Assembly: GCA_947643595.1 (NCBI GenBank) | Contig: CANRWP010000010.1 | Location: 1 to 64,000 of the forward strand | Direction: 5' to 3' | Length of the DNA: 64,000 nt | From: an uncultured bacterium | GTDB lineage: Bacteria > Bacillota > Clostridia > Lachnospirales > Lachnospiraceae | In this document: positions 1 through 64,000 of the stretch, piece by piece | Numbering within the stretch: position 1 is the stretch's first letter | Layout of the letters: the number at the start of each line of letters is the position of its first letter | Notes under the pieces: generated by a model | What the model saw: the letters and a program-made list of their open reading frames with translations, nothing else | What the model was told of the DNA's origin: nothing | The model's database searches: none | Program-made: the position numbers and the translations under genes

Positions 1-29
1 TAATTGTGTAAAATATCCGTATTGTAAAT

Positions 30-71
30 CTGCCGTACAACGGCAAAAGAAAAAAAGCCGTTGTATAGCAG
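30..71. repeat. Imperfect inverted repeat / hairpin (CTGCCGTACAACGGC ... GCCGTTGTATAGCAG)
   Basis: 15-nt arms with two mismatches around an A-rich loop, read directly. Confidence 0.6.
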
Positions 72-90
72 ACATTTGGGTGCATTGATG

Positions 91-122
91 CAGCAGCTTT
101 GGGAACCAGGGCTGCTGTTTTT
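91..122 (+). terminator. Rho-independent terminator-like hairpin
   Basis: CAGCAGCtttgg-gaa-ccaggGCTGCTG followed by TTTTT. Confidence 0.65.
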
Positions 123-264
123 GCTGTAAGTTTTGTTGGAGTGATAGGAGAAAATGAAACGATAGTTTAAAGACAAGGAGATGTAGAACGATGAGACTAA
201 AGCGAAAAATACTTAAGGACAGGATAAGGACGTTCATCAAAAATATTGGCATATTGCACACATC

Positions 265-313
265 AAGGTGTACCGCAAGGAAGAAAGAAACTTCACTGCG
301 GCACACCTTTTTT
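265..313 (+). terminator. Rho-independent terminator-like hairpin in the mobile-element remnant
   Basis: AAGGTGTACCGCA ... TGCGGCACACCTT (one mismatch) followed by a T tract. Confidence 0.65.
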
Positions 314-425
314 AATGGTGCGAAATTTGTCTGATTTTGGCTTTTGTTGCCGTTTATCCGTTGCGTATTTGTGTGCAAAATGTGGCTGGAACTATTCCGC
401 TTTTGGAGGGGGATTCCGCTTGGGT

Positions 426-767
426 TTACTGCTTCATGGTGGGCTGTTTTGAGAGCATGGATTTTTGTGTATCCCACACCTGTTTCATCAGCTTTTTCAC
501 TTCCTCCACATCGGCTTTATAGACGTTGCCTGTGGCGTTCATTCGCTTGGCGATCTGGTTTAAGTTGCCGCTGATTTTTCCAAGCGTGTAGTTGTATTCC
601 CGCAGGTCTGAATAGTCAATGTCATAGACAAAGCCGTACAAAATCAGGCGGCGGAGGAAAGTGGACTTGCTTTTCATGCCAGAGATTTTTACTTTCTGCT
701 CCAGTATGTATTGCTCCTTGTCACTTAGATATATTTTCAGCTCATTTTTGCGCTCACGGTTTGCCAT
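426..767 (-). CDS. MobC-type plasmid/ICE mobilisation (relaxosome accessory) protein
   Basis: 113-aa ORF MANRERKNELKIYLSDKEQYILEQKVKISGMKSKSTFLRRLILYGF...NLNQIAKRMNATGNVYKADVEEVKKLMKQVW resembling the MobC family of Tn1549-like elements; strong RBS (AAAGGAGATAATAAATG). Confidence 0.8.
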   Translation of the reverse strand: MANRERKNELKIYLSDKEQYILEQKVKISGMKSKSTFLRRLILYGFVYDIDYSDLREYNYTLGKISGNLNQIAKRMNATGNVYKADVEEVKKLMKQVWDTQKSMLSKQPTMKQ

Positions 768-804
768 TTATTATCTCCTTTCCGTGTTGGATTTTTGAAA
801 GGAT

Positions 805-1817
805 TTTACACAGGCAAAAGGGGAGTTTGTGGATACGCTGCTCCAGATCGTGGCGTTGGATGATGTAGTATGCCTGTTAGCATACAGTATCGTATCTGCT
901 ATTGCGAACGTCAGGGCGTCAGGCGGCGTCAGTGCAAACGATATTGTGATGCCGCTGGTATATAATTTTATCGCCATTTTGTTTGGATTTTTCTGCGGAT
1001 ATTTTTTAAGCAGACTACTGATCCCGACAAGGAGCAAGGACAACAGACTGATCCTCGCCATTGCCATGCTGCTCGGTATTTCCGGATTGTGCGCGGCAGT
1101 GAATATTTCTCCGCTGCTGTCCTGTATGGTATTTGGAGCGGCATATATCAATTTGACGGAGGCAAAAAACTTTTTCGGCAGATCAACAACTTTACTCCAC
1201 CGATCATGTCCATATTTTTTATTGTGTCGGGGATGAATCTTGATCTGCGGGCCCTCGAGACGGTCGGTATCATTGGCATCAGTTATTTTGCGGTGCGGAT
1301 CGTCGGAAAATATGCGGGAACTTATGTGGGCTGCCTGCTGACAGGGAGCAGCCGGGAGATGAGAAATTATATGGGGCTTGCATTGATCCCGCAGGCCGGT
1401 GTGGCAATAGGCCTTGCCTTTTTGGGGCAGAGGCTGTTGCCGACGGAAACAGGAAATCTGATGCTGGCAATCATTCTGTCCTCCTCCGTACTGTATGAAA
1501 TGATAGGACCGATCAGCGCGAAACTTGCGTTGGTATTTTCGGGAAGCATTCCCTTCGGGCATACGGAATTGCCTGAGGCAGAATCCAGGGAGAGAGAGGA
1601 AAAAGAGATGCTGCTTTGTCCGGAGGAAGGAGAAAGCAGAGGCAGCCAGTCCAGGGAACCACAGGATACAAATAGGAGTATCGAAGAATTGATGGAAGAG
1701 ATGAGTGCCGGTGTAGACGAGCGAGATGATGATGATATTGAAAAGAGCGTTATCGGGGAATCGGAAAAAGAAAAAAAGAAGAAAACAAAAGCAAAGACAA
1801 AAAAGAAAGCTTCATAA
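805..1817 (+). pseudogene. Na+(K+)/H+ antiporter (CPA2/KefB-like), 5'-truncated and frameshifted
   Basis: Homologous reading begins ...KDFTQAKGEFVDTLLQIVALDDVVCLLAYSIVSAI in the 829-1236 frame and continues in the 1089-1817 frame as KKLFRQINNFTPPIMSIFFIVSGMNLDL...; the frame switch falls at an A6 run (~1164-1169); no N-terminal half is present. Confidence 0.8.
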
Positions 1818-1822
1818 CCAGA

Positions 1823-1860
1823 CAACCCTGTCATATACTGACAGGGTTGTTGACTTTTTT
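1823..1860 (+). terminator. Rho-independent terminator
   Basis: CAACCCTGTCA-tatac-TGACAGGGTTG then T-rich tail. Confidence 0.85.
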
Positions 1861-1892
1861 CTTCAAAAGAGTAAAATAGGGAAAAATCGGTA

Positions 1893-2558
1893 ATGACAGA
1901 AAGGGAGCTTTTTATGCGTTTACGAAATATTCCCGGGGCCAGAGAGGCGATCGGAACCAGCGAATATGTGATTCCGGAGGAGAATGAGTGTGCCGGAAAG
2001 TGGAGGGAAATTTTCGGAGAGGAAAAGCCGGTTCATATAGAGATAGGCACAGGCAAAGGGCGGTTTTTGACGGAGCTTGCTGTGGCGAATCCGGGAATCA
2101 GCTATGTGGGGATAGAGAAGTATTCCAGCGTACTTTTCCGGGCAATTCAGAAGATGGAGGAAAATCCTCTTCCCAATGTTCGATTTATCCGCATGGAGGC
2201 GGAACATATCCTGCGCTATTTTGCGGAGGGGGAGGTGGAGCGGGTCTACCTGAACTTTTCCGATCCCTGGCCGAAGGAACGCCACGCGAAGAGAAGGCTG
2301 GTCTCGAGGGAATTTCTCGACCGTTACAGGGTGCTGCTGAAAGCCGGCGGCCATCTGGAGTTTAAGACGGACAACAGAGATCTGTTTGAGTTCGGTGTGG
2401 AGGAGACGGAGCCGGCGAAGTGGGAGATCCTGGAGATCACCCGCGATCTCCACCACGATGCGAAAATGAATCAGGGAAATATAATGACGGAGTATGAGGA
2501 GAGGTTTTCCTCGAAGGGAAATCCGATCTGCAAGTATATCATCCGCCCGGTAGTCTGA
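1893..2558 (+). CDS. trmB: tRNA (guanine-N7-)-methyltransferase
   Basis: Motifs IEIGTGKGRFL, YVGIEKYSSVL, NFSDPWPKERHAKRRL, FKTDNRDLFEF. Confidence 0.93.
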   Translation: MTERELFMRLRNIPGAREAIGTSEYVIPEENECAGKWREIFGEEKPVHIEIGTGKGRFLTELAVANPGISYVGIEKYSSVLFRAIQKMEENPLPNVRFIRMEAEHILRYFAEGEVERVYLNFSDPWPKERHAKRRLVSREFLDRYRVLLKAGGHLEFKTDNRDLFEFGVEETEPAKWEILEITRDLHHDAKMNQGNIMTEYEERFSSKGNPICKYIIRPVV

Positions 2559-2573
2559 CAGGAGAAAAAGCAA

Positions 2574-3032
2574 ATGTTTATTTTACTGTTACTGATCTGG
2601 TTTGTATTCAACGGAAAGATCACACTGGAAATTGCGATGCTGGGGATCATCCTCTGCTTTTGCATCTACCTGTTTATGTGCAAATTTATGGGCTACAGTG
2701 TGAGGAAAGATATTGCGCTGATAAAAAAGAGTGTTTATTTCTTTTATTATATCGTCGTGCTGATCGTGGAGATCATAAAAGCGAATATTCAGGTGATACA
2801 TTTCGTGTTGAATGACAGGGAAATTGTGGAGCCGGTTATTGTGGAGCACAGGACGCGGTTAAGGACAAACCTTGGCAGGGTGATTCTGGCGAATTCGATT
2901 ACGCTCACGCCGGGAACTATCACGGTATCCCTGGAGGGGAATGAGCTGGTAATCCACTGTCTGGACAGTACGATGGCGGAGGGAATCGAGAATACCATCT
3001 TTGAGAGGCTGTTAGAAAAGATGGAGGCATAG
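2574..3032 (+). CDS. mrpE: Mrp-type antiporter subunit E-like
   Basis: 152 aa with N-terminal TMs, RTRLRTNLGRVILANSITLTPGTITVSLEGNELVIHCLD typical of MnhE/MrpE. Confidence 0.88.
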   Translation: MFILLLLIWFVFNGKITLEIAMLGIILCFCIYLFMCKFMGYSVRKDIALIKKSVYFFYYIVVLIVEIIKANIQVIHFVLNDREIVEPVIVEHRTRLRTNLGRVILANSITLTPGTITVSLEGNELVIHCLDSTMAEGIENTIFERLLEKMEA

Positions 3033-3052
3033 AGCAGGGAGCGAGGCGGAGG

Positions 3053-3379
3053 ATGGAACTGGTACAACAATATTCCGGAGTTTTTCATATTTTTATAGTG
3101 ATATTGGCGCTGTTGACAATACTTTGTCTGATCAGGGCAGTGAAGGGGCCGACGATCGCTGACAGACTGGTTGCGGTAAACATGATGGGGACGATCGTAA
3201 TGGTCATTATAGCGATACTGGCGCTGCTGATGAAGGAGGATTATCTGGTGGATATCTGCCTGATCTATGCGATGATCAGTTTCCTCGCAGTGGTGGTGTT
3301 GACAAAGGTATATACAGGAGTATATATCGAACACAGAGAATTGCAGGAAAAGAGAGAAAGAGGGGATCAGGCGTTATGA
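3053..3379 (+). CDS. mrpF: Mrp-type antiporter subunit F-like
   Basis: 108 aa, LIRAVKGPTIADRLVAVNMMGT motif, genomic order E-F-G. Confidence 0.88.
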   Translation: MELVQQYSGVFHIFIVILALLTILCLIRAVKGPTIADRLVAVNMMGTIVMVIIAILALLMKEDYLVDICLIYAMISFLAVVVLTKVYTGVYIEHRELQEKRERGDQAL

Positions 3380-3702
3380 TATTTGAAAGGATAAGATTTA
3401 TTTTGGGAGTGGGCCTTCTGGCGATCGGTGTAGTCACTTTTGCGCTGGAAGTTCTGGGTGTCTTCCGGTTTAAATATGTTCTGAACAGAATGCATGCGGC
3501 GGCGATGGGCGATACGCTGGGAATCGGCTCCTCGCTGGCAGGCCTGATGATTTTGTTCGGCTTTCAATTCGTCACGCTGAAACTGGTTCTTGTGGTTATT
3601 TTTCTTTGGTGCGCGTCGCCCGTGTCCTCCCATCTGATCTCAAGGCTGGAATGTACGGTCAACGAAGATCTGAAGAAATACTGTGAAGTAAAATCGAAAT
3701 AA
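3376..3702 (+). CDS. mrpG: Mrp-type antiporter subunit G-like
   Basis: 108 aa, GVFRFKYVLNRMHAAAMGDTLGIGSSLAGLM, overlaps mrpF stop. Confidence 0.87.
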   Translation: MIFERIRFILGVGLLAIGVVTFALEVLGVFRFKYVLNRMHAAAMGDTLGIGSSLAGLMILFGFQFVTLKLVLVVIFLWCASPVSSHLISRLECTVNEDLKKYCEVKSK

Positions 3703-3711
3703 AAGGGAGAG

Positions 3712-3978
3712 ATGAAAATGCAGATTTTTCAATATATTCTGCTTGCATTTTTAGTGATCTGCGCCGTGTCGGTAAGTTTTTCAAAACGGCTTTTAAACTC
3801 CATTTTAATATTTATGTCCTACAGCCTGATCATGTCGATCATATGGATTTTGCTGGAGTCTCCGGATCTCGCCATCACGGAGGCGGCGGTGGGCGCCGGC
3901 GTCACGAGCGTGCTGTTTTTTGCGACGTTAAAAAAGATTCATGCCATGAGGGAGGAGGACGAGGATAGCGATGAGTAG
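3712..3978 (+). CDS. DUF4040/MbhD-like subunit
   Basis: 88 aa with three TM-like segments and SPDLAITEAAVGAGVTSVLFFATL motif. Confidence 0.82.
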   Translation: MKMQIFQYILLAFLVICAVSVSFSKRLLNSILIFMSYSLIMSIIWILLESPDLAITEAAVGAGVTSVLFFATLKKIHAMREEDEDSDE

Positions 3979-4945
3979 ACTGATTCCCGAGGAGGAATAC
4001 GGAAAAAGGCCAATAGGGGCCCTCAGGCAGTGGATGAGCGGTGTCAGAGATCCCTACCTCAACAACGTTGAGGCGAAAGAGAAAACGGGACAGGGCGAGG
4101 AGAGCGAGGAACAGCTGGAAGAATATCAGAGAGAAGTGCTCAGCGTTATCCGCAAAGCACAAGATACCGCAAATAATAGCCAGTACACTCTGTTTCGAAA
4201 ATTTTACAGGTCAGCTGCGCTGATCTGTTGTCTGACACTGACGCTGATGCTGCTGATAACGGTGGCTTACCTGCCGCCGGTGGGCAATGCCGGAAATCCG
4301 GCGCACAACGAGGTTGCCGCGAAATATATCAAGGACGGGATGCAGGACACCGGGGCGGTAAATATTGTCACGGGAATGATTCTGGACTACCGCGCTTTCG
4401 ATACATTCGGGGAGTCCAACGTTCTGTTTATCGCCACCTGTACCGTGCTGATCCTGATGCGGAACGACAAAAAGAAGGGCAGAGGCAGCGCGGAGGAAGA
4501 GGAGCGGCGGGACAGCTTTTATGAGCCGAAGAGCGACAAGATTTTGCAGACGTCGGCGATGATACTGGTGCCGTTTATTATACTGTTCGGAATCTATGTG
4601 ATACTTAACGGGCATCTCTCGCCGGGCGGCGGCTTTTCCGGCGGCGCCATCATCGGGGCAGGGCTGATCTTATATCTGAACGCTTTCGGCATTGAGAAAA
4701 CGGAAAAGTTTTTTACCGCAAAGACATACAAGTGGATCAGCTTCTGTTCGCTCAGTTTTTACTGCATTGCGAAAAGTTATTCTTTCTACACGGGGGCGCA
4801 TCACTTAGAGAGCGGGATACCGCTGGGAATACCGGGGAATATCCTGAGCAGCGGGCTGATCCTGCCGCTCAATATCTGTGTCGGTCTGGTGGTGGCATGC
4901 ACGATGTATGCGTTCTTTGTGTTGTTCCGCAAGGGAGGGTTTTAG
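3971..4945 (+). CDS. MbhE/MrpB-like fused antiporter subunit
   Basis: 324 aa; N-terminal/central part MbhE-like, C-terminal MnhB-like (ILFGIYVILNGHLSPGGGFSGGAIIGAGLIL). Confidence 0.85.
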   Translation: MSRLIPEEEYGKRPIGALRQWMSGVRDPYLNNVEAKEKTGQGEESEEQLEEYQREVLSVIRKAQDTANNSQYTLFRKFYRSAALICCLTLTLMLLITVAYLPPVGNAGNPAHNEVAAKYIKDGMQDTGAVNIVTGMILDYRAFDTFGESNVLFIATCTVLILMRNDKKKGRGSAEEEERRDSFYEPKSDKILQTSAMILVPFIILFGIYVILNGHLSPGGGFSGGAIIGAGLILYLNAFGIEKTEKFFTAKTYKWISFCSLSFYCIAKSYSFYTGAHHLESGIPLGIPGNILSSGLILPLNICVGLVVACTMYAFFVLFRKGGF

Positions 4946-4947
4946 AT

Positions 4948-5325
4948 ATGCCTGAGACAAATTTTCTGGTAAACTACGGGGAAGAGGTTGCAATACTGCT
5001 GTTCGGTATCGGTTTTGCAAATCTTCTGATTCAGAAAAACCTGATCAAAAAGGTTATCGGCCTGAATATTATGGATACGGCAGTATATCTGTTTCTGGCG
5101 GAAAAGGGATATATTGCCGGCAGAGCTGCTCCGATCGTGGTGGACGGGGTGCAGGAAGTGGAGGCCTACATCAACCCCATTCCCAGCGGTCTTGTGCTGA
5201 CAGGAATCGTGGTATCGGTGTCGGTGACGGCGCTGATGCTCTCGCTGACAGTGCGCTTATACCAGAGATACCATACGTTGGATCTGGATGAGATATCCAT
5301 GCAGCTGAGGAAGGAGGGACTTTGA
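4948..5325 (+). CDS. mrpC: MrpC / NuoK-like subunit
   Basis: ATG at 4948 inside the 4732-5325 ORF: MPETNFLVNYGEEVAILLFGIGFANLLIQKNLIKKVIGLNIMDTAVYLF...PSGLVLTGIVVSVSVTALMLSL. Confidence 0.88.
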   Translation: MPETNFLVNYGEEVAILLFGIGFANLLIQKNLIKKVIGLNIMDTAVYLFLAEKGYIAGRAAPIVVDGVQEVEAYINPIPSGLVLTGIVVSVSVTALMLSLTVRLYQRYHTLDLDEISMQLRKEGL

Positions 5326-6839
5326 TGGATTTTATACAGAATGTGCCCTTTTTCTCGATTATGATCTCCATGTTTTCGGGTATTATCTCCTCGATCCTCT
5401 CCGAGAAATGGGCAAAACGGCTGAATACGGCGGCGATCCTTGTGGTCGGCATAATGTCCGGTGCACTGCTTCTTTACCTCTGCAGGACGGGAATCGGCAG
5501 CTATATCTTTATGATGGGGCATTTCCCTGCACCCTGGGGAAATGAGATTCGTGCCGGAGTGCTGGAGGCAGGTATGGCGATGTTTTTCTGCATCGTGATG
5601 CTGCTGTCCATGACCGGCGGCAGAAAGAAACTGTTCGACGAGGTGGAATATACTAAACACAATATTTATTATATTCTGGTAGATATGATGCTCAGTTCTC
5701 TGCTGGCGCTTATTTATACCAACGACCTTTTTACGGCGTATGTCTTTGTGGAGATCAATACGATCGCGGCCTGCGGTCTGATCATGATTCGGCAGAACGG
5801 CAGAACGATAGAGGCGGCAGTCCGCTATATGATCATGAGCCTTTTAGGTTCCGGTCTTCTGCTGATGGGCATATGTATGCTTTATGACCTGACCGGGCAT
5901 CTGCTGATGAGCAACATAAAGGAGGTCATGGCGGAGATCATGGCAAACGGCACTTACCGGATACCGATGTTAGTGACGGTAGGCATTATGACGATCGGGC
6001 TTGCAATCAAAAGCGCCCTGTTTCCCTGTCACGCCTGGCTGCCGGACGCATACGGGTACTCCACGGTATCCTCGGCGGCGATGCTCTCCTCCTTAGTGTC
6101 GAAAGGCTACATTTTTCTGCTGATCAAGATTTTTTACAGAGTCATCGGTCTGGACATTATTTACAGCAGTCATATTATCGGTATACTTTTTATATTTGGA
6201 CTGTGCGGTATGCTGTTCGGTTCTTTCAGCGCGATCGGCGAGAAGGATATCCGGAGGATGATCGCGTTTTCCTCGGTGGCGCAGATCGGTTATATTTACA
6301 TGGGCTTCGGTCTGGGGATGAAAGAGGGCATGGTTGCCAGCGTCTACCACATTCTTGTGCATGCAGCGACAAAATCGCTGCTGTTTATCAGTGCCATCGG
6401 ACTGACGGATGTGTCTGCCGGCAGCAGGAGTTTCTTTGCGCTGAACGGCTCGGGGTACCGCAACAGGATCGCGGGTATCGGTTTTGCGGTGGGCTCTCTG
6501 TCCATGGTCGGTATTCCGATCTTTTCCGGTTTTGTCAGCAAGCTGTTGTTTGCGAAGGCCGCAATCATCAATCCGACCTGGAAGATGTTTCCGACGGTGA
6601 TAGTACTGGCGATCAGCACGATCCTGAACGCGATCTATTTCCTGAAGACGGTGATCCGTATCTATACGCCGGAGGATCTGACGGTGGAAAAAGAGAAAGG
6701 TTCCTACTCTATCCGTTGGGATGAGCAGAAGCTGTACGCAGCGACGATCATTCTGTTTGTGGTTCTGAACCTGATTTTGGGGATGAATTCCAGGCCGGTC
6801 ATCCATCTGATAGAGACCGGACTTGCCAATTTTGCATAG
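5322..6839 (+). CDS. MrpD/NuoN-like proton-translocating antiporter subunit (1)
   Basis: 505 aa, ~14 TM-like segments; VFVEINTIAACGL and KSALFPCHAWLPDAYGYSTVSSAAMLSSLVSKG motifs. Confidence 0.9.
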   Translation: MMDFIQNVPFFSIMISMFSGIISSILSEKWAKRLNTAAILVVGIMSGALLLYLCRTGIGSYIFMMGHFPAPWGNEIRAGVLEAGMAMFFCIVMLLSMTGGRKKLFDEVEYTKHNIYYILVDMMLSSLLALIYTNDLFTAYVFVEINTIAACGLIMIRQNGRTIEAAVRYMIMSLLGSGLLLMGICMLYDLTGHLLMSNIKEVMAEIMANGTYRIPMLVTVGIMTIGLAIKSALFPCHAWLPDAYGYSTVSSAAMLSSLVSKGYIFLLIKIFYRVIGLDIIYSSHIIGILFIFGLCGMLFGSFSAIGEKDIRRMIAFSSVAQIGYIYMGFGLGMKEGMVASVYHILVHAATKSLLFISAIGLTDVSAGSRSFFALNGSGYRNRIAGIGFAVGSLSMVGIPIFSGFVSKLLFAKAAIINPTWKMFPTVIVLAISTILNAIYFLKTVIRIYTPEDLTVEKEKGSYSIRWDEQKLYAATIILFVVLNLILGMNSRPVIHLIETGLANFA

Positions 6840-6856
6840 AGGAGAAACAAAGTACT

Positions 6857-8335
6857 GTGAATGTTTCAATAATCATTTTAGCAACGATATTTTTTCCCAT
6901 ATTTTTCGGAGCCGCTATCCTGTCCGTGCCGGAGTTTCGTTCCAGGAACCATTTGCTTGTCGCGGAGGGGGCGGGGCTTGTGATCACTGCTGTTCTGGCG
7001 GGATGTACGCTGGGAAGCGCTGAGACGGAGCTTTTTTTATTCCGGCTGGGAGATAAGCTGGATATCTATTTTCATCCGGACAGTCTAGGGCGGATATTCG
7101 CCGCCGTTGTGACCATCGTCTGGGTGTTTGCGGGTTTCTATTCCTTTGAATATATGAAGCATGAGAGGGAGGAGAAGCGGTATTTCGGCTTTTATCTGAT
7201 GGCCTTTGGCGTGGTGCTGGCGCTTAGCTTCGCGGGCAATATTGTAACCTATTACCTGTTTTATGAACTGATGACGTTGTTCTCCGTGCCTCTTGTGCTG
7301 CATTCCCGGACAAAGGAGGCGGTCATGGGCGGTCTGAAGTATCTGTTTTATTCCCTGTGCGGCGCGTACATGGTGCTGCTGGGTATATACTTTTTAAATA
7401 AGTACGCGGATACCTTAAACTTTACGGCGGGGGGAGCGCTGAACAGGGAGCTGGCAGCGGGAAATGAGAAGACGCTGCTTATCATCGTATTCTTTATGAT
7501 TCTGGGTTTCGGTGTGAAGGCGGGCATGTTTCCGATGCACGCATGGCTTCCCACGGCCCATCCGGTGGCGCCCGCGCCTGCCAGCGCGATACTCTCCGGA
7601 CTGATCGTGAAGGCGGGTGTGTTGGGAATTGTTCGCACAGTATACTTTTTATTTGGAGAATCCTTCATCAGAGGAACCTGGGTGCAGACTGCGTGGCTGA
7701 CGTTGACATTGATTACGATCTTCATGGGTTCCATGCTGGCATACCGGGAAAAAGTTATGAAAAAAAGGCTGGCCTATTCCACGGTAAGCCAGGTTTCCTA
7801 TATCCTCTTCGGACTTGCACTGTTGGAGCCCTCCGCCATGACCGGCGCGCTGCTCCACATGGTGTTCCATGCGTTTATCAAAGTGACGCTGTTTCTGTCT
7901 GCGGGGGCGATCATCTACAGGACCGGGAGGACAAACGTGGATGATATGGCGGGGAGCGGCAAGGAGATGCCCGTCACGATATGGTGTTATACATTTGCCT
8001 CGCTGGCGCTGATCGGCATTCCTCCTGCCAGCGGCTTTATCAGCAAATGGCATCTCGCAGTCGGCGCCCTGCAGTCCGGCACCGGTATCTTCACCTGGCT
8101 CGGGCCTGCGGTTCTGCTGATCTCCGCGCTGCTGACCGCGGGATATCTGCTTCCCGTCACGGTAAAAGGGTTTCTGCCGGGGGATGATTTTGACTGTGGG
8201 AATCTGCAGAAAAAGGAGCCGAACCTGTGGATGGTTGTTCCGCTTATCATATTTGCGGCGATGTCGATACTGCTCGGGGTATTCCCGAATCCCTTGACGG
8301 AGTATATTCAGACGATCGTCAGTGCGGTGCTATAG
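6857..8335 (+). CDS. MrpD/NuoM-like proton-translocating antiporter subunit (2)
   Basis: 492 aa; FYELMTLFSVPLV and GVKAGMFPMHAWLPTAHPVAPAPASAILSGLIVKAGV. Confidence 0.9.
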   Translation: MNVSIIILATIFFPIFFGAAILSVPEFRSRNHLLVAEGAGLVITAVLAGCTLGSAETELFLFRLGDKLDIYFHPDSLGRIFAAVVTIVWVFAGFYSFEYMKHEREEKRYFGFYLMAFGVVLALSFAGNIVTYYLFYELMTLFSVPLVLHSRTKEAVMGGLKYLFYSLCGAYMVLLGIYFLNKYADTLNFTAGGALNRELAAGNEKTLLIIVFFMILGFGVKAGMFPMHAWLPTAHPVAPAPASAILSGLIVKAGVLGIVRTVYFLFGESFIRGTWVQTAWLTLTLITIFMGSMLAYREKVMKKRLAYSTVSQVSYILFGLALLEPSAMTGALLHMVFHAFIKVTLFLSAGAIIYRTGRTNVDDMAGSGKEMPVTIWCYTFASLALIGIPPASGFISKWHLAVGALQSGTGIFTWLGPAVLLISALLTAGYLLPVTVKGFLPGDDFDCGNLQKKEPNLWMVVPLIIFAAMSILLGVFPNPLTEYIQTIVSAVL

Positions 8336-8341
8336 GAGAGA

Positions 8342-9823
8342 TTGACTATGAGCGAATACTGGATTTTGGCGGCCATCCTCCTGCCGGTCATCGGCGGGGT
8401 GCTGACGCCGCTTCTCCCTTTTAAAAACAGAAAAATAATGATGTGGTATCTGGAGGCAGTCATGTTGGCTGCTTCGGCGATCGTCTGGAAGCTGATCTTA
8501 AGCGGGACGACGGAAGTGTTTCATATCGTTCACTTTGTGGAAGATCTGTCGATCTCCTTCAAGATCGACGGCATGTCGATGATCTTCGCGGGGTTAGTAT
8601 CTCTGCTGTGGCCGCCGGCGGTGCTTTACTCCTTTGAGTATATGGAGAGGGAGGAGCGGGAAAAGATCTTTTTCATGTTCTACAGTACGACATACGGCAT
8701 TACGCTGGGCATCGCTTTCGCATCGGATCTGCTGTCCATGTATTTTTTTTATGAACTTTTGACCTTGTCCACGGTGCCGCTGGTGCTGCACACTCTGAAG
8801 AGGGAAGCGGTTCTGGCGTCGAGGAAGTATCTGTACTATTCGATCGGCGGCGCGGCGTTCGCGATGATAGGACTGGTGTTTGTCATCATCTATGGCGTGA
8901 CCTGCGAGTTCCGGATGGGCGGCGTTCTGAATATGGCGCTGATCGGGGACCGGAAGAATCTGCTGCTTTGGGTTTATCTGCTCGCCTTTATGGGGTTTGG
9001 CGTGAAGGCGGCGATGTGGCCGATGGGTTCCTGGCTGCCGGATGCCGGTGTGGCGCCGACGCCGGTGACGGCTCTGCTGCACGCGGTGGCTGTTGTGAAG
9101 GCAGGGGTTTTCGCGATGATCCGGCTGACCTACTACAGTTTCGGCACTTCCTTTCTGCGGGGGACTTGGGTGCAGAGCGTGGTGATGGGTTTCGCGATGT
9201 TCACAATCCTCTACGGCTGCAGTATGGCGGTGAAGGAGACGCATTTCAAGAGGCGGCTGGCCTATTCCACAATCAGCAATCTGTCGTATGTCATTTTCGG
9301 CATCACGTTGTTGACGCCGCTCGGTCTGGCGGGGGCACTCTGCCATCTGGTGTGCCATGCGGTGATGAAGATCAACGCCTTCTTCTGTGCCGGGGCGTTT
9401 ATGCAGAAGACGGGGAAAAGCTATATCTATGAGGTGGAGGGCGTCGGCAGAAAGATGCCGGTCGTGTTCGGCTGTTTCATGGTCTCGGCGCTCGGCCTGA
9501 TGGGTACGCCGGGGCTTGCGGGTTTTATCAGCAAGTGGAATCTGGCGGCTGCTGCGGTGGAGAGTATGAATGTACAGGCGTATTTTGGCATCGGCTGCAT
9601 TCTGGTATCGGCGCTTTTGACGGCGATCTATATGATGGGTACGGTGATTCACGCCTTCTTCCCGGAGAAGAATTTTGACTACGGCATGCTTGCGGGCGTG
9701 ACGGATCCGGGCTGGAGGATGTGTGTGCCGCTTCTTGTATTCTCGGTCAGTACTGTGGCGCTGGGGATGTTCGCCGGACCGCTTGTGGAATTTTTCCGGG
9801 CTGTTGCGGCGGGGGTTTGCTGA
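8342..9823 (+). CDS. MrpD/NuoM-like proton-translocating antiporter subunit (3)
   Basis: 493 aa; ATG at 8348 (MSEYWILAAIL) also possible; FYELLTLSTVPLV and GVKAAMWPMGSWLPDAGVAPTPVTALLHAVAVVKAGV. Confidence 0.9.
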   Translation: MTMSEYWILAAILLPVIGGVLTPLLPFKNRKIMMWYLEAVMLAASAIVWKLILSGTTEVFHIVHFVEDLSISFKIDGMSMIFAGLVSLLWPPAVLYSFEYMEREEREKIFFMFYSTTYGITLGIAFASDLLSMYFFYELLTLSTVPLVLHTLKREAVLASRKYLYYSIGGAAFAMIGLVFVIIYGVTCEFRMGGVLNMALIGDRKNLLLWVYLLAFMGFGVKAAMWPMGSWLPDAGVAPTPVTALLHAVAVVKAGVFAMIRLTYYSFGTSFLRGTWVQSVVMGFAMFTILYGCSMAVKETHFKRRLAYSTISNLSYVIFGITLLTPLGLAGALCHLVCHAVMKINAFFCAGAFMQKTGKSYIYEVEGVGRKMPVVFGCFMVSALGLMGTPGLAGFISKWNLAAAAVESMNVQAYFGIGCILVSALLTAIYMMGTVIHAFFPEKNFDYGMLAGVTDPGWRMCVPLLVFSVSTVALGMFAGPLVEFFRAVAAGVC

Positions 9824-9839
9824 AAGGGGGGAGGTCTCC

Positions 9840-11930
9840 ATGGTGAGTTATCTGGTATATGGGCTTGTCTTTTGGCCGATGGCGGGGGCGTTTTTGTCCT
9901 GTGTGTTGGGCAGGAGACATAAAAAATACAGGGATTATTTTGTCGGCGGCGCTGCCGTCCTGGAATTCGGACTGGCGTCGGCTTTGCTGTATCAGCGCAT
10001 CACAGGCGGGATGATAGGAGGGATCATAGGGCAGCCCGGCATCTGCGGTATGGGGCTTTCCTTTACGGTGGACGGATTTCGGGCTGTCTATGTCTGCATC
10101 GCGGCGTTTATGTGGATGGGGGCTTCTCTGTTTTCGATAGAGTATTTTGCGCATTACCGGAACAGGAACCGGTATTATCTGTTCTGGCTTGTCACGCTGG
10201 GAGCGACGGAGGCGGTCTTTCTGTCGGCTGATCTGCTTACGACGTTTGTTTTTTTTGAGATCATGTCCTTTGCATCCTACGTCTGGGTGGCGCAGGATGA
10301 GAGACAGGAGTCTTTGCGGGCGGCGGCGACCTATCTGGCGGTGGCGGTGATAGGAGGCCTTGTGATGCTGATGGGGCTGTTTCTTCTGTATCATCAGGCG
10401 GGAACGCTGGAGATCGATAAGCTCCGGGAAGCCTGCCGGGGAAAGGATGTCTATGCGTCGGCGTTTTGCATGTTGTTCGGTTTCGGCGCGAAGGCAGGGA
10501 TATTTCCGCTGCACATCTGGCTGCCGAAGGCGCATCCGGTGGCGCCCGCCCCTGCAAGCGCGCTGCTTTCGGGCATTCTGACAAAGACGGGTATCTTCGG
10601 TGTGCTGGTGATCAGCTGCAAGATCCTTCTGCACGACGCACTCTGGGGTTCGCTCATTCTGGCGCTGGGCGTGCTGACAATGGTGATCGGCGCGGTGCTT
10701 GCGCTGTTTTCGATCGATTTCAAGAGGACGCTCGCCTGCTCCTCAGTCTCTCAGATCGGTTTTATCCTGGTGGGGATCGGTATGCAGGGACTGTTGGGGG
10801 AGGAAAACGCTACGGCGGTGCGGGGAAGCTTTCTCCATATGGTGAATCATTCGCTGTTCAAGCTGGTTTTATTTATGATAGCAGGTGTTATTTATATGAA
10901 TCTGCACAGGCTGGACCTGAATGAGATCAGGGGCTTTGGCAGAAAGAAACCTCTTCTTGCCTTTCTCTATCTGATGGGAGCCCTGGGCATCGGCGGTGTG
11001 CCGTTATGGAGCGGTTATATCAGCAAAACGCTGCTGCATGAAAGTGTCGTGGAATATTCGAGAAAGTTGTCAGAGGGAATAATAACGCCTGTGTTTTTTT
11101 CTGCGGGTGGAATGAAAGTCGTAGAATGGGCGTTTCTGATCAGCGGCGGCCTGACTGTGGCGTACATGACGAAGCTGTTCGCGGCGGTCTTTGTGGAGAA
11201 AAATAACGACGCGGCACTGCAGGAGAAGTATGACGCTCAAAAAAATTATATGAGTCCGCTGAGCGCCGGGGTATTGCTTTTGGGAGGCCTGCTGTTCCCG
11301 GTCATGGGGATGTTGCCGGGGATAACGATGAACAGGCTGGCGGATCTGGGACAGGGATTTATGGGGCTTGCGAAGGCCGGCGAGAGGGTTTCCTATTTCA
11401 GTCCCGGCAATCTGAAGGGAGGCCTGATTTCCATTGCGATCGGCGTGGTTCTCTATCTTCTGGCGGTACGCGGATGGATGATGAAGCGCGGCGGGAACAG
11501 TGTCTATATAGACAGATGGCCGAAGGTTTTGGATCTGGAGGAGTATCTCTACAGGCCGGTTCTGCTTGTCATGCTGCCGAAGGTCTGCTGCGGCGTCTGC
11601 GGCGCCCTGGATATGCTGGTGGATGCGGTGGTGGTGCTTCTGCGGAAGACAGTCTACAGGGACCACACGAAGATGAGCGAGCTGAAGGAAGGAAACTGGT
11701 TTACGTATATTCTGGGAAGCGCGATGAACAATATCTGCGGGATCATGAATTGCATCTTCTGGAAAAAGCATCCGAATAAAATAAATTATAAACACAAACT
11801 GGCGCTCGACTACTGGGGGTTACGGGAGACGATCTATATGATCACAAGGAGCCTTTCCTATGGGCTGATCCTCTTCTCCATCGGGCTTTGCGCGACGTTG
11901 ATCTATCTGTTGGTGGGGGCGGTGAAATGA
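9840..11930 (+). CDS. NuoL/MrpA-like antiporter subunit (4)
   Basis: 697 aa from ATG 9840 (MVSYLVYGLVFWPMAG); VFFEIMSFASYVWV and GAKAGIFPLHIWLPKAHPVAPAPASALLSGILTKTG; extra C-terminal extension with TM-like segment. Confidence 0.88.
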   Translation: MVSYLVYGLVFWPMAGAFLSCVLGRRHKKYRDYFVGGAAVLEFGLASALLYQRITGGMIGGIIGQPGICGMGLSFTVDGFRAVYVCIAAFMWMGASLFSIEYFAHYRNRNRYYLFWLVTLGATEAVFLSADLLTTFVFFEIMSFASYVWVAQDERQESLRAAATYLAVAVIGGLVMLMGLFLLYHQAGTLEIDKLREACRGKDVYASAFCMLFGFGAKAGIFPLHIWLPKAHPVAPAPASALLSGILTKTGIFGVLVISCKILLHDALWGSLILALGVLTMVIGAVLALFSIDFKRTLACSSVSQIGFILVGIGMQGLLGEENATAVRGSFLHMVNHSLFKLVLFMIAGVIYMNLHRLDLNEIRGFGRKKPLLAFLYLMGALGIGGVPLWSGYISKTLLHESVVEYSRKLSEGIITPVFFSAGGMKVVEWAFLISGGLTVAYMTKLFAAVFVEKNNDAALQEKYDAQKNYMSPLSAGVLLLGGLLFPVMGMLPGITMNRLADLGQGFMGLAKAGERVSYFSPGNLKGGLISIAIGVVLYLLAVRGWMMKRGGNSVYIDRWPKVLDLEEYLYRPVLLVMLPKVCCGVCGALDMLVDAVVVLLRKTVYRDHTKMSELKEGNWFTYILGSAMNNICGIMNCIFWKKHPNKINYKHKLALDYWGLRETIYMITRSLSYGLILFSIGLCATLIYLLVGAVK

Positions 11931-11972
11931 CCGCCCTTAAACAGTGGGGAATACTTGCACTGCATATTTTTT

Positions 11973-12034
11973 GTAAAATATACTTGACAAAATGAAAACA
12001 ATGGAATATGATAAACATGTAAGATATATTTTAC
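11973..12034 (+). promoter_or_regulatory. Candidate operator pair flanking the promoter
   Basis: GTAAAATATAC (11973-11983) and imperfect palindrome GTAAGATATATTTTAC (12019-12034) bracket the -35/-10 elements. Confidence 0.45.
11984..12012 (+). promoter_or_regulatory. Sigma-A-type promoter upstream of the XRE regulator
   Basis: TTGACA (11984-11989) - 17 bp - TATGAT (12007-12012). Confidence 0.85.
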
Positions 12035-12069
12035 GTAATGTCAGATGAGAAAGCTCAAAAGAGGTGAAA

Positions 12070-12291
12070 ATGAAAAATCTGAGATTAAAGTCCGCGAGAG
12101 CGGCACTCGATATGTCCCAGCAACAGCTTGCGGAAGCGGTGGGTGTGTCGAGGCAGACAATAAATGCTATAGAAAAGGGGGATTATAATCCCACGATCAA
12201 ACTGTGCAGGGCGATCTGCAGGGCGCTTGGAAAAACGCTGGATGATCTGTTCTGGGAGGAGGAAGAAGAAAATGAAGAAACAGAAAAATAA
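12070..12291 (+). CDS. XRE-family transcriptional regulator
   Basis: LKSARAALDMSQQQLAEAVGVSRQTINAIEKGDYNPTIKLCRAICRALGKTLDDLF; RBS AAAGAGGTG favours ATG 12070 over the track's GTG 12064. Confidence 0.92.
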   Translation: MKNLRLKSARAALDMSQQQLAEAVGVSRQTINAIEKGDYNPTIKLCRAICRALGKTLDDLFWEEEEENEETEK

Positions 12292-12745
12292 TCTGGACGA
12301 GAGGCAGGAACTTGATGCGCTGAAAGTGGAGAGCAGAGGCTTAATGCTCATGTATCTGGGGCTGACGGCATCGATTATAATACAGATGTTTTTATACGGG
12401 CAGAATGCCCTCAGATATGTGGCGGGAGAGACGATCGTGCTGTGTATGGGGAGTATCTACAGTGTGGCGGCCAGTCTCAGAAAGGGCATATGGGACAGGA
12501 GGCTGGCGGCGTCAGCGAAATCAAATCTGGATGTCAGCTTTATTATCTCGGGACTGTTCGCGCTGCTGTTTGGTATCCTCAGCTATGTGAGGTTCGGCAT
12601 GGGCAAGGTTGCGTTTGAGAGCGCGTTGATCTTTTTCGTTTCCATGTTTCTGGTGTGTTATGCGGTGTTGATGGGTATGCTGATCGTCTACAAAAGAAGA
12701 CAGAAAAAGATGAATGAGGCGGAGGAAGAGGAGGAAAGATTATGA
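12272..12745 (+). CDS. Small multi-TM membrane protein (DUF6773-like)
   Basis: ATG 12272, overlaps XRE stop; four TM-like segments and NLDERQELDALKVESRGLMLMYLGL N-terminus. Confidence 0.6.
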   Translation: MKKQKNNLDERQELDALKVESRGLMLMYLGLTASIIIQMFLYGQNALRYVAGETIVLCMGSIYSVAASLRKGIWDRRLAASAKSNLDVSFIISGLFALLFGILSYVRFGMGKVAFESALIFFVSMFLVCYAVLMGMLIVYKRRQKKMNEAEEEEERL

Positions 12746-13623
12746 AAAAACTTCTGTTGGTCTACAATCCCGTATCCGGTATGACAAAGACAAGGCTCAG
12801 TTTGCAGAAGGCGGTGGAGTTCTATGACAGCCATGACTATCTTGTCACAGTATGTCTTGTCAGGCGGCTGGAGGATTTTGAAAAAGTTATCGATTTTAAA
12901 TCCTTCGACAGGATCGTGTGCAGCGGCGGAGACGGGACTCTGAATATTACGGTCTCTTTCCTGATTCGGAAGAATCTGCCGGCACAGATCGCCTATATCC
13001 CGTCCGGTTCCACCAACGATTTTGCCTACAGTCTGGGGATTTCCGGGGACGTCGATGCGCTGCTGCAAAACACTGTGGAGGGAACCCCCAGGTGGATCGA
13101 CGTGGGGCGCTTTAACACATCCAGATATTTTCTGTATGTGGCGGCCTTCGGACTTTTCACGAAGGTTTCCTATACGACCTCCCAGAAGGCGAAAAATCTG
13201 CTGGGACATGCCGCCTATATTCTGGAGGGGATCAAGAGTCTTGCCGATCTGAAGAGCTATCATATGACAGCGCAGCTGGAGGAAGAGGAGGTGGAAGGCG
13301 ACTACATTCTCGGCATGGTCACAAACTCTCTGTCCATCGGCGGGTTTAAAAATATCCTGCCCGTCGATACCGCGCTGGATGACGGATTGTTTGAGATAGT
13401 GTTAGTCAGGATGCCAAAGAGCCTTGGGGCATTGAATGAGATCGTTCTTTCCCTGCTTAGTGAAAAACCGGAGGAGAACCAGCACATTTTTTACAGAAAG
13501 ACTTCCAGAGCAATACTGCGGTCGGAAGAAAGGATATCCTGGGCGCTGGACGGAGAGTTCGGCGGGGAGGAGGATGTCGTGCGGATCGAGAACAGGAGGA
13601 AGCTGCTCTCGATCATATGCTGA
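12742..13623 (+). CDS. Diacylglycerol/lipid kinase family protein (YegS/DagK-like)
   Basis: LLVYNPVSGMTK, CSGGDGTLNITVS, IAYIPSGSTNDFAYSLGI, DDGLFEIVLV, SWALDGEFGGEEDVV. Confidence 0.92.
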   Translation: MKKLLLVYNPVSGMTKTRLSLQKAVEFYDSHDYLVTVCLVRRLEDFEKVIDFKSFDRIVCSGGDGTLNITVSFLIRKNLPAQIAYIPSGSTNDFAYSLGISGDVDALLQNTVEGTPRWIDVGRFNTSRYFLYVAAFGLFTKVSYTTSQKAKNLLGHAAYILEGIKSLADLKSYHMTAQLEEEEVEGDYILGMVTNSLSIGGFKNILPVDTALDDGLFEIVLVRMPKSLGALNEIVLSLLSEKPEENQHIFYRKTSRAILRSEERISWALDGEFGGEEDVVRIENRRKLLSIIC

Positions 13624-13628
13624 GCTGC

Positions 13629-15248
13629 TTAATTGTACTGGGGAACGTTTCCATCCGGCACCGGCATCTGCACATCCGGAGAGATGGTTCCCTCCTGGGG
13701 CGGGATCTGCACATCGGGAGAGGCAGTTCCGCCCGGTACCGGAATCTGTGCATCAGGAAGCGGAGGAAGTGCGATCGCAGGCTCCTGTTCTGCAGGCGTG
13801 ATACTTACCGGTACTTCTTCGCCGGAAAGATTGGTCGCATGGGGTTGTTCTGTTCCGCTTAAATGGTAGCACAAAACCGGAATCCCCTGCTCAATGTTTT
13901 CGTAGATCGTTGCGGCGACGGCGGGCGGCAGGTTGATGCAGCCGTGGGAGCCGTTCGTCTTGTAGATGGATCCGCCGAACGTGGAACGCCAGGAACTGTC
14001 ATGCATGCCGACATTCCCGTTAAAGGGCATCCAGTAAGAGACCGGCGTCCGATAATTTTGTCCTTTCAGAGTAGCGTTCCGCTCTTTGTAGGTAAGGGAG
14101 TACGCGCCGTCCGGCGTAGCGTTTCCTCTGGAGGGATTCCCGGAAACAAAGTCCGATTCGATGACCAGCTCGCCGTCCTTGTAAAAAAACAGGTGTTGAG
14201 CGGTGAGATTGATCTCCACATAAGTATCGCCGTAGTCCGGATCGCCATGACTTGCCGCTTCCATGAGATAGACAGGCTCCCTGTCCGTGCTTTCGCCTCT
14301 GCCGATGATCTCCATCAGCTTATCCACTTCCGTCTCCTTGTCGAGCATCCACCCGTAATAGCCGTTTTTGATCGTGACTGTTTCGCCGTATGAAGTTTTC
14401 AATGTTTTGGAGGAGTAAGCCGTATTGTATTTTTTGGCAAGTTCTTTTATGTATTCTGCCACGGCCTCCCGGTCTATCTTTCTTCTTCCGCTCCTGCTCA
14501 CGGAGATCCACCTGGAGAGCGTATCGCCATCGAGCACTTCCGTCTGATCGCCGAACTTATAAGTGACAGTCATGTCAGAATAAGACTGTACAAGAGCCAG
14601 CTGCTCCTTCAGGGCGTTGTCCTCCGCGGAAATTTCGGGTGCCCTGTAGATGCCGGCCTCCCGGAAAGAAAGGGTATTCTCCATACGGCAGACCGCGTCC
14701 GCCACAGCTTCAAAGAGCCTGTCTTCCGATATTTCATTGCCCGGTACTTCCGGAACGATCTGATAACCGATGCCGTTTTCATAGATGACAAAGGCATTTT
14801 CGGGGGAGATCCATTTGCTTTTATCCATGCAGGACAGAGAATCAATAACGGAACGAAGTTTTTCCTCATCGTAGGAGACAGAGATAGAATATTCTTTTTC
14901 GCGGAAGGCTTCGAGTCCCCAGGTAATCATGTTCTGGCCGCTCAGGATGAGCTGAAGATTGTCGTCATTTTCAACGTGCAGACCGATATCGCTGCCGGAG
15001 ATAGTTTCCGTGTTCTCCCCGTCGTCCTCGATCAAAGTCAAAGTGTATGTGGAAGCGCCGGCGTTTACGGCCTCCTGCGCCTGCGCGCAGTTAAGCCCGG
15101 ACACATTGATTCCGTTGACAATAGTGCCGGGGAAAAATACGTTCCGGTAGGTGGAGCCGATCAGGAGATACAGGATAATTATCGCACCGAGAGCGATACC
15201 CAGGATCAAAGGTGATTTGGAGGATGCTTTTTTCTTTTCTTTCCGCAT
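13629..15248 (-). CDS. L,D-transpeptidase (YkuD) with peptidoglycan-binding-like N-terminal region
   Basis: N-terminal TM; YkuD motif YKTNGSHGCINLPPAVAATIYENIEQGIPVLCY; C-terminal Pro-rich repeats. Confidence 0.92.
   Translation of the reverse strand: MRKEKKKASSKSPLILGIALGAIIILYLLIGSTYRNVFFPGTIVNGINVSGLNCAQAQEAVNAGASTYTLTLIEDDGENTETISGSDIGLHVENDDNLQLILSGQNMITWGLEAFREKEYSISVSYDEEKLRSVIDSLSCMDKSKWISPENAFVIYENGIGYQIVPEVPGNEISEDRLFEAVADAVCRMENTLSFREAGIYRAPEISAEDNALKEQLALVQSYSDMTVTYKFGDQTEVLDGDTLSRWISVSRSGRRKIDREAVAEYIKELAKKYNTAYSSKTLKTSYGETVTIKNGYYGWMLDKETEVDKLMEIIGRGESTDREPVYLMEAASHGDPDYGDTYVEINLTAQHLFFYKDGELVIESDFVSGNPSRGNATPDGAYSLTYKERNATLKGQNYRTPVSYWMPFNGNVGMHDSSWRSTFGGSIYKTNGSHGCINLPPAVAATIYENIEQGIPVLCYHLSGTEQPHATNLSGEEVPVSITPAEQEPAIALPPLPDAQIPVPGGTASPDVQIPPQEGTISPDVQMPVPDGNVPQYN
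13650..13757 (-). repeat. Short coding repeats in the L,D-transpeptidase C-terminus
   Basis: Three degenerate copies of (S)PD[AV]Q[IM]P-x(2-4)-G in PDAQIPVPGGTASPDVQIPPQEGTISPDVQMPVPDGN. Confidence 0.75.
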
Positions 15249-15367
15249 ATGTAAAATAGCCTTCCCTTGTTATGTCTATATCATTATCTTATGAAAAGTT
15301 GCTTCAATTTTTACTCCTTTTATTATAAAACAATGTATTGGAAAAAGCAAAGGCATATAATGACAAA

Positions 15368-15405
15368 GAGCGCCGCTCGATCACTTTCCGGATCAGGCGG
15401 CGCTC
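15368..15405 (-). terminator. Terminator downstream of rubredoxin
   Basis: GAGCGCCGC ... GCGGCGCTC stem, T-rich on the minus strand. Confidence 0.75.
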
Positions 15406-15419
15406 AAAGCGACTTTTAC

Positions 15420-15590
15420 TTAAGGCGTCTCAACAACCTTCTTAAACATGGATTTGTCGATACCGCAGATCGGGCATCTCCAGTCATCGGGAATATCTGT
15501 GAAAGCTGTGCCGGGAGCGATACCGTGCTCCGGATCACCTTTCGCGGGATCATAAGTGTAACCACAGGGATTGCAAAAATATTTGTCCAT
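15420..15590 (-). CDS. Rubredoxin (absent from the provided ORF track; <60 aa)
   Basis: Translated by hand: [56 protein letters not shown], with CxxC...CPxC rubredoxin knuckles. Confidence 0.95.
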
Positions 15591-15626
15591 AATAAAGTCT
15601 CCTTATCATTTGTTTTTATTTATAGG

Positions 15627-16166
15627 TTAACCAAAGTATCTCTCAAGCAGGCCCTTGAATGCTTTGCCGTGTCTTGCCTCGTCTCTTGCCATCTCATGAA
15701 CGGTGTCATGAATCGCGTCGAGGTTGGCAGCTTTCGCCCTCTTAGCGAGATCAAACTTACCGGCTGTAGCGCCGTTCTCAGCTTCCACTCTCATCTCAAG
15801 ATTCTTCTTTGTGGAATCTGTCACAACTTCTCCGAGCAGTTCAGCAAATTTAGCAGCGTGCTCTGCCTCTTCGTAAGCTGCTTTCTCCCAGTAGAGACCG
15901 ATCTCCGGATAACCTTCTCTGTGAGCTACTCTTGCCATAGCGAGGTACATACCAACCTCGGAGCACTCGCCGTTGAAGTTGGCTCTCAGATCTTCCAGAA
16001 TATCCTCGGAAACACCCTGTGCCACTCCTACAACATGCTCTGCAGCCCATGTCATCTCTCCGCTTTGAGCAGTGAACTTCTCAGCGGGAGCATTACACTG
16101 AGGACATTTCTCAGGAGCCTGATCTCCCTCATGAACGTAACCGCATACCTGACATACAAATTTCAT
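15627..16166 (-). CDS. rbr: Reverse rubrerythrin (N-terminal rubredoxin-like knuckle + ferritin-like diiron domain)
   Basis: [31 protein letters not shown] then diiron Glu/His motifs [36 protein letters not shown]. Confidence 0.95.
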
Positions 16167-16245
16167 TGTTTTTCTCCTTTTCTCTTTTATGATATATTAT
16201 TGTTTATTCAAACCGGGAAAATCCCCGATTGTAACCACTTTTCTA

Positions 16246-16638
16246 TCAGGCCTCCGCCCTTTTGCAGCAGTTGCCGCATACCCCGTAAAAATAAGTGATA
16301 TGCCCCGCGATCTGTCCGTCGAAATTGACGCCCGCTATGTCTTTTATAGTGTCGATATTCTGCATCTGCAGATCGATCACGCTGCCGCATTCCTTACAGA
16401 TAAAATGATAATGCGGAAAAGTTTTCGCGTCGAAATGATCCACGCCGTCCCCCACGTTCAGCTTTTGAATCTCGCCGAGATCCGTCAAAAGCTGAAGGTT
16501 CCGATAGACGGTGCCGAGGCTTATATTCGGAAAAGTCTCCCGGACTTCCATATAGACCATATCTGCGGTCGGATGGTCTTCTCTGTTTATAAGGCAGTCC
16601 TTGATCACTTCCCGCTGCCGGCTGTATTTCAGTGCCAT
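16246..16638 (-). CDS. perR: Fur-family regulator, PerR-like
   Basis: MALKYSRQREVIKDCLINREDHPTADMVYMEVRETFPNISLGTVYRNLQLLTDLGEIQKL...HYHFICKECGSVID...CGNCCK; RBS AAGGAGATG supports start at 16638, not 16668. Confidence 0.88.
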   Translation of the reverse strand: MALKYSRQREVIKDCLINREDHPTADMVYMEVRETFPNISLGTVYRNLQLLTDLGEIQKLNVGDGVDHFDAKTFPHYHFICKECGSVIDLQMQNIDTIKDIAGVNFDGQIAGHITYFYGVCGNCCKRAEA

Positions 16639-16656
16639 GTCATCTCCTTGTATAAA

Positions 16657-16675
16657 AATAGGAATCATTACTATT
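16657..16675 (-). promoter_or_regulatory. Candidate PerR box
   Basis: AATAGGAAT-C-ATTACTATT near-perfect palindrome (one mismatched pair) just upstream of the perR RBS. Confidence 0.65.
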
Positions 16676-16813
16676 TTAATATAACATAATTTTTTACCTT
16701 GTCAACACTCTGTACTCATTTTTATATTTTTTTAAGAAGATTATTCTTCTCTTTTTACAAAAAAAAGGCGGGAATGTGCTATACTATTTACAAAATTCGG
16801 GGAAACGGTAACT

Positions 16814-18013
16814 ATGAAATTAAAGACGAGGTTATTAATTGCATTTCTGGTCATGATATTTGTTCCGATGATCCTGACATGCGTTGCGTTCTGGCTGATC
16901 GGTACATCGATCAGAGGGCAGCAGATACAGTTTTCGATGGATCCAGAGGCATTTCTCTATTTCAGGGATCTGATCGCGCCGGATTTTCTCATTTCCATGG
17001 CGATAGCCATTGCGATCATTCTCATATTTACGGCGTTGATCCTGAGTTTTTGGATCTATTCCAGCGTGTTTAATCCGGTGCAGGAACTGAATATAGCCAT
17101 GAAAAATATAGCGGAAGGCAATCTGGAGTATCAGGTGCCCCCGCCGGAGCATAGACAGAAGGGCGAGATGGCGGAACTTGCGATCAACTATGAGGATATG
17201 CGCCTCCGATTGAAGGAGTCCACGGAGGAAAAACTCCAGCGCGAAAACCAGAATAAGGAGCTGATCACAAATATTTCCCATGACCTGAAAACGCCGATCA
17301 CTGCGATCAAAGGCTATGTGGAGGGAATCATGGACGGCATCGCCAACACGCCGGAGAAGATGGACAAATATATCCGGACGATATACAATAAGGCCAATGA
17401 CATGGATCGTCTGATCAACGAACTGTCCCTCTACTCCGGGATTGATTCCAACCGGATCCCCTACAACTTTCATCGGCTGAATGTGGCGGATTATTTTCAG
17501 GATTGTCTGGAGGAAGTGGGCCTGGATCTGGAGTCGGAAGATATTGAGTTGAGTTATTCTAATCTGGTGTCGCCGGAAGTGATGGTGATAGCCGATCCGG
17601 AACAGCTGAAACGGGTGATCAACAACATCATCAGCAACAGCGTAAAGTATCAGGATAAAAAGCCGGGCAGTATCGATATCCGTATTCTGGATGAGATAGA
17701 TTCCATCCGCATTGAGATAGAGGACAACGGCAGAGGCATCGCGCAGAGGGATCTGCCCAAGATATTTGAAAGATTTTACCGTACGGACGCTTCCCGCAAC
17801 TCCACGAAGGGCGGCAGCGGTATCGGGCTCTCCATCGTAAAGAAAATCGTGGAAGATCATGGCGGTTATATCTGGGCCACCAGCAGAGAGGGAGAGGGAA
17901 CCTGTATGCATATTGTGCTCAGGAAATATGAGGAAGTAAAACAGGACGTGAATAGTGTTGACATAGATGAGACTGCGCCGGAAAACGGACGAAAAAGAAA
18001 TCAGAGCAAATAA
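16814..18013 (+). CDS. HAMP-domain sensor histidine kinase
   Basis: Two TMs, HAMP, ITNISHDLKTPITAIKGYVEGI (H box), NNIISNSVKYQ (N box), DNGRGIAQRDLPKIFERFYR, GGSGIGLSIVKKIVEDHGG. Confidence 0.94.
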   Translation: MKLKTRLLIAFLVMIFVPMILTCVAFWLIGTSIRGQQIQFSMDPEAFLYFRDLIAPDFLISMAIAIAIILIFTALILSFWIYSSVFNPVQELNIAMKNIAEGNLEYQVPPPEHRQKGEMAELAINYEDMRLRLKESTEEKLQRENQNKELITNISHDLKTPITAIKGYVEGIMDGIANTPEKMDKYIRTIYNKANDMDRLINELSLYSGIDSNRIPYNFHRLNVADYFQDCLEEVGLDLESEDIELSYSNLVSPEVMVIADPEQLKRVINNIISNSVKYQDKKPGSIDIRILDEIDSIRIEIEDNGRGIAQRDLPKIFERFYRTDASRNSTKGGSGIGLSIVKKIVEDHGGYIWATSREGEGTCMHIVLRKYEEVKQDVNSVDIDETAPENGRKRNQSK

Positions 18014-18033
18014 TTGGAAAGGCAGGGCATGTT

Positions 18034-18723
18034 ATGAGCAGAATACTGATTATTGAAGATGAAGAATCCATCGCGGATCTGGAGAAGGATTATCTGGAAC
18101 TGAGTGATTTTCAGGTGCATATCGAAAACAGCGGGGATAAAGGACTGGAAGCGGCATTGGAGGAAGACTTTGATCTGGTCATTTTGGATTTGATGCTGCC
18201 GGGCATGGATGGATTTGACGTCTGCAAGAGGATCCGCGAGAAAAAAAATATTCCTATCCTGATGGTGTCGGCCAAAAAGGATGATATCGATAAGATCAGA
18301 GGGCTTGGTCTGGGGGCGGATGATTACATGACGAAGCCGTTCAGCCCCAGTGAGCTTGTGGCCCGCGTGAAAGCGCATATGGCGCGGTATGACAGACTGG
18401 TGGGCTCCGCCCAGAAGACCAACGATATCGTGGAGATCCGTGGAATCAAGATCGACAAAACCGCCCGCCGGGTCTGGATAGACGGGGAGGAGAAGACTTT
18501 TACCACAAAGGAATTTGACCTGCTCACCTTCCTCGCGGAGAACCCCAATCATGTCTACACAAAGGAAGAACTGTTCCGCGAGATATGGGATATGGACTCC
18601 ATCGGCGATATCGCTACTGTGACGGTCCATATCAAGAAGATCCGCGAAAAGATAGAGTTCGATACCTCGAAACCGCAGTATATTGAGACGATCTGGGGGG
18701 TTGGGTATCGGTTTAAGGTATGA
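18034..18723 (+). CDS. OmpR-family response regulator
   Basis: LIIEDEESIADLEKDYL, VILDLMLPGMDGFDVC, MTKPFSPSELVARV, winged-helix C-terminus TVTVHIKKIREKIEFD...TIWGVGYRF. Confidence 0.95.
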   Translation: MSRILIIEDEESIADLEKDYLELSDFQVHIENSGDKGLEAALEEDFDLVILDLMLPGMDGFDVCKRIREKKNIPILMVSAKKDDIDKIRGLGLGADDYMTKPFSPSELVARVKAHMARYDRLVGSAQKTNDIVEIRGIKIDKTARRVWIDGEEKTFTTKEFDLLTFLAENPNHVYTKEELFREIWDMDSIGDIATVTVHIKKIREKIEFDTSKPQYIETIWGVGYRFKV

Positions 18724-18737
18724 CGGTATATCATAAT

Positions 18738-19952
18738 CTATCCATTTTCTGTGCCATATCGGCTGCGGTATTGGCGGAGAGTACTGCCGGTGATTTTTTT
18801 AAACTGTGCGCCGAGATGGCTCTGGGAGGAAAAACCCAGATAAGTTGCTATTTCGATATAGGAGTAGTCTGAATAGGTGAGCAGATTTTTTGCACGCTCA
18901 ATTTTTTCATGGAGAATATATCGGGATAAAGTGATACCCTCATATTTTCGGAACAGTTCGGACAGATAATTGGCATTGATATCCAAAGCCGTGGCAAGGG
19001 ACTGGACGGTCAATTTATCATGCAGATGAGAATAAATATAGTTTTTACATCGCCGGATATGAGGATTCTTTTCTTTTACCGGCTTTCCTTTTTGCTGCTC
19101 TTTCAGTTCATGGACCATGGCGGTATAGTGAAATTCCGCATCCCGGGCGAGCTGCATGGCGGACGTGGGATTACGGCACTCCTCGATTTTCTGGATATAG
19201 CTGTCCGAGAAAGAGTAGGCGATTTCGTGGGAGAGCCCGCCGCGGATGGCGGAGCGGCTTGCCAGCGTGATCAGCACGATGGCGTGGTTTTTTGCCTGCC
19301 GCAGAGGATCTTTGGCAAGGGTGCCGATGGAACCGATGTAATCTTCTGCAAGACTCTCGCGGAGTTCTGCGATATTGCCGTTTTCAATACTTTTCTGCTC
19401 CCGGAATTCCTGGTCGTAGGGATTGTGGGGCTGATCTGTCTCGTTTCTTTCAAAAGTCATTTCCGTATAGGCTTTTCGTATATTCTGGGTCATGGCGGAT
19501 TCCAGACAGTTTTCCTGAATAATATCTGTTTCACCCTCCGGCTTTTCTTCCCGCAGATGATATAGTAACAGCAGAATACGTACATAGTCTGACAGCTCGC
19601 ATTCATACAGAGGAATGCGGGCTGTTTCCGGCCTGGGCAGATCGCAAAGGCGATGATTCAGATGAACAGTATCCTGCAAAATATTTGGGCCGATCATATA
19701 GAAATCATTTTGAAAAGGAACAATGCTGTAAATCATATTTCCATCCACGGATACGATCCGGGGAAGCGGCGTGGAGGATTCTGTGATAAGCGGTTTTATC
19801 AGATATTCCGGCTGCAGCGCAGAAATCGAAAAATCTTTGCGGGCACAGCAGGAAGAGACCAGGCCACAGCTGCCGTCATATCTGCAGATGCATGTGTGCA
19901 GATAATGGGAGATGTAATTCATCAGAGACATTTCGTTCATGGTGATTTTCAT
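18738..19952 (-). CDS. AraC-family transcriptional regulator
   Basis: C-terminal double HTH: DKLTVQSLATALDINANYLSELFRKYEGITLSRYILHEKIERAKNLLTYSDYSYIEIATYLGFSSQSHLGAQFKKITGSTLRQYR. Confidence 0.92.
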   Translation of the reverse strand: MKITMNEMSLMNYISHYLHTCICRYDGSCGLVSSCCARKDFSISALQPEYLIKPLITESSTPLPRIVSVDGNMIYSIVPFQNDFYMIGPNILQDTVHLNHRLCDLPRPETARIPLYECELSDYVRILLLLYHLREEKPEGETDIIQENCLESAMTQNIRKAYTEMTFERNETDQPHNPYDQEFREQKSIENGNIAELRESLAEDYIGSIGTLAKDPLRQAKNHAIVLITLASRSAIRGGLSHEIAYSFSDSYIQKIEECRNPTSAMQLARDAEFHYTAMVHELKEQQKGKPVKEKNPHIRRCKNYIYSHLHDKLTVQSLATALDINANYLSELFRKYEGITLSRYILHEKIERAKNLLTYSDYSYIEIATYLGFSSQSHLGAQFKKITGSTLRQYRSRYGTENG

Positions 19953-20133
19953 TTTCGGATTCCTCCGGTGTATAACCTGTTGTTTTTACCAACATCATAA
20001 CACATAATCTGTGAAATATGTTAAGAAACAGTGATTTTTGATATAGAATACTCAGTTTTCTTCATACAATGTACAGGTAAATAAGAGAAAACGGACGTTT
20101 TAGGAAAAACAATGATAAGAAGGAGACAAAGGA

Positions 20134-21306
20134 ATGAAAGTAAAAGGAGTGAATCTGGGGAACTGGCTTGTGCTGGAAAAATGGATGAGTCCGGCTCTGT
20201 TTGAAGGGACGACGGCAGAAGATGAATATTATTTGCCTGCCCAGCTGTCGCCGGAAGTTTACGAGGCGCGTATCAAAATACACCGGAGTGAATATATCAC
20301 GGAGCGCGATTTTGCGACGATAAAGAGGATCGGACTGAATACTGTCCGCATTCCGGTGCCGTACTTTATTTTTGGTGACAGACCGCCATTTATCGGGTGT
20401 ATCGAGGAGCTGGATAAAGCCTTTGCCTGGGCGGAAAAATATGGTATTCAGGTGCTCATAGACTTACATACGGCACCTTTCAGTCAGAATGGATTTGACA
20501 ACGGTGGGATATGTGGTGTATGCAGGTGGAGTCAAAAGCCGGAGGAAGTGGAATTTGTACTGAATGTGCTGGAGAAACTTGCAAAACGATATGGTAAACG
20601 CAGGGGATTGTTTGGCATCACGCCGATCAATGAGCCGATCACGGAACCGATGTGGTCCATGATGGATGTGCCGAACCGCTACAAACCTGTAGATAAAGAA
20701 CTGGCGGCAGGCAGCGCTCCCAATACACTTGAATTTCTGAGAAAGTTCTATCAGGACGCCTATGACCGGATCCGTCCGAATATAGAGGGAGATAAATATG
20801 TGGTATTCCATGATGCGTTTCAGATCCATGCATGGAAAGAGTTTATCACACAGCCAGGATTTAAAAATGTCATGCTGGATACGCATCAGTATCTGATGGT
20901 GGCGGAGGCAATGGGCTGTGAGCAGACACTGAACGGATATATAAAATATATTCAGGAGGAATATGCAAAAGATATTGCAGCGATACAGAAATATGTTCCC
21001 ATTGTCTGCGGAGAGTGGTGCCTGTTCAATTCCTACGCGGTGGGAGTGGATACAAAGGGCGGCCAGACCGTGCTGAATGGAATGGACTTTGATGAAAAGG
21101 AACAGGTGATGGACGAGGAGACAAAAAAACATCTTTACGCGCAGCTCGCCAACGCACAACTTGCGGCATGGGATCGGGGTACCGGATATTTCTACTGGAG
21201 CTATAAGTTGCTGCTCGACACAGTGAATGAGAAAAATTGGGCAGGATGGGATTGCTGGGATCTGGCTAAGAGCGTAGATCTGGGATGGTTTCCGGCGACA
21301 GTATAA
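20134..21306 (+). CDS. GH5-family glycosidase (exo-beta-1,3-glucanase-like), cytoplasmic
   Basis: VKGVNLGNWLVLEKWMSP, RIPVPYFIF, LIDLHTAPFSQNGFDN, FGITPINEPI, IVCGEWCLF; no signal peptide. Confidence 0.85.
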   Translation: MKVKGVNLGNWLVLEKWMSPALFEGTTAEDEYYLPAQLSPEVYEARIKIHRSEYITERDFATIKRIGLNTVRIPVPYFIFGDRPPFIGCIEELDKAFAWAEKYGIQVLIDLHTAPFSQNGFDNGGICGVCRWSQKPEEVEFVLNVLEKLAKRYGKRRGLFGITPINEPITEPMWSMMDVPNRYKPVDKELAAGSAPNTLEFLRKFYQDAYDRIRPNIEGDKYVVFHDAFQIHAWKEFITQPGFKNVMLDTHQYLMVAEAMGCEQTLNGYIKYIQEEYAKDIAAIQKYVPIVCGEWCLFNSYAVGVDTKGGQTVLNGMDFDEKEQVMDEETKKHLYAQLANAQLAAWDRGTGYFYWSYKLLLDTVNEKNWAGWDCWDLAKSVDLGWFPATV

Positions 21307-21327
21307 AAATTAAGGAGAAAAGAAAAA

Positions 21328-22725
21328 ATGAGTGATCAGACAAAAAAATTGGATCCCAATGAAAAGTTATCTTTTCTGGAGCGTATTGCCTACGGTCTGG
21401 GGGATTATTCGGGGAATTTGGTGTATTCGGCAATATCGGCATTTCTGCTGGTATATTATACAAATGTGCTGGGGGTTGCAGCGGCGACGGCAGCTTCCAT
21501 TATGGCAATATCAAAGATTTTTGACGGTGTATCGGATCTGATTATGGGACGCATCGTTGATAAGACAAAGAGCAAATGGGGAAAAGCGCGCCCCTGGATC
21601 TTCAGAATGTGCTTTCCGCTGGCGGTGTGTACCGTGCTGATGTTTTCCGTGCCAGCAAGCCTTGCCGGTTCTGCGCAGGTGGCGTATATGTTTCTTACCT
21701 ACAATTTGGTTTCCACTATTTTTTACACCGGCCTCAATGTTCCCTATGCGACACTGCAGGGGCTGATGACGACAAACCAGTATGAGCGGGGACTGCTCGG
21801 CAATTTCCGTATGCTGCTTGCCACCGCCGGTACGATGACGATAAACACGGTTGTGTTGAAGCTGTGTGCCTTTTTCGGCAGCGGAGATCAGTATAGCCAG
21901 AAAGGCTGGACGTTGACTTTTGTGGTATTGATGATCGTGTTCGTATTCCTAAACCTGGTTACGTTCTTTTTCTGCAAAGAGCGTGTGGTGGAGAACAGCG
22001 CGGAAGGGCAGGAGAATGCAAAAGAGCCTTCACTGATTGAGTGCCTGAAGAGTCTTGTTGTCAACAAGTACTGGCTGATCATGGTGGTATTTTTATTCAG
22101 TCTGTACTTTATGATGTCAACCTTTTTCGGGGGGGCAGCTTATTACGCACAGTATGTGCTGGGGGATGTGAATCTTTATGCGACGATCTCCAACCCGCTG
22201 TCCACAGCGCAGATCGTGATGATGTTTGCGACACCATTTATTATGAAAAAGATCGGAAAACGCTATACGGCGATGATGGGTATGGCGGTGGCGGCGATAG
22301 CCTTTGTGCTGACATCTCTTGCCGGGACAAACGTGACAATGGTCATCGCATGTAATATACTGAAGGGGGCAGCATTCGGATGCGGAGCAGCAACCATGTT
22401 CGGTCTGCTGCAGGACTCTATTACATACGGCTCCTGGCTTACCGGCGTGCAGGCGATGGGTATGGGAAATGCGGCGTCCTCCTTCTGTATGAAAGTAGGA
22501 TCCGGTATCGGAACAGCGGCTCTGGGCTGGATTCTGACGGCGGGCAGCTTTGACACAAATCCCACCGGTGAGGCAGCGCTTGCAGCTATTAAAACGGGCT
22601 ATATATGGGTTCCGGTGATCACCTGTGTCATCGGTGTCGTATGTATGCTGCTGTTTGATCTGGATAAGTATTATGAGAATGCTGTGAAGGATCTGGAGGC
22701 AGGAAGATGGAAGGGAAGTAACTAA
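21328..22725 (+). CDS. MFS/GPH-family sugar:cation symporter
   Basis: 12-TM ORF with ERIAYGLGDYSGNLVYSAISAFLLVYYTNVLG ... DLIMGRIVDKTKSKWGKARPWI. Confidence 0.93.
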   Translation: MSDQTKKLDPNEKLSFLERIAYGLGDYSGNLVYSAISAFLLVYYTNVLGVAAATAASIMAISKIFDGVSDLIMGRIVDKTKSKWGKARPWIFRMCFPLAVCTVLMFSVPASLAGSAQVAYMFLTYNLVSTIFYTGLNVPYATLQGLMTTNQYERGLLGNFRMLLATAGTMTINTVVLKLCAFFGSGDQYSQKGWTLTFVVLMIVFVFLNLVTFFFCKERVVENSAEGQENAKEPSLIECLKSLVVNKYWLIMVVFLFSLYFMMSTFFGGAAYYAQYVLGDVNLYATISNPLSTAQIVMMFATPFIMKKIGKRYTAMMGMAVAAIAFVLTSLAGTNVTMVIACNILKGAAFGCGAATMFGLLQDSITYGSWLTGVQAMGMGNAASSFCMKVGSGIGTAALGWILTAGSFDTNPTGEAALAAIKTGYIWVPVITCVIGVVCMLLFDLDKYYENAVKDLEAGRWKGSN

Positions 22726-22749
22726 AGTATATTATTAGGAGAGACTGCT

Positions 22750-24750
22750 ATGAAGGATTTATTGTTCGGAGCGGCATATTATCCGGAGTATATGCCTTAT
22801 GACAGACTGGAAAAAGACATGGAGATGATGAAGAAAGCGGGAATGAATACGCTGCGAATCGCGGAATCCACCTGGAGCAGTCTGGAACCCGAGGATGGAA
22901 AATTTGATTTTTCCTGTATTGACAGAGTTTTGGAGGCGGCGAAGAGGGAGGGAATGTCCGTGATCATAGGGACACCGACCTACGCGCTGCCCCCATGGCT
23001 TGTGAAAAAAGAGCCGGGAATCATGGTGGAGCGGAAATACGGACGGGCGCTTTACGGAGCGAGACAGCTTATGGATATTGTACACCCTGTATTCCGGTTT
23101 CACGCGGAGCGTATGATTCGGAAACTTGCCGCTCATACGGCGGGCCATAAGGCGGTTATTGGATTTCAGATAGACAATGAAACGAAACATTACGGAAATT
23201 ACGGCAGGTATGCACAGAAGCTGTTTGCGAAATATCTGCGGGAAAAGTTTGTGACAACAGACGCCCTCAATCGGGCGTTCTGTCTGAATTATTGGAGCAA
23301 TGCGGTTCACAGCTGGGAGGAGTTTCCTGATATCAGAGGGTGCTGTAATGCGGGGCTCGCATGTTATTATGAAACTTTTCTGCGCAGTCTTGTCGCAGAG
23401 TACCTGAAATGGCAGGCCGGGCTTGTGGGGGAATATAAGAAAGAGGATCAGTTTATCACCCACAATTTTGATTTTGAGTGGAAAAAATTCGGGGCGGATA
23501 TTGCTCAGGATGGATATTCGTATGGAATCCAGCCGGATATAAATCATGCGGAAGCCTCTGCGGTGGTGAGCATGGCCGGAACAGATATCTACCATCCGAC
23601 ACAGGATGAGCTGACAGGCGCGGAGATCGCCTTCGGCGGAGACGAGATCCGCTGTCTGAAACAGAATAATTATCTGGTGCTGGAAACGCAGGCGCAGGGA
23701 TTTAAAAACTGGACGCCTTATCCGGGACAGCTGCGGCTTCATGCCTACAGTCATCTGGCCGCCGGAGCAAACGGCCTGCTGTACTGGAACTGGCATTCCA
23801 TCCATAACGGATATGAAGCATACTGGATGGGACTGCTGGGACATGATCTGGAAGAAAATGAGACTTACCGCGAAGCCTGTCTGATCGGCGAGGAATGGCA
23901 GAGTATTGGAAAACGACTCTGTCATATGAAAAAGGAAAACAGGGTGGCTGTCGTGGTGGACAATAGTTCGCTGGATGCACTGAAATGGTATCCGGTGGAT
24001 AGAGATCTGAGTTATAATGATATTGTGCGCTGGGTATATGACAGCTTATATGAGTTGAATATAGAATGCGATATTGTGGATGTGAATGCGCTTGCGCCGG
24101 AGCGGTATCGGATGATCGTGACGCCTGCCCTCTACAGCGTTTCAAAAGAGACAGTGGAGGCGTTGGAAAAGTTTGTGCGGCAGGGAGGTGTGCTTGTCAG
24201 CACTTTCAGAAGTTTTGTGGCGGACAGGAATCTGAGTATCTATCCGGAGAGAAAGCCTTATGGGCTTTCGGAATGTTTTGGCATGATGTACCGGCAGTTC
24301 ACGGAGCCAGGCCGGGCCTCGGTGGAGGGAAAGAAAGTCCGATATTTCGCGGAGCTGCTGCAGGCGCAGAAAGCGGAGACACTGGCGTCTTATGAGCATA
24401 GATACTGGGGAAATTACAGCGCCGTGACAAAAAACAGATATGGGGAAGGTTTTGCATATTATGTGGGGACCTGTCTGGAAAAAGAGCAGTTAAAGAAATA
24501 TGTGCTTTTGGCGGCGGCGGATGCGGGAGTTGAGGTGCCGGAGGAGAGATGGCCGGTTATCATAAAAAACGGTACTGTCAATGACAGAAAGCTTCATTAT
24601 TTTTTGCATTACAGCGAGACGTACCGGGAGACCGTCTGCCCCTACGAAAAGGCAACGGAACTTTTTTCGGGAAAAATCTACCGAAAGGGGGAGAATATCC
24701 CGCTGAAGGACTGGGATGTAAAAATATTGGAGGAAAAAGAAAGGGAGTAA
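22750..24750 (+). CDS. GH42 beta-galactosidase
   Basis: GAAYYPEYMPYDRLEKDMEMMKKAGMNTLRIAESTWSSLEPEDGKFDFS, IGFQIDNETKHYG, trimerisation/beta-sandwich C-term. Confidence 0.92.
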   Translation: MKDLLFGAAYYPEYMPYDRLEKDMEMMKKAGMNTLRIAESTWSSLEPEDGKFDFSCIDRVLEAAKREGMSVIIGTPTYALPPWLVKKEPGIMVERKYGRALYGARQLMDIVHPVFRFHAERMIRKLAAHTAGHKAVIGFQIDNETKHYGNYGRYAQKLFAKYLREKFVTTDALNRAFCLNYWSNAVHSWEEFPDIRGCCNAGLACYYETFLRSLVAEYLKWQAGLVGEYKKEDQFITHNFDFEWKKFGADIAQDGYSYGIQPDINHAEASAVVSMAGTDIYHPTQDELTGAEIAFGGDEIRCLKQNNYLVLETQAQGFKNWTPYPGQLRLHAYSHLAAGANGLLYWNWHSIHNGYEAYWMGLLGHDLEENETYREACLIGEEWQSIGKRLCHMKKENRVAVVVDNSSLDALKWYPVDRDLSYNDIVRWVYDSLYELNIECDIVDVNALAPERYRMIVTPALYSVSKETVEALEKFVRQGGVLVSTFRSFVADRNLSIYPERKPYGLSECFGMMYRQFTEPGRASVEGKKVRYFAELLQAQKAETLASYEHRYWGNYSAVTKNRYGEGFAYYVGTCLEKEQLKKYVLLAAADAGVEVPEERWPVIIKNGTVNDRKLHYFLHYSETYRETVCPYEKATELFSGKIYRKGENIPLKDWDVKILEEKERE

Positions 24751-24754
24751 TATT

Positions 24755-26386
24755 ATGATCACAAATCCGATATTGCCGGGATTTAACCCGGATCCCTGTA
24801 TTTGCAGAAAAGGAGAGGACTATTATCTGGCGGTGTCCACTTTTGAATGGCTGCCGGGTATTCCGATCTATCATTCAAAAGATCTGAAAAACTGGGAGAT
24901 ATACAGTCATGTGTTCTCGGAGGGACACAGCATTGATCTGCGCAGACTTCCCTCCGCAAAAGGGATCTGGGCCCCCTGCCTGACTTATTGTGAGGAAGAG
25001 GATCTGTTTTATGTTGTCTACGGCGTGATGAATTCCATGAACGCAAGGTATTTTGATGTGGACAATTACCTGATTACGGCGAAAGATCTGCGGGGACCGT
25101 GGAGCGATCCGGTCTACCTGCATTCCGCCGGGTTTGATGCCTCTTTGCTTCATGACAGAGACGGAAGGAAGTATGTGGTTTCTCTTGACTGGGAAACAAG
25201 AGCGGGATATGAGAAGCCGGGCGTGATCTGCCTGGCGGAGTACGATCCGGAAAAGAAAGAGATTATCGGCTACCCGAAACGGATCTGGAAAGGCGGCACG
25301 GACAGAGGCTGTATCGAAGCGCCGCATTTGTACCGCAGAGGAGATTATTATTATATTATGTGCGCGGAAGGAGGCACCGGCTATAATCATTGTGTAACGA
25401 TGGGACGCGCGGAAAATATCTGGGGACCCTATGAGAGAGATCCGGAAAATCCTATCCTCACATCTGCGCCGGGAGATTCGAATGAACGTCGGGACCCGGA
25501 TCATCTGAAACCAAAATACTATAATCCAGATTGTGAACTGCAGAAGGCGGGACACGGGAGTGTGATCGACACCGGGAACGGAGAGACATGGATGGTGTAC
25601 CTCTGCGCGAGACCTTTTGTTCCGGAATTGTGCTGCACGATGGGGAGGGAGACAGCGATTCAGCGGATGAGATGGACGGAGGAGGGCTGGCTTCGCACCA
25701 TAGACGGTTGCAATCTGGCGAGACGGGAAGCGGGCGAAAGTGATCTGCCGGAATACCCGATGAAGAAGATTCCTTCTTTTGACGATTTTGACAGTCCGGA
25801 GATCGGGAACTGGTATTATGCGCCGCGGATCCTGCCGCAGACTTTTGTGGATCTGAAAGCGAGACCCGGCTACGCCAGGATCAGAGGACAGGAATCCCGG
25901 ACTTCACTAAACCAGGTCAGTATTCTGGCGAGGAAGCTGACATCCGTCCACGCGAGGATCACAACAAAAATGGAGTTTGTGCCTGAGGTGCATCAGCACA
26001 GCGCAGGGCTGATCATGTATTATGACAACATGAATTACATCAATCTGCGGAAATACTACAGCGAAACTTTAGGGCGGAGCGCCATCTCGGTAATTCACCT
26101 GGAAAACGGAGAAAAGACGGAATTTCTGAATACCCGAACCCCGGTGGAGGACTGTCCGATCTATTTCCGGCTGACGATCCAGGGCAGGGAATCGGTTTTT
26201 TCCTGGAGCTATGACGGAGAAAATTATCAGAGGATCGGCAGAGTATTCAACACATCCAAATTCTCGGACGAGTACTGCAAATACGGTGAGTTCACCGGAA
26301 CGATGGTGGGGATCACCTGTGCGGATAAGATGAAACGGCAGCATTACGCGGATTTTGACTTTTTTGAGTATGAGGAGGATTTTTAG
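24755..26386 (+). CDS. GH43 glycosidase (beta-xylosidase-like, with C-terminal beta-sandwich)
   Basis: NPILPGFNPDPCICRKGEDYYLAVSTFEWLPGIPIYHSKDLKNWE; DASLLHDRDGRKYVV; EAPHLYRRGDYYYIMCAEGGT. Confidence 0.93.
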   Translation: MITNPILPGFNPDPCICRKGEDYYLAVSTFEWLPGIPIYHSKDLKNWEIYSHVFSEGHSIDLRRLPSAKGIWAPCLTYCEEEDLFYVVYGVMNSMNARYFDVDNYLITAKDLRGPWSDPVYLHSAGFDASLLHDRDGRKYVVSLDWETRAGYEKPGVICLAEYDPEKKEIIGYPKRIWKGGTDRGCIEAPHLYRRGDYYYIMCAEGGTGYNHCVTMGRAENIWGPYERDPENPILTSAPGDSNERRDPDHLKPKYYNPDCELQKAGHGSVIDTGNGETWMVYLCARPFVPELCCTMGRETAIQRMRWTEEGWLRTIDGCNLARREAGESDLPEYPMKKIPSFDDFDSPEIGNWYYAPRILPQTFVDLKARPGYARIRGQESRTSLNQVSILARKLTSVHARITTKMEFVPEVHQHSAGLIMYYDNMNYINLRKYYSETLGRSAISVIHLENGEKTEFLNTRTPVEDCPIYFRLTIQGRESVFSWSYDGENYQRIGRVFNTSKFSDEYCKYGEFTGTMVGITCADKMKRQHYADFDFFEYEEDF

Positions 26387-26397
26387 GGACAATTATC

Positions 26398-27261
26398 CTA
26401 ATCATTCGGCCTCTGATAAAACCGCCCCGTAAGCTGCTGCGTATTCATCGTATTGATAAAGGCGCCTGGATCAATCTGCCGGATCTTCTTTGTAATCGTT
26501 TTGATCTCATCCCGCCCCACGACGGAGTACAGCATATTGCACTCCTGCTTTTTGTAACAGCCGATCCCCTTGAAGAGAGTGGCGTCATGGTTCGTGTCTC
26601 TCCGGATCTCCTGATAGATTTCGTCCGGTCTGGAGGTGATGATGAGCAGAGTCTGCTTCTGGTATCGCTTGTATAAAAGATGCAGGACCTGGGTGGAGGT
26701 AAACTGAAATATGATGGAATACAGCGCCTCATTCCAGCCGAACAGATACCCGGCGATCAGAAGGATGATGCAGTTTCCGGCAAAGATATAGTTCCATGTC
26801 TCTATACCAAACTTTTCCGAAAAGAAAATGGCGATAAAATCGGTTCCGCCGCTGGTGGCGTTGGCGTACAGGCACAGGGAGATGGCACAGGCGTTTAAAA
26901 TGCCGCCGAATACTGCCACCAGCAGAATATCGTCCGTCATCTGGAAGCCGGAGAGAATATCTGTAAAAACGCCCGTCAGAACGATCATCAGGCAGGAATA
27001 TCCGGTGAATTTTCTGCCGATATACTTAAAACTGATAAAGACCGGGACAGCGTTTAAGGAAAAATTGATCAGGGAATAGGAGAGATCAAGATTCCAGAAA
27101 TGTCTGGCTATCTGCTGGATCAGCAGTGTGAGGCCGCTGAAGCCGCCCGGGAGAAGATCCCCCGCCCGGACAAAACTTTTGATATTCATGGCCATCAAAA
27201 AAGCGGCGACAATAATGAATACGGTCCTTTTTGTATCGTCTAAAACTTTATTTTTTTTCAT
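26398..27261 (-). CDS. YitT family (DUF2179) membrane protein
   Basis: Multi-TM; FVRAGDLLPGGFSGLTLLI, GGTDFIAIFFSEKFG, C-terminal DUF2179 FKGIGCYKKQECNMLYSVVGRDE. Confidence 0.9.
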   Translation of the reverse strand: MKKNKVLDDTKRTVFIIVAAFLMAMNIKSFVRAGDLLPGGFSGLTLLIQQIARHFWNLDLSYSLINFSLNAVPVFISFKYIGRKFTGYSCLMIVLTGVFTDILSGFQMTDDILLVAVFGGILNACAISLCLYANATSGGTDFIAIFFSEKFGIETWNYIFAGNCIILLIAGYLFGWNEALYSIIFQFTSTQVLHLLYKRYQKQTLLIITSRPDEIYQEIRRDTNHDATLFKGIGCYKKQECNMLYSVVGRDEIKTITKKIRQIDPGAFINTMNTQQLTGRFYQRPND

Positions 27262-27336
27262 AGTGATTTATGCCTTCTTTCTGTAGTCCCTTTGTATACC
27301 GGAGTATCTTCCTATTTATCTTATTATTTTTCCGCG

Positions 27337-27990
27337 TTATCGCCCCTGATGCCATGCCAGACGAACGCTGGCAGGGTGGTAATCTCCCGTAAGCCAGTCC
27401 ACATCGTTTGTGATCCAGTCCATGATCTCCAGCTGCCTGGTCTCCCAGGAGACGGTCGCCATATGGGCTTCGGGAGTTTCCTCCACTTCCATGGAAGTAT
27501 CGATCTCATCATAACCGAAGATATATCCGCCTGCGCTCCAGATGCTGAAATTGCTGTCCGGGCCGGGATCGGGAACGCCGCCCCTTTTTTCGACAAGTAC
27601 ATCATGGCGGGCTTTGTATTCCTCCTCGCATCCGGGCTTTAATTTTGTCATAAACATTCTGTGGCGTATCAGTTCTTTATTCTCTCTCACGATGCCGAAA
27701 TTATGATACATCAGACGCATATTCTGTCCGGGCGTGGAGATCCAGGTGAAAGTATCCTCCATTTTAGCGAGCAGTGAACCGATCTGCTCAACGGCTTTCG
27801 CGTACAGGTCTTTTTTTTCAGCTGTCTCGCAATAGCCGAAAATCAGGGAAGAACAGTTCCAGATACTGAAATTGCGCACTTCGTTCTGATCCAGAAATGC
27901 GACAAGTTCCGGCCAGATCTCCCCGAGATTTTTGCGGTAGAGATTCATCTGGCCTTTTTTAATTTCCATGGCGAAGCTGTGACGTTCCAT
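27337..27990 (-). CDS. Tandem two-domain L-rhamnose-mutarotase-like protein
   Basis: RHSFAMEIKKGQMNLYRKNLGEIWPELVAFL...NFSIWNCSSLIFGY and RHRMFMTKLKPGCEEEYKARHDVLVEKR...NFSIWSAGGYIFGYDE: two RhaM-like repeats in 217 aa. Confidence 0.75.
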   Translation of the reverse strand: MERHSFAMEIKKGQMNLYRKNLGEIWPELVAFLDQNEVRNFSIWNCSSLIFGYCETAEKKDLYAKAVEQIGSLLAKMEDTFTWISTPGQNMRLMYHNFGIVRENKELIRHRMFMTKLKPGCEEEYKARHDVLVEKRGGVPDPGPDSNFSIWSAGGYIFGYDEIDTSMEVEETPEAHMATVSWETRQLEIMDWITNDVDWLTGDYHPASVRLAWHQGR

Positions 27991-28216
27991 AAAATATCCT
28001 CCTGATATTGTGTGAGTGTAAACAGCATTTATTCGCGTCCATTATAGCATATAAAACCATAAATATCCTGAAAAATTTACAATGAAAATAAAAAGATTTG
28101 TGGAGAGCAAAATGATAATCAGTTTCGGCATATTGCCCTTTTATCAGAATTATTATAAGATAATACAAAAGACACTATACAATTAACGGACTGATAACAG
28201 TACAACGAGGACAGAA

Positions 28217-29767
28217 ATGTATACAATACTGATCGTGGACGATGAGCGGAATGAGCGGGACGGCATAGAAAAACTGATCAAAAGATACCAGTACGATCTG
28301 CGCGTTTTACAGGCGGCGAACGGCGAAGAAGCTTTGAAAATTTTTGAGGATCAGGAGATCGATATATTGCTCACAGACATAAAAATGCCCTTTATGACAG
28401 GAATGGAACTGATCGAGCAGGTACATAAGGGGGGCTGGGAACCTGTATGCATTATCTACAGCGCCTACGGAGAGTTTGAGTATGCCCAGAATGCGATTAT
28501 GCTGGGGGTACTCCAGTATCTTCTGAAACCGATCCGACTTGAGGAATTTCAGAAACTGTTTCGGAAAGTATTTAAGGTATGCGATGAGAGAAAGCGCGTA
28601 GAACAGGAAAATATCCAGATAAGAAAAAGACAGGAGCAGTCTGCGAGGGAGAAGGCGGGCAGGGAGATCATTCGCTATCTGGAATCCGAGACGGAAGATG
28701 AGGGCGGCGCCTTTATAGAAATTTTTGCGGGAAATGAAGTGTTCCCGGTGATACTTTCCAACAACCTGTACCTGTTTTCCAGACATTGGGACGAGTATTT
28801 CCATAAAATAAAAGAATTGTTTACGGAGAATGTCCTCGCGATAAGCAGGGACGATGCGCAGGTGCTTCTATTGATCCCTTCCACAGGAAAATTTCAGAAA
28901 AAGGAGATCCATGCGGCATGTCAGAGTCTGATTGAGATCTCGCGCGACAGATACCAGTCGGATCTCTTTATTATTGTCGGGCAGCAGTGCGCCGATGCAA
29001 AACAGTTAAGAGCCGAATATGAGAAGATGAAAGATCAGGTTGACTATCAGTTTTTTATTTCCGGGAGCAGATGCTTGACAGATGATCAGGGAGCCTTTCT
29101 GAAAAAGGAAAAGGATATGCTGCCAGTCTATTTCAAAAAGATCCTCACCTGCGTGAAACTGAAAGATTTTCAGGCGATGCGGGAGGAATTCGGAAAGGCT
29201 TTTGAGTATGTGGAGGAGAATGTGGGATTCAGCTCCATCTACATAAAATATAATTTTTCCGAGATCATCAAAAAGTGTTATGAATGCCTCGGAAAAGAAA
29301 ACAGGATGATGAAGAGTCTTGAGAATATTTATGAAGCCCGAACGCTGGAAAAGATCAAAGAGATCGTGGAAGAGATCATACAGGAATTTACCGGGGAGGA
29401 AAAGGAATCCGGATCGGAAAACAGGGTGGTGGGACTGACAATAGACATGATCAGACGGGAGTATGGAAACAGCACGCTTTCGGTGGCGCTGCTTGCGGAG
29501 AAGCTGGGGATATCGGCGGCCTATCTCAGTTCCCTGTTCAAGCTGGAAACGGGGGAGAATCTCGCCAAATATATATCCAGATACCGGATGGAAAAGGCAA
29601 AAGAGTTTTTGGATACAACCAATTTAAAAATAGGGGATATTGCGGAGCGTGTCGGATATTTTAACGTCTCTTATTTTATTTCACTGTTTCATATAAATGT
29701 GGGCTGCAGTCCCGCGAAGTACCGGGAGAAGATAAAAGAAAATGAACAGAGAGAAGAAATCCTTTGA
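28217..29767 (+). CDS. YesN-type response regulator (REC + AraC HTH)
   Basis: ILIVDDERNERDGIEKLI, ILLTDIKMPFMTG, C-terminal HTH STLSVALLAEKLGISAAYLSSLFKLETGENLAKYISRYRMEKAKEFL. Confidence 0.94.
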   Translation: MYTILIVDDERNERDGIEKLIKRYQYDLRVLQAANGEEALKIFEDQEIDILLTDIKMPFMTGMELIEQVHKGGWEPVCIIYSAYGEFEYAQNAIMLGVLQYLLKPIRLEEFQKLFRKVFKVCDERKRVEQENIQIRKRQEQSAREKAGREIIRYLESETEDEGGAFIEIFAGNEVFPVILSNNLYLFSRHWDEYFHKIKELFTENVLAISRDDAQVLLLIPSTGKFQKKEIHAACQSLIEISRDRYQSDLFIIVGQQCADAKQLRAEYEKMKDQVDYQFFISGSRCLTDDQGAFLKKEKDMLPVYFKKILTCVKLKDFQAMREEFGKAFEYVEENVGFSSIYIKYNFSEIIKKCYECLGKENRMMKSLENIYEARTLEKIKEIVEEIIQEFTGEEKESGSENRVVGLTIDMIRREYGNSTLSVALLAEKLGISAAYLSSLFKLETGENLAKYISRYRMEKAKEFLDTTNLKIGDIAERVGYFNVSYFISLFHINVGCSPAKYREKIKENEQREEIL

Positions 29768-31391
29768 GAGACAGCTGAAAAAGAGTTTTGTGCTGATCAT
29801 CATGATACCGGTACTCCTTTTGGGAACGTTTATCCTGTTTTCTTCTTTCAGATATGTGCAGAAGGAGAGGCTGGTGGAGCTGAACAACCGTATAGACCAG
29901 AATGAGATCGATCTGGAAAACAGGATGGAACAGAGCAAGAAATCTCTTGTCTATGCGGTCAGCAATTATACACTGCAGGATTTTCTGGAAATCGATACCG
30001 GAAATTTTATGAAATTGAATGAAGCTTCCAAAAATGTGAGTCCGTTGCTGTATAATACGGTACTCTCCAATCAATATTACAGGAAACTGAGGATCTATAC
30101 GGATAAAAATTATACGATGATGGACGACCTGCTCCGCTCCTCGGAGGAAGTACAGGGGGAAGCGTGGTATGCTGAGACCGGAGAGACGGACGAAATAGGA
30201 TGGTGGTTTCAGGGAGAGGAACTATTTATTACGAAACGGATCAGAACATCCTATCCGGTAAAAACGTTGGGGGTTATGAAAGTGGATCTGGATACGGATC
30301 TCTTTCGGGAGAGCTTCGGCGTTTTGGAAAAGGTGCCGTTATATGTCCGGATATTGGATCAGAACGGGACTGTCTATGAATATGGAAATGCAGAATACGC
30401 TCAGACAGCCGGGTTTGTCAGGACAGATCCGCTTGGAGATTCCGGGTGGAATATCCGGTATACGGTGGACAAAAGCTATTTCCATCAGGAGGTTGCAGGA
30501 CTGTTGCTGCCGATGTTGATCATCGCGGCGGTGCTCTGTATCGTCTGGATCTCCATACGCATGATCTCCAAAGTATTGTTGAGGGATATTGTTACTTTAG
30601 TACAGGAAGTAAATGAGATCCAGAGAGGGAACCTTGATGTGGAGATCAGGGAATCTGAGATAGAGGATGTGGATATTCTGGCGAGAAGTTTACAGAGCAT
30701 GATGAATCGGATCAAACAGCTGATACGGCAGGTATATGTAAAAGAGATCGAACGCCAGCATATGGAGCTGGATCTGTTGCAGGCAAAGATCAATCCGCAT
30801 TTTCTGTATAATAATCTGTCGGCAATCAACTGGCTGGCGCTTGACTGTGGCCAGGACAGGATATATGAGATCACCACAGAGATGGCCGCTTTTTATAGAA
30901 CGGCGTTAAATAAAGGAAAAAATATTGATAAACTTTCCGTGGAGATCATGAATATCCGAGCCTATGTCAGACTGCTTTCGATAGCGCATGAAGAGTCCTT
31001 TGATGTGGAATATCAGATAGATGAGAAACTGCTGGAATACAAAATTCCGATCTTTATCTTACAGCCACTGGTGGAGAACGCGATGGAGCATGGGATCGAT
31101 GAACTGCGGAATCGGAGGGGTTTTCTCAGGATCTCGGTTTATAAGGCAGATGAAAAATATATGGAGCTCTCTGTGTATGACAATGGGATGTCGCTGTATG
31201 AAAAGACAGGAGGAGGGGTAATGCCCGTTACAGATTACGGGTATGGAACGGGAAACGTGCATAAGCGGATACAGATTTTGTGTGGAGAGGATTGTGGCCT
31301 TACCATATCTGCGAATGAGACGGGCACGACTGCTGTCGTGAGACTGAAAGAAGTCAGAGCGGTAGAGATGCTGTCAGAAAAGGAATCCTGA
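29742..31391 (+). CDS. YesM-type sensor histidine kinase
   Basis: Two TMs, HAMP, QAKINPHFLYNNLSAINWLA (His_kinase), IPIFILQPLVENAMEHGI; overlaps yesN-like gene by 26 bp. Confidence 0.94.
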   Translation: MNREKKSFERQLKKSFVLIIMIPVLLLGTFILFSSFRYVQKERLVELNNRIDQNEIDLENRMEQSKKSLVYAVSNYTLQDFLEIDTGNFMKLNEASKNVSPLLYNTVLSNQYYRKLRIYTDKNYTMMDDLLRSSEEVQGEAWYAETGETDEIGWWFQGEELFITKRIRTSYPVKTLGVMKVDLDTDLFRESFGVLEKVPLYVRILDQNGTVYEYGNAEYAQTAGFVRTDPLGDSGWNIRYTVDKSYFHQEVAGLLLPMLIIAAVLCIVWISIRMISKVLLRDIVTLVQEVNEIQRGNLDVEIRESEIEDVDILARSLQSMMNRIKQLIRQVYVKEIERQHMELDLLQAKINPHFLYNNLSAINWLALDCGQDRIYEITTEMAAFYRTALNKGKNIDKLSVEIMNIRAYVRLLSIAHEESFDVEYQIDEKLLEYKIPIFILQPLVENAMEHGIDELRNRRGFLRISVYKADEKYMELSVYDNGMSLYEKTGGGVMPVTDYGYGTGNVHKRIQILCGEDCGLTISANETGTTAVVRLKEVRAVEMLSEKES

Positions 31392-31512
31392 GGGGGTTCT
31401 TTTTTTGAGTTAAAAAATCCGATATTTATATAAAAATTTTTGGATAGAATTTGAAATATACCGTATTTAAAATAAAGATATCACTAAAAAACATATGGAA
31501 AAGGAGAAGACT

Positions 31513-32853
31513 ATGAAAAAGAAAATCGTGAGTTTGTTGACGGCAGCAATCGTAACGGCATCCCTGATCGTGGGATGCGGCAATACAGCACAGGATTCGA
31601 CAGGCGGGGAGACGGCGTCCGCCTCTGAGACGGACGCGGCGGGGGAAACCGCTCCTGCGGAAAGCGAGAGTGAAGGATGGGGCGATGCGCAGAAAGTGAC
31701 TTTCGCGTGCTGGTATGATGAAGACGATATGGTTCCCATTATCGCGGCCATCAACGAGAAGCTGGGCGGGGAGTATGTAGTGGAATATACCTACATAGCG
31801 AGAAACGATTATAACAATGTGCTGGGAACGCAGCTGGCGGCAGGGGAAGGGCCGGACATCGTTGCGGATGGCACGAACTTCCCGGCGAGAATAAAGGCGG
31901 GAAATGTAAAGGAGATAACAGGGGCGGCTTACCTGAAGGGCATCAATGAAGCGGGATTTGCGCTCTGCAAGGATGGAGACAAAATATACGGCATTCCCTC
32001 CTACGGCTGGTTTTCCGGCGTGTGGTACAACAAAGACATCTTTGAGCAGAATAAGGTTGCCGTACCGACAACTTTTGATGAACTGGTAGCAGCCTGCGAT
32101 GCGTTGTCCGCAAACGGCGTGCAGCCGATGGGCTTTGGACTTGCTGACGGCGATACCGGCGTGCATTCTCTGCTGGGGTATATCGAGAACAATTTTTATG
32201 AGGCTTCCGAGGAGGGAAAGAGCTTTGACGAGGAGTTCGCAAAAGGCTTAAAGACAATGGACGGCACATTAAACCAGTATGTGAAAGAGTGGAGCGTGTT
32301 GGTCGAGAAAGGCTACATCAACGACACCATGGTGGGTATTTCCAATGAGCAGGCGTTGAGCGACTTTATTGCGGGTAAAACGGCGATCTTCAACGGCGGC
32401 CCTTGGCAGTATTCCAATCTCCAGGATGCGGGAATGAATTTCGGCATGATTCCAAATCTTGGAAGTTCCACAGAGAATCAGTACTTAAACGGCGGCCCTG
32501 CAGTAAACTTTGGCATCAATGTGAACACCAAAAACGAGAGCGGTGCGGAAAAGCTTATGGAAGCGCTTGCCTCTGTCGAAGTGCAGCAGGCTTTCGTAGA
32601 CGCAAATGTGGGCGGTTTCAGCTATAAGGAAGGCGTAAAGGTAGATATTCCGGATGAATATGAGGCGGTAAAGGATATTCTGGAAAACGGCAACGTTGCC
32701 TGCTGCTGGGACAGATGGAGCGTCAATATGCCGTCACAGTCCCTGTTCGACGAGGCGGTATCACAGATGCAGGGTCTTGCCGCAGGAAGCATCACGCCGG
32801 ATGATTTTGTGAAGGCGCTGGATGCAAAGGCTGAGTCCATCAGATACGAATAA
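31513..32853 (+). CDS. ABC sugar transporter substrate-binding lipoprotein
   Basis: MKKKIVSLLTAAIVTASLIVGCGNTAQ lipobox; SBP family 1 fold signatures; RBS just upstream of ATG 31513. Confidence 0.93.
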   Translation: MKKKIVSLLTAAIVTASLIVGCGNTAQDSTGGETASASETDAAGETAPAESESEGWGDAQKVTFACWYDEDDMVPIIAAINEKLGGEYVVEYTYIARNDYNNVLGTQLAAGEGPDIVADGTNFPARIKAGNVKEITGAAYLKGINEAGFALCKDGDKIYGIPSYGWFSGVWYNKDIFEQNKVAVPTTFDELVAACDALSANGVQPMGFGLADGDTGVHSLLGYIENNFYEASEEGKSFDEEFAKGLKTMDGTLNQYVKEWSVLVEKGYINDTMVGISNEQALSDFIAGKTAIFNGGPWQYSNLQDAGMNFGMIPNLGSSTENQYLNGGPAVNFGINVNTKNESGAEKLMEALASVEVQQAFVDANVGGFSYKEGVKVDIPDEYEAVKDILENGNVACCWDRWSVNMPSQSLFDEAVSQMQGLAAGSITPDDFVKALDAKAESIRYE

Positions 32854-32889
32854 GACAGAAAATAAGAAGTTGAAAAGACAGGAATGATT

Positions 32890-32920
32890 CATAAGGGGCT
32901 GCCGGAAACAGCCCCTTATG
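32890..32920 (+). other. Intercistronic hairpin without U-tract
   Basis: Perfect 12-bp stem CATAAGGGGCTG-CCGGAAA-CAGCCCCTTATG between SBP and permease genes. Confidence 0.85.
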
Positions 32921-32949
32921 TAAAATCAGAGATCAGAGGGGAACAGGTT

Positions 32950-33840
32950 ATGCAGAAAAAGACGAAACTGAAAAATGAACTTCCGTATATATTGATGGTC
33001 ATACCTGCATTGGCTATATTTATCACATTTTTTATTTTGCCGCTCATCTATACTTTTAAATATAGTTTTTACAACTGGACCAGCTATTCGCCGGATATTG
33101 TTTTTAAGGGACTGGAAAATTATAAGAAATTACTGGCGGACAGGACAGTGGTGGTAGGAATCAAAAATTCACTGATCTATGCCATTGTAAACGTACTGCT
33201 GCAGAATATTATCGCGCTGCCGGTGGCGGTAGTATTAAACACAAAATTCCGCGGGCGAAATATATACAGAGCGGTCTTCTTCTGCCCGGCGGTTCTGAGC
33301 ACGCTGGTAGTGGGCTATCTCTGGAAATTTCTGCTGTCCGCCAGCGATTACGGATTTGTGAACCAGTGTCTGGGGAGGCTTGGAGTGGAACCGGTCAACT
33401 TTCTGGGAAACGGGGAGATCGCGCTTGCGGCGATCATCCTGACGCAGGTCTGGCAGTGGTTCGGCTGGGCGATGGTCATTTATCTCGGAAATCTTCAGAG
33501 TATAAGCGACGATTTGTATGAGGCGGCATCCATCGACGGTGCGGGGATATTTGACAAATTCTGGCATATCACGATCCCCGGACTGGCGCCGGCGATCAAG
33601 ATCAATCTGGTGACGGGAATGATATCGGGATTGAAGGTATTTGATATTGTCATGTCTCTGACAAACGGTGGTCCGGCGCACCAGACGGAGACGATTCTGA
33701 CATTGATGTTCCAGAAATTTTCGGAGGGAAATTATGGCTATGCCTCTTCCTTCGGCATTGCGTTTCTGGCGATCAGTATGCTGCTTGCATGTATTTTATT
33801 AGGCTCTTTCAATAAATGGGAAAGGAGGCTCGGACAATGA
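32950..33840 (+). CDS. ABC sugar transporter permease (MalF/UgpA type)
   Basis: ATG 32950 MQKKTKLKNELPYILMVIPALAIF; EAA loop YEAASIDGAGIFDKFWHITIPGLAPAI. Confidence 0.93.
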   Translation: MQKKTKLKNELPYILMVIPALAIFITFFILPLIYTFKYSFYNWTSYSPDIVFKGLENYKKLLADRTVVVGIKNSLIYAIVNVLLQNIIALPVAVVLNTKFRGRNIYRAVFFCPAVLSTLVVGYLWKFLLSASDYGFVNQCLGRLGVEPVNFLGNGEIALAAIILTQVWQWFGWAMVIYLGNLQSISDDLYEAASIDGAGIFDKFWHITIPGLAPAIKINLVTGMISGLKVFDIVMSLTNGGPAHQTETILTLMFQKFSEGNYGYASSFGIAFLAISMLLACILLGSFNKWERRLGQ

Positions 33841-34670
33841 AAAAGAAGACGGTGTTTGTGACTGGTCTGAAATATGTTTTTCTGTCGCTGCTTGCGCTGG
33901 TTGTACTGATTCCGATCTATTATCTGGTCGTAACGACATTCAAGAGTTCTACGGAGGCGGCGGTTGCCCCGATGGCATTGCCCTCCTCATGGGATTTCAG
34001 CGGTTATGTGGATGCGTTTCAGGCGATGCAGTATCCGCAGGCGTTTAAGAATACATTTCTTATTACCTTCATCTCGGTGGCCGGGCTGATTCTGGTGTCG
34101 TCCATGTGCGGGTATGTGCTGAACAGAAGAGAAAAATTCAAAATTACAAAGGTGATCTTTCTTTTGATTTTATCTGGGATCATGTTTCCCTATCAGATGT
34201 CCATTCTGGGACTTTATAAGGTGATCAGAGGGCTGCATCTGATGAACTCCCTGACGGGCGTGATTCTGGTGGATATTGCGATCAATATTCCGTTTGCGAC
34301 ATTTTTGATCAAAAGCTTTGTCAGTACGATTCCGATAGAGCTGGAGGAAGCGGCTAAAATAGACGGAGCAGGCGTTTCCCGCACTTTCTGGACTATCACG
34401 TTTCCACTGATGAAACCGATGATTGCCACGGTTGCGATCCTGAACACGCTGACGATCTGGAATGATTTCATCGGGCCGTTATACTTTTTGCAGTCGAGGG
34501 AAAAGGACGTGATACTGCAGGAAGTATACAGGAATATCGGGCAGTTTTCCACGGACTGGAGCAGTCTGTTCCCGATGATGGTTTTAGGGGTGCTTCCGTT
34601 AGTATTATTCTATCTGTTCATGCAGAGATATATTATTGGAGGCGTGATGAGTGGTTCCGTAAAAGGGTAA
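33837..34670 (+). CDS. ABC sugar transporter permease (MalG/UgpE type)
   Basis: ATGA overlap with upstream stop; EAA loop LEEAAKIDGAGVSRTFWTITFPLMKP. Confidence 0.93.
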   Translation: MKKKTVFVTGLKYVFLSLLALVVLIPIYYLVVTTFKSSTEAAVAPMALPSSWDFSGYVDAFQAMQYPQAFKNTFLITFISVAGLILVSSMCGYVLNRREKFKITKVIFLLILSGIMFPYQMSILGLYKVIRGLHLMNSLTGVILVDIAINIPFATFLIKSFVSTIPIELEEAAKIDGAGVSRTFWTITFPLMKPMIATVAILNTLTIWNDFIGPLYFLQSREKDVILQEVYRNIGQFSTDWSSLFPMMVLGVLPLVLFYLFMQRYIIGGVMSGSVKG

Positions 34671-34690
34671 AATCAGCAGGGGGATGAAAT

Positions 34691-36613
34691 ATGAGTGCAG
34701 AGAAAAAACGGTATGAGTTTGTGATAAAAGAGGATTCGGAAAAAAGGCTGGATTTTCTGGGGAGCAAAGGCGATCCGGCAAAAATGAACTGGGTGCAGGG
34801 AAATCGGAAATGGGGCACGGTGATCTGCCCGGATACGCTTGCCGTAAAAACGGAAAGAGCGGTGACGGGAAGCGGCAGGCTGTATGAGAGTTACCGGTTT
34901 ACAAATATCACCGCTTTCCCTGTGGTTTTGCAGGAGACGGATGTGGGAATCTACGTCACCTTTCATGATAATTATGAGGCGGCTTCGGAATGTATGGAGA
35001 GAAGATGTCATACGCATCTTTTCTGCGGAGAGGAAGCCGCTTATATTCAGGCCTTTCGAATGGGAGGGCGTCCGCCGCACCTGGGACTGCAGCTGACGAA
35101 GGGGAGTGTCATCTCCTACAGTGTTGAGCGAGATGAAGAAAAAAGAAGCGATGACCGGGGAGACTTTATCCTGCATCCGTCTTTTCCGCTGATGGAGCCG
35201 GGGGAGACTGTGGAGATAGCATGGGAACTTTTCTGGTTTGAGGATCAGAAGGATTTTGAGGATCAGTTATCAGAGAAAGGCGAATTCCCGTTTGTCAAAG
35301 CAGAGAATGTGACTTTTTTCCCGGGGGAACAGATGAAATTTGAGGTCCATATACGTGAGAAGGCGGATGGGGCGGAAGTTTACGCGGAACATAACGGGGA
35401 GAAAATCCCCTGCCGGATACGGGTGGAGAAGGAGACGATTACGGCGAAAACAGCCGGGGACACACAGGAGGAAGGCGAATACAGATTCCATATAAACATT
35501 GACGGAAAAAAGACGTATGCCCTTCTGTATCAATGTGCGCATCTGGACAGAATGGTTCATAGGCGCTGCCGCTTTATTGCGGCAAAACAGCAGTATCTGA
35601 TGGATGGAAGCCCTTTGGACGGAGCCTATCTGATTTACGATAAGGAAGAGAACAGAATATATTACAGCCATCTGGACGATCACAACGGAGGGCGGGAACG
35701 CCTGGGAATGGGTGCGCTTGCCGCATTGTACCTTCAAAGAAATGAGGACAGAAAAGTATATGACAGCCTGATGCATTATCAGAGATATGTCTATCGGGAA
35801 CTGTATGACCGAAATTCAGGGACAGTGTACAATGATATCTGTCATAATAACGACTGGCACCGTCTGTATAATTATCCGTGGATGGCGGTATTCCAACTGG
35901 AAGTTTATCGGCTGACGAGGGATAGAAGCTGCCTGTCTGATGCATTTCAGACAATGTATCACTATTACCGGCTGGGAGGAGATAAGTTTTATGCGATCGG
36001 AATTCCGATGACGGAACTGCTCGATGAACTGGAGAAAGCGGAACTGCAAAAAGAGCGGGATTTATTAAAAGAGTGCTTTCTGAAACATGCGGATACGGTT
36101 TGGCAGACGGGGACAAATTATCCTGCATCGGAAGTTTCGTATGAGCAGAGTATTGTTGCGCCGGCGGTCAGTATTCTGTTGCAGGCGGAGAAAATAGAGG
36201 GAAAAGGAATCTATTTGAAAGAAGCTAAAAGACAGATGAAAGTGCTGGAATTATTCGGCGGGAGACAGCCGGATTATCACCTGTATGGTAACGCGGTCAG
36301 ACACTGGGACGGGTACTGGTTCGGGAAGAGGCGCATGTACGGAGATACATTTCCGCATTACTGGAGCGTACTGTCCGGCGTAGCCTATGCGCAGATGTAT
36401 GAAGTGACGGGGGAGGAAAATTATCGGCGAAAGGCGTCGTCGTCATTCAGGGGGTGCCTGAACCTGTTTGGCCGGGACGGATCCGCCTCCTGTGCCATGG
36501 TATTTCCAAAGTCGGTGAACGGGAGAGAGGCGGGTTACTATGATCCCTGGGCAAACGATCAGGACTGGGCCTTATATTATGCCTTAAAATACAGGGAGAT
36601 TACGGAGGGATAA
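34691..36613 (+). CDS. Cytoplasmic (alpha/alpha)-barrel-like putative glycosidase of unassigned family
   Basis: 640 aa; N-terminal beta-rich region then helical repeats (NDICHNNDWHRLYNYPWMAVFQLEVYRLT, HWDGYWFGKRRMYGDTFPHYWSVLSGVAYAQMYEVTGEENYRRKA); embedded in the carbohydrate operon; no signal peptide. Confidence 0.5.
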   Translation: MSAEKKRYEFVIKEDSEKRLDFLGSKGDPAKMNWVQGNRKWGTVICPDTLAVKTERAVTGSGRLYESYRFTNITAFPVVLQETDVGIYVTFHDNYEAASECMERRCHTHLFCGEEAAYIQAFRMGGRPPHLGLQLTKGSVISYSVERDEEKRSDDRGDFILHPSFPLMEPGETVEIAWELFWFEDQKDFEDQLSEKGEFPFVKAENVTFFPGEQMKFEVHIREKADGAEVYAEHNGEKIPCRIRVEKETITAKTAGDTQEEGEYRFHINIDGKKTYALLYQCAHLDRMVHRRCRFIAAKQQYLMDGSPLDGAYLIYDKEENRIYYSHLDDHNGGRERLGMGALAALYLQRNEDRKVYDSLMHYQRYVYRELYDRNSGTVYNDICHNNDWHRLYNYPWMAVFQLEVYRLTRDRSCLSDAFQTMYHYYRLGGDKFYAIGIPMTELLDELEKAELQKERDLLKECFLKHADTVWQTGTNYPASEVSYEQSIVAPAVSILLQAEKIEGKGIYLKEAKRQMKVLELFGGRQPDYHLYGNAVRHWDGYWFGKRRMYGDTFPHYWSVLSGVAYAQMYEVTGEENYRRKASSSFRGCLNLFGRDGSASCAMVFPKSVNGREAGYYDPWANDQDWALYYALKYREITEG

Positions 36614-36617
36614 GACT

Positions 36618-38819
36618 TTGTGTGCAGCTTGCAGAAAGGATGCGGTTATTGATATGAGAGGTGATTTTACGCTTCCGGGGGAATCCGGATATGAGAAGCT
36701 GACATTGGAGCTTGCCGAAAAATGGGGAGCCGATATGATCAGGGACAGCGACGGAACGAAATTGTCGGACGAACTTTTAAATGCCGGATACGGCATCTAT
36801 TCGACGGTCTGTGTGATCAGAGACCACAATGAGTGGGCGAAAAACAATCAGGACAAACTGCAGCAGACTTTCCTGATGGCAGGACCGGTTATGGCAGTGG
36901 AGCAGTCGGTGCGGATCGACCTGTTAAAAGAATATTTTGAAGAACAGTTTCGGATCAATGAGTCTCCGGAAAGTATAAAACTGTGGCAGGTTTTTGATCG
37001 GACAACGGAGGAGATTGTATCGGAAGATCAGTGGCGTTACGAGGCGGAACAGAAAACGGTGATGATTGAAGACTGCGTGCCCTGGCACAGCTACAGCGTG
37101 AATTTTCTGGCATACCGGATATGGGAAGAAATTTCCATGTACAACCATGTGACGAACGGATGGGAAAAAGAACATCTGATGCAGATCGATCCGCGCTATG
37201 AGGAAACGCAGCGTTATCTGCTCGACTGGATGAAAAAATGGTGCGAAGAACATCCGGCCACAAAGGTGGTTCGTTTTACGTCGATGTTTTATAATTTTGT
37301 CTGGATCTGGGGCAGCAGTGAAGAGCGCAGAAATATATTTACCGACTGGGGTTCCTATGATTTTACGGTAAGCCCTTATGCTCTGGCGCTTTTTGAAAAA
37401 AAATTCGGTTATAAATTGACGTCGGAGGATTTTGTCAATCAGGGTAAACTGCATGTGACGCATATGCCCTGCGATGGTAAAAAGAAAGATTGGATAGAGT
37501 TTGTCAATGACTTTGTGATAAATTTCGGAAAACAGCTGATAGAGATCGTACACAGCTTTGGAAAGCAGGCGTATGTTTTTTATGATGACAGCTGGGTGGG
37601 AGTTGAGCCCTATAATGGGAGATTTGAGGAGTTTGGATTTGATGGAATTATAAAATGTGTGTTTTCCGGATATGAGGTACGGATGTGTGCCGGCGTCCCG
37701 GTAAAGACTCATGAGATTCGCCTGCATCCCTATCTGTTCCCAACGGGTTTAGGCGGAGCGCCGACCTTTTCAGAGGGAGGGGATCCCACAGAGGATGCAA
37801 AAAATTACTGGCTTCATGTGCGCAGGGCTCTGCTGTGGCAGAAAATTGACCGGATAGGACTTGGTGGATATTTGCATCTGACGCAGGGGTATCCGGATTT
37901 CTGTGATTATATAGCACAGACTGCGGATGAGTTCCGAAAGATAAAAGAGCTTCATGCGCACGGAAAGCCACTCACGGCAAAAACAAGGGTGGCGGTTCTT
38001 CACAGCTGGGGAAGCATGCGTCCCTGGACGCTTTCAGGACATTTCCACGAAAGTGATGCACATGACCTGATCCACATCAACGAAGCTCTGGCAGGTATGC
38101 CGATAAAAGTTGACTTTTTGGACTTTGAAGATATCCGTGCGGGAAAATTGAAGGACTATGAGGTGTTGATCAACGCCGGAAGGAGCGGCGATGCCTGGAG
38201 TGGCGGGGCGGCATGGAAGGATGAGAAGATCGTATCGGAAATAACACGTTGGGCGTATGAAGGGGGAACTTTCATAGGAGTAAATGAACCATCTGCTGTT
38301 TCTGGCTTTGCTGCATTTTTCAGAATGGCGCATGTACTCGGGGTGGATATGGATAACGGGGACTATGTAAATCACGGAAAGTGGAAAGGAACCAAAAAAG
38401 AGGATACTTATTTTACAGAGGATAACATTTCGCTGTCCTGCAAAGAAGATATTTATGTCTGCTGCCGGGACACGGAAATTTTCTTAGAAGAGGATGGCTA
38501 TATAAAACTTTCCATGCACCAATTTGGCAAAGGAAAAGGCATCTATATGCCGGGATTCCGGTTTAGTGCAGAAAACAACAGATTGCTTTTAAAATTAATT
38601 TTATCATCGGGTAGAGAAACCTTAAAAGATTTGTATCAGGATGAAAATCCTTACATAGAAAGTGCATATTATCCAACGGATAAGATACGGATATTACTGA
38701 ACAATTCATCGAATGAACAAATAATTGCTAACTGCCCGGGAAAGAAAGGGAATATAATTTTAAAAGCATACGAGACGAAGATCATGGAAAATAATGTATC
38801 AGATGTTAAGCTATTATAG
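36618..38819 (+). CDS. GH112 phosphorylase (beta-1,3-galactosyl-N-acetylhexosamine phosphorylase or galactosyl-rhamnose phosphorylase)
   Basis: GDFTLPGESGYEKLTLELAEKWGADMIRDSDGTKLSDELL; FYDDSWVGVEPYNGRFEEFGFDGI; EGGDPTEDAKNYWLHVRRALLWQKIDRIGLGGYLHL; TTG start (or ATG 36654). Confidence 0.9.
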   Translation: MCAACRKDAVIDMRGDFTLPGESGYEKLTLELAEKWGADMIRDSDGTKLSDELLNAGYGIYSTVCVIRDHNEWAKNNQDKLQQTFLMAGPVMAVEQSVRIDLLKEYFEEQFRINESPESIKLWQVFDRTTEEIVSEDQWRYEAEQKTVMIEDCVPWHSYSVNFLAYRIWEEISMYNHVTNGWEKEHLMQIDPRYEETQRYLLDWMKKWCEEHPATKVVRFTSMFYNFVWIWGSSEERRNIFTDWGSYDFTVSPYALALFEKKFGYKLTSEDFVNQGKLHVTHMPCDGKKKDWIEFVNDFVINFGKQLIEIVHSFGKQAYVFYDDSWVGVEPYNGRFEEFGFDGIIKCVFSGYEVRMCAGVPVKTHEIRLHPYLFPTGLGGAPTFSEGGDPTEDAKNYWLHVRRALLWQKIDRIGLGGYLHLTQGYPDFCDYIAQTADEFRKIKELHAHGKPLTAKTRVAVLHSWGSMRPWTLSGHFHESDAHDLIHINEALAGMPIKVDFLDFEDIRAGKLKDYEVLINAGRSGDAWSGGAAWKDEKIVSEITRWAYEGGTFIGVNEPSAVSGFAAFFRMAHVLGVDMDNGDYVNHGKWKGTKKEDTYFTEDNISLSCKEDIYVCCRDTEIFLEEDGYIKLSMHQFGKGKGIYMPGFRFSAENNRLLLKLILSSGRETLKDLYQDENPYIESAYYPTDKIRILLNNSSNEQIIANCPGKKGNIILKAYETKIMENNVSDVKLL

Positions 38820-38850
38820 ATGTTTCTCAAAATAACATAACAGGTTTAGC

Positions 38851-38891
38851 AGGCTTTACTATACTCTATCTTGTAGTAAGGCCTTTTTTTT
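38851..38891 (+). terminator. Rho-independent terminator after the GH112 operon
   Basis: AGGCTTTACTA...TAGTAAGGCCT + T8. Confidence 0.85.
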
Positions 38892-38998
38892 GATAACATG
38901 ATATAAGATCAGGTATCAATGATACTTTTCAGAGAAAACTTGGAATATTTGGTAACAGGGGATATAAAATAAAGAAAACAGTAGAGGAATAAAAATAT

Positions 38999-39679
38999 TT
39001 GAGAAAAGACGTTTCTATTATTTATGAAGATAAAGACATCCTTGTCTGCCGGAAACCGGCCGGGCTGCCGACACAGAGCGCGAAAGTTTCCGTGCCGGAT
39101 CTGGTCAGCGAACTGAAAAGTTATCTGGCGGAGAAGAAAGAAACCTACCTGGGGGTAGTGCACCGACTGGATCAGCCCGTGGAAGGGCTTCTCGTCTTTG
39201 CCAAAAATAAGGCGGCAGCAAAAAACCTGAGCGAACAGCTGAAGATCAGCTCTTTTGACAAAGTATATTATGCGGTGGCGTTTAACCAGCCGCCGGTGCA
39301 GGAGGGTATGCTGGAAGATTACATGATAAAAGACGGTTCGAGGGCTAAAATTGTCCCTGCGGATACGCCCGGCGCGAAAAAGGCAGTGCTTCACTACAGG
39401 CTTATCGCTATGAAGAAGGGGAGGGCGCTCTACGAAGTCCGCCTGGAGACCGGAAGATTTCATCAGATCAGGGCGCAGATGGCGCATGCGGGGATGCCGC
39501 TTCTGGGGGATAAAAAGTATGCGGATGCGGCAATCAATATTTACTCGGAGGCGCACGGTATTAAAAATGTGGCGCTCTGCGCTTTCAAATTGAAACTCAT
39601 ACATCCGGGAACGGGGGAGGAGATGCTTTTTATCAGCAAGCCTGCGGGGGAAGTGTTTCAGGATTTTAAAAAGGAGTGA
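38999..39679 (+). CDS. RluA-family pseudouridine synthase
   Basis: IIYEDKDILVCRKPAGLPTQ, YLGVVHRLDQPVEGLLVFAKN, YEVRLETGRFHQIRAQMAHAGMPLLGD; TTG start predicted. Confidence 0.93.
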   Translation: MRKDVSIIYEDKDILVCRKPAGLPTQSAKVSVPDLVSELKSYLAEKKETYLGVVHRLDQPVEGLLVFAKNKAAAKNLSEQLKISSFDKVYYAVAFNQPPVQEGMLEDYMIKDGSRAKIVPADTPGAKKAVLHYRLIAMKKGRALYEVRLETGRFHQIRAQMAHAGMPLLGDKKYADAAINIYSEAHGIKNVALCAFKLKLIHPGTGEEMLFISKPAGEVFQDFKKE

Positions 39680-39683
39680 GAAT

Positions 39684-41249
39684 ATGAAGAATATTCTGCG
39701 GCTTTTCTGCGGCGCGGGAGTTTATGTTTTCCTGTTTTTTCTGGTTCTTGTCTATTCTCTTTATGCGCCGGAGGGTTACATCCAGATCGCCACAAACAAA
39801 TATTTGTTTTACAGGAAGCTGTGCCTGATCACAGCAGCGGTGATGATACCGTCCGTTCTTCTGTATTATATGGCGCCGCACCGCAAAGGTGTGCGGAGAG
39901 TGGTGGACAATATTTCCGCCACAGATATTTTTGTACTTCTGTATTTGCTGGTGAATATCATTTCTTTTGTCGGCACGGAATACAGGGAGGAGGCACTCTG
40001 GGGTACAAGCGGCTGGTATATGGGATTTGGGATGCAGCTTTTTTTTATCGGGACATATTTTCTGGTGTCCCGGTTCTACGACGGCAGGATCGATGTACTT
40101 CCTTTTTTTATGACAGCAACCTTTGTGGTATTTCTGTGGGGGCTTTTGAACCGGTTTTCCATCTATCCGATCGATATGCACTATGACAGTGAACAGTTTA
40201 TTTCCAGCATGGGGAATATCAACTGGTTCTGCGGCTTCTGGTCGATCTTTTTCGTGATTGGCGTTGTGCTGTATCTGATAACGACAAAACCGTGGATGCG
40301 GGCTGCCGCCGGAATTTACAGCCTGGTGGCGTTGGGGCTTGGCGCGGTGGAGGGAAGCGACAGCGCATTTTTATCCATGTGTGTTGTCTTCTATTTTCTA
40401 TTTCTGATCTCTTTTCAAAAGGCGGAATATATGAAAAGATGGCTGGAACTGGGGATCTTTTACTGCGCTGCCTGTCAGGTGATGCGTATTATTGTGACGA
40501 TTGATAAAAAAAGCCTCAGCATGGATACGACAACGATGTGGATCATGCTGGGGAATCTGACGTTGGCGGCGTTAATTCTTTTGTGCGCGCTGCGGATATA
40601 CATAGGAAAAGCAAATGAAAAATACGATGAAGACGAACAATGGATCCGGAAATGGATCTGGCTGAAATATGCGGTGATCGGATTGACGACAGGGGTTTTA
40701 ATCGTTTATCTCATACTGCTGATCTGCAATACGAGAGCGCCGGGAAGCCTGGGCGCACTGTCGAAATATTCCATATTTTTGTTTGACGGCCACTGGGGAA
40801 GCGCCAGGGGGGCCACCTGGCGGGACGGTTTTGCCATCTATCGGACTTTTTCTTTCAGAGAACGGCTTTTTGGAGTGGGACAGGACTGTTTTGCCATCCA
40901 TGGTTATGGTATACCGGAGCTGGCGGCAAGGCTGAAGGAGGAATGGCCCGGATCGAGACTCACCAATGCGCATAACGAGTGTATCACTCATCTGGTCAAT
41001 GTCGGTATCTTCGGGATGCTCTCCTTCATCGGTATTTTCTGGAGCAGCTTTAAACGGCTTTTGGAGAGGGCGGCTAAGGAGCCGCTGTGCTATGTGTTTG
41101 CGGCGAGTATTTTGTCATACTTTATACATAACCAGTTCAGCTTTGCGCAGGTACTCAACACACCCTATATTTATATGATGCTGGGGCTGGGGGAGAGTCT
41201 GATGAGGCGAATGGATGACAGAGACGCTTCTGCAAAGCCGTCGTCATAG
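39684..41249 (+). CDS. O-antigen ligase/polymerase-like membrane protein
   Basis: Multi-TM; GVGQDCFA...RLTNAHNECITHLVNVGIFGMLSFIGIFW typical Wzy_C motif. Confidence 0.82.
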   Translation: MKNILRLFCGAGVYVFLFFLVLVYSLYAPEGYIQIATNKYLFYRKLCLITAAVMIPSVLLYYMAPHRKGVRRVVDNISATDIFVLLYLLVNIISFVGTEYREEALWGTSGWYMGFGMQLFFIGTYFLVSRFYDGRIDVLPFFMTATFVVFLWGLLNRFSIYPIDMHYDSEQFISSMGNINWFCGFWSIFFVIGVVLYLITTKPWMRAAAGIYSLVALGLGAVEGSDSAFLSMCVVFYFLFLISFQKAEYMKRWLELGIFYCAACQVMRIIVTIDKKSLSMDTTTMWIMLGNLTLAALILLCALRIYIGKANEKYDEDEQWIRKWIWLKYAVIGLTTGVLIVYLILLICNTRAPGSLGALSKYSIFLFDGHWGSARGATWRDGFAIYRTFSFRERLFGVGQDCFAIHGYGIPELAARLKEEWPGSRLTNAHNECITHLVNVGIFGMLSFIGIFWSSFKRLLERAAKEPLCYVFAASILSYFIHNQFSFAQVLNTPYIYMMLGLGESLMRRMDDRDASAKPSS

Positions 41250-41278
41250 ACATTTCAACTTTTTAATACCGTTGCATG

Positions 41279-41318
41279 GACATCTGCTTAACATTAGAAA
41301 AAAGCAGATGTCTTTTTT
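41279..41318 (+). terminator. Rho-independent terminator
   Basis: GACATCTGCTT...AAGCAGATGTC + T6. Confidence 0.88.
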
Positions 41319-41361
41319 GTGCATTATTTACGGAAAGAATTGTGCGCATTTATTTTTTTTG

Positions 41362-41390
41362 TTGACAAATATGAGATATGATTGTATGAT
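41362..41390 (+). promoter_or_regulatory. Sigma-A-type promoter of the malic enzyme/TRAP cluster
   Basis: TTGACA (41362-41367) - 17 bp - TATGAT (41385-41390). Confidence 0.87.
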
Positions 41391-41409
41391 AACCATATAA
41401 TCATACAAT
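41381..41409 (+). promoter_or_regulatory. Perfect inverted-repeat operator candidate overlapping the -10 box
   Basis: ATTGTATGAT-aaccatata-ATCATACAAT (10-bp perfect arms). Confidence 0.75.
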
Positions 41410-41428
41410 ATAACATGGGAGGTTTACA

Positions 41429-42604
41429 ATGGATCATGCAAAAGAATCCCTGCGTCTGCACAGAGAGTGGCAGGGAAAAATTGAAGTGATTTCACGAGTG
41501 CCGGTGTCTTCCGGGGAAGATTTGTCCCTCGCCTACACGCCTGGAGTGGCGCAACCCTGTCTGGAAATTCAGAAAGACGTAGATAAGAGCTACGAACTGA
41601 CGAGAAGACATAATATGTGCCTCGTGGTGACGGACGGTTCGGCGGTGCTGGGACTGGGAGACATCGGACCGGAGGCCGGAATGCCGGTGATGGAGGGGAA
41701 ATGTGTTCTGTTCAAAGCATTTGGCGATGTGGATGCTTTTCCGCTCTGTGTGAAAACGAAGGATGTGGATGAGTTTGTCAATGCGGTGTATCTGATATCG
41801 GGCAGTTTCGGCGGAGTAAATCTGGAGGATATTGCGGCTCCGAGATGCTTTGAGATAGAGAAAAAATTGAAAGAAAAATGTGACATCCCCATTTTCCATG
41901 ACGACCAGCACGGGACAGCAGTCATCACGCTGGCGGGCCTGATCAATGCGCTGAAGGTGACCGGAAAGAAAAGAGAGCAGGTGAAGATTGTCGTAAGCGG
42001 CGCCGGTGCGGCGGCGATCTCCATCACAAAATTATTGCTGTCGGACGGATTCCAGGATATTACTCTCTGCGACCGCAAAGGAGCTATTTATGATGGTCGT
42101 GAAGAGGGCATGAATAAAATAAAAGAGGAGATGGCCCTCGTCACAAACAGAGAAAAGCGCAGAGGGAATCTCAAAGATGTCATCGTCGGAGCGGATATCT
42201 TTATCGGGGTGAGTGCGCCGGGAATGATGACACCAGAGATGGTGCGGACTATGAATAAAGACGCGATCATCTTCGCATGCGCCAATCCGACGCCGGAGAT
42301 TTTCCCGGAGGATGCAAAGGCAGGCGGAGCCCGGATTTGTGCGACAGGGCGCAGCGATTATCCCAACCAGATCAACAACGTACTTGCCTTTCCGGGAATC
42401 TTTCGTGGGACATTCGACGTGAGGGCGAACGATATCAACGACGAGATGAAGATCGCGGCTGCCTATGCACTGGCGGGTCTGATCACGGATGAGGAGCTGA
42501 ACGAAGAGTATATTATCCCGAAAGCTTTTGACCCGCAAGTCGGTAAGGCCGTGGCAAAAGCTGTGGCGGAGGCAGCCCACAGGACCGGGACAGCCAGGAT
42601 CTGA
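41429..42604 (+). CDS. NAD(P)-dependent malic enzyme, short form
   Basis: LSLAYTPGVAQPCLEIQ, VTDGSAVLGLGDIGPEAGMPVMEGKCVLFKAF, PIFHDDQHGTAVI, ANPTPEIFPEDAKAGGARICATGRSDYPNQINNVLAFPGIFRG. Confidence 0.95.
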   Translation: MDHAKESLRLHREWQGKIEVISRVPVSSGEDLSLAYTPGVAQPCLEIQKDVDKSYELTRRHNMCLVVTDGSAVLGLGDIGPEAGMPVMEGKCVLFKAFGDVDAFPLCVKTKDVDEFVNAVYLISGSFGGVNLEDIAAPRCFEIEKKLKEKCDIPIFHDDQHGTAVITLAGLINALKVTGKKREQVKIVVSGAGAAAISITKLLLSDGFQDITLCDRKGAIYDGREEGMNKIKEEMALVTNREKRRGNLKDVIVGADIFIGVSAPGMMTPEMVRTMNKDAIIFACANPTPEIFPEDAKAGGARICATGRSDYPNQINNVLAFPGIFRGTFDVRANDINDEMKIAAAYALAGLITDEELNEEYIIPKAFDPQVGKAVAKAVAEAAHRTGTARI

Positions 42605-42640
42605 TAAAAATATTACATGCGAAGGAAGAGAGGTAGCGCT

Positions 42641-43738
42641 ATGGGTTACAGAAAATTTGACTATGAAAAATTGAGGATGCTGGCGGAACTTGTCTTTGAA
42701 AAACATGGCTATTCCCCGGAGGATGCGGGGATTATCACGGATGTGCTTCTGAAAGCGGATCTGATGGGAATAGAATCTCACGGCGTGCAGCGCCTGACTC
42801 TCTATCCCTTCGGCATCAGCATCGGCAGGATCAGGGTAGATGCAAAGCCGGAGATCGTTAAGGAGACACCCCTCTCGGCTGTGATAGACGCTCACGATGG
42901 CATGGGGCAGCTGGCCGGTGTGAAGGCGATGAACCTTACGATCGATAAGGCAAAACAACACGGAATGGGCTTTACCGTGGTGAGAAATTCAAACCATTAC
43001 GGTATCGCGGGCTACTATTCCCTGATGGCGGCACAGGAAGGTCTGGCAGGTATCTCCATGACCAACACGCAGGCCCTTGTCGTGCCGACTTTCGGCAGGA
43101 AACCGCTTTTGGGGACAAATCCGATTGCCTTCACGGTGCCGGCAAAGCCTTATCCCTTCCATCTCGATATGTCAACCAGTGTGGTGACGGCGGGAAAGAT
43201 GGAAGTGTATGCCAAGAACAAAAAGCCATGCCCGGAGGGCTGGCTGGTGGATGAGAACGGCGCGGTCAACACGGACGCGGGTGTGTTTGTGAAAAATCGG
43301 GGGACAGGGCTGGGAGGTCTGCTTCCGGTGGGCGGAGCGGGAGAACTCTACAGCGGACATAAAGGATATGGAATGTCCATGATGGTGGAGATCATGACCG
43401 GAATCTTTGCGGGCGGTGTGACCAGCTCCGGCGTGAGAGCCGTGCCGGAGAAGGAGCTCTGCTGTCATATGTTCTGGGCGATGGATCCGGGGATGTTCTG
43501 CGACGACAGGGAAGAACTTTTCGGGCAGCTGTCCGAATTTTTACAGATGCTGAGAAATTCGGATAAAGCGGAAGGACACGAGCGGATCTATACGCACGGA
43601 GAGAAAGAATTTGAAAATATGGAGAAGGTGAAAAACTCCGGCGTGTCGATGAACGATGCGACATATGAGGAGATTGTTAAGCTGAGCGAGAAAATTGGGA
43701 TTTGTGCGGAAGATTATCTGAAGGAGGTGAAAGCGTAA
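42641..43738 (+). CDS. LDH2/MDH2-family (malate/L-lactate/sulfolactate/ureidoglycolate-type) dehydrogenase
   Basis: ATG 42641; GIESHGVQRLTLYPF, VVRNSNHYGIAGYYSLMAAQEGLAGISMTNTQALVVPTFGRKPLLGTNPIAFTVP, GHKGYGMSMMVEIMTGIFAGG. Confidence 0.92.
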   Translation: MGYRKFDYEKLRMLAELVFEKHGYSPEDAGIITDVLLKADLMGIESHGVQRLTLYPFGISIGRIRVDAKPEIVKETPLSAVIDAHDGMGQLAGVKAMNLTIDKAKQHGMGFTVVRNSNHYGIAGYYSLMAAQEGLAGISMTNTQALVVPTFGRKPLLGTNPIAFTVPAKPYPFHLDMSTSVVTAGKMEVYAKNKKPCPEGWLVDENGAVNTDAGVFVKNRGTGLGGLLPVGGAGELYSGHKGYGMSMMVEIMTGIFAGGVTSSGVRAVPEKELCCHMFWAMDPGMFCDDREELFGQLSEFLQMLRNSDKAEGHERIYTHGEKEFENMEKVKNSGVSMNDATYEEIVKLSEKIGICAEDYLKEVKA

Positions 43739-43850
43739 AAAAATGAATTAGGGAAAAGCTTATACAGGAGGTGGTGCCGAAGAAGAAAAGTTATGATTTG
43801 AAGTTTTTCAGTTATTTAGAGAAGGCAATGAAACAGAAGGGAGCATTAGA

Positions 43851-44897
43851 ATGAATAAAAGAGAAAAAATAATGGTTGCTATATTGATGTCTATGATTAT
43901 GCTGGCGGGTTGCGGAAGTCAGGCAGTGGCTCCGGAGAATACAGTCGAGAGTACTCAGGAGGAGACAAAAGAAGATGAGAAAAATGATCCGGAGATTACA
44001 ATTACAGCTGTTACGGTATTTGACAGTGGTACGGCTATCGCACAGGGTATGGAAAAAATGAAGGAGCTTTTGGAGGAAAAGACAGATGGTAAAGTGACAA
44101 TGGAAATCTTTCCTTCCGGAACAACAGGAGGAGAAAAGGAACAGGCAGAAGCTCTTGTATTGGGAGAGGTTGATATGGCGGCATTCGGAACATTGCCCAT
44201 TTCCATATATGCGCCGGAATATTCTTTTTTCGATTCACCGTTTGTATTTCGTGACAGGGAACATTTTATGAATGTCTGGAACAGTGAACTGGGTGAGGGG
44301 ATGCGGGAATCCATGTTGGAGAATAACGGACTTAAGACGATAGGAGTTATGGGACGCGGATACAGGCATATTACCTCTAATACACCGATAAACAGCATTG
44401 ATGATATTGCAAAACTTACGATCAGGACGCCGGAATCCGCGTTGTTTACGGATACATTTGGAGCGCTTGGGGCAACCTGTGTACCTATCGCATTGACAGA
44501 ACTTTTTACATCTCTTCAGACAGGCGTAGTAAATGCATCGGAAGGACCCTTTGACCAGATCGTGACAAATAAGTTATATGAGGTACAGGATTATATTACT
44601 CTGTCTAAGTATTATTACTCGATTTCCATGTGGCAGATGAACGCTGACTTTTTTGATGAGCTCTCGGAGGAATATCAGAATGCCGTAATGGAAGCTGCGC
44701 AGGAAGCGACGGAATATGCGACTGCTCTCGGGGAGGAAAGTGAGGAAGAATTAAAGAAAGTATGTGAAGACGCGGGATGCACGATCTTGGAGATGGAAAA
44801 TATGACGCCGTATCTGGAAAAGGTGCAGAGTGTGATGGACAAGTTTTTTGAAGAAAAATGGCCGGTGACATCTGCAGAGGAGATAGCTTCATATTAA
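43851..44897 (+). CDS. TRAP transporter substrate-binding protein (DctP)
   Basis: Lipobox LAGCGSQ; EKTDGKVTMEIFPSGTTGGEKEQAEALVLGEVDMAAF; RTPESALFTDTFGALGATCVPIALTELFTSLQTGVVNASEGPF. Confidence 0.95.
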   Translation: MNKREKIMVAILMSMIMLAGCGSQAVAPENTVESTQEETKEDEKNDPEITITAVTVFDSGTAIAQGMEKMKELLEEKTDGKVTMEIFPSGTTGGEKEQAEALVLGEVDMAAFGTLPISIYAPEYSFFDSPFVFRDREHFMNVWNSELGEGMRESMLENNGLKTIGVMGRGYRHITSNTPINSIDDIAKLTIRTPESALFTDTFGALGATCVPIALTELFTSLQTGVVNASEGPFDQIVTNKLYEVQDYITLSKYYYSISMWQMNADFFDELSEEYQNAVMEAAQEATEYATALGEESEEELKKVCEDAGCTILEMENMTPYLEKVQSVMDKFFEEKWPVTSAEEIASY

Positions 44898-44915
44898 AGA
44901 GAACGGAGGGATACC

Positions 44916-45386
44916 TTGAAAAAACTGTATAAGATTTTTGATGGGATTACAATGGCTATTTTTGTAGCAATGGTTCTGGTCGTGGTATTGCAGATTATTT
45001 TCCGGTTTATTTTAAGGATAAGCGTTCCGTGGACCGAGGAGTTGAGCAGGCTGCTCTTTATTTACATTGGTTTTTTTGGAACGGCAATAGCTGTGCGTGA
45101 GAAAGAACTGATCGTGATTGACCTGTTGCTGCAGAGGACACCGACAAAGGTACAGAAGGTTTTAAATGTATGCATTTACATTCTGAGCTTTGCTTTTTTT
45201 ACCATCCTGCTGATAGGAGGGATTGGAGTATTCAGGAAAGTAAAAGATACTTATTTTGCCACAATGAGTTTTGTCAGCAACGGATGGATTTATATAGCGC
45301 TTATCATCGGTATGGGGATGACTCTGTTGGACATGGTCTATTCTGTGATCATAAAAATCAGGAGAGGGGTGAGGGATGAACAATGA
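44916..45386 (+). CDS. TRAP transporter small permease (DctQ)
   Basis: 156 aa 4-TM; RISVPWTEELSRLLFIYIGFFGTAIAVREKELIVID; TTG start. Confidence 0.93.
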   Translation: MKKLYKIFDGITMAIFVAMVLVVVLQIIFRFILRISVPWTEELSRLLFIYIGFFGTAIAVREKELIVIDLLLQRTPTKVQKVLNVCIYILSFAFFTILLIGGIGVFRKVKDTYFATMSFVSNGWIYIALIIGMGMTLLDMVYSVIIKIRRGVRDEQ

Positions 45387-46663
45387 TAAAATATTTTGCG
45401 ATATTAGTGGCCGCCTTTCTTCTGGGGTTGCCGGTGGCTGTTGCAATGGGAGGATCTGCGGTTGTCCTAATGATCCTGGAGAGAGGTATAACGGCATTCA
45501 GGCCGGAAGTTGTCGCCCAGAAGTCGGCATACGGATTAAATAATTTTCTGCTTTTATCGATACCACTGTTCCTGTATGCAGGTAAGATCATGAATACGGG
45601 AAGTATCACAAAAAGGATCTTTGAATTTGCAAAATCGTTAGTGGGATGGCTCCACGGCGGTCTTGGGCATGTCAATATTGTGGCGAGTGTGATATTTGCG
45701 GGAATGACAGGAACAGCTACTTCGGATGCAGCCGGATTGGGAGCGATAGAAATTGAAGCGATGAGGGAAGCGGGATATGACGATGATTTTACTTTTGCAG
45801 TTACGGGAGCCTCCTCTCTGATTGGTCCGATTATCCCACCGAGTATTCCGCTTGTTATCTACGGATTGATGACCAGTGTATCCATCGGGAAATTGCTGAT
45901 AGCGGGGATCGTCCCGGGTATCATTCTTGCGGGAGCTCTGATGACATATGTGGAAATTTACGCGGTCAGGCATCATTATCCAAAGGGGGAACGCTTTCAG
46001 ATAAAAAAACTCTGGAATGACTTCAAGCGGTCCGTTTTATCGTTGTTGACGCCTGTTATTATTATCGGAGGTATTTTAAGCGGTATTTTTACACCGACAG
46101 AAGCGGCGGCGATCGCATCAGTTTATGCAACAATTCTGACAGTTTTTATTTATAAAGAAGTAGACTGGAAAGCGCTGAAAAATATCCTGTTTGAGACGGT
46201 AAGAGACTCCGGGACTATCATGATGATCTGCTATTGTGCCTCTGTCTACGGATATGTTATTACAAGGTCGCAGTTAGCCGTAAAGCTGGCAGGAGCAGTT
46301 CTTGAAATATCAAATAATCCGTATGTCGTGTGTTTTTTACTGGTTGGATTTTTGCTGATAGTAGGTTGTTTCATGGAAAATCTGGCAACGATAACGATTT
46401 TGGCGCCGGTATTTTTACCAGTAATGGAAGCTGTTGGGATAGATCCTCTGGCATTTGGGATCATCATGATCCTGACGTTGATGGTAGGTTTGCTTACCCC
46501 GCCTTTTGGTATGGTTCTGTTTGTATTATGTAAGGTAGGGAATTTCCCGTTGACGCGAATGATAAAAGCGGTCGTACCGTTTATTATTCCGGTGCTGATA
46601 GTTATCGCGATCATGATCATGTGTCCCCAGATTATCACATTTTTACCGAATTTAGTATTGTAA
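45383..46663 (+). CDS. TRAP transporter large permease (DctM)
   Basis: LLSIPLFLYAGKIMNTGSITKRIFEFAKSLVGWLHGGLGHVNIVASVIFAGMTGTATSDAAGLG; IPPSIPLVIYG; GIFTPTEAAAIA. Confidence 0.96.
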   Translation: MIKYFAILVAAFLLGLPVAVAMGGSAVVLMILERGITAFRPEVVAQKSAYGLNNFLLLSIPLFLYAGKIMNTGSITKRIFEFAKSLVGWLHGGLGHVNIVASVIFAGMTGTATSDAAGLGAIEIEAMREAGYDDDFTFAVTGASSLIGPIIPPSIPLVIYGLMTSVSIGKLLIAGIVPGIILAGALMTYVEIYAVRHHYPKGERFQIKKLWNDFKRSVLSLLTPVIIIGGILSGIFTPTEAAAIASVYATILTVFIYKEVDWKALKNILFETVRDSGTIMMICYCASVYGYVITRSQLAVKLAGAVLEISNNPYVVCFLLVGFLLIVGCFMENLATITILAPVFLPVMEAVGIDPLAFGIIMILTLMVGLLTPPFGMVLFVLCKVGNFPLTRMIKAVVPFIIPVLIVIAIMIMCPQIITFLPNLVL

Positions 46664-46724
46664 ACATACAGCAAAGAGTTTCTGGTTGAGAGCCGAATGA
46701 CTGAAAAAAATAGGAGGTGAGATT

Positions 46725-47603
46725 GTGGCAAAAGAAATAAAAGGGATCATCCCGCCCATCGTGACGCCCTTTGATGCGGACGGTGCAATCAACAGCCGGC
46801 TGATCGAGAAAGAGATGAAGATATGCATAGAAGCCGGTGTGCATGGTCTGAGCGTGGGTGGCAGCACAGGCGAGGGGCCTACGCTGCGCGACGAGGAACT
46901 GGTTGAGCTGATCCACATTGCGAAAGGGTACCTGAGGGAAGACCAAAGCCTTGTGTGCGGGGTCATGAGAACCTGTACGAGGGACGCGGTGCGAGCGGGA
47001 CTTGCGGCGAAGGAGGCGGGAGCGGACGCCATCATGGTGACGCCGACGGCCTACAATGTACTTGTGCCGAACGAGCAGGGCATGTTCGATTTCTACAGCA
47101 CCATCTCAAGAGAAGTACAGATGCCGGTCATTATCTATAATGTGATTCCGCAGAACACTATTTCTCCGGGATTGTTTAAGAGACTGGTGGAGGAGACGGA
47201 GTATGTACGCGGCGTAAAACAGAGTGTTGGCGGCGTGCAGGCACTTTATGCCATGAGAATGGCAGTTGGAGACAGAGGAAATATTTATGCGGCGACAGAT
47301 GATATGCTGTACACCTGCTACGAACTGGGCGCATGCGGAGCGATCTCCGCGATTCTCTCCATATTTCCTGAAGAGTGCGTGGAGATGTGGAACTGCCAGC
47401 AGAGTGGAAAAAGAGAGAGGGCCTTTGAGATTCAAAATCAGCTCTATGATAAATGGCAGTGTCTGGGTGGAAATCAGTTCCCGATTCGCCTGAAATATGC
47501 GCTGGAGGTTTTGGGTAGGGAACCGGGATACTGCAGGAGTCCGATCACTTATCTCCCGGAGGATGAAAAAGCGAGAATTCGGGAAGCATTTGCAGAGAAG
47601 TAA
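46725..47603 (+). CDS. DapA/NAL-family pyruvate-type aldolase (1)
   Basis: GGSTGEGPTLRDEE, VIIYNVIPQ, GVKQSVGG (Schiff-base Lys context); GTG start. Confidence 0.92.
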   Translation: MAKEIKGIIPPIVTPFDADGAINSRLIEKEMKICIEAGVHGLSVGGSTGEGPTLRDEELVELIHIAKGYLREDQSLVCGVMRTCTRDAVRAGLAAKEAGADAIMVTPTAYNVLVPNEQGMFDFYSTISREVQMPVIIYNVIPQNTISPGLFKRLVEETEYVRGVKQSVGGVQALYAMRMAVGDRGNIYAATDDMLYTCYELGACGAISAILSIFPEECVEMWNCQQSGKRERAFEIQNQLYDKWQCLGGNQFPIRLKYALEVLGREPGYCRSPITYLPEDEKARIREAFAEK

Positions 47604-47643
47604 GAAGAACAAAATAATGAAAAGAAAGAAAGAGGAGAATACC

Positions 47644-48564
47644 ATGAATTTTAAAGAAAAATACGGGCAGATATTACTGCCCCTGATCACACCCTACGAT
47701 AATAATGAAGAGGTAAATTACGATACATATGCGGAGCTGATAGAGTACCTGATCAGAGAAGACCTGTGCGATACGCTGATCGTGACTGGGACTACGGGTG
47801 AGGCGTCCCTTCTGACTTTCGATGAGAGAGTAAAACTGATGGAGACGGCGCTGAAAGCGGCGAACGGAAGAAAACCGGTCATCGCGGGCACCGGATGCGC
47901 CTCCACAAAGGAGACAATCGCGCTGACAAAGGAAGCGGAAAAACGGGGAATAGAGGTGTGCATGATTGTTGCACCGTTCTACAATAAACCGACTCAGGAA
48001 GGGCTGTATCTGCACTATAAAACGATCGCGGAAGCCTGCCCGAATACAAAGATTCTGCTCTACAATATTCCGATTTTTGTCGGTGTAAACCTGGAGCCGG
48101 AAACAGTGGGGCGTCTCGCAGAGATCGACAATATTATCGGCATCAAAGATGAAGCCGGCATCAATCCGACCCAGGTTACGGATTTCTTCCTGGCGACGAA
48201 AGAGGCGGATCCGAACTTTGTTATCTTCAACGGGGACGACATTATGCTGCTTCCGACCATCGTGCAGGGAGCGATGGGGTTAGTGAGCGGCGGCGCCCAT
48301 ATCTTCGGGCATGAGATTCGCGAAATATTTGCCGCTTTTGAGAGAGGGGATAACGAGAAAGCAAAAGAGCTTTTTGTTCCGATCTACCGCGTGTGCAAAT
48401 CGACGGGACAGAATGGAAGAATACTTCCGAACTCCATCCTGCGCCCGGCCATCGAGATGGTGACAGGGATTAAGCTCGGGGCAGCGAGACGGCCGCTGGC
48501 CCCGGCGACGGAAGAAGAGATGGCGGTTACATCCGCAATCTTAAAAGAGATCGGTAAAATATAA
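47644..48564 (+). CDS. DapA/NAL-family pyruvate-type aldolase (2)
   Basis: ATG 47644 (track start 47497 overlaps upstream gene); GTTGEASLLTFDE, ILLYNIPIFVGVN, IIGIKDEAG. Confidence 0.93.
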   Translation: MNFKEKYGQILLPLITPYDNNEEVNYDTYAELIEYLIREDLCDTLIVTGTTGEASLLTFDERVKLMETALKAANGRKPVIAGTGCASTKETIALTKEAEKRGIEVCMIVAPFYNKPTQEGLYLHYKTIAEACPNTKILLYNIPIFVGVNLEPETVGRLAEIDNIIGIKDEAGINPTQVTDFFLATKEADPNFVIFNGDDIMLLPTIVQGAMGLVSGGAHIFGHEIREIFAAFERGDNEKAKELFVPIYRVCKSTGQNGRILPNSILRPAIEMVTGIKLGAARRPLAPATEEEMAVTSAILKEIGKI

Positions 48565-48572
48565 TTTTTATG

Positions 48573-48613
48573 AAAGACCGTACGACTCTCAGGCGAGGGC
48601 TGTACGGTCTTTT
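48573..48613 (+). terminator. Terminator-like hairpin between dapA-like gene 2 and the GntR gene
   Basis: AAAGACCGTAC...GTACGGTCTTTT. Confidence 0.8.
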
Positions 48614-48696
48614 GCTTGAATGATTGATTGCATTTTGTGGGAAATTCTGGTATGCTAAAAACCGATAGTATTGGCTTAAAGACTGGGAGATATGAG

Positions 48697-49389
48697 ATGA
48701 GAGAAATTCAGAGAATATCCATTACGGACATGGTGGTGGACAGTATCAGGGAGATGATCGAGACGGAAGAATACAAGGTGGGAGAAAAGCTTCCGGTCGA
48801 GGCTGAACTCTGTAGGATGCTGGGGGTGAGCCGTACAAGTGTGCGGGAGGCGATTCGTGTTCTGCGCGCGCAGGGATATATCGAGAGCAAGCCGGGAAGA
48901 GGAGCCTATGTGGCGGCGAAGCGAAGAATGGAGGAGACCCCGTGGTACGATGTGGAAAATCCCCAGTTTACTGATTTTATGGAAGTTCGGATGGCGATGG
49001 AAACCATGGCGGTACGCCTGGCGGTAGAAAGGGCCAGGGAAAAGGACATCAACAAGCTGGAGGAGATTCACCAGTCGTTTCTGGAGGCAAATGAAAAAAA
49101 GGAGATGACCAGACTGATCATGCTGGATGAACTGTACCACACCACGATTTTTGCCATCACGAAAAACCAGCTTCTGATCAATGTCAATGCACAGCTGCTG
49201 GAGGCATTCAGGCAATACCGTTCGGAATCTTTTATGAATGAGAATGTATACCAGAATGCCATCGAACCACACACCAGAATTTTGGAATGCTTCAGACGGC
49301 ATGACGCGGGGCAGGCGGTGGAGGAAATGCGCAAACATCTGGATATCACGACCAGTGATATGGAACGGATCCATAAAAAGCAGATGTAA
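48697..49389 (+). CDS. GntR/FadR-subfamily transcriptional regulator
   Basis: MREIQRISITDMVVDSIREMIETEEYKVGEKLPVEAELCRMLGVSRTSVREAIRVLRAQGYIESKPGRGAYV + FCD domain; ATG 48697 preferred. Confidence 0.95.
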   Translation: MREIQRISITDMVVDSIREMIETEEYKVGEKLPVEAELCRMLGVSRTSVREAIRVLRAQGYIESKPGRGAYVAAKRRMEETPWYDVENPQFTDFMEVRMAMETMAVRLAVERAREKDINKLEEIHQSFLEANEKKEMTRLIMLDELYHTTIFAITKNQLLINVNAQLLEAFRQYRSESFMNENVYQNAIEPHTRILECFRRHDAGQAVEEMRKHLDITTSDMERIHKKQM

Positions 49390-49411
49390 ATGATGGTATA
49401 AGGGAAGTAAA

Positions 49412-50986
49412 ATGGGGCGATATTTAAATGTGACCAACAAAGGATTTCAGGAAAGCCTGCAATCCCAAATATATGTGGATAAAACGGGAATTATTGCATT
49501 TTTAAACAGGCTGATCAATACTGAGCAAAAGTATGTCTGTGTCAGCAGGCCGAGAAGGTTTGGGAAATCCATGACGGTCAAGATGCTTTCCGCCTATTAT
49601 AATAACGGATATGACAGTGAAAACCTGTTTTGTAGCCTGAAAATTTCAAGGGACGATTCTTATCAGGAACATCGGAATAAATATGATGTGATCTGGATCA
49701 ATATGCAGGAGTTTCTGAGCGGCGATCCGGATATAGATACGGTGATAAGTCATCTGAATATAAGAATCTGTCGTGAACTGCAAAAGAAGTATGATGCGAT
49801 AGAGTATACGGCGCCGGACAGTCTGGTGGATACAATGTACGATATTTTCCTGGAGGAGGAGAAATCGTTTATCATTTTGATCGATGAATGGGACAGTATT
49901 TTCAGAGAGAGAAAGGGTGATATAAAAGCGCAGAAAAAATATCTTGATTTTCTGAGGAGCTGGATGAAAGATAAACCGTTTATCGGGCTCGCGTATATGA
50001 CAGGGATTTTACCAATCAAAAAATATGGAACGCATTCGGCATTGAATATGTTTGATGAGTATTCCATGACGGATCCGCGGGAGCTGGCTGAATTTGTCGG
50101 TTTTACGAGGGATGAGGTAGAAAGTCTCTGTGACAAGTACGGCATGGATTATGAGGAGACAAAATACTGGTATGACGGTTATACATTCCCTGATGTGGAG
50201 GAAATTTATTCTCCCAAGTCTCTGGTTTCTGCGATGATTGCTCATCGGTACAGCGATTACTGGAATCAGACGGAAACGTTTGAGGCTTTGAGTATTTACA
50301 TTCAAATGAATTATGATGGCCTGAAAGACAAAGTTGTGGAGATGATCGCAGGTGCCCATGTCAAAATAAATACCGGAAACTTTACAAACGATATGACAAC
50401 GTTTCATACGTCAGATGATATTTTAACGTTACTGATCCATCTGGGATATCTGGCCTATGATCTGAGAAATAGAGAAGTATATATTCCAAATAAAGAAATT
50501 GAGATGGAATTTTTAAATTCCGTGAATGCGATCGGTTGGAGTGAAGTGATTACTGCCGTGGAAAACTCCGAAAAACTTTTGCAGAATTTGTGGAATGGAG
50601 AAGAGGAAGCGGTTACGTCAGGAATTGAGAAAATACATCTGGAGAACAGTTCCATATTACAGTATCATGATGAAAATGCGCTCAGCTGTGTCATAAATCT
50701 GGCATTTTACGCGGCGCAGGAGTATTATATGACTGTCAGAGAGTTTCCGGCAGGCAAGGGCTATGCGGATATTGTATACCTTCCGAGAAAGAAATATGCG
50801 GACAAACCGGCGATGATCATCGAGTTAAAGTGGAATAAGGATGCAGAAAGCGCTGTCAGCCAGATATATGAAAAATGTTATCCGGCTGGGCTAAAAGGAT
50901 ATCGGGGGGAAGTACTGATCGTTGGAATCAATTATGACAGGAGGACAAAGGTGCATAATTGTAAGATTGAAAAGATGATGATATAG
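49412..50986 (+). CDS. AAA-ATPase-like / PD-(D/E)XK nuclease superfamily protein
   Basis: YVDKTGIIAFLNRLINTEQKYVCVSRPRRFGKSMTVKMLSAYY (AAA-ATPase_like); C-terminal GYADIVYLPRKKYADKPAMIIELKWNK (PDDEXK_9). Confidence 0.93.
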   Translation: MGRYLNVTNKGFQESLQSQIYVDKTGIIAFLNRLINTEQKYVCVSRPRRFGKSMTVKMLSAYYNNGYDSENLFCSLKISRDDSYQEHRNKYDVIWINMQEFLSGDPDIDTVISHLNIRICRELQKKYDAIEYTAPDSLVDTMYDIFLEEEKSFIILIDEWDSIFRERKGDIKAQKKYLDFLRSWMKDKPFIGLAYMTGILPIKKYGTHSALNMFDEYSMTDPRELAEFVGFTRDEVESLCDKYGMDYEETKYWYDGYTFPDVEEIYSPKSLVSAMIAHRYSDYWNQTETFEALSIYIQMNYDGLKDKVVEMIAGAHVKINTGNFTNDMTTFHTSDDILTLLIHLGYLAYDLRNREVYIPNKEIEMEFLNSVNAIGWSEVITAVENSEKLLQNLWNGEEEAVTSGIEKIHLENSSILQYHDENALSCVINLAFYAAQEYYMTVREFPAGKGYADIVYLPRKKYADKPAMIIELKWNKDAESAVSQIYEKCYPAGLKGYRGEVLIVGINYDRRTKVHNCKIEKMMI

Positions 50987-51057
50987 CATATGTAAAATCA
51001 GTGAAATTTGTTATACTGTCAACAGATACAATCGACACAGAAAAATAGTGGTCAGAG

Positions 51058-51909
51058 GTGGCGGCTGTGAAAAACCATTTCCATGCGATATTTCCCAACG
51101 ATAAATTCCTTGATTTGAGACCATATCAGTATGGCTGGGAGGCTTGCGCGCCGCTCCATTCTTTCGGGCCGTTTATACGAAATCATTTTTTGTTTCACTA
51201 CATCATCGACGGTTATGGAACCTTATATTCCCATGCGGTAAACGGGGATATCCATGAGTACCGGCTGGGGCCGAATCAGGGCTTTCTGATCTGCCCCGGA
51301 CAGATCAATCTCTATACGGCGGACGAAGAACAGCCTTGGGAATATGTCTGGCTGGAGTTTGACGGGATGCGGGCAAAAGAATTTCTTTTAAAGGCCGGAC
51401 TTGAGCAGAACCAGCCAATTTATCAGCCGGGGAGTATGGAACAGGGAAATAAACTGCGGGATCATATGCTGTATTTTACAGAGAATGCTGCAAAATCGCC
51501 CTTGCATTTGGTGGGACATCTCTCCCTGTTTCTGGATGAACTGATAGAATTTTCGGCAGACCGCCGGAAAGCGGATGAAAAAAAGGGACAAGATTACTAT
51601 ATTCATGAAGCGGTTGTCTATATCCAGCAGAATTACCAGAGAGAGCTGACGGTGGATGAGGTGGCGGATTTTTGCAAATTGAACCGCAATTATTTCAGTC
51701 GTCGTTTTAAGGAACTGACAGGCAGTACGCCGCAGGAGTTTTTGATCAAACAGCGGCTTACAAGCGCCGCAGAGCTTCTGAGGATCACAGATCAGCCGAT
51801 CAAAAATATTGCGGATCAATGCGGTTATCCGAATCAGTTGCATTTTTCTCAGGCGTTTAAAAAATATTATGGACTTTCGCCGAGAGAGTGGCGAAGACAA
51901 AACAGCTGA
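51058..51909 (+). CDS. AraC-family regulator (cupin sensor domain + HTH)
   Basis: HYIIDGYGTLYS, C-terminal ELTVDEVADFCKLNRNYFSRRFKELTGSTPQEFLIKQRLTSAAELLRITDQPIKNIADQCGYPNQLHFSQAFKKYYGLSPREWRR. Confidence 0.94.
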   Translation: MAAVKNHFHAIFPNDKFLDLRPYQYGWEACAPLHSFGPFIRNHFLFHYIIDGYGTLYSHAVNGDIHEYRLGPNQGFLICPGQINLYTADEEQPWEYVWLEFDGMRAKEFLLKAGLEQNQPIYQPGSMEQGNKLRDHMLYFTENAAKSPLHLVGHLSLFLDELIEFSADRRKADEKKGQDYYIHEAVVYIQQNYQRELTVDEVADFCKLNRNYFSRRFKELTGSTPQEFLIKQRLTSAAELLRITDQPIKNIADQCGYPNQLHFSQAFKKYYGLSPREWRRQNS

Positions 51910-51940
51910 GCTGACAAAAGGTCGACTCAGCTGTTTTGTC
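51896..51940. terminator. Bidirectional terminator between convergent genes
   Basis: Perfect 15-bp stem GACAAAACAGCTGAG / CTCAGCTGTTTTGTC overlapping the 3' end of the AraC gene. Confidence 0.88.
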
Positions 51941-51946
51941 TGCATG

Positions 51947-52408
51947 TTATTCTTTTGCTTCAAGATAAAACTGAAGAGACTGATAATCTTTCTGAATGAT
52001 GGGAAGCGGGTAGCCTGCCTGCATCAGCAGAGCGCCGGAGTAGAGTTTTTTCTTCCCATTGATCCGATATTGCAGAGAGGGATCGAGTCCTTTCAGACAG
52101 AGTTTATGGAATGGAGAAGCCGGCCGGATGTTATCAAAAACAACGGATACAAGGGCTTTTCGTCTGTCTGCCGACACATGCTCCCAGGCTGTAAACAGTT
52201 TGTGATCGAAGGGACTGGTCAGCCGGTAGTAGTCGCCCCGGGAGATCAGGTCATAGTGTGACTTGTAGAATGCGATCTGCCGGCGGATATTCTCCTTTTC
52301 TTCATCGGTGCATCTGCTCAGATCCATTTCGTATCCGAAAGTTCCGCTCATGGCGACAATGCCTCTGGTGTCCAGAGGAGTGATTCTTCCGTTCTGTTCA
52401 TTGGGAAC
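51947..52408 (-). pseudogene. C-terminal fragment of GH36 alpha-galactosidase
   Basis: Minus-strand reading VPNEQNGRITPLDTRGIVAMSGTFGYEMDLSRCTDEEKENIRRQIAFYKSHYDLISRGDYYRLTSP...; lacks the catalytic N-terminal ~3/4. Confidence 0.88.
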
Positions 52409-52947
52409 CCGTCCAGATAGGCCGCCTCCCCTACTTCTTCGGGGATGCCCATATAAGCCTGCCGCAGGAAGAAGGTGCCGAACGCACTGACAAGACCCGG
52501 AAATACTAACGCTGCAATGGTATTGGCGAATCCCAGTTTTGCCACCATCTGATACTGCGGAATGATAAAGATCTGACTGGGCAGCATCATCTGCATCAAC
52601 ACGATACTGAACAGAAAATTTTTCCCTTTAAAATTCAGCTTGGCGAAAGCATACCCCGCCATGGAACTGAAAAGCACTGCAAAGAGTACCCGGAAGAGGA
52701 TCATCAGTATTGTGTTGGCGTACATATTTATGAAAGGCAGACTCTTAAGTGCCTCTGAAAAGTTGTCAGCCATCAGATGACTGGGAAATATGGTCGGAGG
52801 GATCTGCATGCTCTCTGATACGGTTTTGGAACTGGTCAGGATCATCCATACAAAGGGGAAGATCATGATGACGGAACCGAGAATGAGTGCCGCATATGTA
52901 ATGACTGTAGTAGTACGCTTAGAATTTTCCATAGATTTTTTTCGCAT
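52409..52947 (-). pseudogene. ABC sugar permease (MalG type), 3'-truncated in the EAA loop
   Basis: MRKKSMENSKRTTTVITYAALILGSVIMIFPFVWMILTSSK...MGIPEEVGEAAYLDG then abruptly FPMNRTEESLLWTPEALSP, which is out-of-frame GH36 DNA. Confidence 0.88.
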
Positions 52948-52961
52948 CGTTTTCCCTCCTG

Positions 52962-53852
52962 TTAAACTTCGTAATTAACCCATTTTTTCTGTCCTATAAA
53001 CTGAAAGACTGTGGCGATACCGATGATCAGCACTGTCCAGACAGCTATAGCGGAACCAGAACCTCGGCTGCCTGCCACGAAAGATTCGCGGTAGAACAGA
53101 TAGATCAGGCTCTGTACGCTGGTCAGCGCAGGGTTGGTCTCCTCCACCATCATGTAAATCAGGTCGTAGACTTTCAGAGAAGTCATGAGCCGCATGATCA
53201 TGGTCACGAATAACGTGGGTGATATCATGGGCAGAGTGATCTTAAAAAATTGCGTGATCTTACCGGCGCCGTCGATGGAGGAAGCTTCATAGTAGGATTT
53301 TGAAATATTCTGCAGGCCGGATAAGAGCAGGACTGCGTCATAACCGATGGCACTCCAGACTGCTACGATGGAACAGGAGATAAGAACCACATGGGGATCT
53401 GTAACCCATGCCACACGTGTTCCGAAAATCTGGTTGAGAATGCCGTACTCGCTGTTGAATATCCAGCGCCATACCATGGTGACAGCGGCAGGGGCGCAAA
53501 CCATGGGAAGGAAAAAGATGGTGCGGAAGCCGCTCTTAAATTTCACTTTAGTGTTGAGCAGTATCGCGACCAGCAGGGAGAGAAAGATCCCTACGGGGAC
53601 GGTCAGAACACAGAACAGTAAAGTATTGCCGGTTGCCCGCCAGAAGTCGGTGTTCTGAAACATATTGATATAATTGTCCAGACCGATAAATTTATAGTGT
53701 CCAAACCCAAGATGCTCACAGAAGCTGGCATAGATTGTCTGGATAAAAGGCCATACATTCAGTATGAGAAGCCCGATGATAGTGGGAGCAACCATAAGGT
53801 ATCTCCAGAATTGTTCGCCTTTGGCAGCGGCAGATGTTTTCCCGCTTTTCAT
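52962..53852 (-). CDS. ABC sugar permease (MalF type)
   Basis: Start MKSGKTSAAAKGEQFWRYLMVAPTIIGLL (RBS GAGGAGGATC); EAA loop YEASSIDGAGKITQFFKITLPMISP. Confidence 0.93.
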   Translation of the reverse strand: MKSGKTSAAAKGEQFWRYLMVAPTIIGLLILNVWPFIQTIYASFCEHLGFGHYKFIGLDNYINMFQNTDFWRATGNTLLFCVLTVPVGIFLSLLVAILLNTKVKFKSGFRTIFFLPMVCAPAAVTMVWRWIFNSEYGILNQIFGTRVAWVTDPHVVLISCSIVAVWSAIGYDAVLLLSGLQNISKSYYEASSIDGAGKITQFFKITLPMISPTLFVTMIMRLMTSLKVYDLIYMMVEETNPALTSVQSLIYLFYRESFVAGSRGSGSAIAVWTVLIIGIATVFQFIGQKKWVNYEV

Positions 53853-53866
53853 AGATGATCCTCCTC

Positions 53867-55168
53867 TCATTCGTCCGCCAGTTTTTTGGCGGTTTCCGTA
53901 TCTACGATCTGTTGCATGTTTTCCAACCCGGCCGTCAGATCCTGTTCCCCGGCGTAAACTTTCGTCAGCTGATCCAGAACCTGGCTTTTCCATTTGGGGC
54001 TTGCGGAGTTGTAAACTGCCTGGACAGCGTAATCAAACTGCTCGAAAATAATGTCCAGATCCAGTTTTTCATCGTAAGAGTCAAAAGCGCTGCGCCAGGT
54101 TTCCTCTGTGCCGAGGTAGGCGGGGATCGCCGCGCCGTTCTCCCCCTGAATACGCTGGGCTTCCTCTGTCCCGAAGAATTTGATCACATCCAGAGCCGCC
54201 TCCAGCTGTTTTCCGTGGGCTGCAGTAGAATAGCACAGACCGTTGGACATGGTGGCTCTGCCGTCGCCGTTCAGGGGATCAGGACATTTCGGGAGTTTCG
54301 CTATATCCCATTTGCCCCGCATTTCCGGATAGTTTTCCATCAGCTGCGGCAGATTCCAGTTGCCTTCCATATACATGGAACCGACCTCGGAGAAAAATGC
54401 CGTGGAAGGAGTAGTCTCTGTAAAATAGGTCTGTGAGGGACACCAGTCGTAGTCCTGCATTCCCACATAGAATCCAATGCCTTTGACTGAGCCGGGCTGC
54501 GTGTAACCAGCAGTGGTCTTATCTTCGCTCAGGATGTAGCCGCCTGCCTGGTAGGCGAAAGGCCAGTATCCGAGCTGGTCGTCGTTATAAGCCATAAAGC
54601 CGTATTTTCCGGTGGCGTTGTAGATCTGCTCGGATGCGCTGACCAGATCGTCCCAGGTCCAGTCGTCATCGGGATAATCTACTCCGGCGGCATCAAACAT
54701 TTCTTTATTGTAGACGAGATGTCCGTTATCCTTATCTTTGGGAACGCCATACAGGTTTCCGTCGCTGCCGCTGGCGTTATTGATAGATATCTCGGAAAAA
54801 TGTTTTTGGTAGTAATCCGGTTCTACGTCGTCATAAAGGTGAGTTACATCCGCGAGCATTCCGAAGTCGGCATAGTAAAGCAGCTGGTTGGTGTGCATCC
54901 AGAAAATGTCAGGCATGGTATTGCATTCTGCGGTTGCCTCGAGCTTTGTCCAGTATTCCCCCCAGCTGGTTGCCTGTACTTCGATCACTACATCGGGATG
55001 TTTGGCAGTGTAGGCATCGCACATGGCCTGCATGCCGGGACGCTGGTAGACATCCCAGATCTGGAATGTCAGGTGGGTTTTTCCATCCGAGGCGCCGCAT
55101 GCGGTCAAAGGAAGAATCAACAGCATGGAGACGAGAAGGATGGCGGTTGCACGGTAAATCTTTTTCAT
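53867..55168 (-). CDS. ABC sugar transporter substrate-binding lipoprotein
   Basis: MKKIYRATAILLVSMLLILPLTACGASDG lipobox; SBP family 1. Confidence 0.93.
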   Translation of the reverse strand: MKKIYRATAILLVSMLLILPLTACGASDGKTHLTFQIWDVYQRPGMQAMCDAYTAKHPDVVIEVQATSWGEYWTKLEATAECNTMPDIFWMHTNQLLYYADFGMLADVTHLYDDVEPDYYQKHFSEISINNASGSDGNLYGVPKDKDNGHLVYNKEMFDAAGVDYPDDDWTWDDLVSASEQIYNATGKYGFMAYNDDQLGYWPFAYQAGGYILSEDKTTAGYTQPGSVKGIGFYVGMQDYDWCPSQTYFTETTPSTAFFSEVGSMYMEGNWNLPQLMENYPEMRGKWDIAKLPKCPDPLNGDGRATMSNGLCYSTAAHGKQLEAALDVIKFFGTEEAQRIQGENGAAIPAYLGTEETWRSAFDSYDEKLDLDIIFEQFDYAVQAVYNSASPKWKSQVLDQLTKVYAGEQDLTAGLENMQQIVDTETAKKLADE

Positions 55169-55546
55169 ACGTTTTCCTCTTTTCTTTTATTTTTTATGCG
55201 ATATGCAGAAAGAGGGTCCGGACTCTGTTCCTATGTATCTCACATAAGTTATAAAATATTATAATTTGAAGAAAAGTTGTCTGTAAATCAGACGGTGTGT
55301 CCAAAATATATCAGAATTTGATTAAAAGTCAAATTTTTGTATATATAGCATTGTATATATATATGATTCATTTTTTCTGTTGGAAAAGTTGTTGCCTTAC
55401 AGGCTGCGCGGCGAGCAGGAAATAAATTGTCAAAATGGATAATGGTACAAGTAATTGCTCAAATAATATATAAAAAAGTGCAAATAATAGAATTAAAATC
55501 TTGATAAAAAGTGTGAATTATGATATTTTGATATTATTTTGAAGTT

Positions 55547-56810
55547 ATGGGGATTCTTATGGAACGAATTGCAGCGCAAAAACTGATGGAATGGAATAAC
55601 AGTAAACGCAGAAAACCTTTAATCATATGGGGTGCAAGACAGGTGGGGAAAACCTATCTTGTCAAAGATATTTTCGCAGAAACTTGCTATAAAGACAGCT
55701 ATATCTATATTGACTGTAAAGTGGAGGATGAAATCAGCAATTTCTGTTCAAAAACAGCAGATTCCGGTTATTGCCACTGGTTTGATGGTGCGTATTAAGA
55801 TTCAGAGAGAAACGCATAAACGGGGTGTCGGAAGTAACAGCGAATTTTTGTTTCCGGTGGGGAAGATAAATCAGGTCACAGTTTATCCAATGACTTTTGA
55901 TGAGTTTCTGATGAACAGCAACAGACTGTTGTATGATACGGTAAAAAAGGTATATGAAAACAGGACACCTCTTGATGCGGAGTTTAACGGGCTTGCTATG
56001 GAACAGATTTATAAATATCTGCTTGTGGGCGGTATGCCTGAGGTGGTAGATGCCTGCATCAATGAGGGCAATCTTTTTGAGGCCAGGGAAATTCTTGGGG
56101 AGCTGTATGACAACTATCTTTCCGATATGGAGCTGTATCAGGCAAGTCAGGAGGCGGTTTTGCAGTCCCGCACGCTGTTTTCCAATATTTATAAAGAACT
56201 CAATAAGGAGTCCAAAAACTTTTCACCGGGGCTTATTGAAGAGAAGAGCAAGACAAGAGATTTTGCCACTTCGATCCAGTGGCTTACCATGGCACATGTC
56301 ATAAATCAGTCATTCCAGTTAAAAGAGCATATCACGATGCCGCTGATACCGGATAATGAGAGCCATTTCTGTCTGTTTTTCGGCGATATAGGCATGTTTT
56401 CTTATCAAAGCGGAATTAACGCCGCTTCGTTTATATCAAGCGAGAGAGAAAATATGCTTTCCGGTATTTTCTTTGAAAATTTTGTGGCGGGAGAATTGAC
56501 TGCAAAAGGCCATAAGCTGTTTTACTGGAGAGAGAAGGCGTCGGCAAAGATTGAATTTATCGTTGAATCAAATAATGAATTGTATCCGATCGATGTGAAA
56601 AAGGGCAGGGGAACGCTTAATTCTCTTGAAAAATTTTCAGCTCATAACAGGTTTAAGTATGTTATAAAGGTTTCCAGGAACAATTACGGTTTCAATAAGG
56701 AACAAAGAATAATGACTATACCGTTTTATTTTTTCCCGTTTGTGGCCAGAGATCTTGCGGAGGGGAAGATGGAGAAAAATTCTTGTCTTACACCTTCTTT
56801 TAAAGTATAA
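55547..56810 (+). pseudogene. ATP-binding protein (AAA_14/DUF4143-like) with internal deletion and frameshift
   Basis: Walker A PLIIWGARQVGKTYLV in 55547-55798 frame; downstream PVIATGLMVRIKIQRETHKRG...DUF4143-like C-terminus in the 55632-56810 frame; expected Walker B segment absent. Confidence 0.82.
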
Positions 56811-56864
56811 TTGCCCTAAAGCAATACAGATGCAGAAAAAAGGAAAGAATAAAAGGAGAAAAAG

Positions 56865-58295
56865 ATGGGAGACAAAAAATTAGTGGAAGCGATCACCTCC
56901 ATGGAGGAGGATTTCGCGCAGTGGTATACAGACGTCGTGAAGAAGGCGGAACTGATCGATTATACGAGCGTCAAGGGCTGTATGGTGATCCGTCCGGCGG
57001 GATACGCGATCTGGGAACTGATCCAGAAGCAGCTCGACGATATGTTCAAGGAGACGGGAGTGCAGAACGCTTATCTGCCCATGTTCATCCCGGAGAGCCT
57101 TCTGCAGAAGGAGAAAGACCATGTGGAGGGATTTGCGCCGGAGGTGGCGTGGGTAACGCACGGCGGGCAGCAGGAGCTGCAGGAAAGACTCTGTGTGCGC
57201 CCCACATCCGAGACGTTGTTCTGTGATTACTATAAAAATGTGGTGCAGTCCTACCGGGACCTGCCGCAGGTATTGAACCAGTGGTGTTCCGTCGTGCGTT
57301 GGGAGAAGGAGACGAGGCCTTTCCTTCGCAGCCGCGAGTTTTTGTGGCAGGAGGGGCACACGGCGCATGCGACGGCGGAGGATGCGGAGGCAAGAACGCT
57401 GCAGATGCTCCATGTCTATGCGGAATTTCTGGAGAAGGTGCTGGCGATCCCCGTGATCAAAGGGCAGAAGACGGAGAAGGAGCGTTTCGCGGGAGCGGTG
57501 GCTACCTATACGGTGGAGGCGCTGATGCACGACGGAAAGGCATTGCAGTCCGGGACGAGCCATAATTTCGGGGACGGCTTTGCGCAGGCGTTCGGTATTC
57601 AGTTTACGGATAAAGATAACAAGTTAAAATATGTACACCAGACGTCCTGGGGCGTGTCCACCCGTATGATCGGCGGACTGATCATGGTGCACAGCGATAA
57701 TTCGGGGCTGGTATTGCCTCCCAGGGTTGCGCCGGTTCAGGTGGCGATCATTCCGATCCAGCAGAGGAAGGAAGGCGTGCTGGAGAAAGCCGCGGAGTTA
57801 AAAGAGATGTTGAAGGACTTCCGCGTGAAGGTGGATGACAGCGATAAGAGCCCGGGATGGAAGTTCTCCGAGCAGGAGATGCGTGGAATTCCTCTGCGCA
57901 TCGAGGTGGGACCGAAGGATATCGAGGCAGGAAAGTGTGTGATCTGCCGCCGCGATACGAGAGATAAGATGGAAGTGCCGTTCGGGGAACTTGCCGGAAA
58001 GGTGAGAGAGCTGCTCGAGAAGATGCAGAGGGAGATGCTGGAGCGCGCGAGGGCTCACAGGGATTCTCATACTTATGTCGCGAAGGACTATGAGGAGTTT
58101 AAGCAGATCTTTGGTGAGAAGGCAGGTTTTGTGAAAGCCATGTGGTGCGGATGTCAGGACTGCGAGGATAAGATCAAGGAAGAATTGTCTGTGACCAGCA
58201 GATGTATGCCTTTTGAACAGGAACAGTTGTCGGATGTGTGCGTCTGCTGCGGCAAACCCGCGAAGAAGATGGTTTACTGGGGCAGGGCCTATTAA
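56865..58295 (+). CDS. proS: Prolyl-tRNA synthetase (archaeal/eukaryote-type short form)
   Basis: [73 protein letters not shown]-terminal zinc-binding-like domain. Confidence 0.96.
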
Positions 58296-58316
58296 GTCCG
58301 GCCTGTCAAATAAAAT

Positions 58317-59669
58317 ATGAAAAAAGATATAAAAATTACTTTGCCTGAACAGGTAACATTTATTATCAATACACTGAACGGAGCGGGCTTTGAGGCTTAT
58401 GCGGTGGGCGGCTGTGTGCGGGATTCGATCATGGGGCGGGTGCCCGATGACTGGGATATCACCACATCCGCCGATCCGCAGCAGGTAAAAAAGCTGTTTC
58501 GGCGTACCATAGATACCGGCATTCAGCACGGGACCGTGACGGTGATGCTGCAGAAAACGGGATATGAGGTGACGACCTATCGGATCGACGGAGAGTACGA
58601 GGACAACAGGCATCCAAAAAATGTTGTGTTTACCAAATCTCTGGAGGAAGATCTGAAGCGCCGGGACTTTACGGTGAACGCGATGGCATATCATCCGGCG
58701 CAGGGCCTGATGGATCTCTTTGACGGCATCGGCGATATGGAGAGAAAGCTCATCCGCTGTGTAGGGGATGCGCAGGAGAGATTTTCGGAGGATGCCCTGC
58801 GCATAATGCGGGGCGTGCGCTTTTCAGCGCAGTTTGGCTATGAGATAGAGGAGCAGACGAAAAAGGCGGCCTGTAAGCTGGCGGGAAATTTAGAAGACGT
58901 CAGCGCGGAGCGGATCAGGGTGGAGCTGGTAAAACTGCTGGTCTCCCCGCATCCGGATTATCTGCGCAGGGCGTATGAACTGGGAATCACAAAGGTCTTT
59001 CTGCCGGAGTTTGATCTCTGTATGGAGACAGAGCAGAATAATCCCCATCACTGTTACAATGTCGGTGAGCACACTTTGCAGGCGATGAGGGCTGTCGGAG
59101 CCGACAGGGTGCTGCGGCTTGCCATGCTTTTGCATGATATCGGAAAGCCGCTGACGAAAACGACGGATGAAACAGGAAAAGATCACTTTAAAAAACATGC
59201 AAAGGAGAGCACAAGACTGGCAGAAGATATTTTGCGCAGGCTGAAGTTTGACAATGATACGATAAAAAAAGTCTGTCGTCTGGTGGAGTTCCACGACTGG
59301 TCCATCGACCTGGAGGAGAATGTGAAGATTTCCACGGTGCGTCGGCTGATCGCGAAGATCGGGGATGACGCGTTTCCGGACATGTTTGAGGTAAATCGGG
59401 CGGATCTTCTCGCGCAGAGCGAATATTTCCGGACAGAAAAGCTGGCAAAGCAGGAGCGGCTGGAGGAGATGTATCGGGAGATAAAGGAGAAGAAAGACTG
59501 CTTATCCCTGAGAGATCTGGCGGTGAGCGGAAAAGATCTTCTGGAAAAGGGACTGAAGCCAGGAAGGGAACTGGGAGAAATATTACAGAGAATGTTGACG
59601 GATGTTTTGGGAGATCCGACACATAATAAAAAAGAGTATTTATTAGAAAATTTGGACCAATATTTATAA
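58317..59669 (+). CDS. cca: CCA tRNA nucleotidyltransferase with HD domain
   Basis: AYAVGGCVRDSIMGRVPDDWDITTSADP; RRDFTVNAMAY; LRIMRGVRFSAQFGYEIE; HD motif LLHDIGKP. Confidence 0.95.
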   Translation: MKKDIKITLPEQVTFIINTLNGAGFEAYAVGGCVRDSIMGRVPDDWDITTSADPQQVKKLFRRTIDTGIQHGTVTVMLQKTGYEVTTYRIDGEYEDNRHPKNVVFTKSLEEDLKRRDFTVNAMAYHPAQGLMDLFDGIGDMERKLIRCVGDAQERFSEDALRIMRGVRFSAQFGYEIEEQTKKAACKLAGNLEDVSAERIRVELVKLLVSPHPDYLRRAYELGITKVFLPEFDLCMETEQNNPHHCYNVGEHTLQAMRAVGADRVLRLAMLLHDIGKPLTKTTDETGKDHFKKHAKESTRLAEDILRRLKFDNDTIKKVCRLVEFHDWSIDLEENVKISTVRRLIAKIGDDAFPDMFEVNRADLLAQSEYFRTEKLAKQERLEEMYREIKEKKDCLSLRDLAVSGKDLLEKGLKPGRELGEILQRMLTDVLGDPTHNKKEYLLENLDQYL

Positions 59670-59683
59670 CATACTTCGCCTTT

Positions 59684-60724
59684 TTGTTTCATAAGATAGG
59701 TTATGAACAATTTCAGGAGGCTTGCATTGTGAAACCGAAGGCAGTAAATGTGTTGGAGAGGTATGACCTGGAAGTGCTTCGTACCTGGAAGGTGCGGGGC
59801 GCTATTCTTTGTGAGAGTGACAAAGGGCTTTTTATTTTAAAAGAATGTAACAGCAGTAAGGAGAAACTTCTGCTTCAGGACGCATTTCTGGCCTTTTTAA
59901 GAGAGAGGGGGTTTCTGCAGGCGGAGGAACTTTTCAGAAACAGGGACGGAGAGCTGCTGAGCCGGGACGTGGACGGTACGGGCTATATTGTGAAAACCTA
60001 TGTGGAGGGCAGAGAATGCAGTATCGGAGGGAGCAGAGAGGCTCTTTCGGACGGCTGTACCGCTATGCGGACACTGGCGAGACTGCACAGGCTGAGCGGC
60101 GATTTTATGGATTCTTTCGATGAGGAAGAGAGGAGAGTGCCTCTTGTTCTCCAGGAATTTGAAAAGCATAACCGGGAGTTGAAAAAAGTGAAGCGCTTTC
60201 TGAAAGAAAAAAGTCAGAAAAGTGATTTTGAGCATTTCCTGCAGCGGCATTACGATCTGTTCCTGGAGCAGGCGGTGACTGTCCTGGAGGAGCTGAAAAG
60301 AGAAACCGTGGGAGATGTATATCAAATTCTGTGCCATGGCGATTTCCAGTATCACAATGTATTGTTTTGCGGGAGCGATGTGCGGCTGATGAATTTTGAA
60401 AAGTGTGTCCGGGATGACAGGAGCAGGGATATCTATCACTTCAGTCGGAAAATGCTGGAAAAGAGTGACTGGCAGGCGGAGGTCGGGGAGGCTTTGCTCA
60501 ACGCTTATGAGAGGGAGTTGAAACTTACGCCGGAGGATGGCAGATGGCTCTATTACCGTTTCAGCTATCCGGAAAAATTCTGGAAGATAGTGAATTATTA
60601 TTATAACAGAGGAAAAGCTTTTATCCCTGATAAAAACAGAGAAAAGCTGGAGGTGCTTTTGGAGCAGGAGGCACGCAGAAAGAATTTTATCAGAAGTGTG
60701 ATCGGGGAAAGGTTCATGGTATAA
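59684..60724 (+). CDS. CotS-family spore-coat/aminoglycoside-phosphotransferase-like protein
   Basis: ILCHGDFQYHNVLFCGSDVRLMNFEKCVRDDRSRDIYHFSRKM; start possibly internal (GTG 59729). Confidence 0.82.
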   Translation: MFHKIGYEQFQEACIVKPKAVNVLERYDLEVLRTWKVRGAILCESDKGLFILKECNSSKEKLLLQDAFLAFLRERGFLQAEELFRNRDGELLSRDVDGTGYIVKTYVEGRECSIGGSREALSDGCTAMRTLARLHRLSGDFMDSFDEEERRVPLVLQEFEKHNRELKKVKRFLKEKSQKSDFEHFLQRHYDLFLEQAVTVLEELKRETVGDVYQILCHGDFQYHNVLFCGSDVRLMNFEKCVRDDRSRDIYHFSRKMLEKSDWQAEVGEALLNAYERELKLTPEDGRWLYYRFSYPEKFWKIVNYYYNRGKAFIPDKNREKLEVLLEQEARRKNFIRSVIGERFMV

Positions 60725-60775
60725 GCAGCGCGCATAAAGTATATATTCACGGAGAGAAGGCGCGAAAGGAGCAGA

Positions 60776-62260
60776 ATGGTGAAGAGACGAAGGAGAAAAC
60801 AGACAGCAGCAGGAATAGCGGTACTATTTTGCCTGCTGTTTTTGATGTCCTGTGGTCGTCAGGATAAAAATGGGGAGGAACAAAACGATACCGGGTTTGT
60901 GGCGGCGGATAAGGGGATCTTTGACTCGGCGGATACCGCCGTGGTGGCGCAGATCGATATGGATGAAAAGAATATCACGCTGAAAAATATGGAGAAAAAG
61001 CGTCAGTATACGCTGGGCTACGACGGAACGACTTTTTTTTACGACAAGTACGGCAAGGTCATTTCTGTCACCCAGCTGCAGAAAGGCGAAGTGGTCGATA
61101 TCACTTTCTTTAAAGAGAGAAAGCGCTTAAACACGCTGCAGATTTCAGGTGACGCCTGGGTTCACAAAAACATGGACGAGTACAAGCTGGACGAGGAAAA
61201 GTTTCAGGCTGAGGTGGGATCTGCCGTCTACGCTTATTCGGAGGATACGGTCGTCATAGCGGACGAGAAGCAGGGGGAGCTGATCGACATCAACCCTGTC
61301 GATATTCTGACATTCCGCGGCGTCGGATCGGATGTCTACAGCATTGTGGTGGAGAAAGGGCACGGCTATGTCCGGCTGAAAAACGAGGAATATTTCTATG
61401 ACGGCTGGATCGAGATCGGGAAGAAGACGATCCAGAGGGTGACGGAGAATATGCTGCTGACCGTGCCGGAGGGAAAGCACCAGGTCATCATCAGCAATAA
61501 GGGGACAAGCGGTGTAAAACAGATCGAGATACGCAGGAATATGGAGCTGGAGCTGGATGTGGGGGATCTGAAAGGCGAAGATCCCAAATACGGAACGGTG
61601 GTGTTTACGATCACGCCGGAGGATGCGACGCTCTACCTGGACGGGGATAAGACGGAGTACGGCTCGCCGGTGAGACTGGAGTACGGCATACATCAGATGA
61701 TCGTGATGGCGGACGGCTATGAGACGATAAGCCAGTATCTGAAAGTGGGGCAGGAATCAGCCGGTATCGAGGTGACCATGAAGGCGGATGCTTCCGACAG
61801 CGATGTCTCCGGCAACGATGTGTCAGGGAATGATGTGCTTTCCGACAGCGAGATACTGGAGGAAGTGAACCGGATCCTGAATGAGAGGGGTTACAGCGGC
61901 ATCACATCCTCGGATCTGGCGGGAAATAACAACAGCCAGAACGGGACTGCGGCGGATGGAAACAACAATAATACGGGGACGGACAACTCCGGAGCCGGCA
62001 ATGCGGGAAACGGCCAGACAAACACGCCGGTGACGAGTACGCTCTCCTACTATGTGACGGTGGACGCGCCGGTCGGAGTGGAGGTCTATCTGGACGGAAA
62101 CTATATCGGGATCGCGCCCTGCAGTTTCAAGAAAGATACGGGATCCCATACGCTCACACTGCGCAAGACAGGGTATGTGGCGAAATCCTACACGATACAG
62201 ATGGATGAAGAAGAGAAAAACGTGAGCTATTCGTTTTTGGATTTAGTGGAGATGGATTAG
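60776..62260 (+). CDS. PEGA-domain lipoprotein-like protein
   Basis: N-terminal TM/lipobox-like FLMSCG; two PEGA-like domains (TPEDATLYLDGDKTEYGSPVRLEYGIHQMIVMADGYET; APVGVEVYLDGNYIGIAPCSFKKDTGSHTLTLRKTGY) joined by low-complexity linker. Confidence 0.9.
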   Translation: MVKRRRRKQTAAGIAVLFCLLFLMSCGRQDKNGEEQNDTGFVAADKGIFDSADTAVVAQIDMDEKNITLKNMEKKRQYTLGYDGTTFFYDKYGKVISVTQLQKGEVVDITFFKERKRLNTLQISGDAWVHKNMDEYKLDEEKFQAEVGSAVYAYSEDTVVIADEKQGELIDINPVDILTFRGVGSDVYSIVVEKGHGYVRLKNEEYFYDGWIEIGKKTIQRVTENMLLTVPEGKHQVIISNKGTSGVKQIEIRRNMELELDVGDLKGEDPKYGTVVFTITPEDATLYLDGDKTEYGSPVRLEYGIHQMIVMADGYETISQYLKVGQESAGIEVTMKADASDSDVSGNDVSGNDVLSDSEILEEVNRILNERGYSGITSSDLAGNNNSQNGTAADGNNNNTGTDNSGAGNAGNGQTNTPVTSTLSYYVTVDAPVGVEVYLDGNYIGIAPCSFKKDTGSHTLTLRKTGYVAKSYTIQMDEEEKNVSYSFLDLVEMD

Positions 62261-62977
62261 ATGAGTGACAAATACCGATTTGAAGATTTTGTAGAGATCA
62301 TAGAAAAACTTCGGGCGAAGGACGGCTGCCCCTGGGACAGAGAGCAGACCCACGACAGTCTGCGCCCCTGCATGATGGAGGAAGCAGCGGAGTTCGTCAG
62401 CTCGATTCGGATCTACCACGAGAGCGGCAGCGCGGAAAATATGCGGGAGGAGCTCGGAGATATTCTGCTGCAGGTGGTAATGCACAGTGTGATCGCGGAG
62501 GAAGAAGGGCTTTTTACGATGAAGGATGTGGTGGAGGAAGTCTCGGAAAAGATGATCAGACGGCATCCCCATATTTTCGGGACCGCGCAGGCGGACACCT
62601 CGGAGCAGGTGCTGCAAAACTGGGATGAGATCAAGAAAAAGGAGAAGGAGGGGAAGAGCTGGATCGCCTCGCCGCTTCGGGAGATCCCGGGCGAGCTTCC
62701 CTCCCTGACAAGGGGTCCGAAGGTCTTAAAGAAGATAGACAAGCTGTATGAGAAGGCGCCCTCCAGAGAGGAGACTTCGGACAGACTGCTCACGGCGGCG
62801 AGGGAACTCTCCGCCTGCGGGGAAGAGACGGAAAAAGGGCAGGTAGAAAAATGGCTTGGAGACGCGCTTCTCGCCCTGTGTGAGATCGCCAGAAGAGAGA
62901 AGATCCCGGCGGAACAGGTGCTGATGGACAGGATAGAAGAGCTGATAGAGGAAAAGGAAGGGGATCGGAAGATCTGA
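62261..62977 (+). CDS. mazG: MazG nucleoside triphosphate pyrophosphohydrolase
   Basis: VEIIEKLRAKDGCPWDREQTHDSLRPCMMEEAAEFVSSIR...EELGDILLQVVMHSVIAEEEGLF; overlaps PEGA gene end. Confidence 0.95.
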   Translation: MSDKYRFEDFVEIIEKLRAKDGCPWDREQTHDSLRPCMMEEAAEFVSSIRIYHESGSAENMREELGDILLQVVMHSVIAEEEGLFTMKDVVEEVSEKMIRRHPHIFGTAQADTSEQVLQNWDEIKKKEKEGKSWIASPLREIPGELPSLTRGPKVLKKIDKLYEKAPSREETSDRLLTAARELSACGEETEKGQVEKWLGDALLALCEIARREKIPAEQVLMDRIEELIEEKEGDRKI

Positions 62978-63061
62978 GGAGAAAATAGAAGATAACCAAA
63001 GAATATTTTATTGTAACCTGAGAGATAAAAAGATATAATATTCAAAAAGGAGGAGGAATGT

Positions 63062-63919
63062 ATGGAGTATAGAAAGCTGACGGACAGTTTTGTGATGCGT
63101 AACGGAAAGACGATCCCCTGTATCGGCTACGGGACTTACAAGACGTCTGAGGAGGAGGTTTACGACGCGGTGATCGCAGCCATAAAGGCGGGATATCGCC
63201 ATATCGATACGGCGGCTTTTTACAAAAATGAAGCTGGAGTCGGCAGAGCGGTCAGAGAGTGCGGCGTTCCAAGGGAAGAGATTTTTGTGACGAGCAAGGT
63301 CTGGAATACGGACAGAGGATATGAAAACACAAAGAAGGCCTTCGCGGAGAGCATGGAACGGCTCGGGCTTGAATACATGGATCTGTATCTGATCCACTGG
63401 CCCGCGAATAAAAAACAGTTCGGGGACGAGGCGAAAAAGATCAATGCGGAGACATGGAGAGCGCTGGAAGAGCTGTATGCGGAGGGAAAAGTAAGGGCGA
63501 TCGGCCTCAGCAATTTCCTGCCCCATCATATCGAAGAGCTGATGGAGGGAGCGAAGGTGAAACCGATGGTGGACCAGATCGAATTTCATCCGGGCTGGGC
63601 ACAGCTGGAAGTCAGCGAGTATTGCCTGAAAAATGACATTGTGGTGGAGGCGTGGAGTCCTCTGGGAAGAAAAGACGCGCTGGACAATGAGGTGCTGAGA
63701 GAGATCGGGGCTAAATACAGAAAGAGCGCCGCCCAGATCTGTGTCCGCTGGGTCATGCAGCACGGCATCCTGCCGCTGCCGAAGACGGTAAACCCGGGAC
63801 GTATGGCGGAGAACGCGGACGTCTTCGATTTTGAACTGACGGCGGAGGAGATGAGGACTATCGATGAGCTGAAAAATCTGGGCGGCCAGTGCGCGCTGCC
63901 GGATGAGGTGGATTTTTAG
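63062..63919 (+). CDS. Aldo/keto reductase
   Basis: CIGYGTYKTSEEEVYDAVIAAIKAGYRHIDTAAFYKNEAGVGRAVRE; YMDLYLIHWP; AIGLSNFLPHHIEEL. Confidence 0.96.
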   Translation: MEYRKLTDSFVMRNGKTIPCIGYGTYKTSEEEVYDAVIAAIKAGYRHIDTAAFYKNEAGVGRAVRECGVPREEIFVTSKVWNTDRGYENTKKAFAESMERLGLEYMDLYLIHWPANKKQFGDEAKKINAETWRALEELYAEGKVRAIGLSNFLPHHIEELMEGAKVKPMVDQIEFHPGWAQLEVSEYCLKNDIVVEAWSPLGRKDALDNEVLREIGAKYRKSAAQICVRWVMQHGILPLPKTVNPGRMAENADVFDFELTAEEMRTIDELKNLGGQCALPDEVDF

Positions 63920-63948
63920 GGTAAAACAAAAAAGAATGGAGGGTGAAA

Positions 63949-64000
63949 ATGAAAGAGAAACTACGGAAGAAATTTGCGGAACTGTTTGGAGATGCGGAGG
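63949..64000 (+). CDS. 5' end of an ORF cut by the window edge; possibly galactokinase
   Basis: Strong RBS GGAGGGTGAAA and MKEKLRKKFAELFGDAE; resembles Gram-positive GalK N-termini, but only 17 codons are visible. Confidence 0.4.
   Translation, partial: MKEKLRKKFAELFGDAE

Follow-up and report, generated by a model that had tools for sequence, protein, structure and literature searches.

Organization of the locus

The window, by which we mean the whole 64,000-nucleotide stretch analysed, from a Lachnospiraceae bacterium of gut type, contains at 28217-38819 (+) an operon whose genes all lie on one strand and in close order. It begins with a YesN-like response regulator carrying a receiver and an AraC-type DNA-binding domain (28217..29767, +; PF00072, PF12833), followed by a YesM-like sensor histidine kinase (29742..31391, +; PF06580, HAMP) whose gene overlaps that of the regulator by 26 bp. 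A sugar solute-binding lipoprotein (SBP; 31495..32853, +; PF13416/PF01547), with 3quf as its top PDB match (2.4e-36), is encoded ahead of two ABC sugar permeases, A (32884..33840, +) and B (33816..34670, +), which both match PF00528 and whose genes overlap by 25 bp; no ATPase gene for this importer is found within the operon. The last two genes encode a 640-aa homologue of PL27-family lyases (34691..36613, +), recognized with phmmer against PDB sequences (5no8/BACCELL_00875), and a GH112 phosphorylase (36618..38819, +; PF09508, 654.7 bits) that our tree places in a putative galactosyl-rhamnose-type clade. Only 4 bp separate them, and the Shine-Dalgarno-like GGAGGG of the GH112 gene lies inside the 3' end of the PL27 homologue gene. 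Further downstream, at 38851..38884 (+), an intrinsic terminator-like hairpin with a 13-bp stem, the longest among those listed in the hairpin scan, is followed by TTTTTTT. Pfam supports the family of every gene of the operon except the 640-aa protein. An earlier note on this DNA had described this gene set, its order and single direction, a sugar ABC importer lacking an ATPase and a strong terminator after the operon, and the Pfam matches, the ORF positions and the hairpin bear out this description, the gene coordinates included.

Divergent from the operon, at 27337..27990 (-), lies a gene for a 217-aa protein made of two RhaM-like halves in tandem (PF05336, 2.4e-16, Pfam), which agrees with the rhamnose-mutarotase-like gene named in the same note. 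The His of YRKRHDEIWPEL (RHD motif) is a Leu in the first half, and RHD is kept in the second (EEYKARHD). PDB matches (2qlx, 2qlw, 6hhn) reach only residues 1-45. Because the protein scores far under the TIGR02625 cut-off (NCBIfam), we regard a mutarotase function as plausible but unproven. Relatives of this protein adjoin GH112 genes of the window's clade in two other loci (L101 and L102).

Other gene groups are found in the window. A GH5-like protein, a GPH-type transporter, GH42 and GH43 are encoded in a row at 20134-26386, beside a divergent AraC regulator at 18738-19952. The GH43 is nearest to beta-xylosidases (PDB), and both it and the GH42, which belong to this separate oligosaccharide gene group, were set aside as parts of the pathway discussed below. 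A putative organic or sugar acid gene group occupies 41429-49389, with a malic enzyme-like protein, an Ldh_2-family dehydrogenase, a three-gene TRAP transporter, two DHDPS-family genes (overlapping ORFs) and a GntR/FCD regulator. Finally, an Mrp/complex I-like antiporter subunit cluster (MnhB plus four Proton_antipo_M proteins) is found at 3971-11930.

The 640-aa protein is a homologue of PL27 lyases

The earlier note had left the 640-aa protein unassigned. Neither Pfam nor NCBIfam holds a useful model for it, and a weak match to DUF5695 (E=0.12) was discarded. Comparison with PDB sequences by phmmer does give it a family: residues 61-632 match BACCELL_00875 (PDB 5NO8/5nok) with E=2.7e-122, and the two proteins are about 40% identical over 561 aligned positions. 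PL27 enzymes consist of an N-terminal beta-sandwich and a C-terminal (alpha/alpha)6 barrel, and the three that have been characterised, BACCELL_00875 among them, free rhamnose from L-Rha-alpha-1,4-D-GlcA by beta-elimination, in all cases removing terminal unsubstituted Rha from GlcA (PMC8377490). The alignment to 5no8 covers chain residues 120-688, which should take in the whole barrel and the greater part of the beta-sandwich. When the window protein was aligned with seven Clostridia homologues and part of BACCELL_00875 (9 sequences), 91 columns were invariant, clustered in barrel motifs, and the motifs EV..EQSI, RHWDG.WFGK, GDT.PHYW and ANDQDW were nearly invariant across the Bacteroides and Clostridia homologues. 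Invariant Tyr residues are present in the barrel of these nine sequences; a tyrosine was reportedly proposed as the catalytic base in a 2017 paper on PL27. The assignment to PL27 is firm at the family level, with beta-elimination as the predicted activity. A protein on which standard family libraries are silent thereby gains a function that can be tested, and PL27 is extended from Bacteroides to Clostridia, where the gene contexts are varied.

It could be argued that the reaction or the substrate of the homologue has changed, and that the protein is, say, a hydrolase or else a lyase acting on the GalA of rhamnogalacturonan I without activity on GlcA. An identity of about 40% leaves room for such a change, chemistry varies among (alpha/alpha)6 enzymes, and GH28 genes neighbour the PL27 homologues of two other loci (L081/L082); the near invariance of the barrel motifs from Bacteroides to Clostridia nevertheless argues against a shift, which we judge unlikely.

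Inspection of the N terminus by eye revealed no obvious export signal, and the PL27 homologue, which has one copy in its own genome, is apparently cytoplasmic, acting after ABC import. Sequence identity and barrel motifs tie it to the known PL27 enzymes (BACCELL_00875, BT0263, BACFIN_07013). It differs from them in its apparent location in the cytoplasm, in following an ABC importer, in its GH112 neighbour, and in a substrate that may carry galactose on the rhamnose.

The GH112 enzyme lies apart from the galacto-/lacto-N-biose phosphorylase clade

The listed start of the GH112 gene is a TTG at 36618, behind GGAGGG, which gives a protein of 733 aa; an alternative ATG at 36654 gives about 721 aa and agrees better with where the homologues start. 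Of the Lact_bio_phlase TIM barrel, central and C-terminal domains, PF09508 and PF17385 (240.6 bits) are above their cut-offs and PF17386 is just under its own (23.7 bits against 26.6). The protein matches the Bifidobacterium galacto-/lacto-N-biose (GNB/LNB) phosphorylase BlGLNBP (2zus/3wfz) with an E value of about 1e-142 among PDB sequences. Among the checks on its specificity suggested in the earlier note were phylogenetic placement and inspection of the residues at the HexNAc-binding site, and both set the window enzyme apart from BlGLNBP. We built a tree of 88 sequences, which come almost entirely from the order and include no characterised Gal-Rha phosphorylase; here the window GH112 belongs to a 43-member clade (support 1.0) separate from the clade of BlGLNBP. 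A scan of named genomes for GH112 relatives found four, none of them a characterised Gal-Rha phosphorylase. The window enzyme shares R32, N166 and D313 with BlGLNBP, Asp313 being the catalytic acid; LGDQW of BlGLNBP aligns with YDDSW of the window enzyme, and the D is present in every row of the tree. P161, V162 and S336 of BlGLNBP, presumably positions on the acceptor-binding side, are replaced by E, I and C in the window enzyme and almost always so throughout its clade, which also has a longer loop (HPYLFPTGLGG.. vs LPYFFPDTF).

The two clades also differ in gene context. We built profiles from the neighbourhoods and ran them on the fetched flanks of 42 loci of the window clade and 21 of the other clade. 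GH105-type hydrolases (PF07470) were found at 28 of the 42 window-clade loci and at none of the 21 GNB/LNB-clade loci (p=8.8e-8), whereas NahK was found at none of the former and at 11 of the latter (p=5.7e-7), the p values being a guide only since the loci are related by descent. GDSL esterases (11 vs 0) and GH28 (4 vs 0) were likewise confined to the window clade. One locus (L101) has in a single run GH105, a GDSL esterase, GH112, a RhaM homologue, KduI, KduD, a PfkB-type kinase (KdgK) and a KDPG-type aldolase; another (L102) has GH105, GH112, a tandem RhaM and GH28; in a third (L006) RhaA adjoins GH112. The layout of Butyrivibrio hungatei, where a GH105 (349 aa) directly precedes a GH112 (722 aa) annotated by the authors as a Gal-Rha phosphorylase (PMC5716241), matches that of L008 and its relatives.

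The own genome encodes a second GH112 (C5:68909-70207; L004), 34% identical to that of the window, which falls in the BlGLNBP clade; an APH/NahK-like kinase adjoins it and a GH42-like beta-galactosidase is near, suggesting that this locus is likely a separate galacto-/lacto-N-biose pathway. At C23 of this genome, RhaA (rhamnose isomerase) is encoded next to a rhamnulokinase-type FGGY kinase.

The tree, the acceptor-side residues and the conserved context all favour the window GH112 as a D-Gal-beta-1,4-L-Rha phosphorylase. We infer this strongly from the distribution of GH105 and NahK and from the presence of RhaM, RhaA, GH28, KduI or KduD in some loci, short of proof because the tree held no characterised enzyme of this kind. 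The same evidence strengthens the preference for galactosyl-rhamnose expressed in the earlier note, within that limit of the tree. That the window enzyme is instead a GNB/LNB phosphorylase we consider highly improbable: the NCBIfam equivalog model for that activity, TIGR02336, does score it at 641 (cut-off 560.3), but the enzyme lies outside the BlGLNBP clade, NahK accompanies only the other clade, and a GNB/LNB-clade copy beside an APH/NahK-like kinase is already present in the genome. TIGR02336 apparently does not separate the two GH112 clades, and would probably misname the window enzyme and its clade. Compared with the known GNB/LNB pathway (GH112, NahK, GalT and GalE), the window operon shares the GH112 family and the phosphorolytic logic; it differs in the lack of NahK, in the acceptor-side residues and in having the GNB/LNB role assigned to a separate copy.

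Clostridium phytofermentans and Opitutus terrae already provide known cases of Gal-beta-1,4-Rha phosphorolysis, which is thought to serve the use of rhamnogalacturonan I (RG-I) (PMC8950772), so the candidate new phosphorolysis pathway of the earlier note is an overstatement. The window enzyme resembles those systems (Cphy_1920, Oter_1377) in its GH112 fold, in a clade apart from GNB/LNB enzymes and in an RG-I-type gene link, and differs in being paired with PL27 instead of GH105. It is this pairing of PL27 with GH112 that is new, both kinds of enzyme being known; a literature search for a rhamnose-glucuronate lyase together with a phosphorylase returned nothing relevant.

PL27 homologues are rare and the sensor-importer-PL27 module occurs without GH112

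Genomes with a PL27 homologue number 6 among 392 sampled from the order, 8 among 397 from the family and 15 among 388 from the class; these samples overlap, and every count takes in the genome of the window as well as a small number of weak matches. Among about 20 PL27 neighbourhoods, several of them on short contigs, PL27 adjoins GH112 only in the window. In four other genomes PL27 is present together with a GH112 that scores in the range of the window enzyme, the two genes lying apart. At the genome level PL27 was associated with the GH112 clade of the window (3/5 vs 41/387 by hand count in the order sample, p=0.01); this association was not used as evidence, since a single genus accounts for two of the three genomes. 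One PL27 homologue (G024; L083:15675-17550) lies in two reading frames, being either a decaying gene or a sequencing error.

In one genome (G569; L122) the regulator, kinase, SBP, two permeases and PL27 are found in the same order, with identities to the window proteins of 47%, 42%, 53%, 67% (permease A), 75% (permease B) and 57%, respectively, and a ribose-type ABC transporter, a PfkB kinase and a DeoC aldolase follow PL27. Since this module stands without GH112, the conserved unit is the sensor-importer-PL27 set, to which GH112 is best regarded as having been added in the lineage of the window (or from which it was lost in that of L122). Elsewhere, PL27 homologues adjoin two GH28 genes (L081) or one (L082), a hint of rhamnogalacturonan, and in L149 a fucose-isomerase-like protein and an FGGY kinase, a hint of deoxy sugar release.

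A possible lyase-phosphorolysis route

We consider it reasonably probable that the operon is a unit for sensing, importing and catabolising a plant-type rhamnose/uronate oligosaccharide with beta-1,4-linked galactose, in which PL27 and GH112 act on one substrate. Gene order, the PL27 and GH112 homologies, the GH112 clade and RhaA in the genome can be read directly from the sequences; the enzyme activities, the acceptance of a galactosylated rhamnose by PL27 and the sharing of a substrate are inferred. In such a unit, the YesM/YesN pair would sense the oligosaccharide, and the SBP and permeases would take it up with the help of a shared ATPase whose gene lies elsewhere. The cytoplasmic PL27-type enzyme would then beta-eliminate the L-Rha-alpha-1,4-uronate bond, yielding (Gal-beta-1,4-)Rha and a 4,5-unsaturated uronate end, GH112 would convert Gal-beta-1,4-L-Rha into alpha-Gal-1-P and L-rhamnose, and the RhaM-like protein, with RhaA/RhaB from elsewhere in the genome, would process the rhamnose. 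The uronic acid could be the GalA of RG-I or GlcA as in arabinogalactan. The PL27 homology, the clade and gene context of the window GH112, the rhamnose isomerase and kinase genes of the own genome, the GH28 genes beside PL27 in two other genomes and the recurrence of the two-component system-ABC-PL27 module in L122 speak for this reading as a whole; against it stands the restriction of the PL27-GH112 adjacency to the window among the PL27 neighbourhoods seen.

In GH105 loci, the likely route, which follows established pathway logic, is that unsaturated GalA is removed from the product of RG-lyase, leaving Gal-Rha. Since no match to GH88/GH105 (PF07470) was found in the own genome, an absence that is weak at 87% completeness, another enzyme must free Gal-Rha, and PL27 may stand in for GH105. 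Because the known PL27 reaction cuts Rha-alpha-1,4-uronate, such an enzyme could detach Gal-Rha, by its reducing end, from an oligosaccharide that has Gal-Rha-uronate at the non-reducing end. We therefore advance, as a tentative proposal with less than an even chance of being right, that PL27 cuts Gal-beta-1,4-Rha-alpha-1,4-uronate in the cell and hands Gal-Rha to GH112, in a lyase-phosphorolysis route that replaces GH105 and possibly operates on RG-I (GalA). If true, this would be a second route by which Gal-Rha becomes available for phosphorolysis, with galactose recovered as Gal-1-P and no ATP spent. Against the hand-off, the substrate of the PL27 enzymes known so far is Rha that is unsubstituted and bound to GlcA, and activity on galactosylated rhamnose is not reported in the literature examined; against GalA in the substrate, this sugar differs from GlcA at C4 and would need a different elimination stereochemistry.

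The specificity of the characterised PL27 enzymes (PMC8377490) would suit an operon whose two enzymes share a regulon and work on separate substrate ends, PL27 removing unsubstituted terminal rhamnose of the arabinogalactan or gum type (Rha-alpha-1,4-GlcA) and GH112 phosphorolysing Gal-Rha imported as such. The L122 module without GH112 and the varied contexts of Clostridia PL27 homologues are consistent with this arrangement. It is nevertheless rather unlikely, as the two genes lie 4 bp apart, the genome has no detected GH105 to make Gal-Rha, and enzymes of arabinogalactan type are absent from the flanks of the operon, where the nearest GH43 resembles beta-xylosidases.

A further point against the proposed one-substrate pathway is that it leaves the fate of the unsaturated uronate unexplained, KduI not being found in the own genome (a weak absence, again, at 87% completeness). 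In the closest sister loci of the window GH112 (L099, L100, L103 and L107), which have no GH105, an RpiB-like isomerase (LacAB_rpiB + DUF3666) adjoins GH112. The RpiB-type isomerase DhuI can replace KduI, and the isomerase of these sister loci may thus bear on the missing uronate step.
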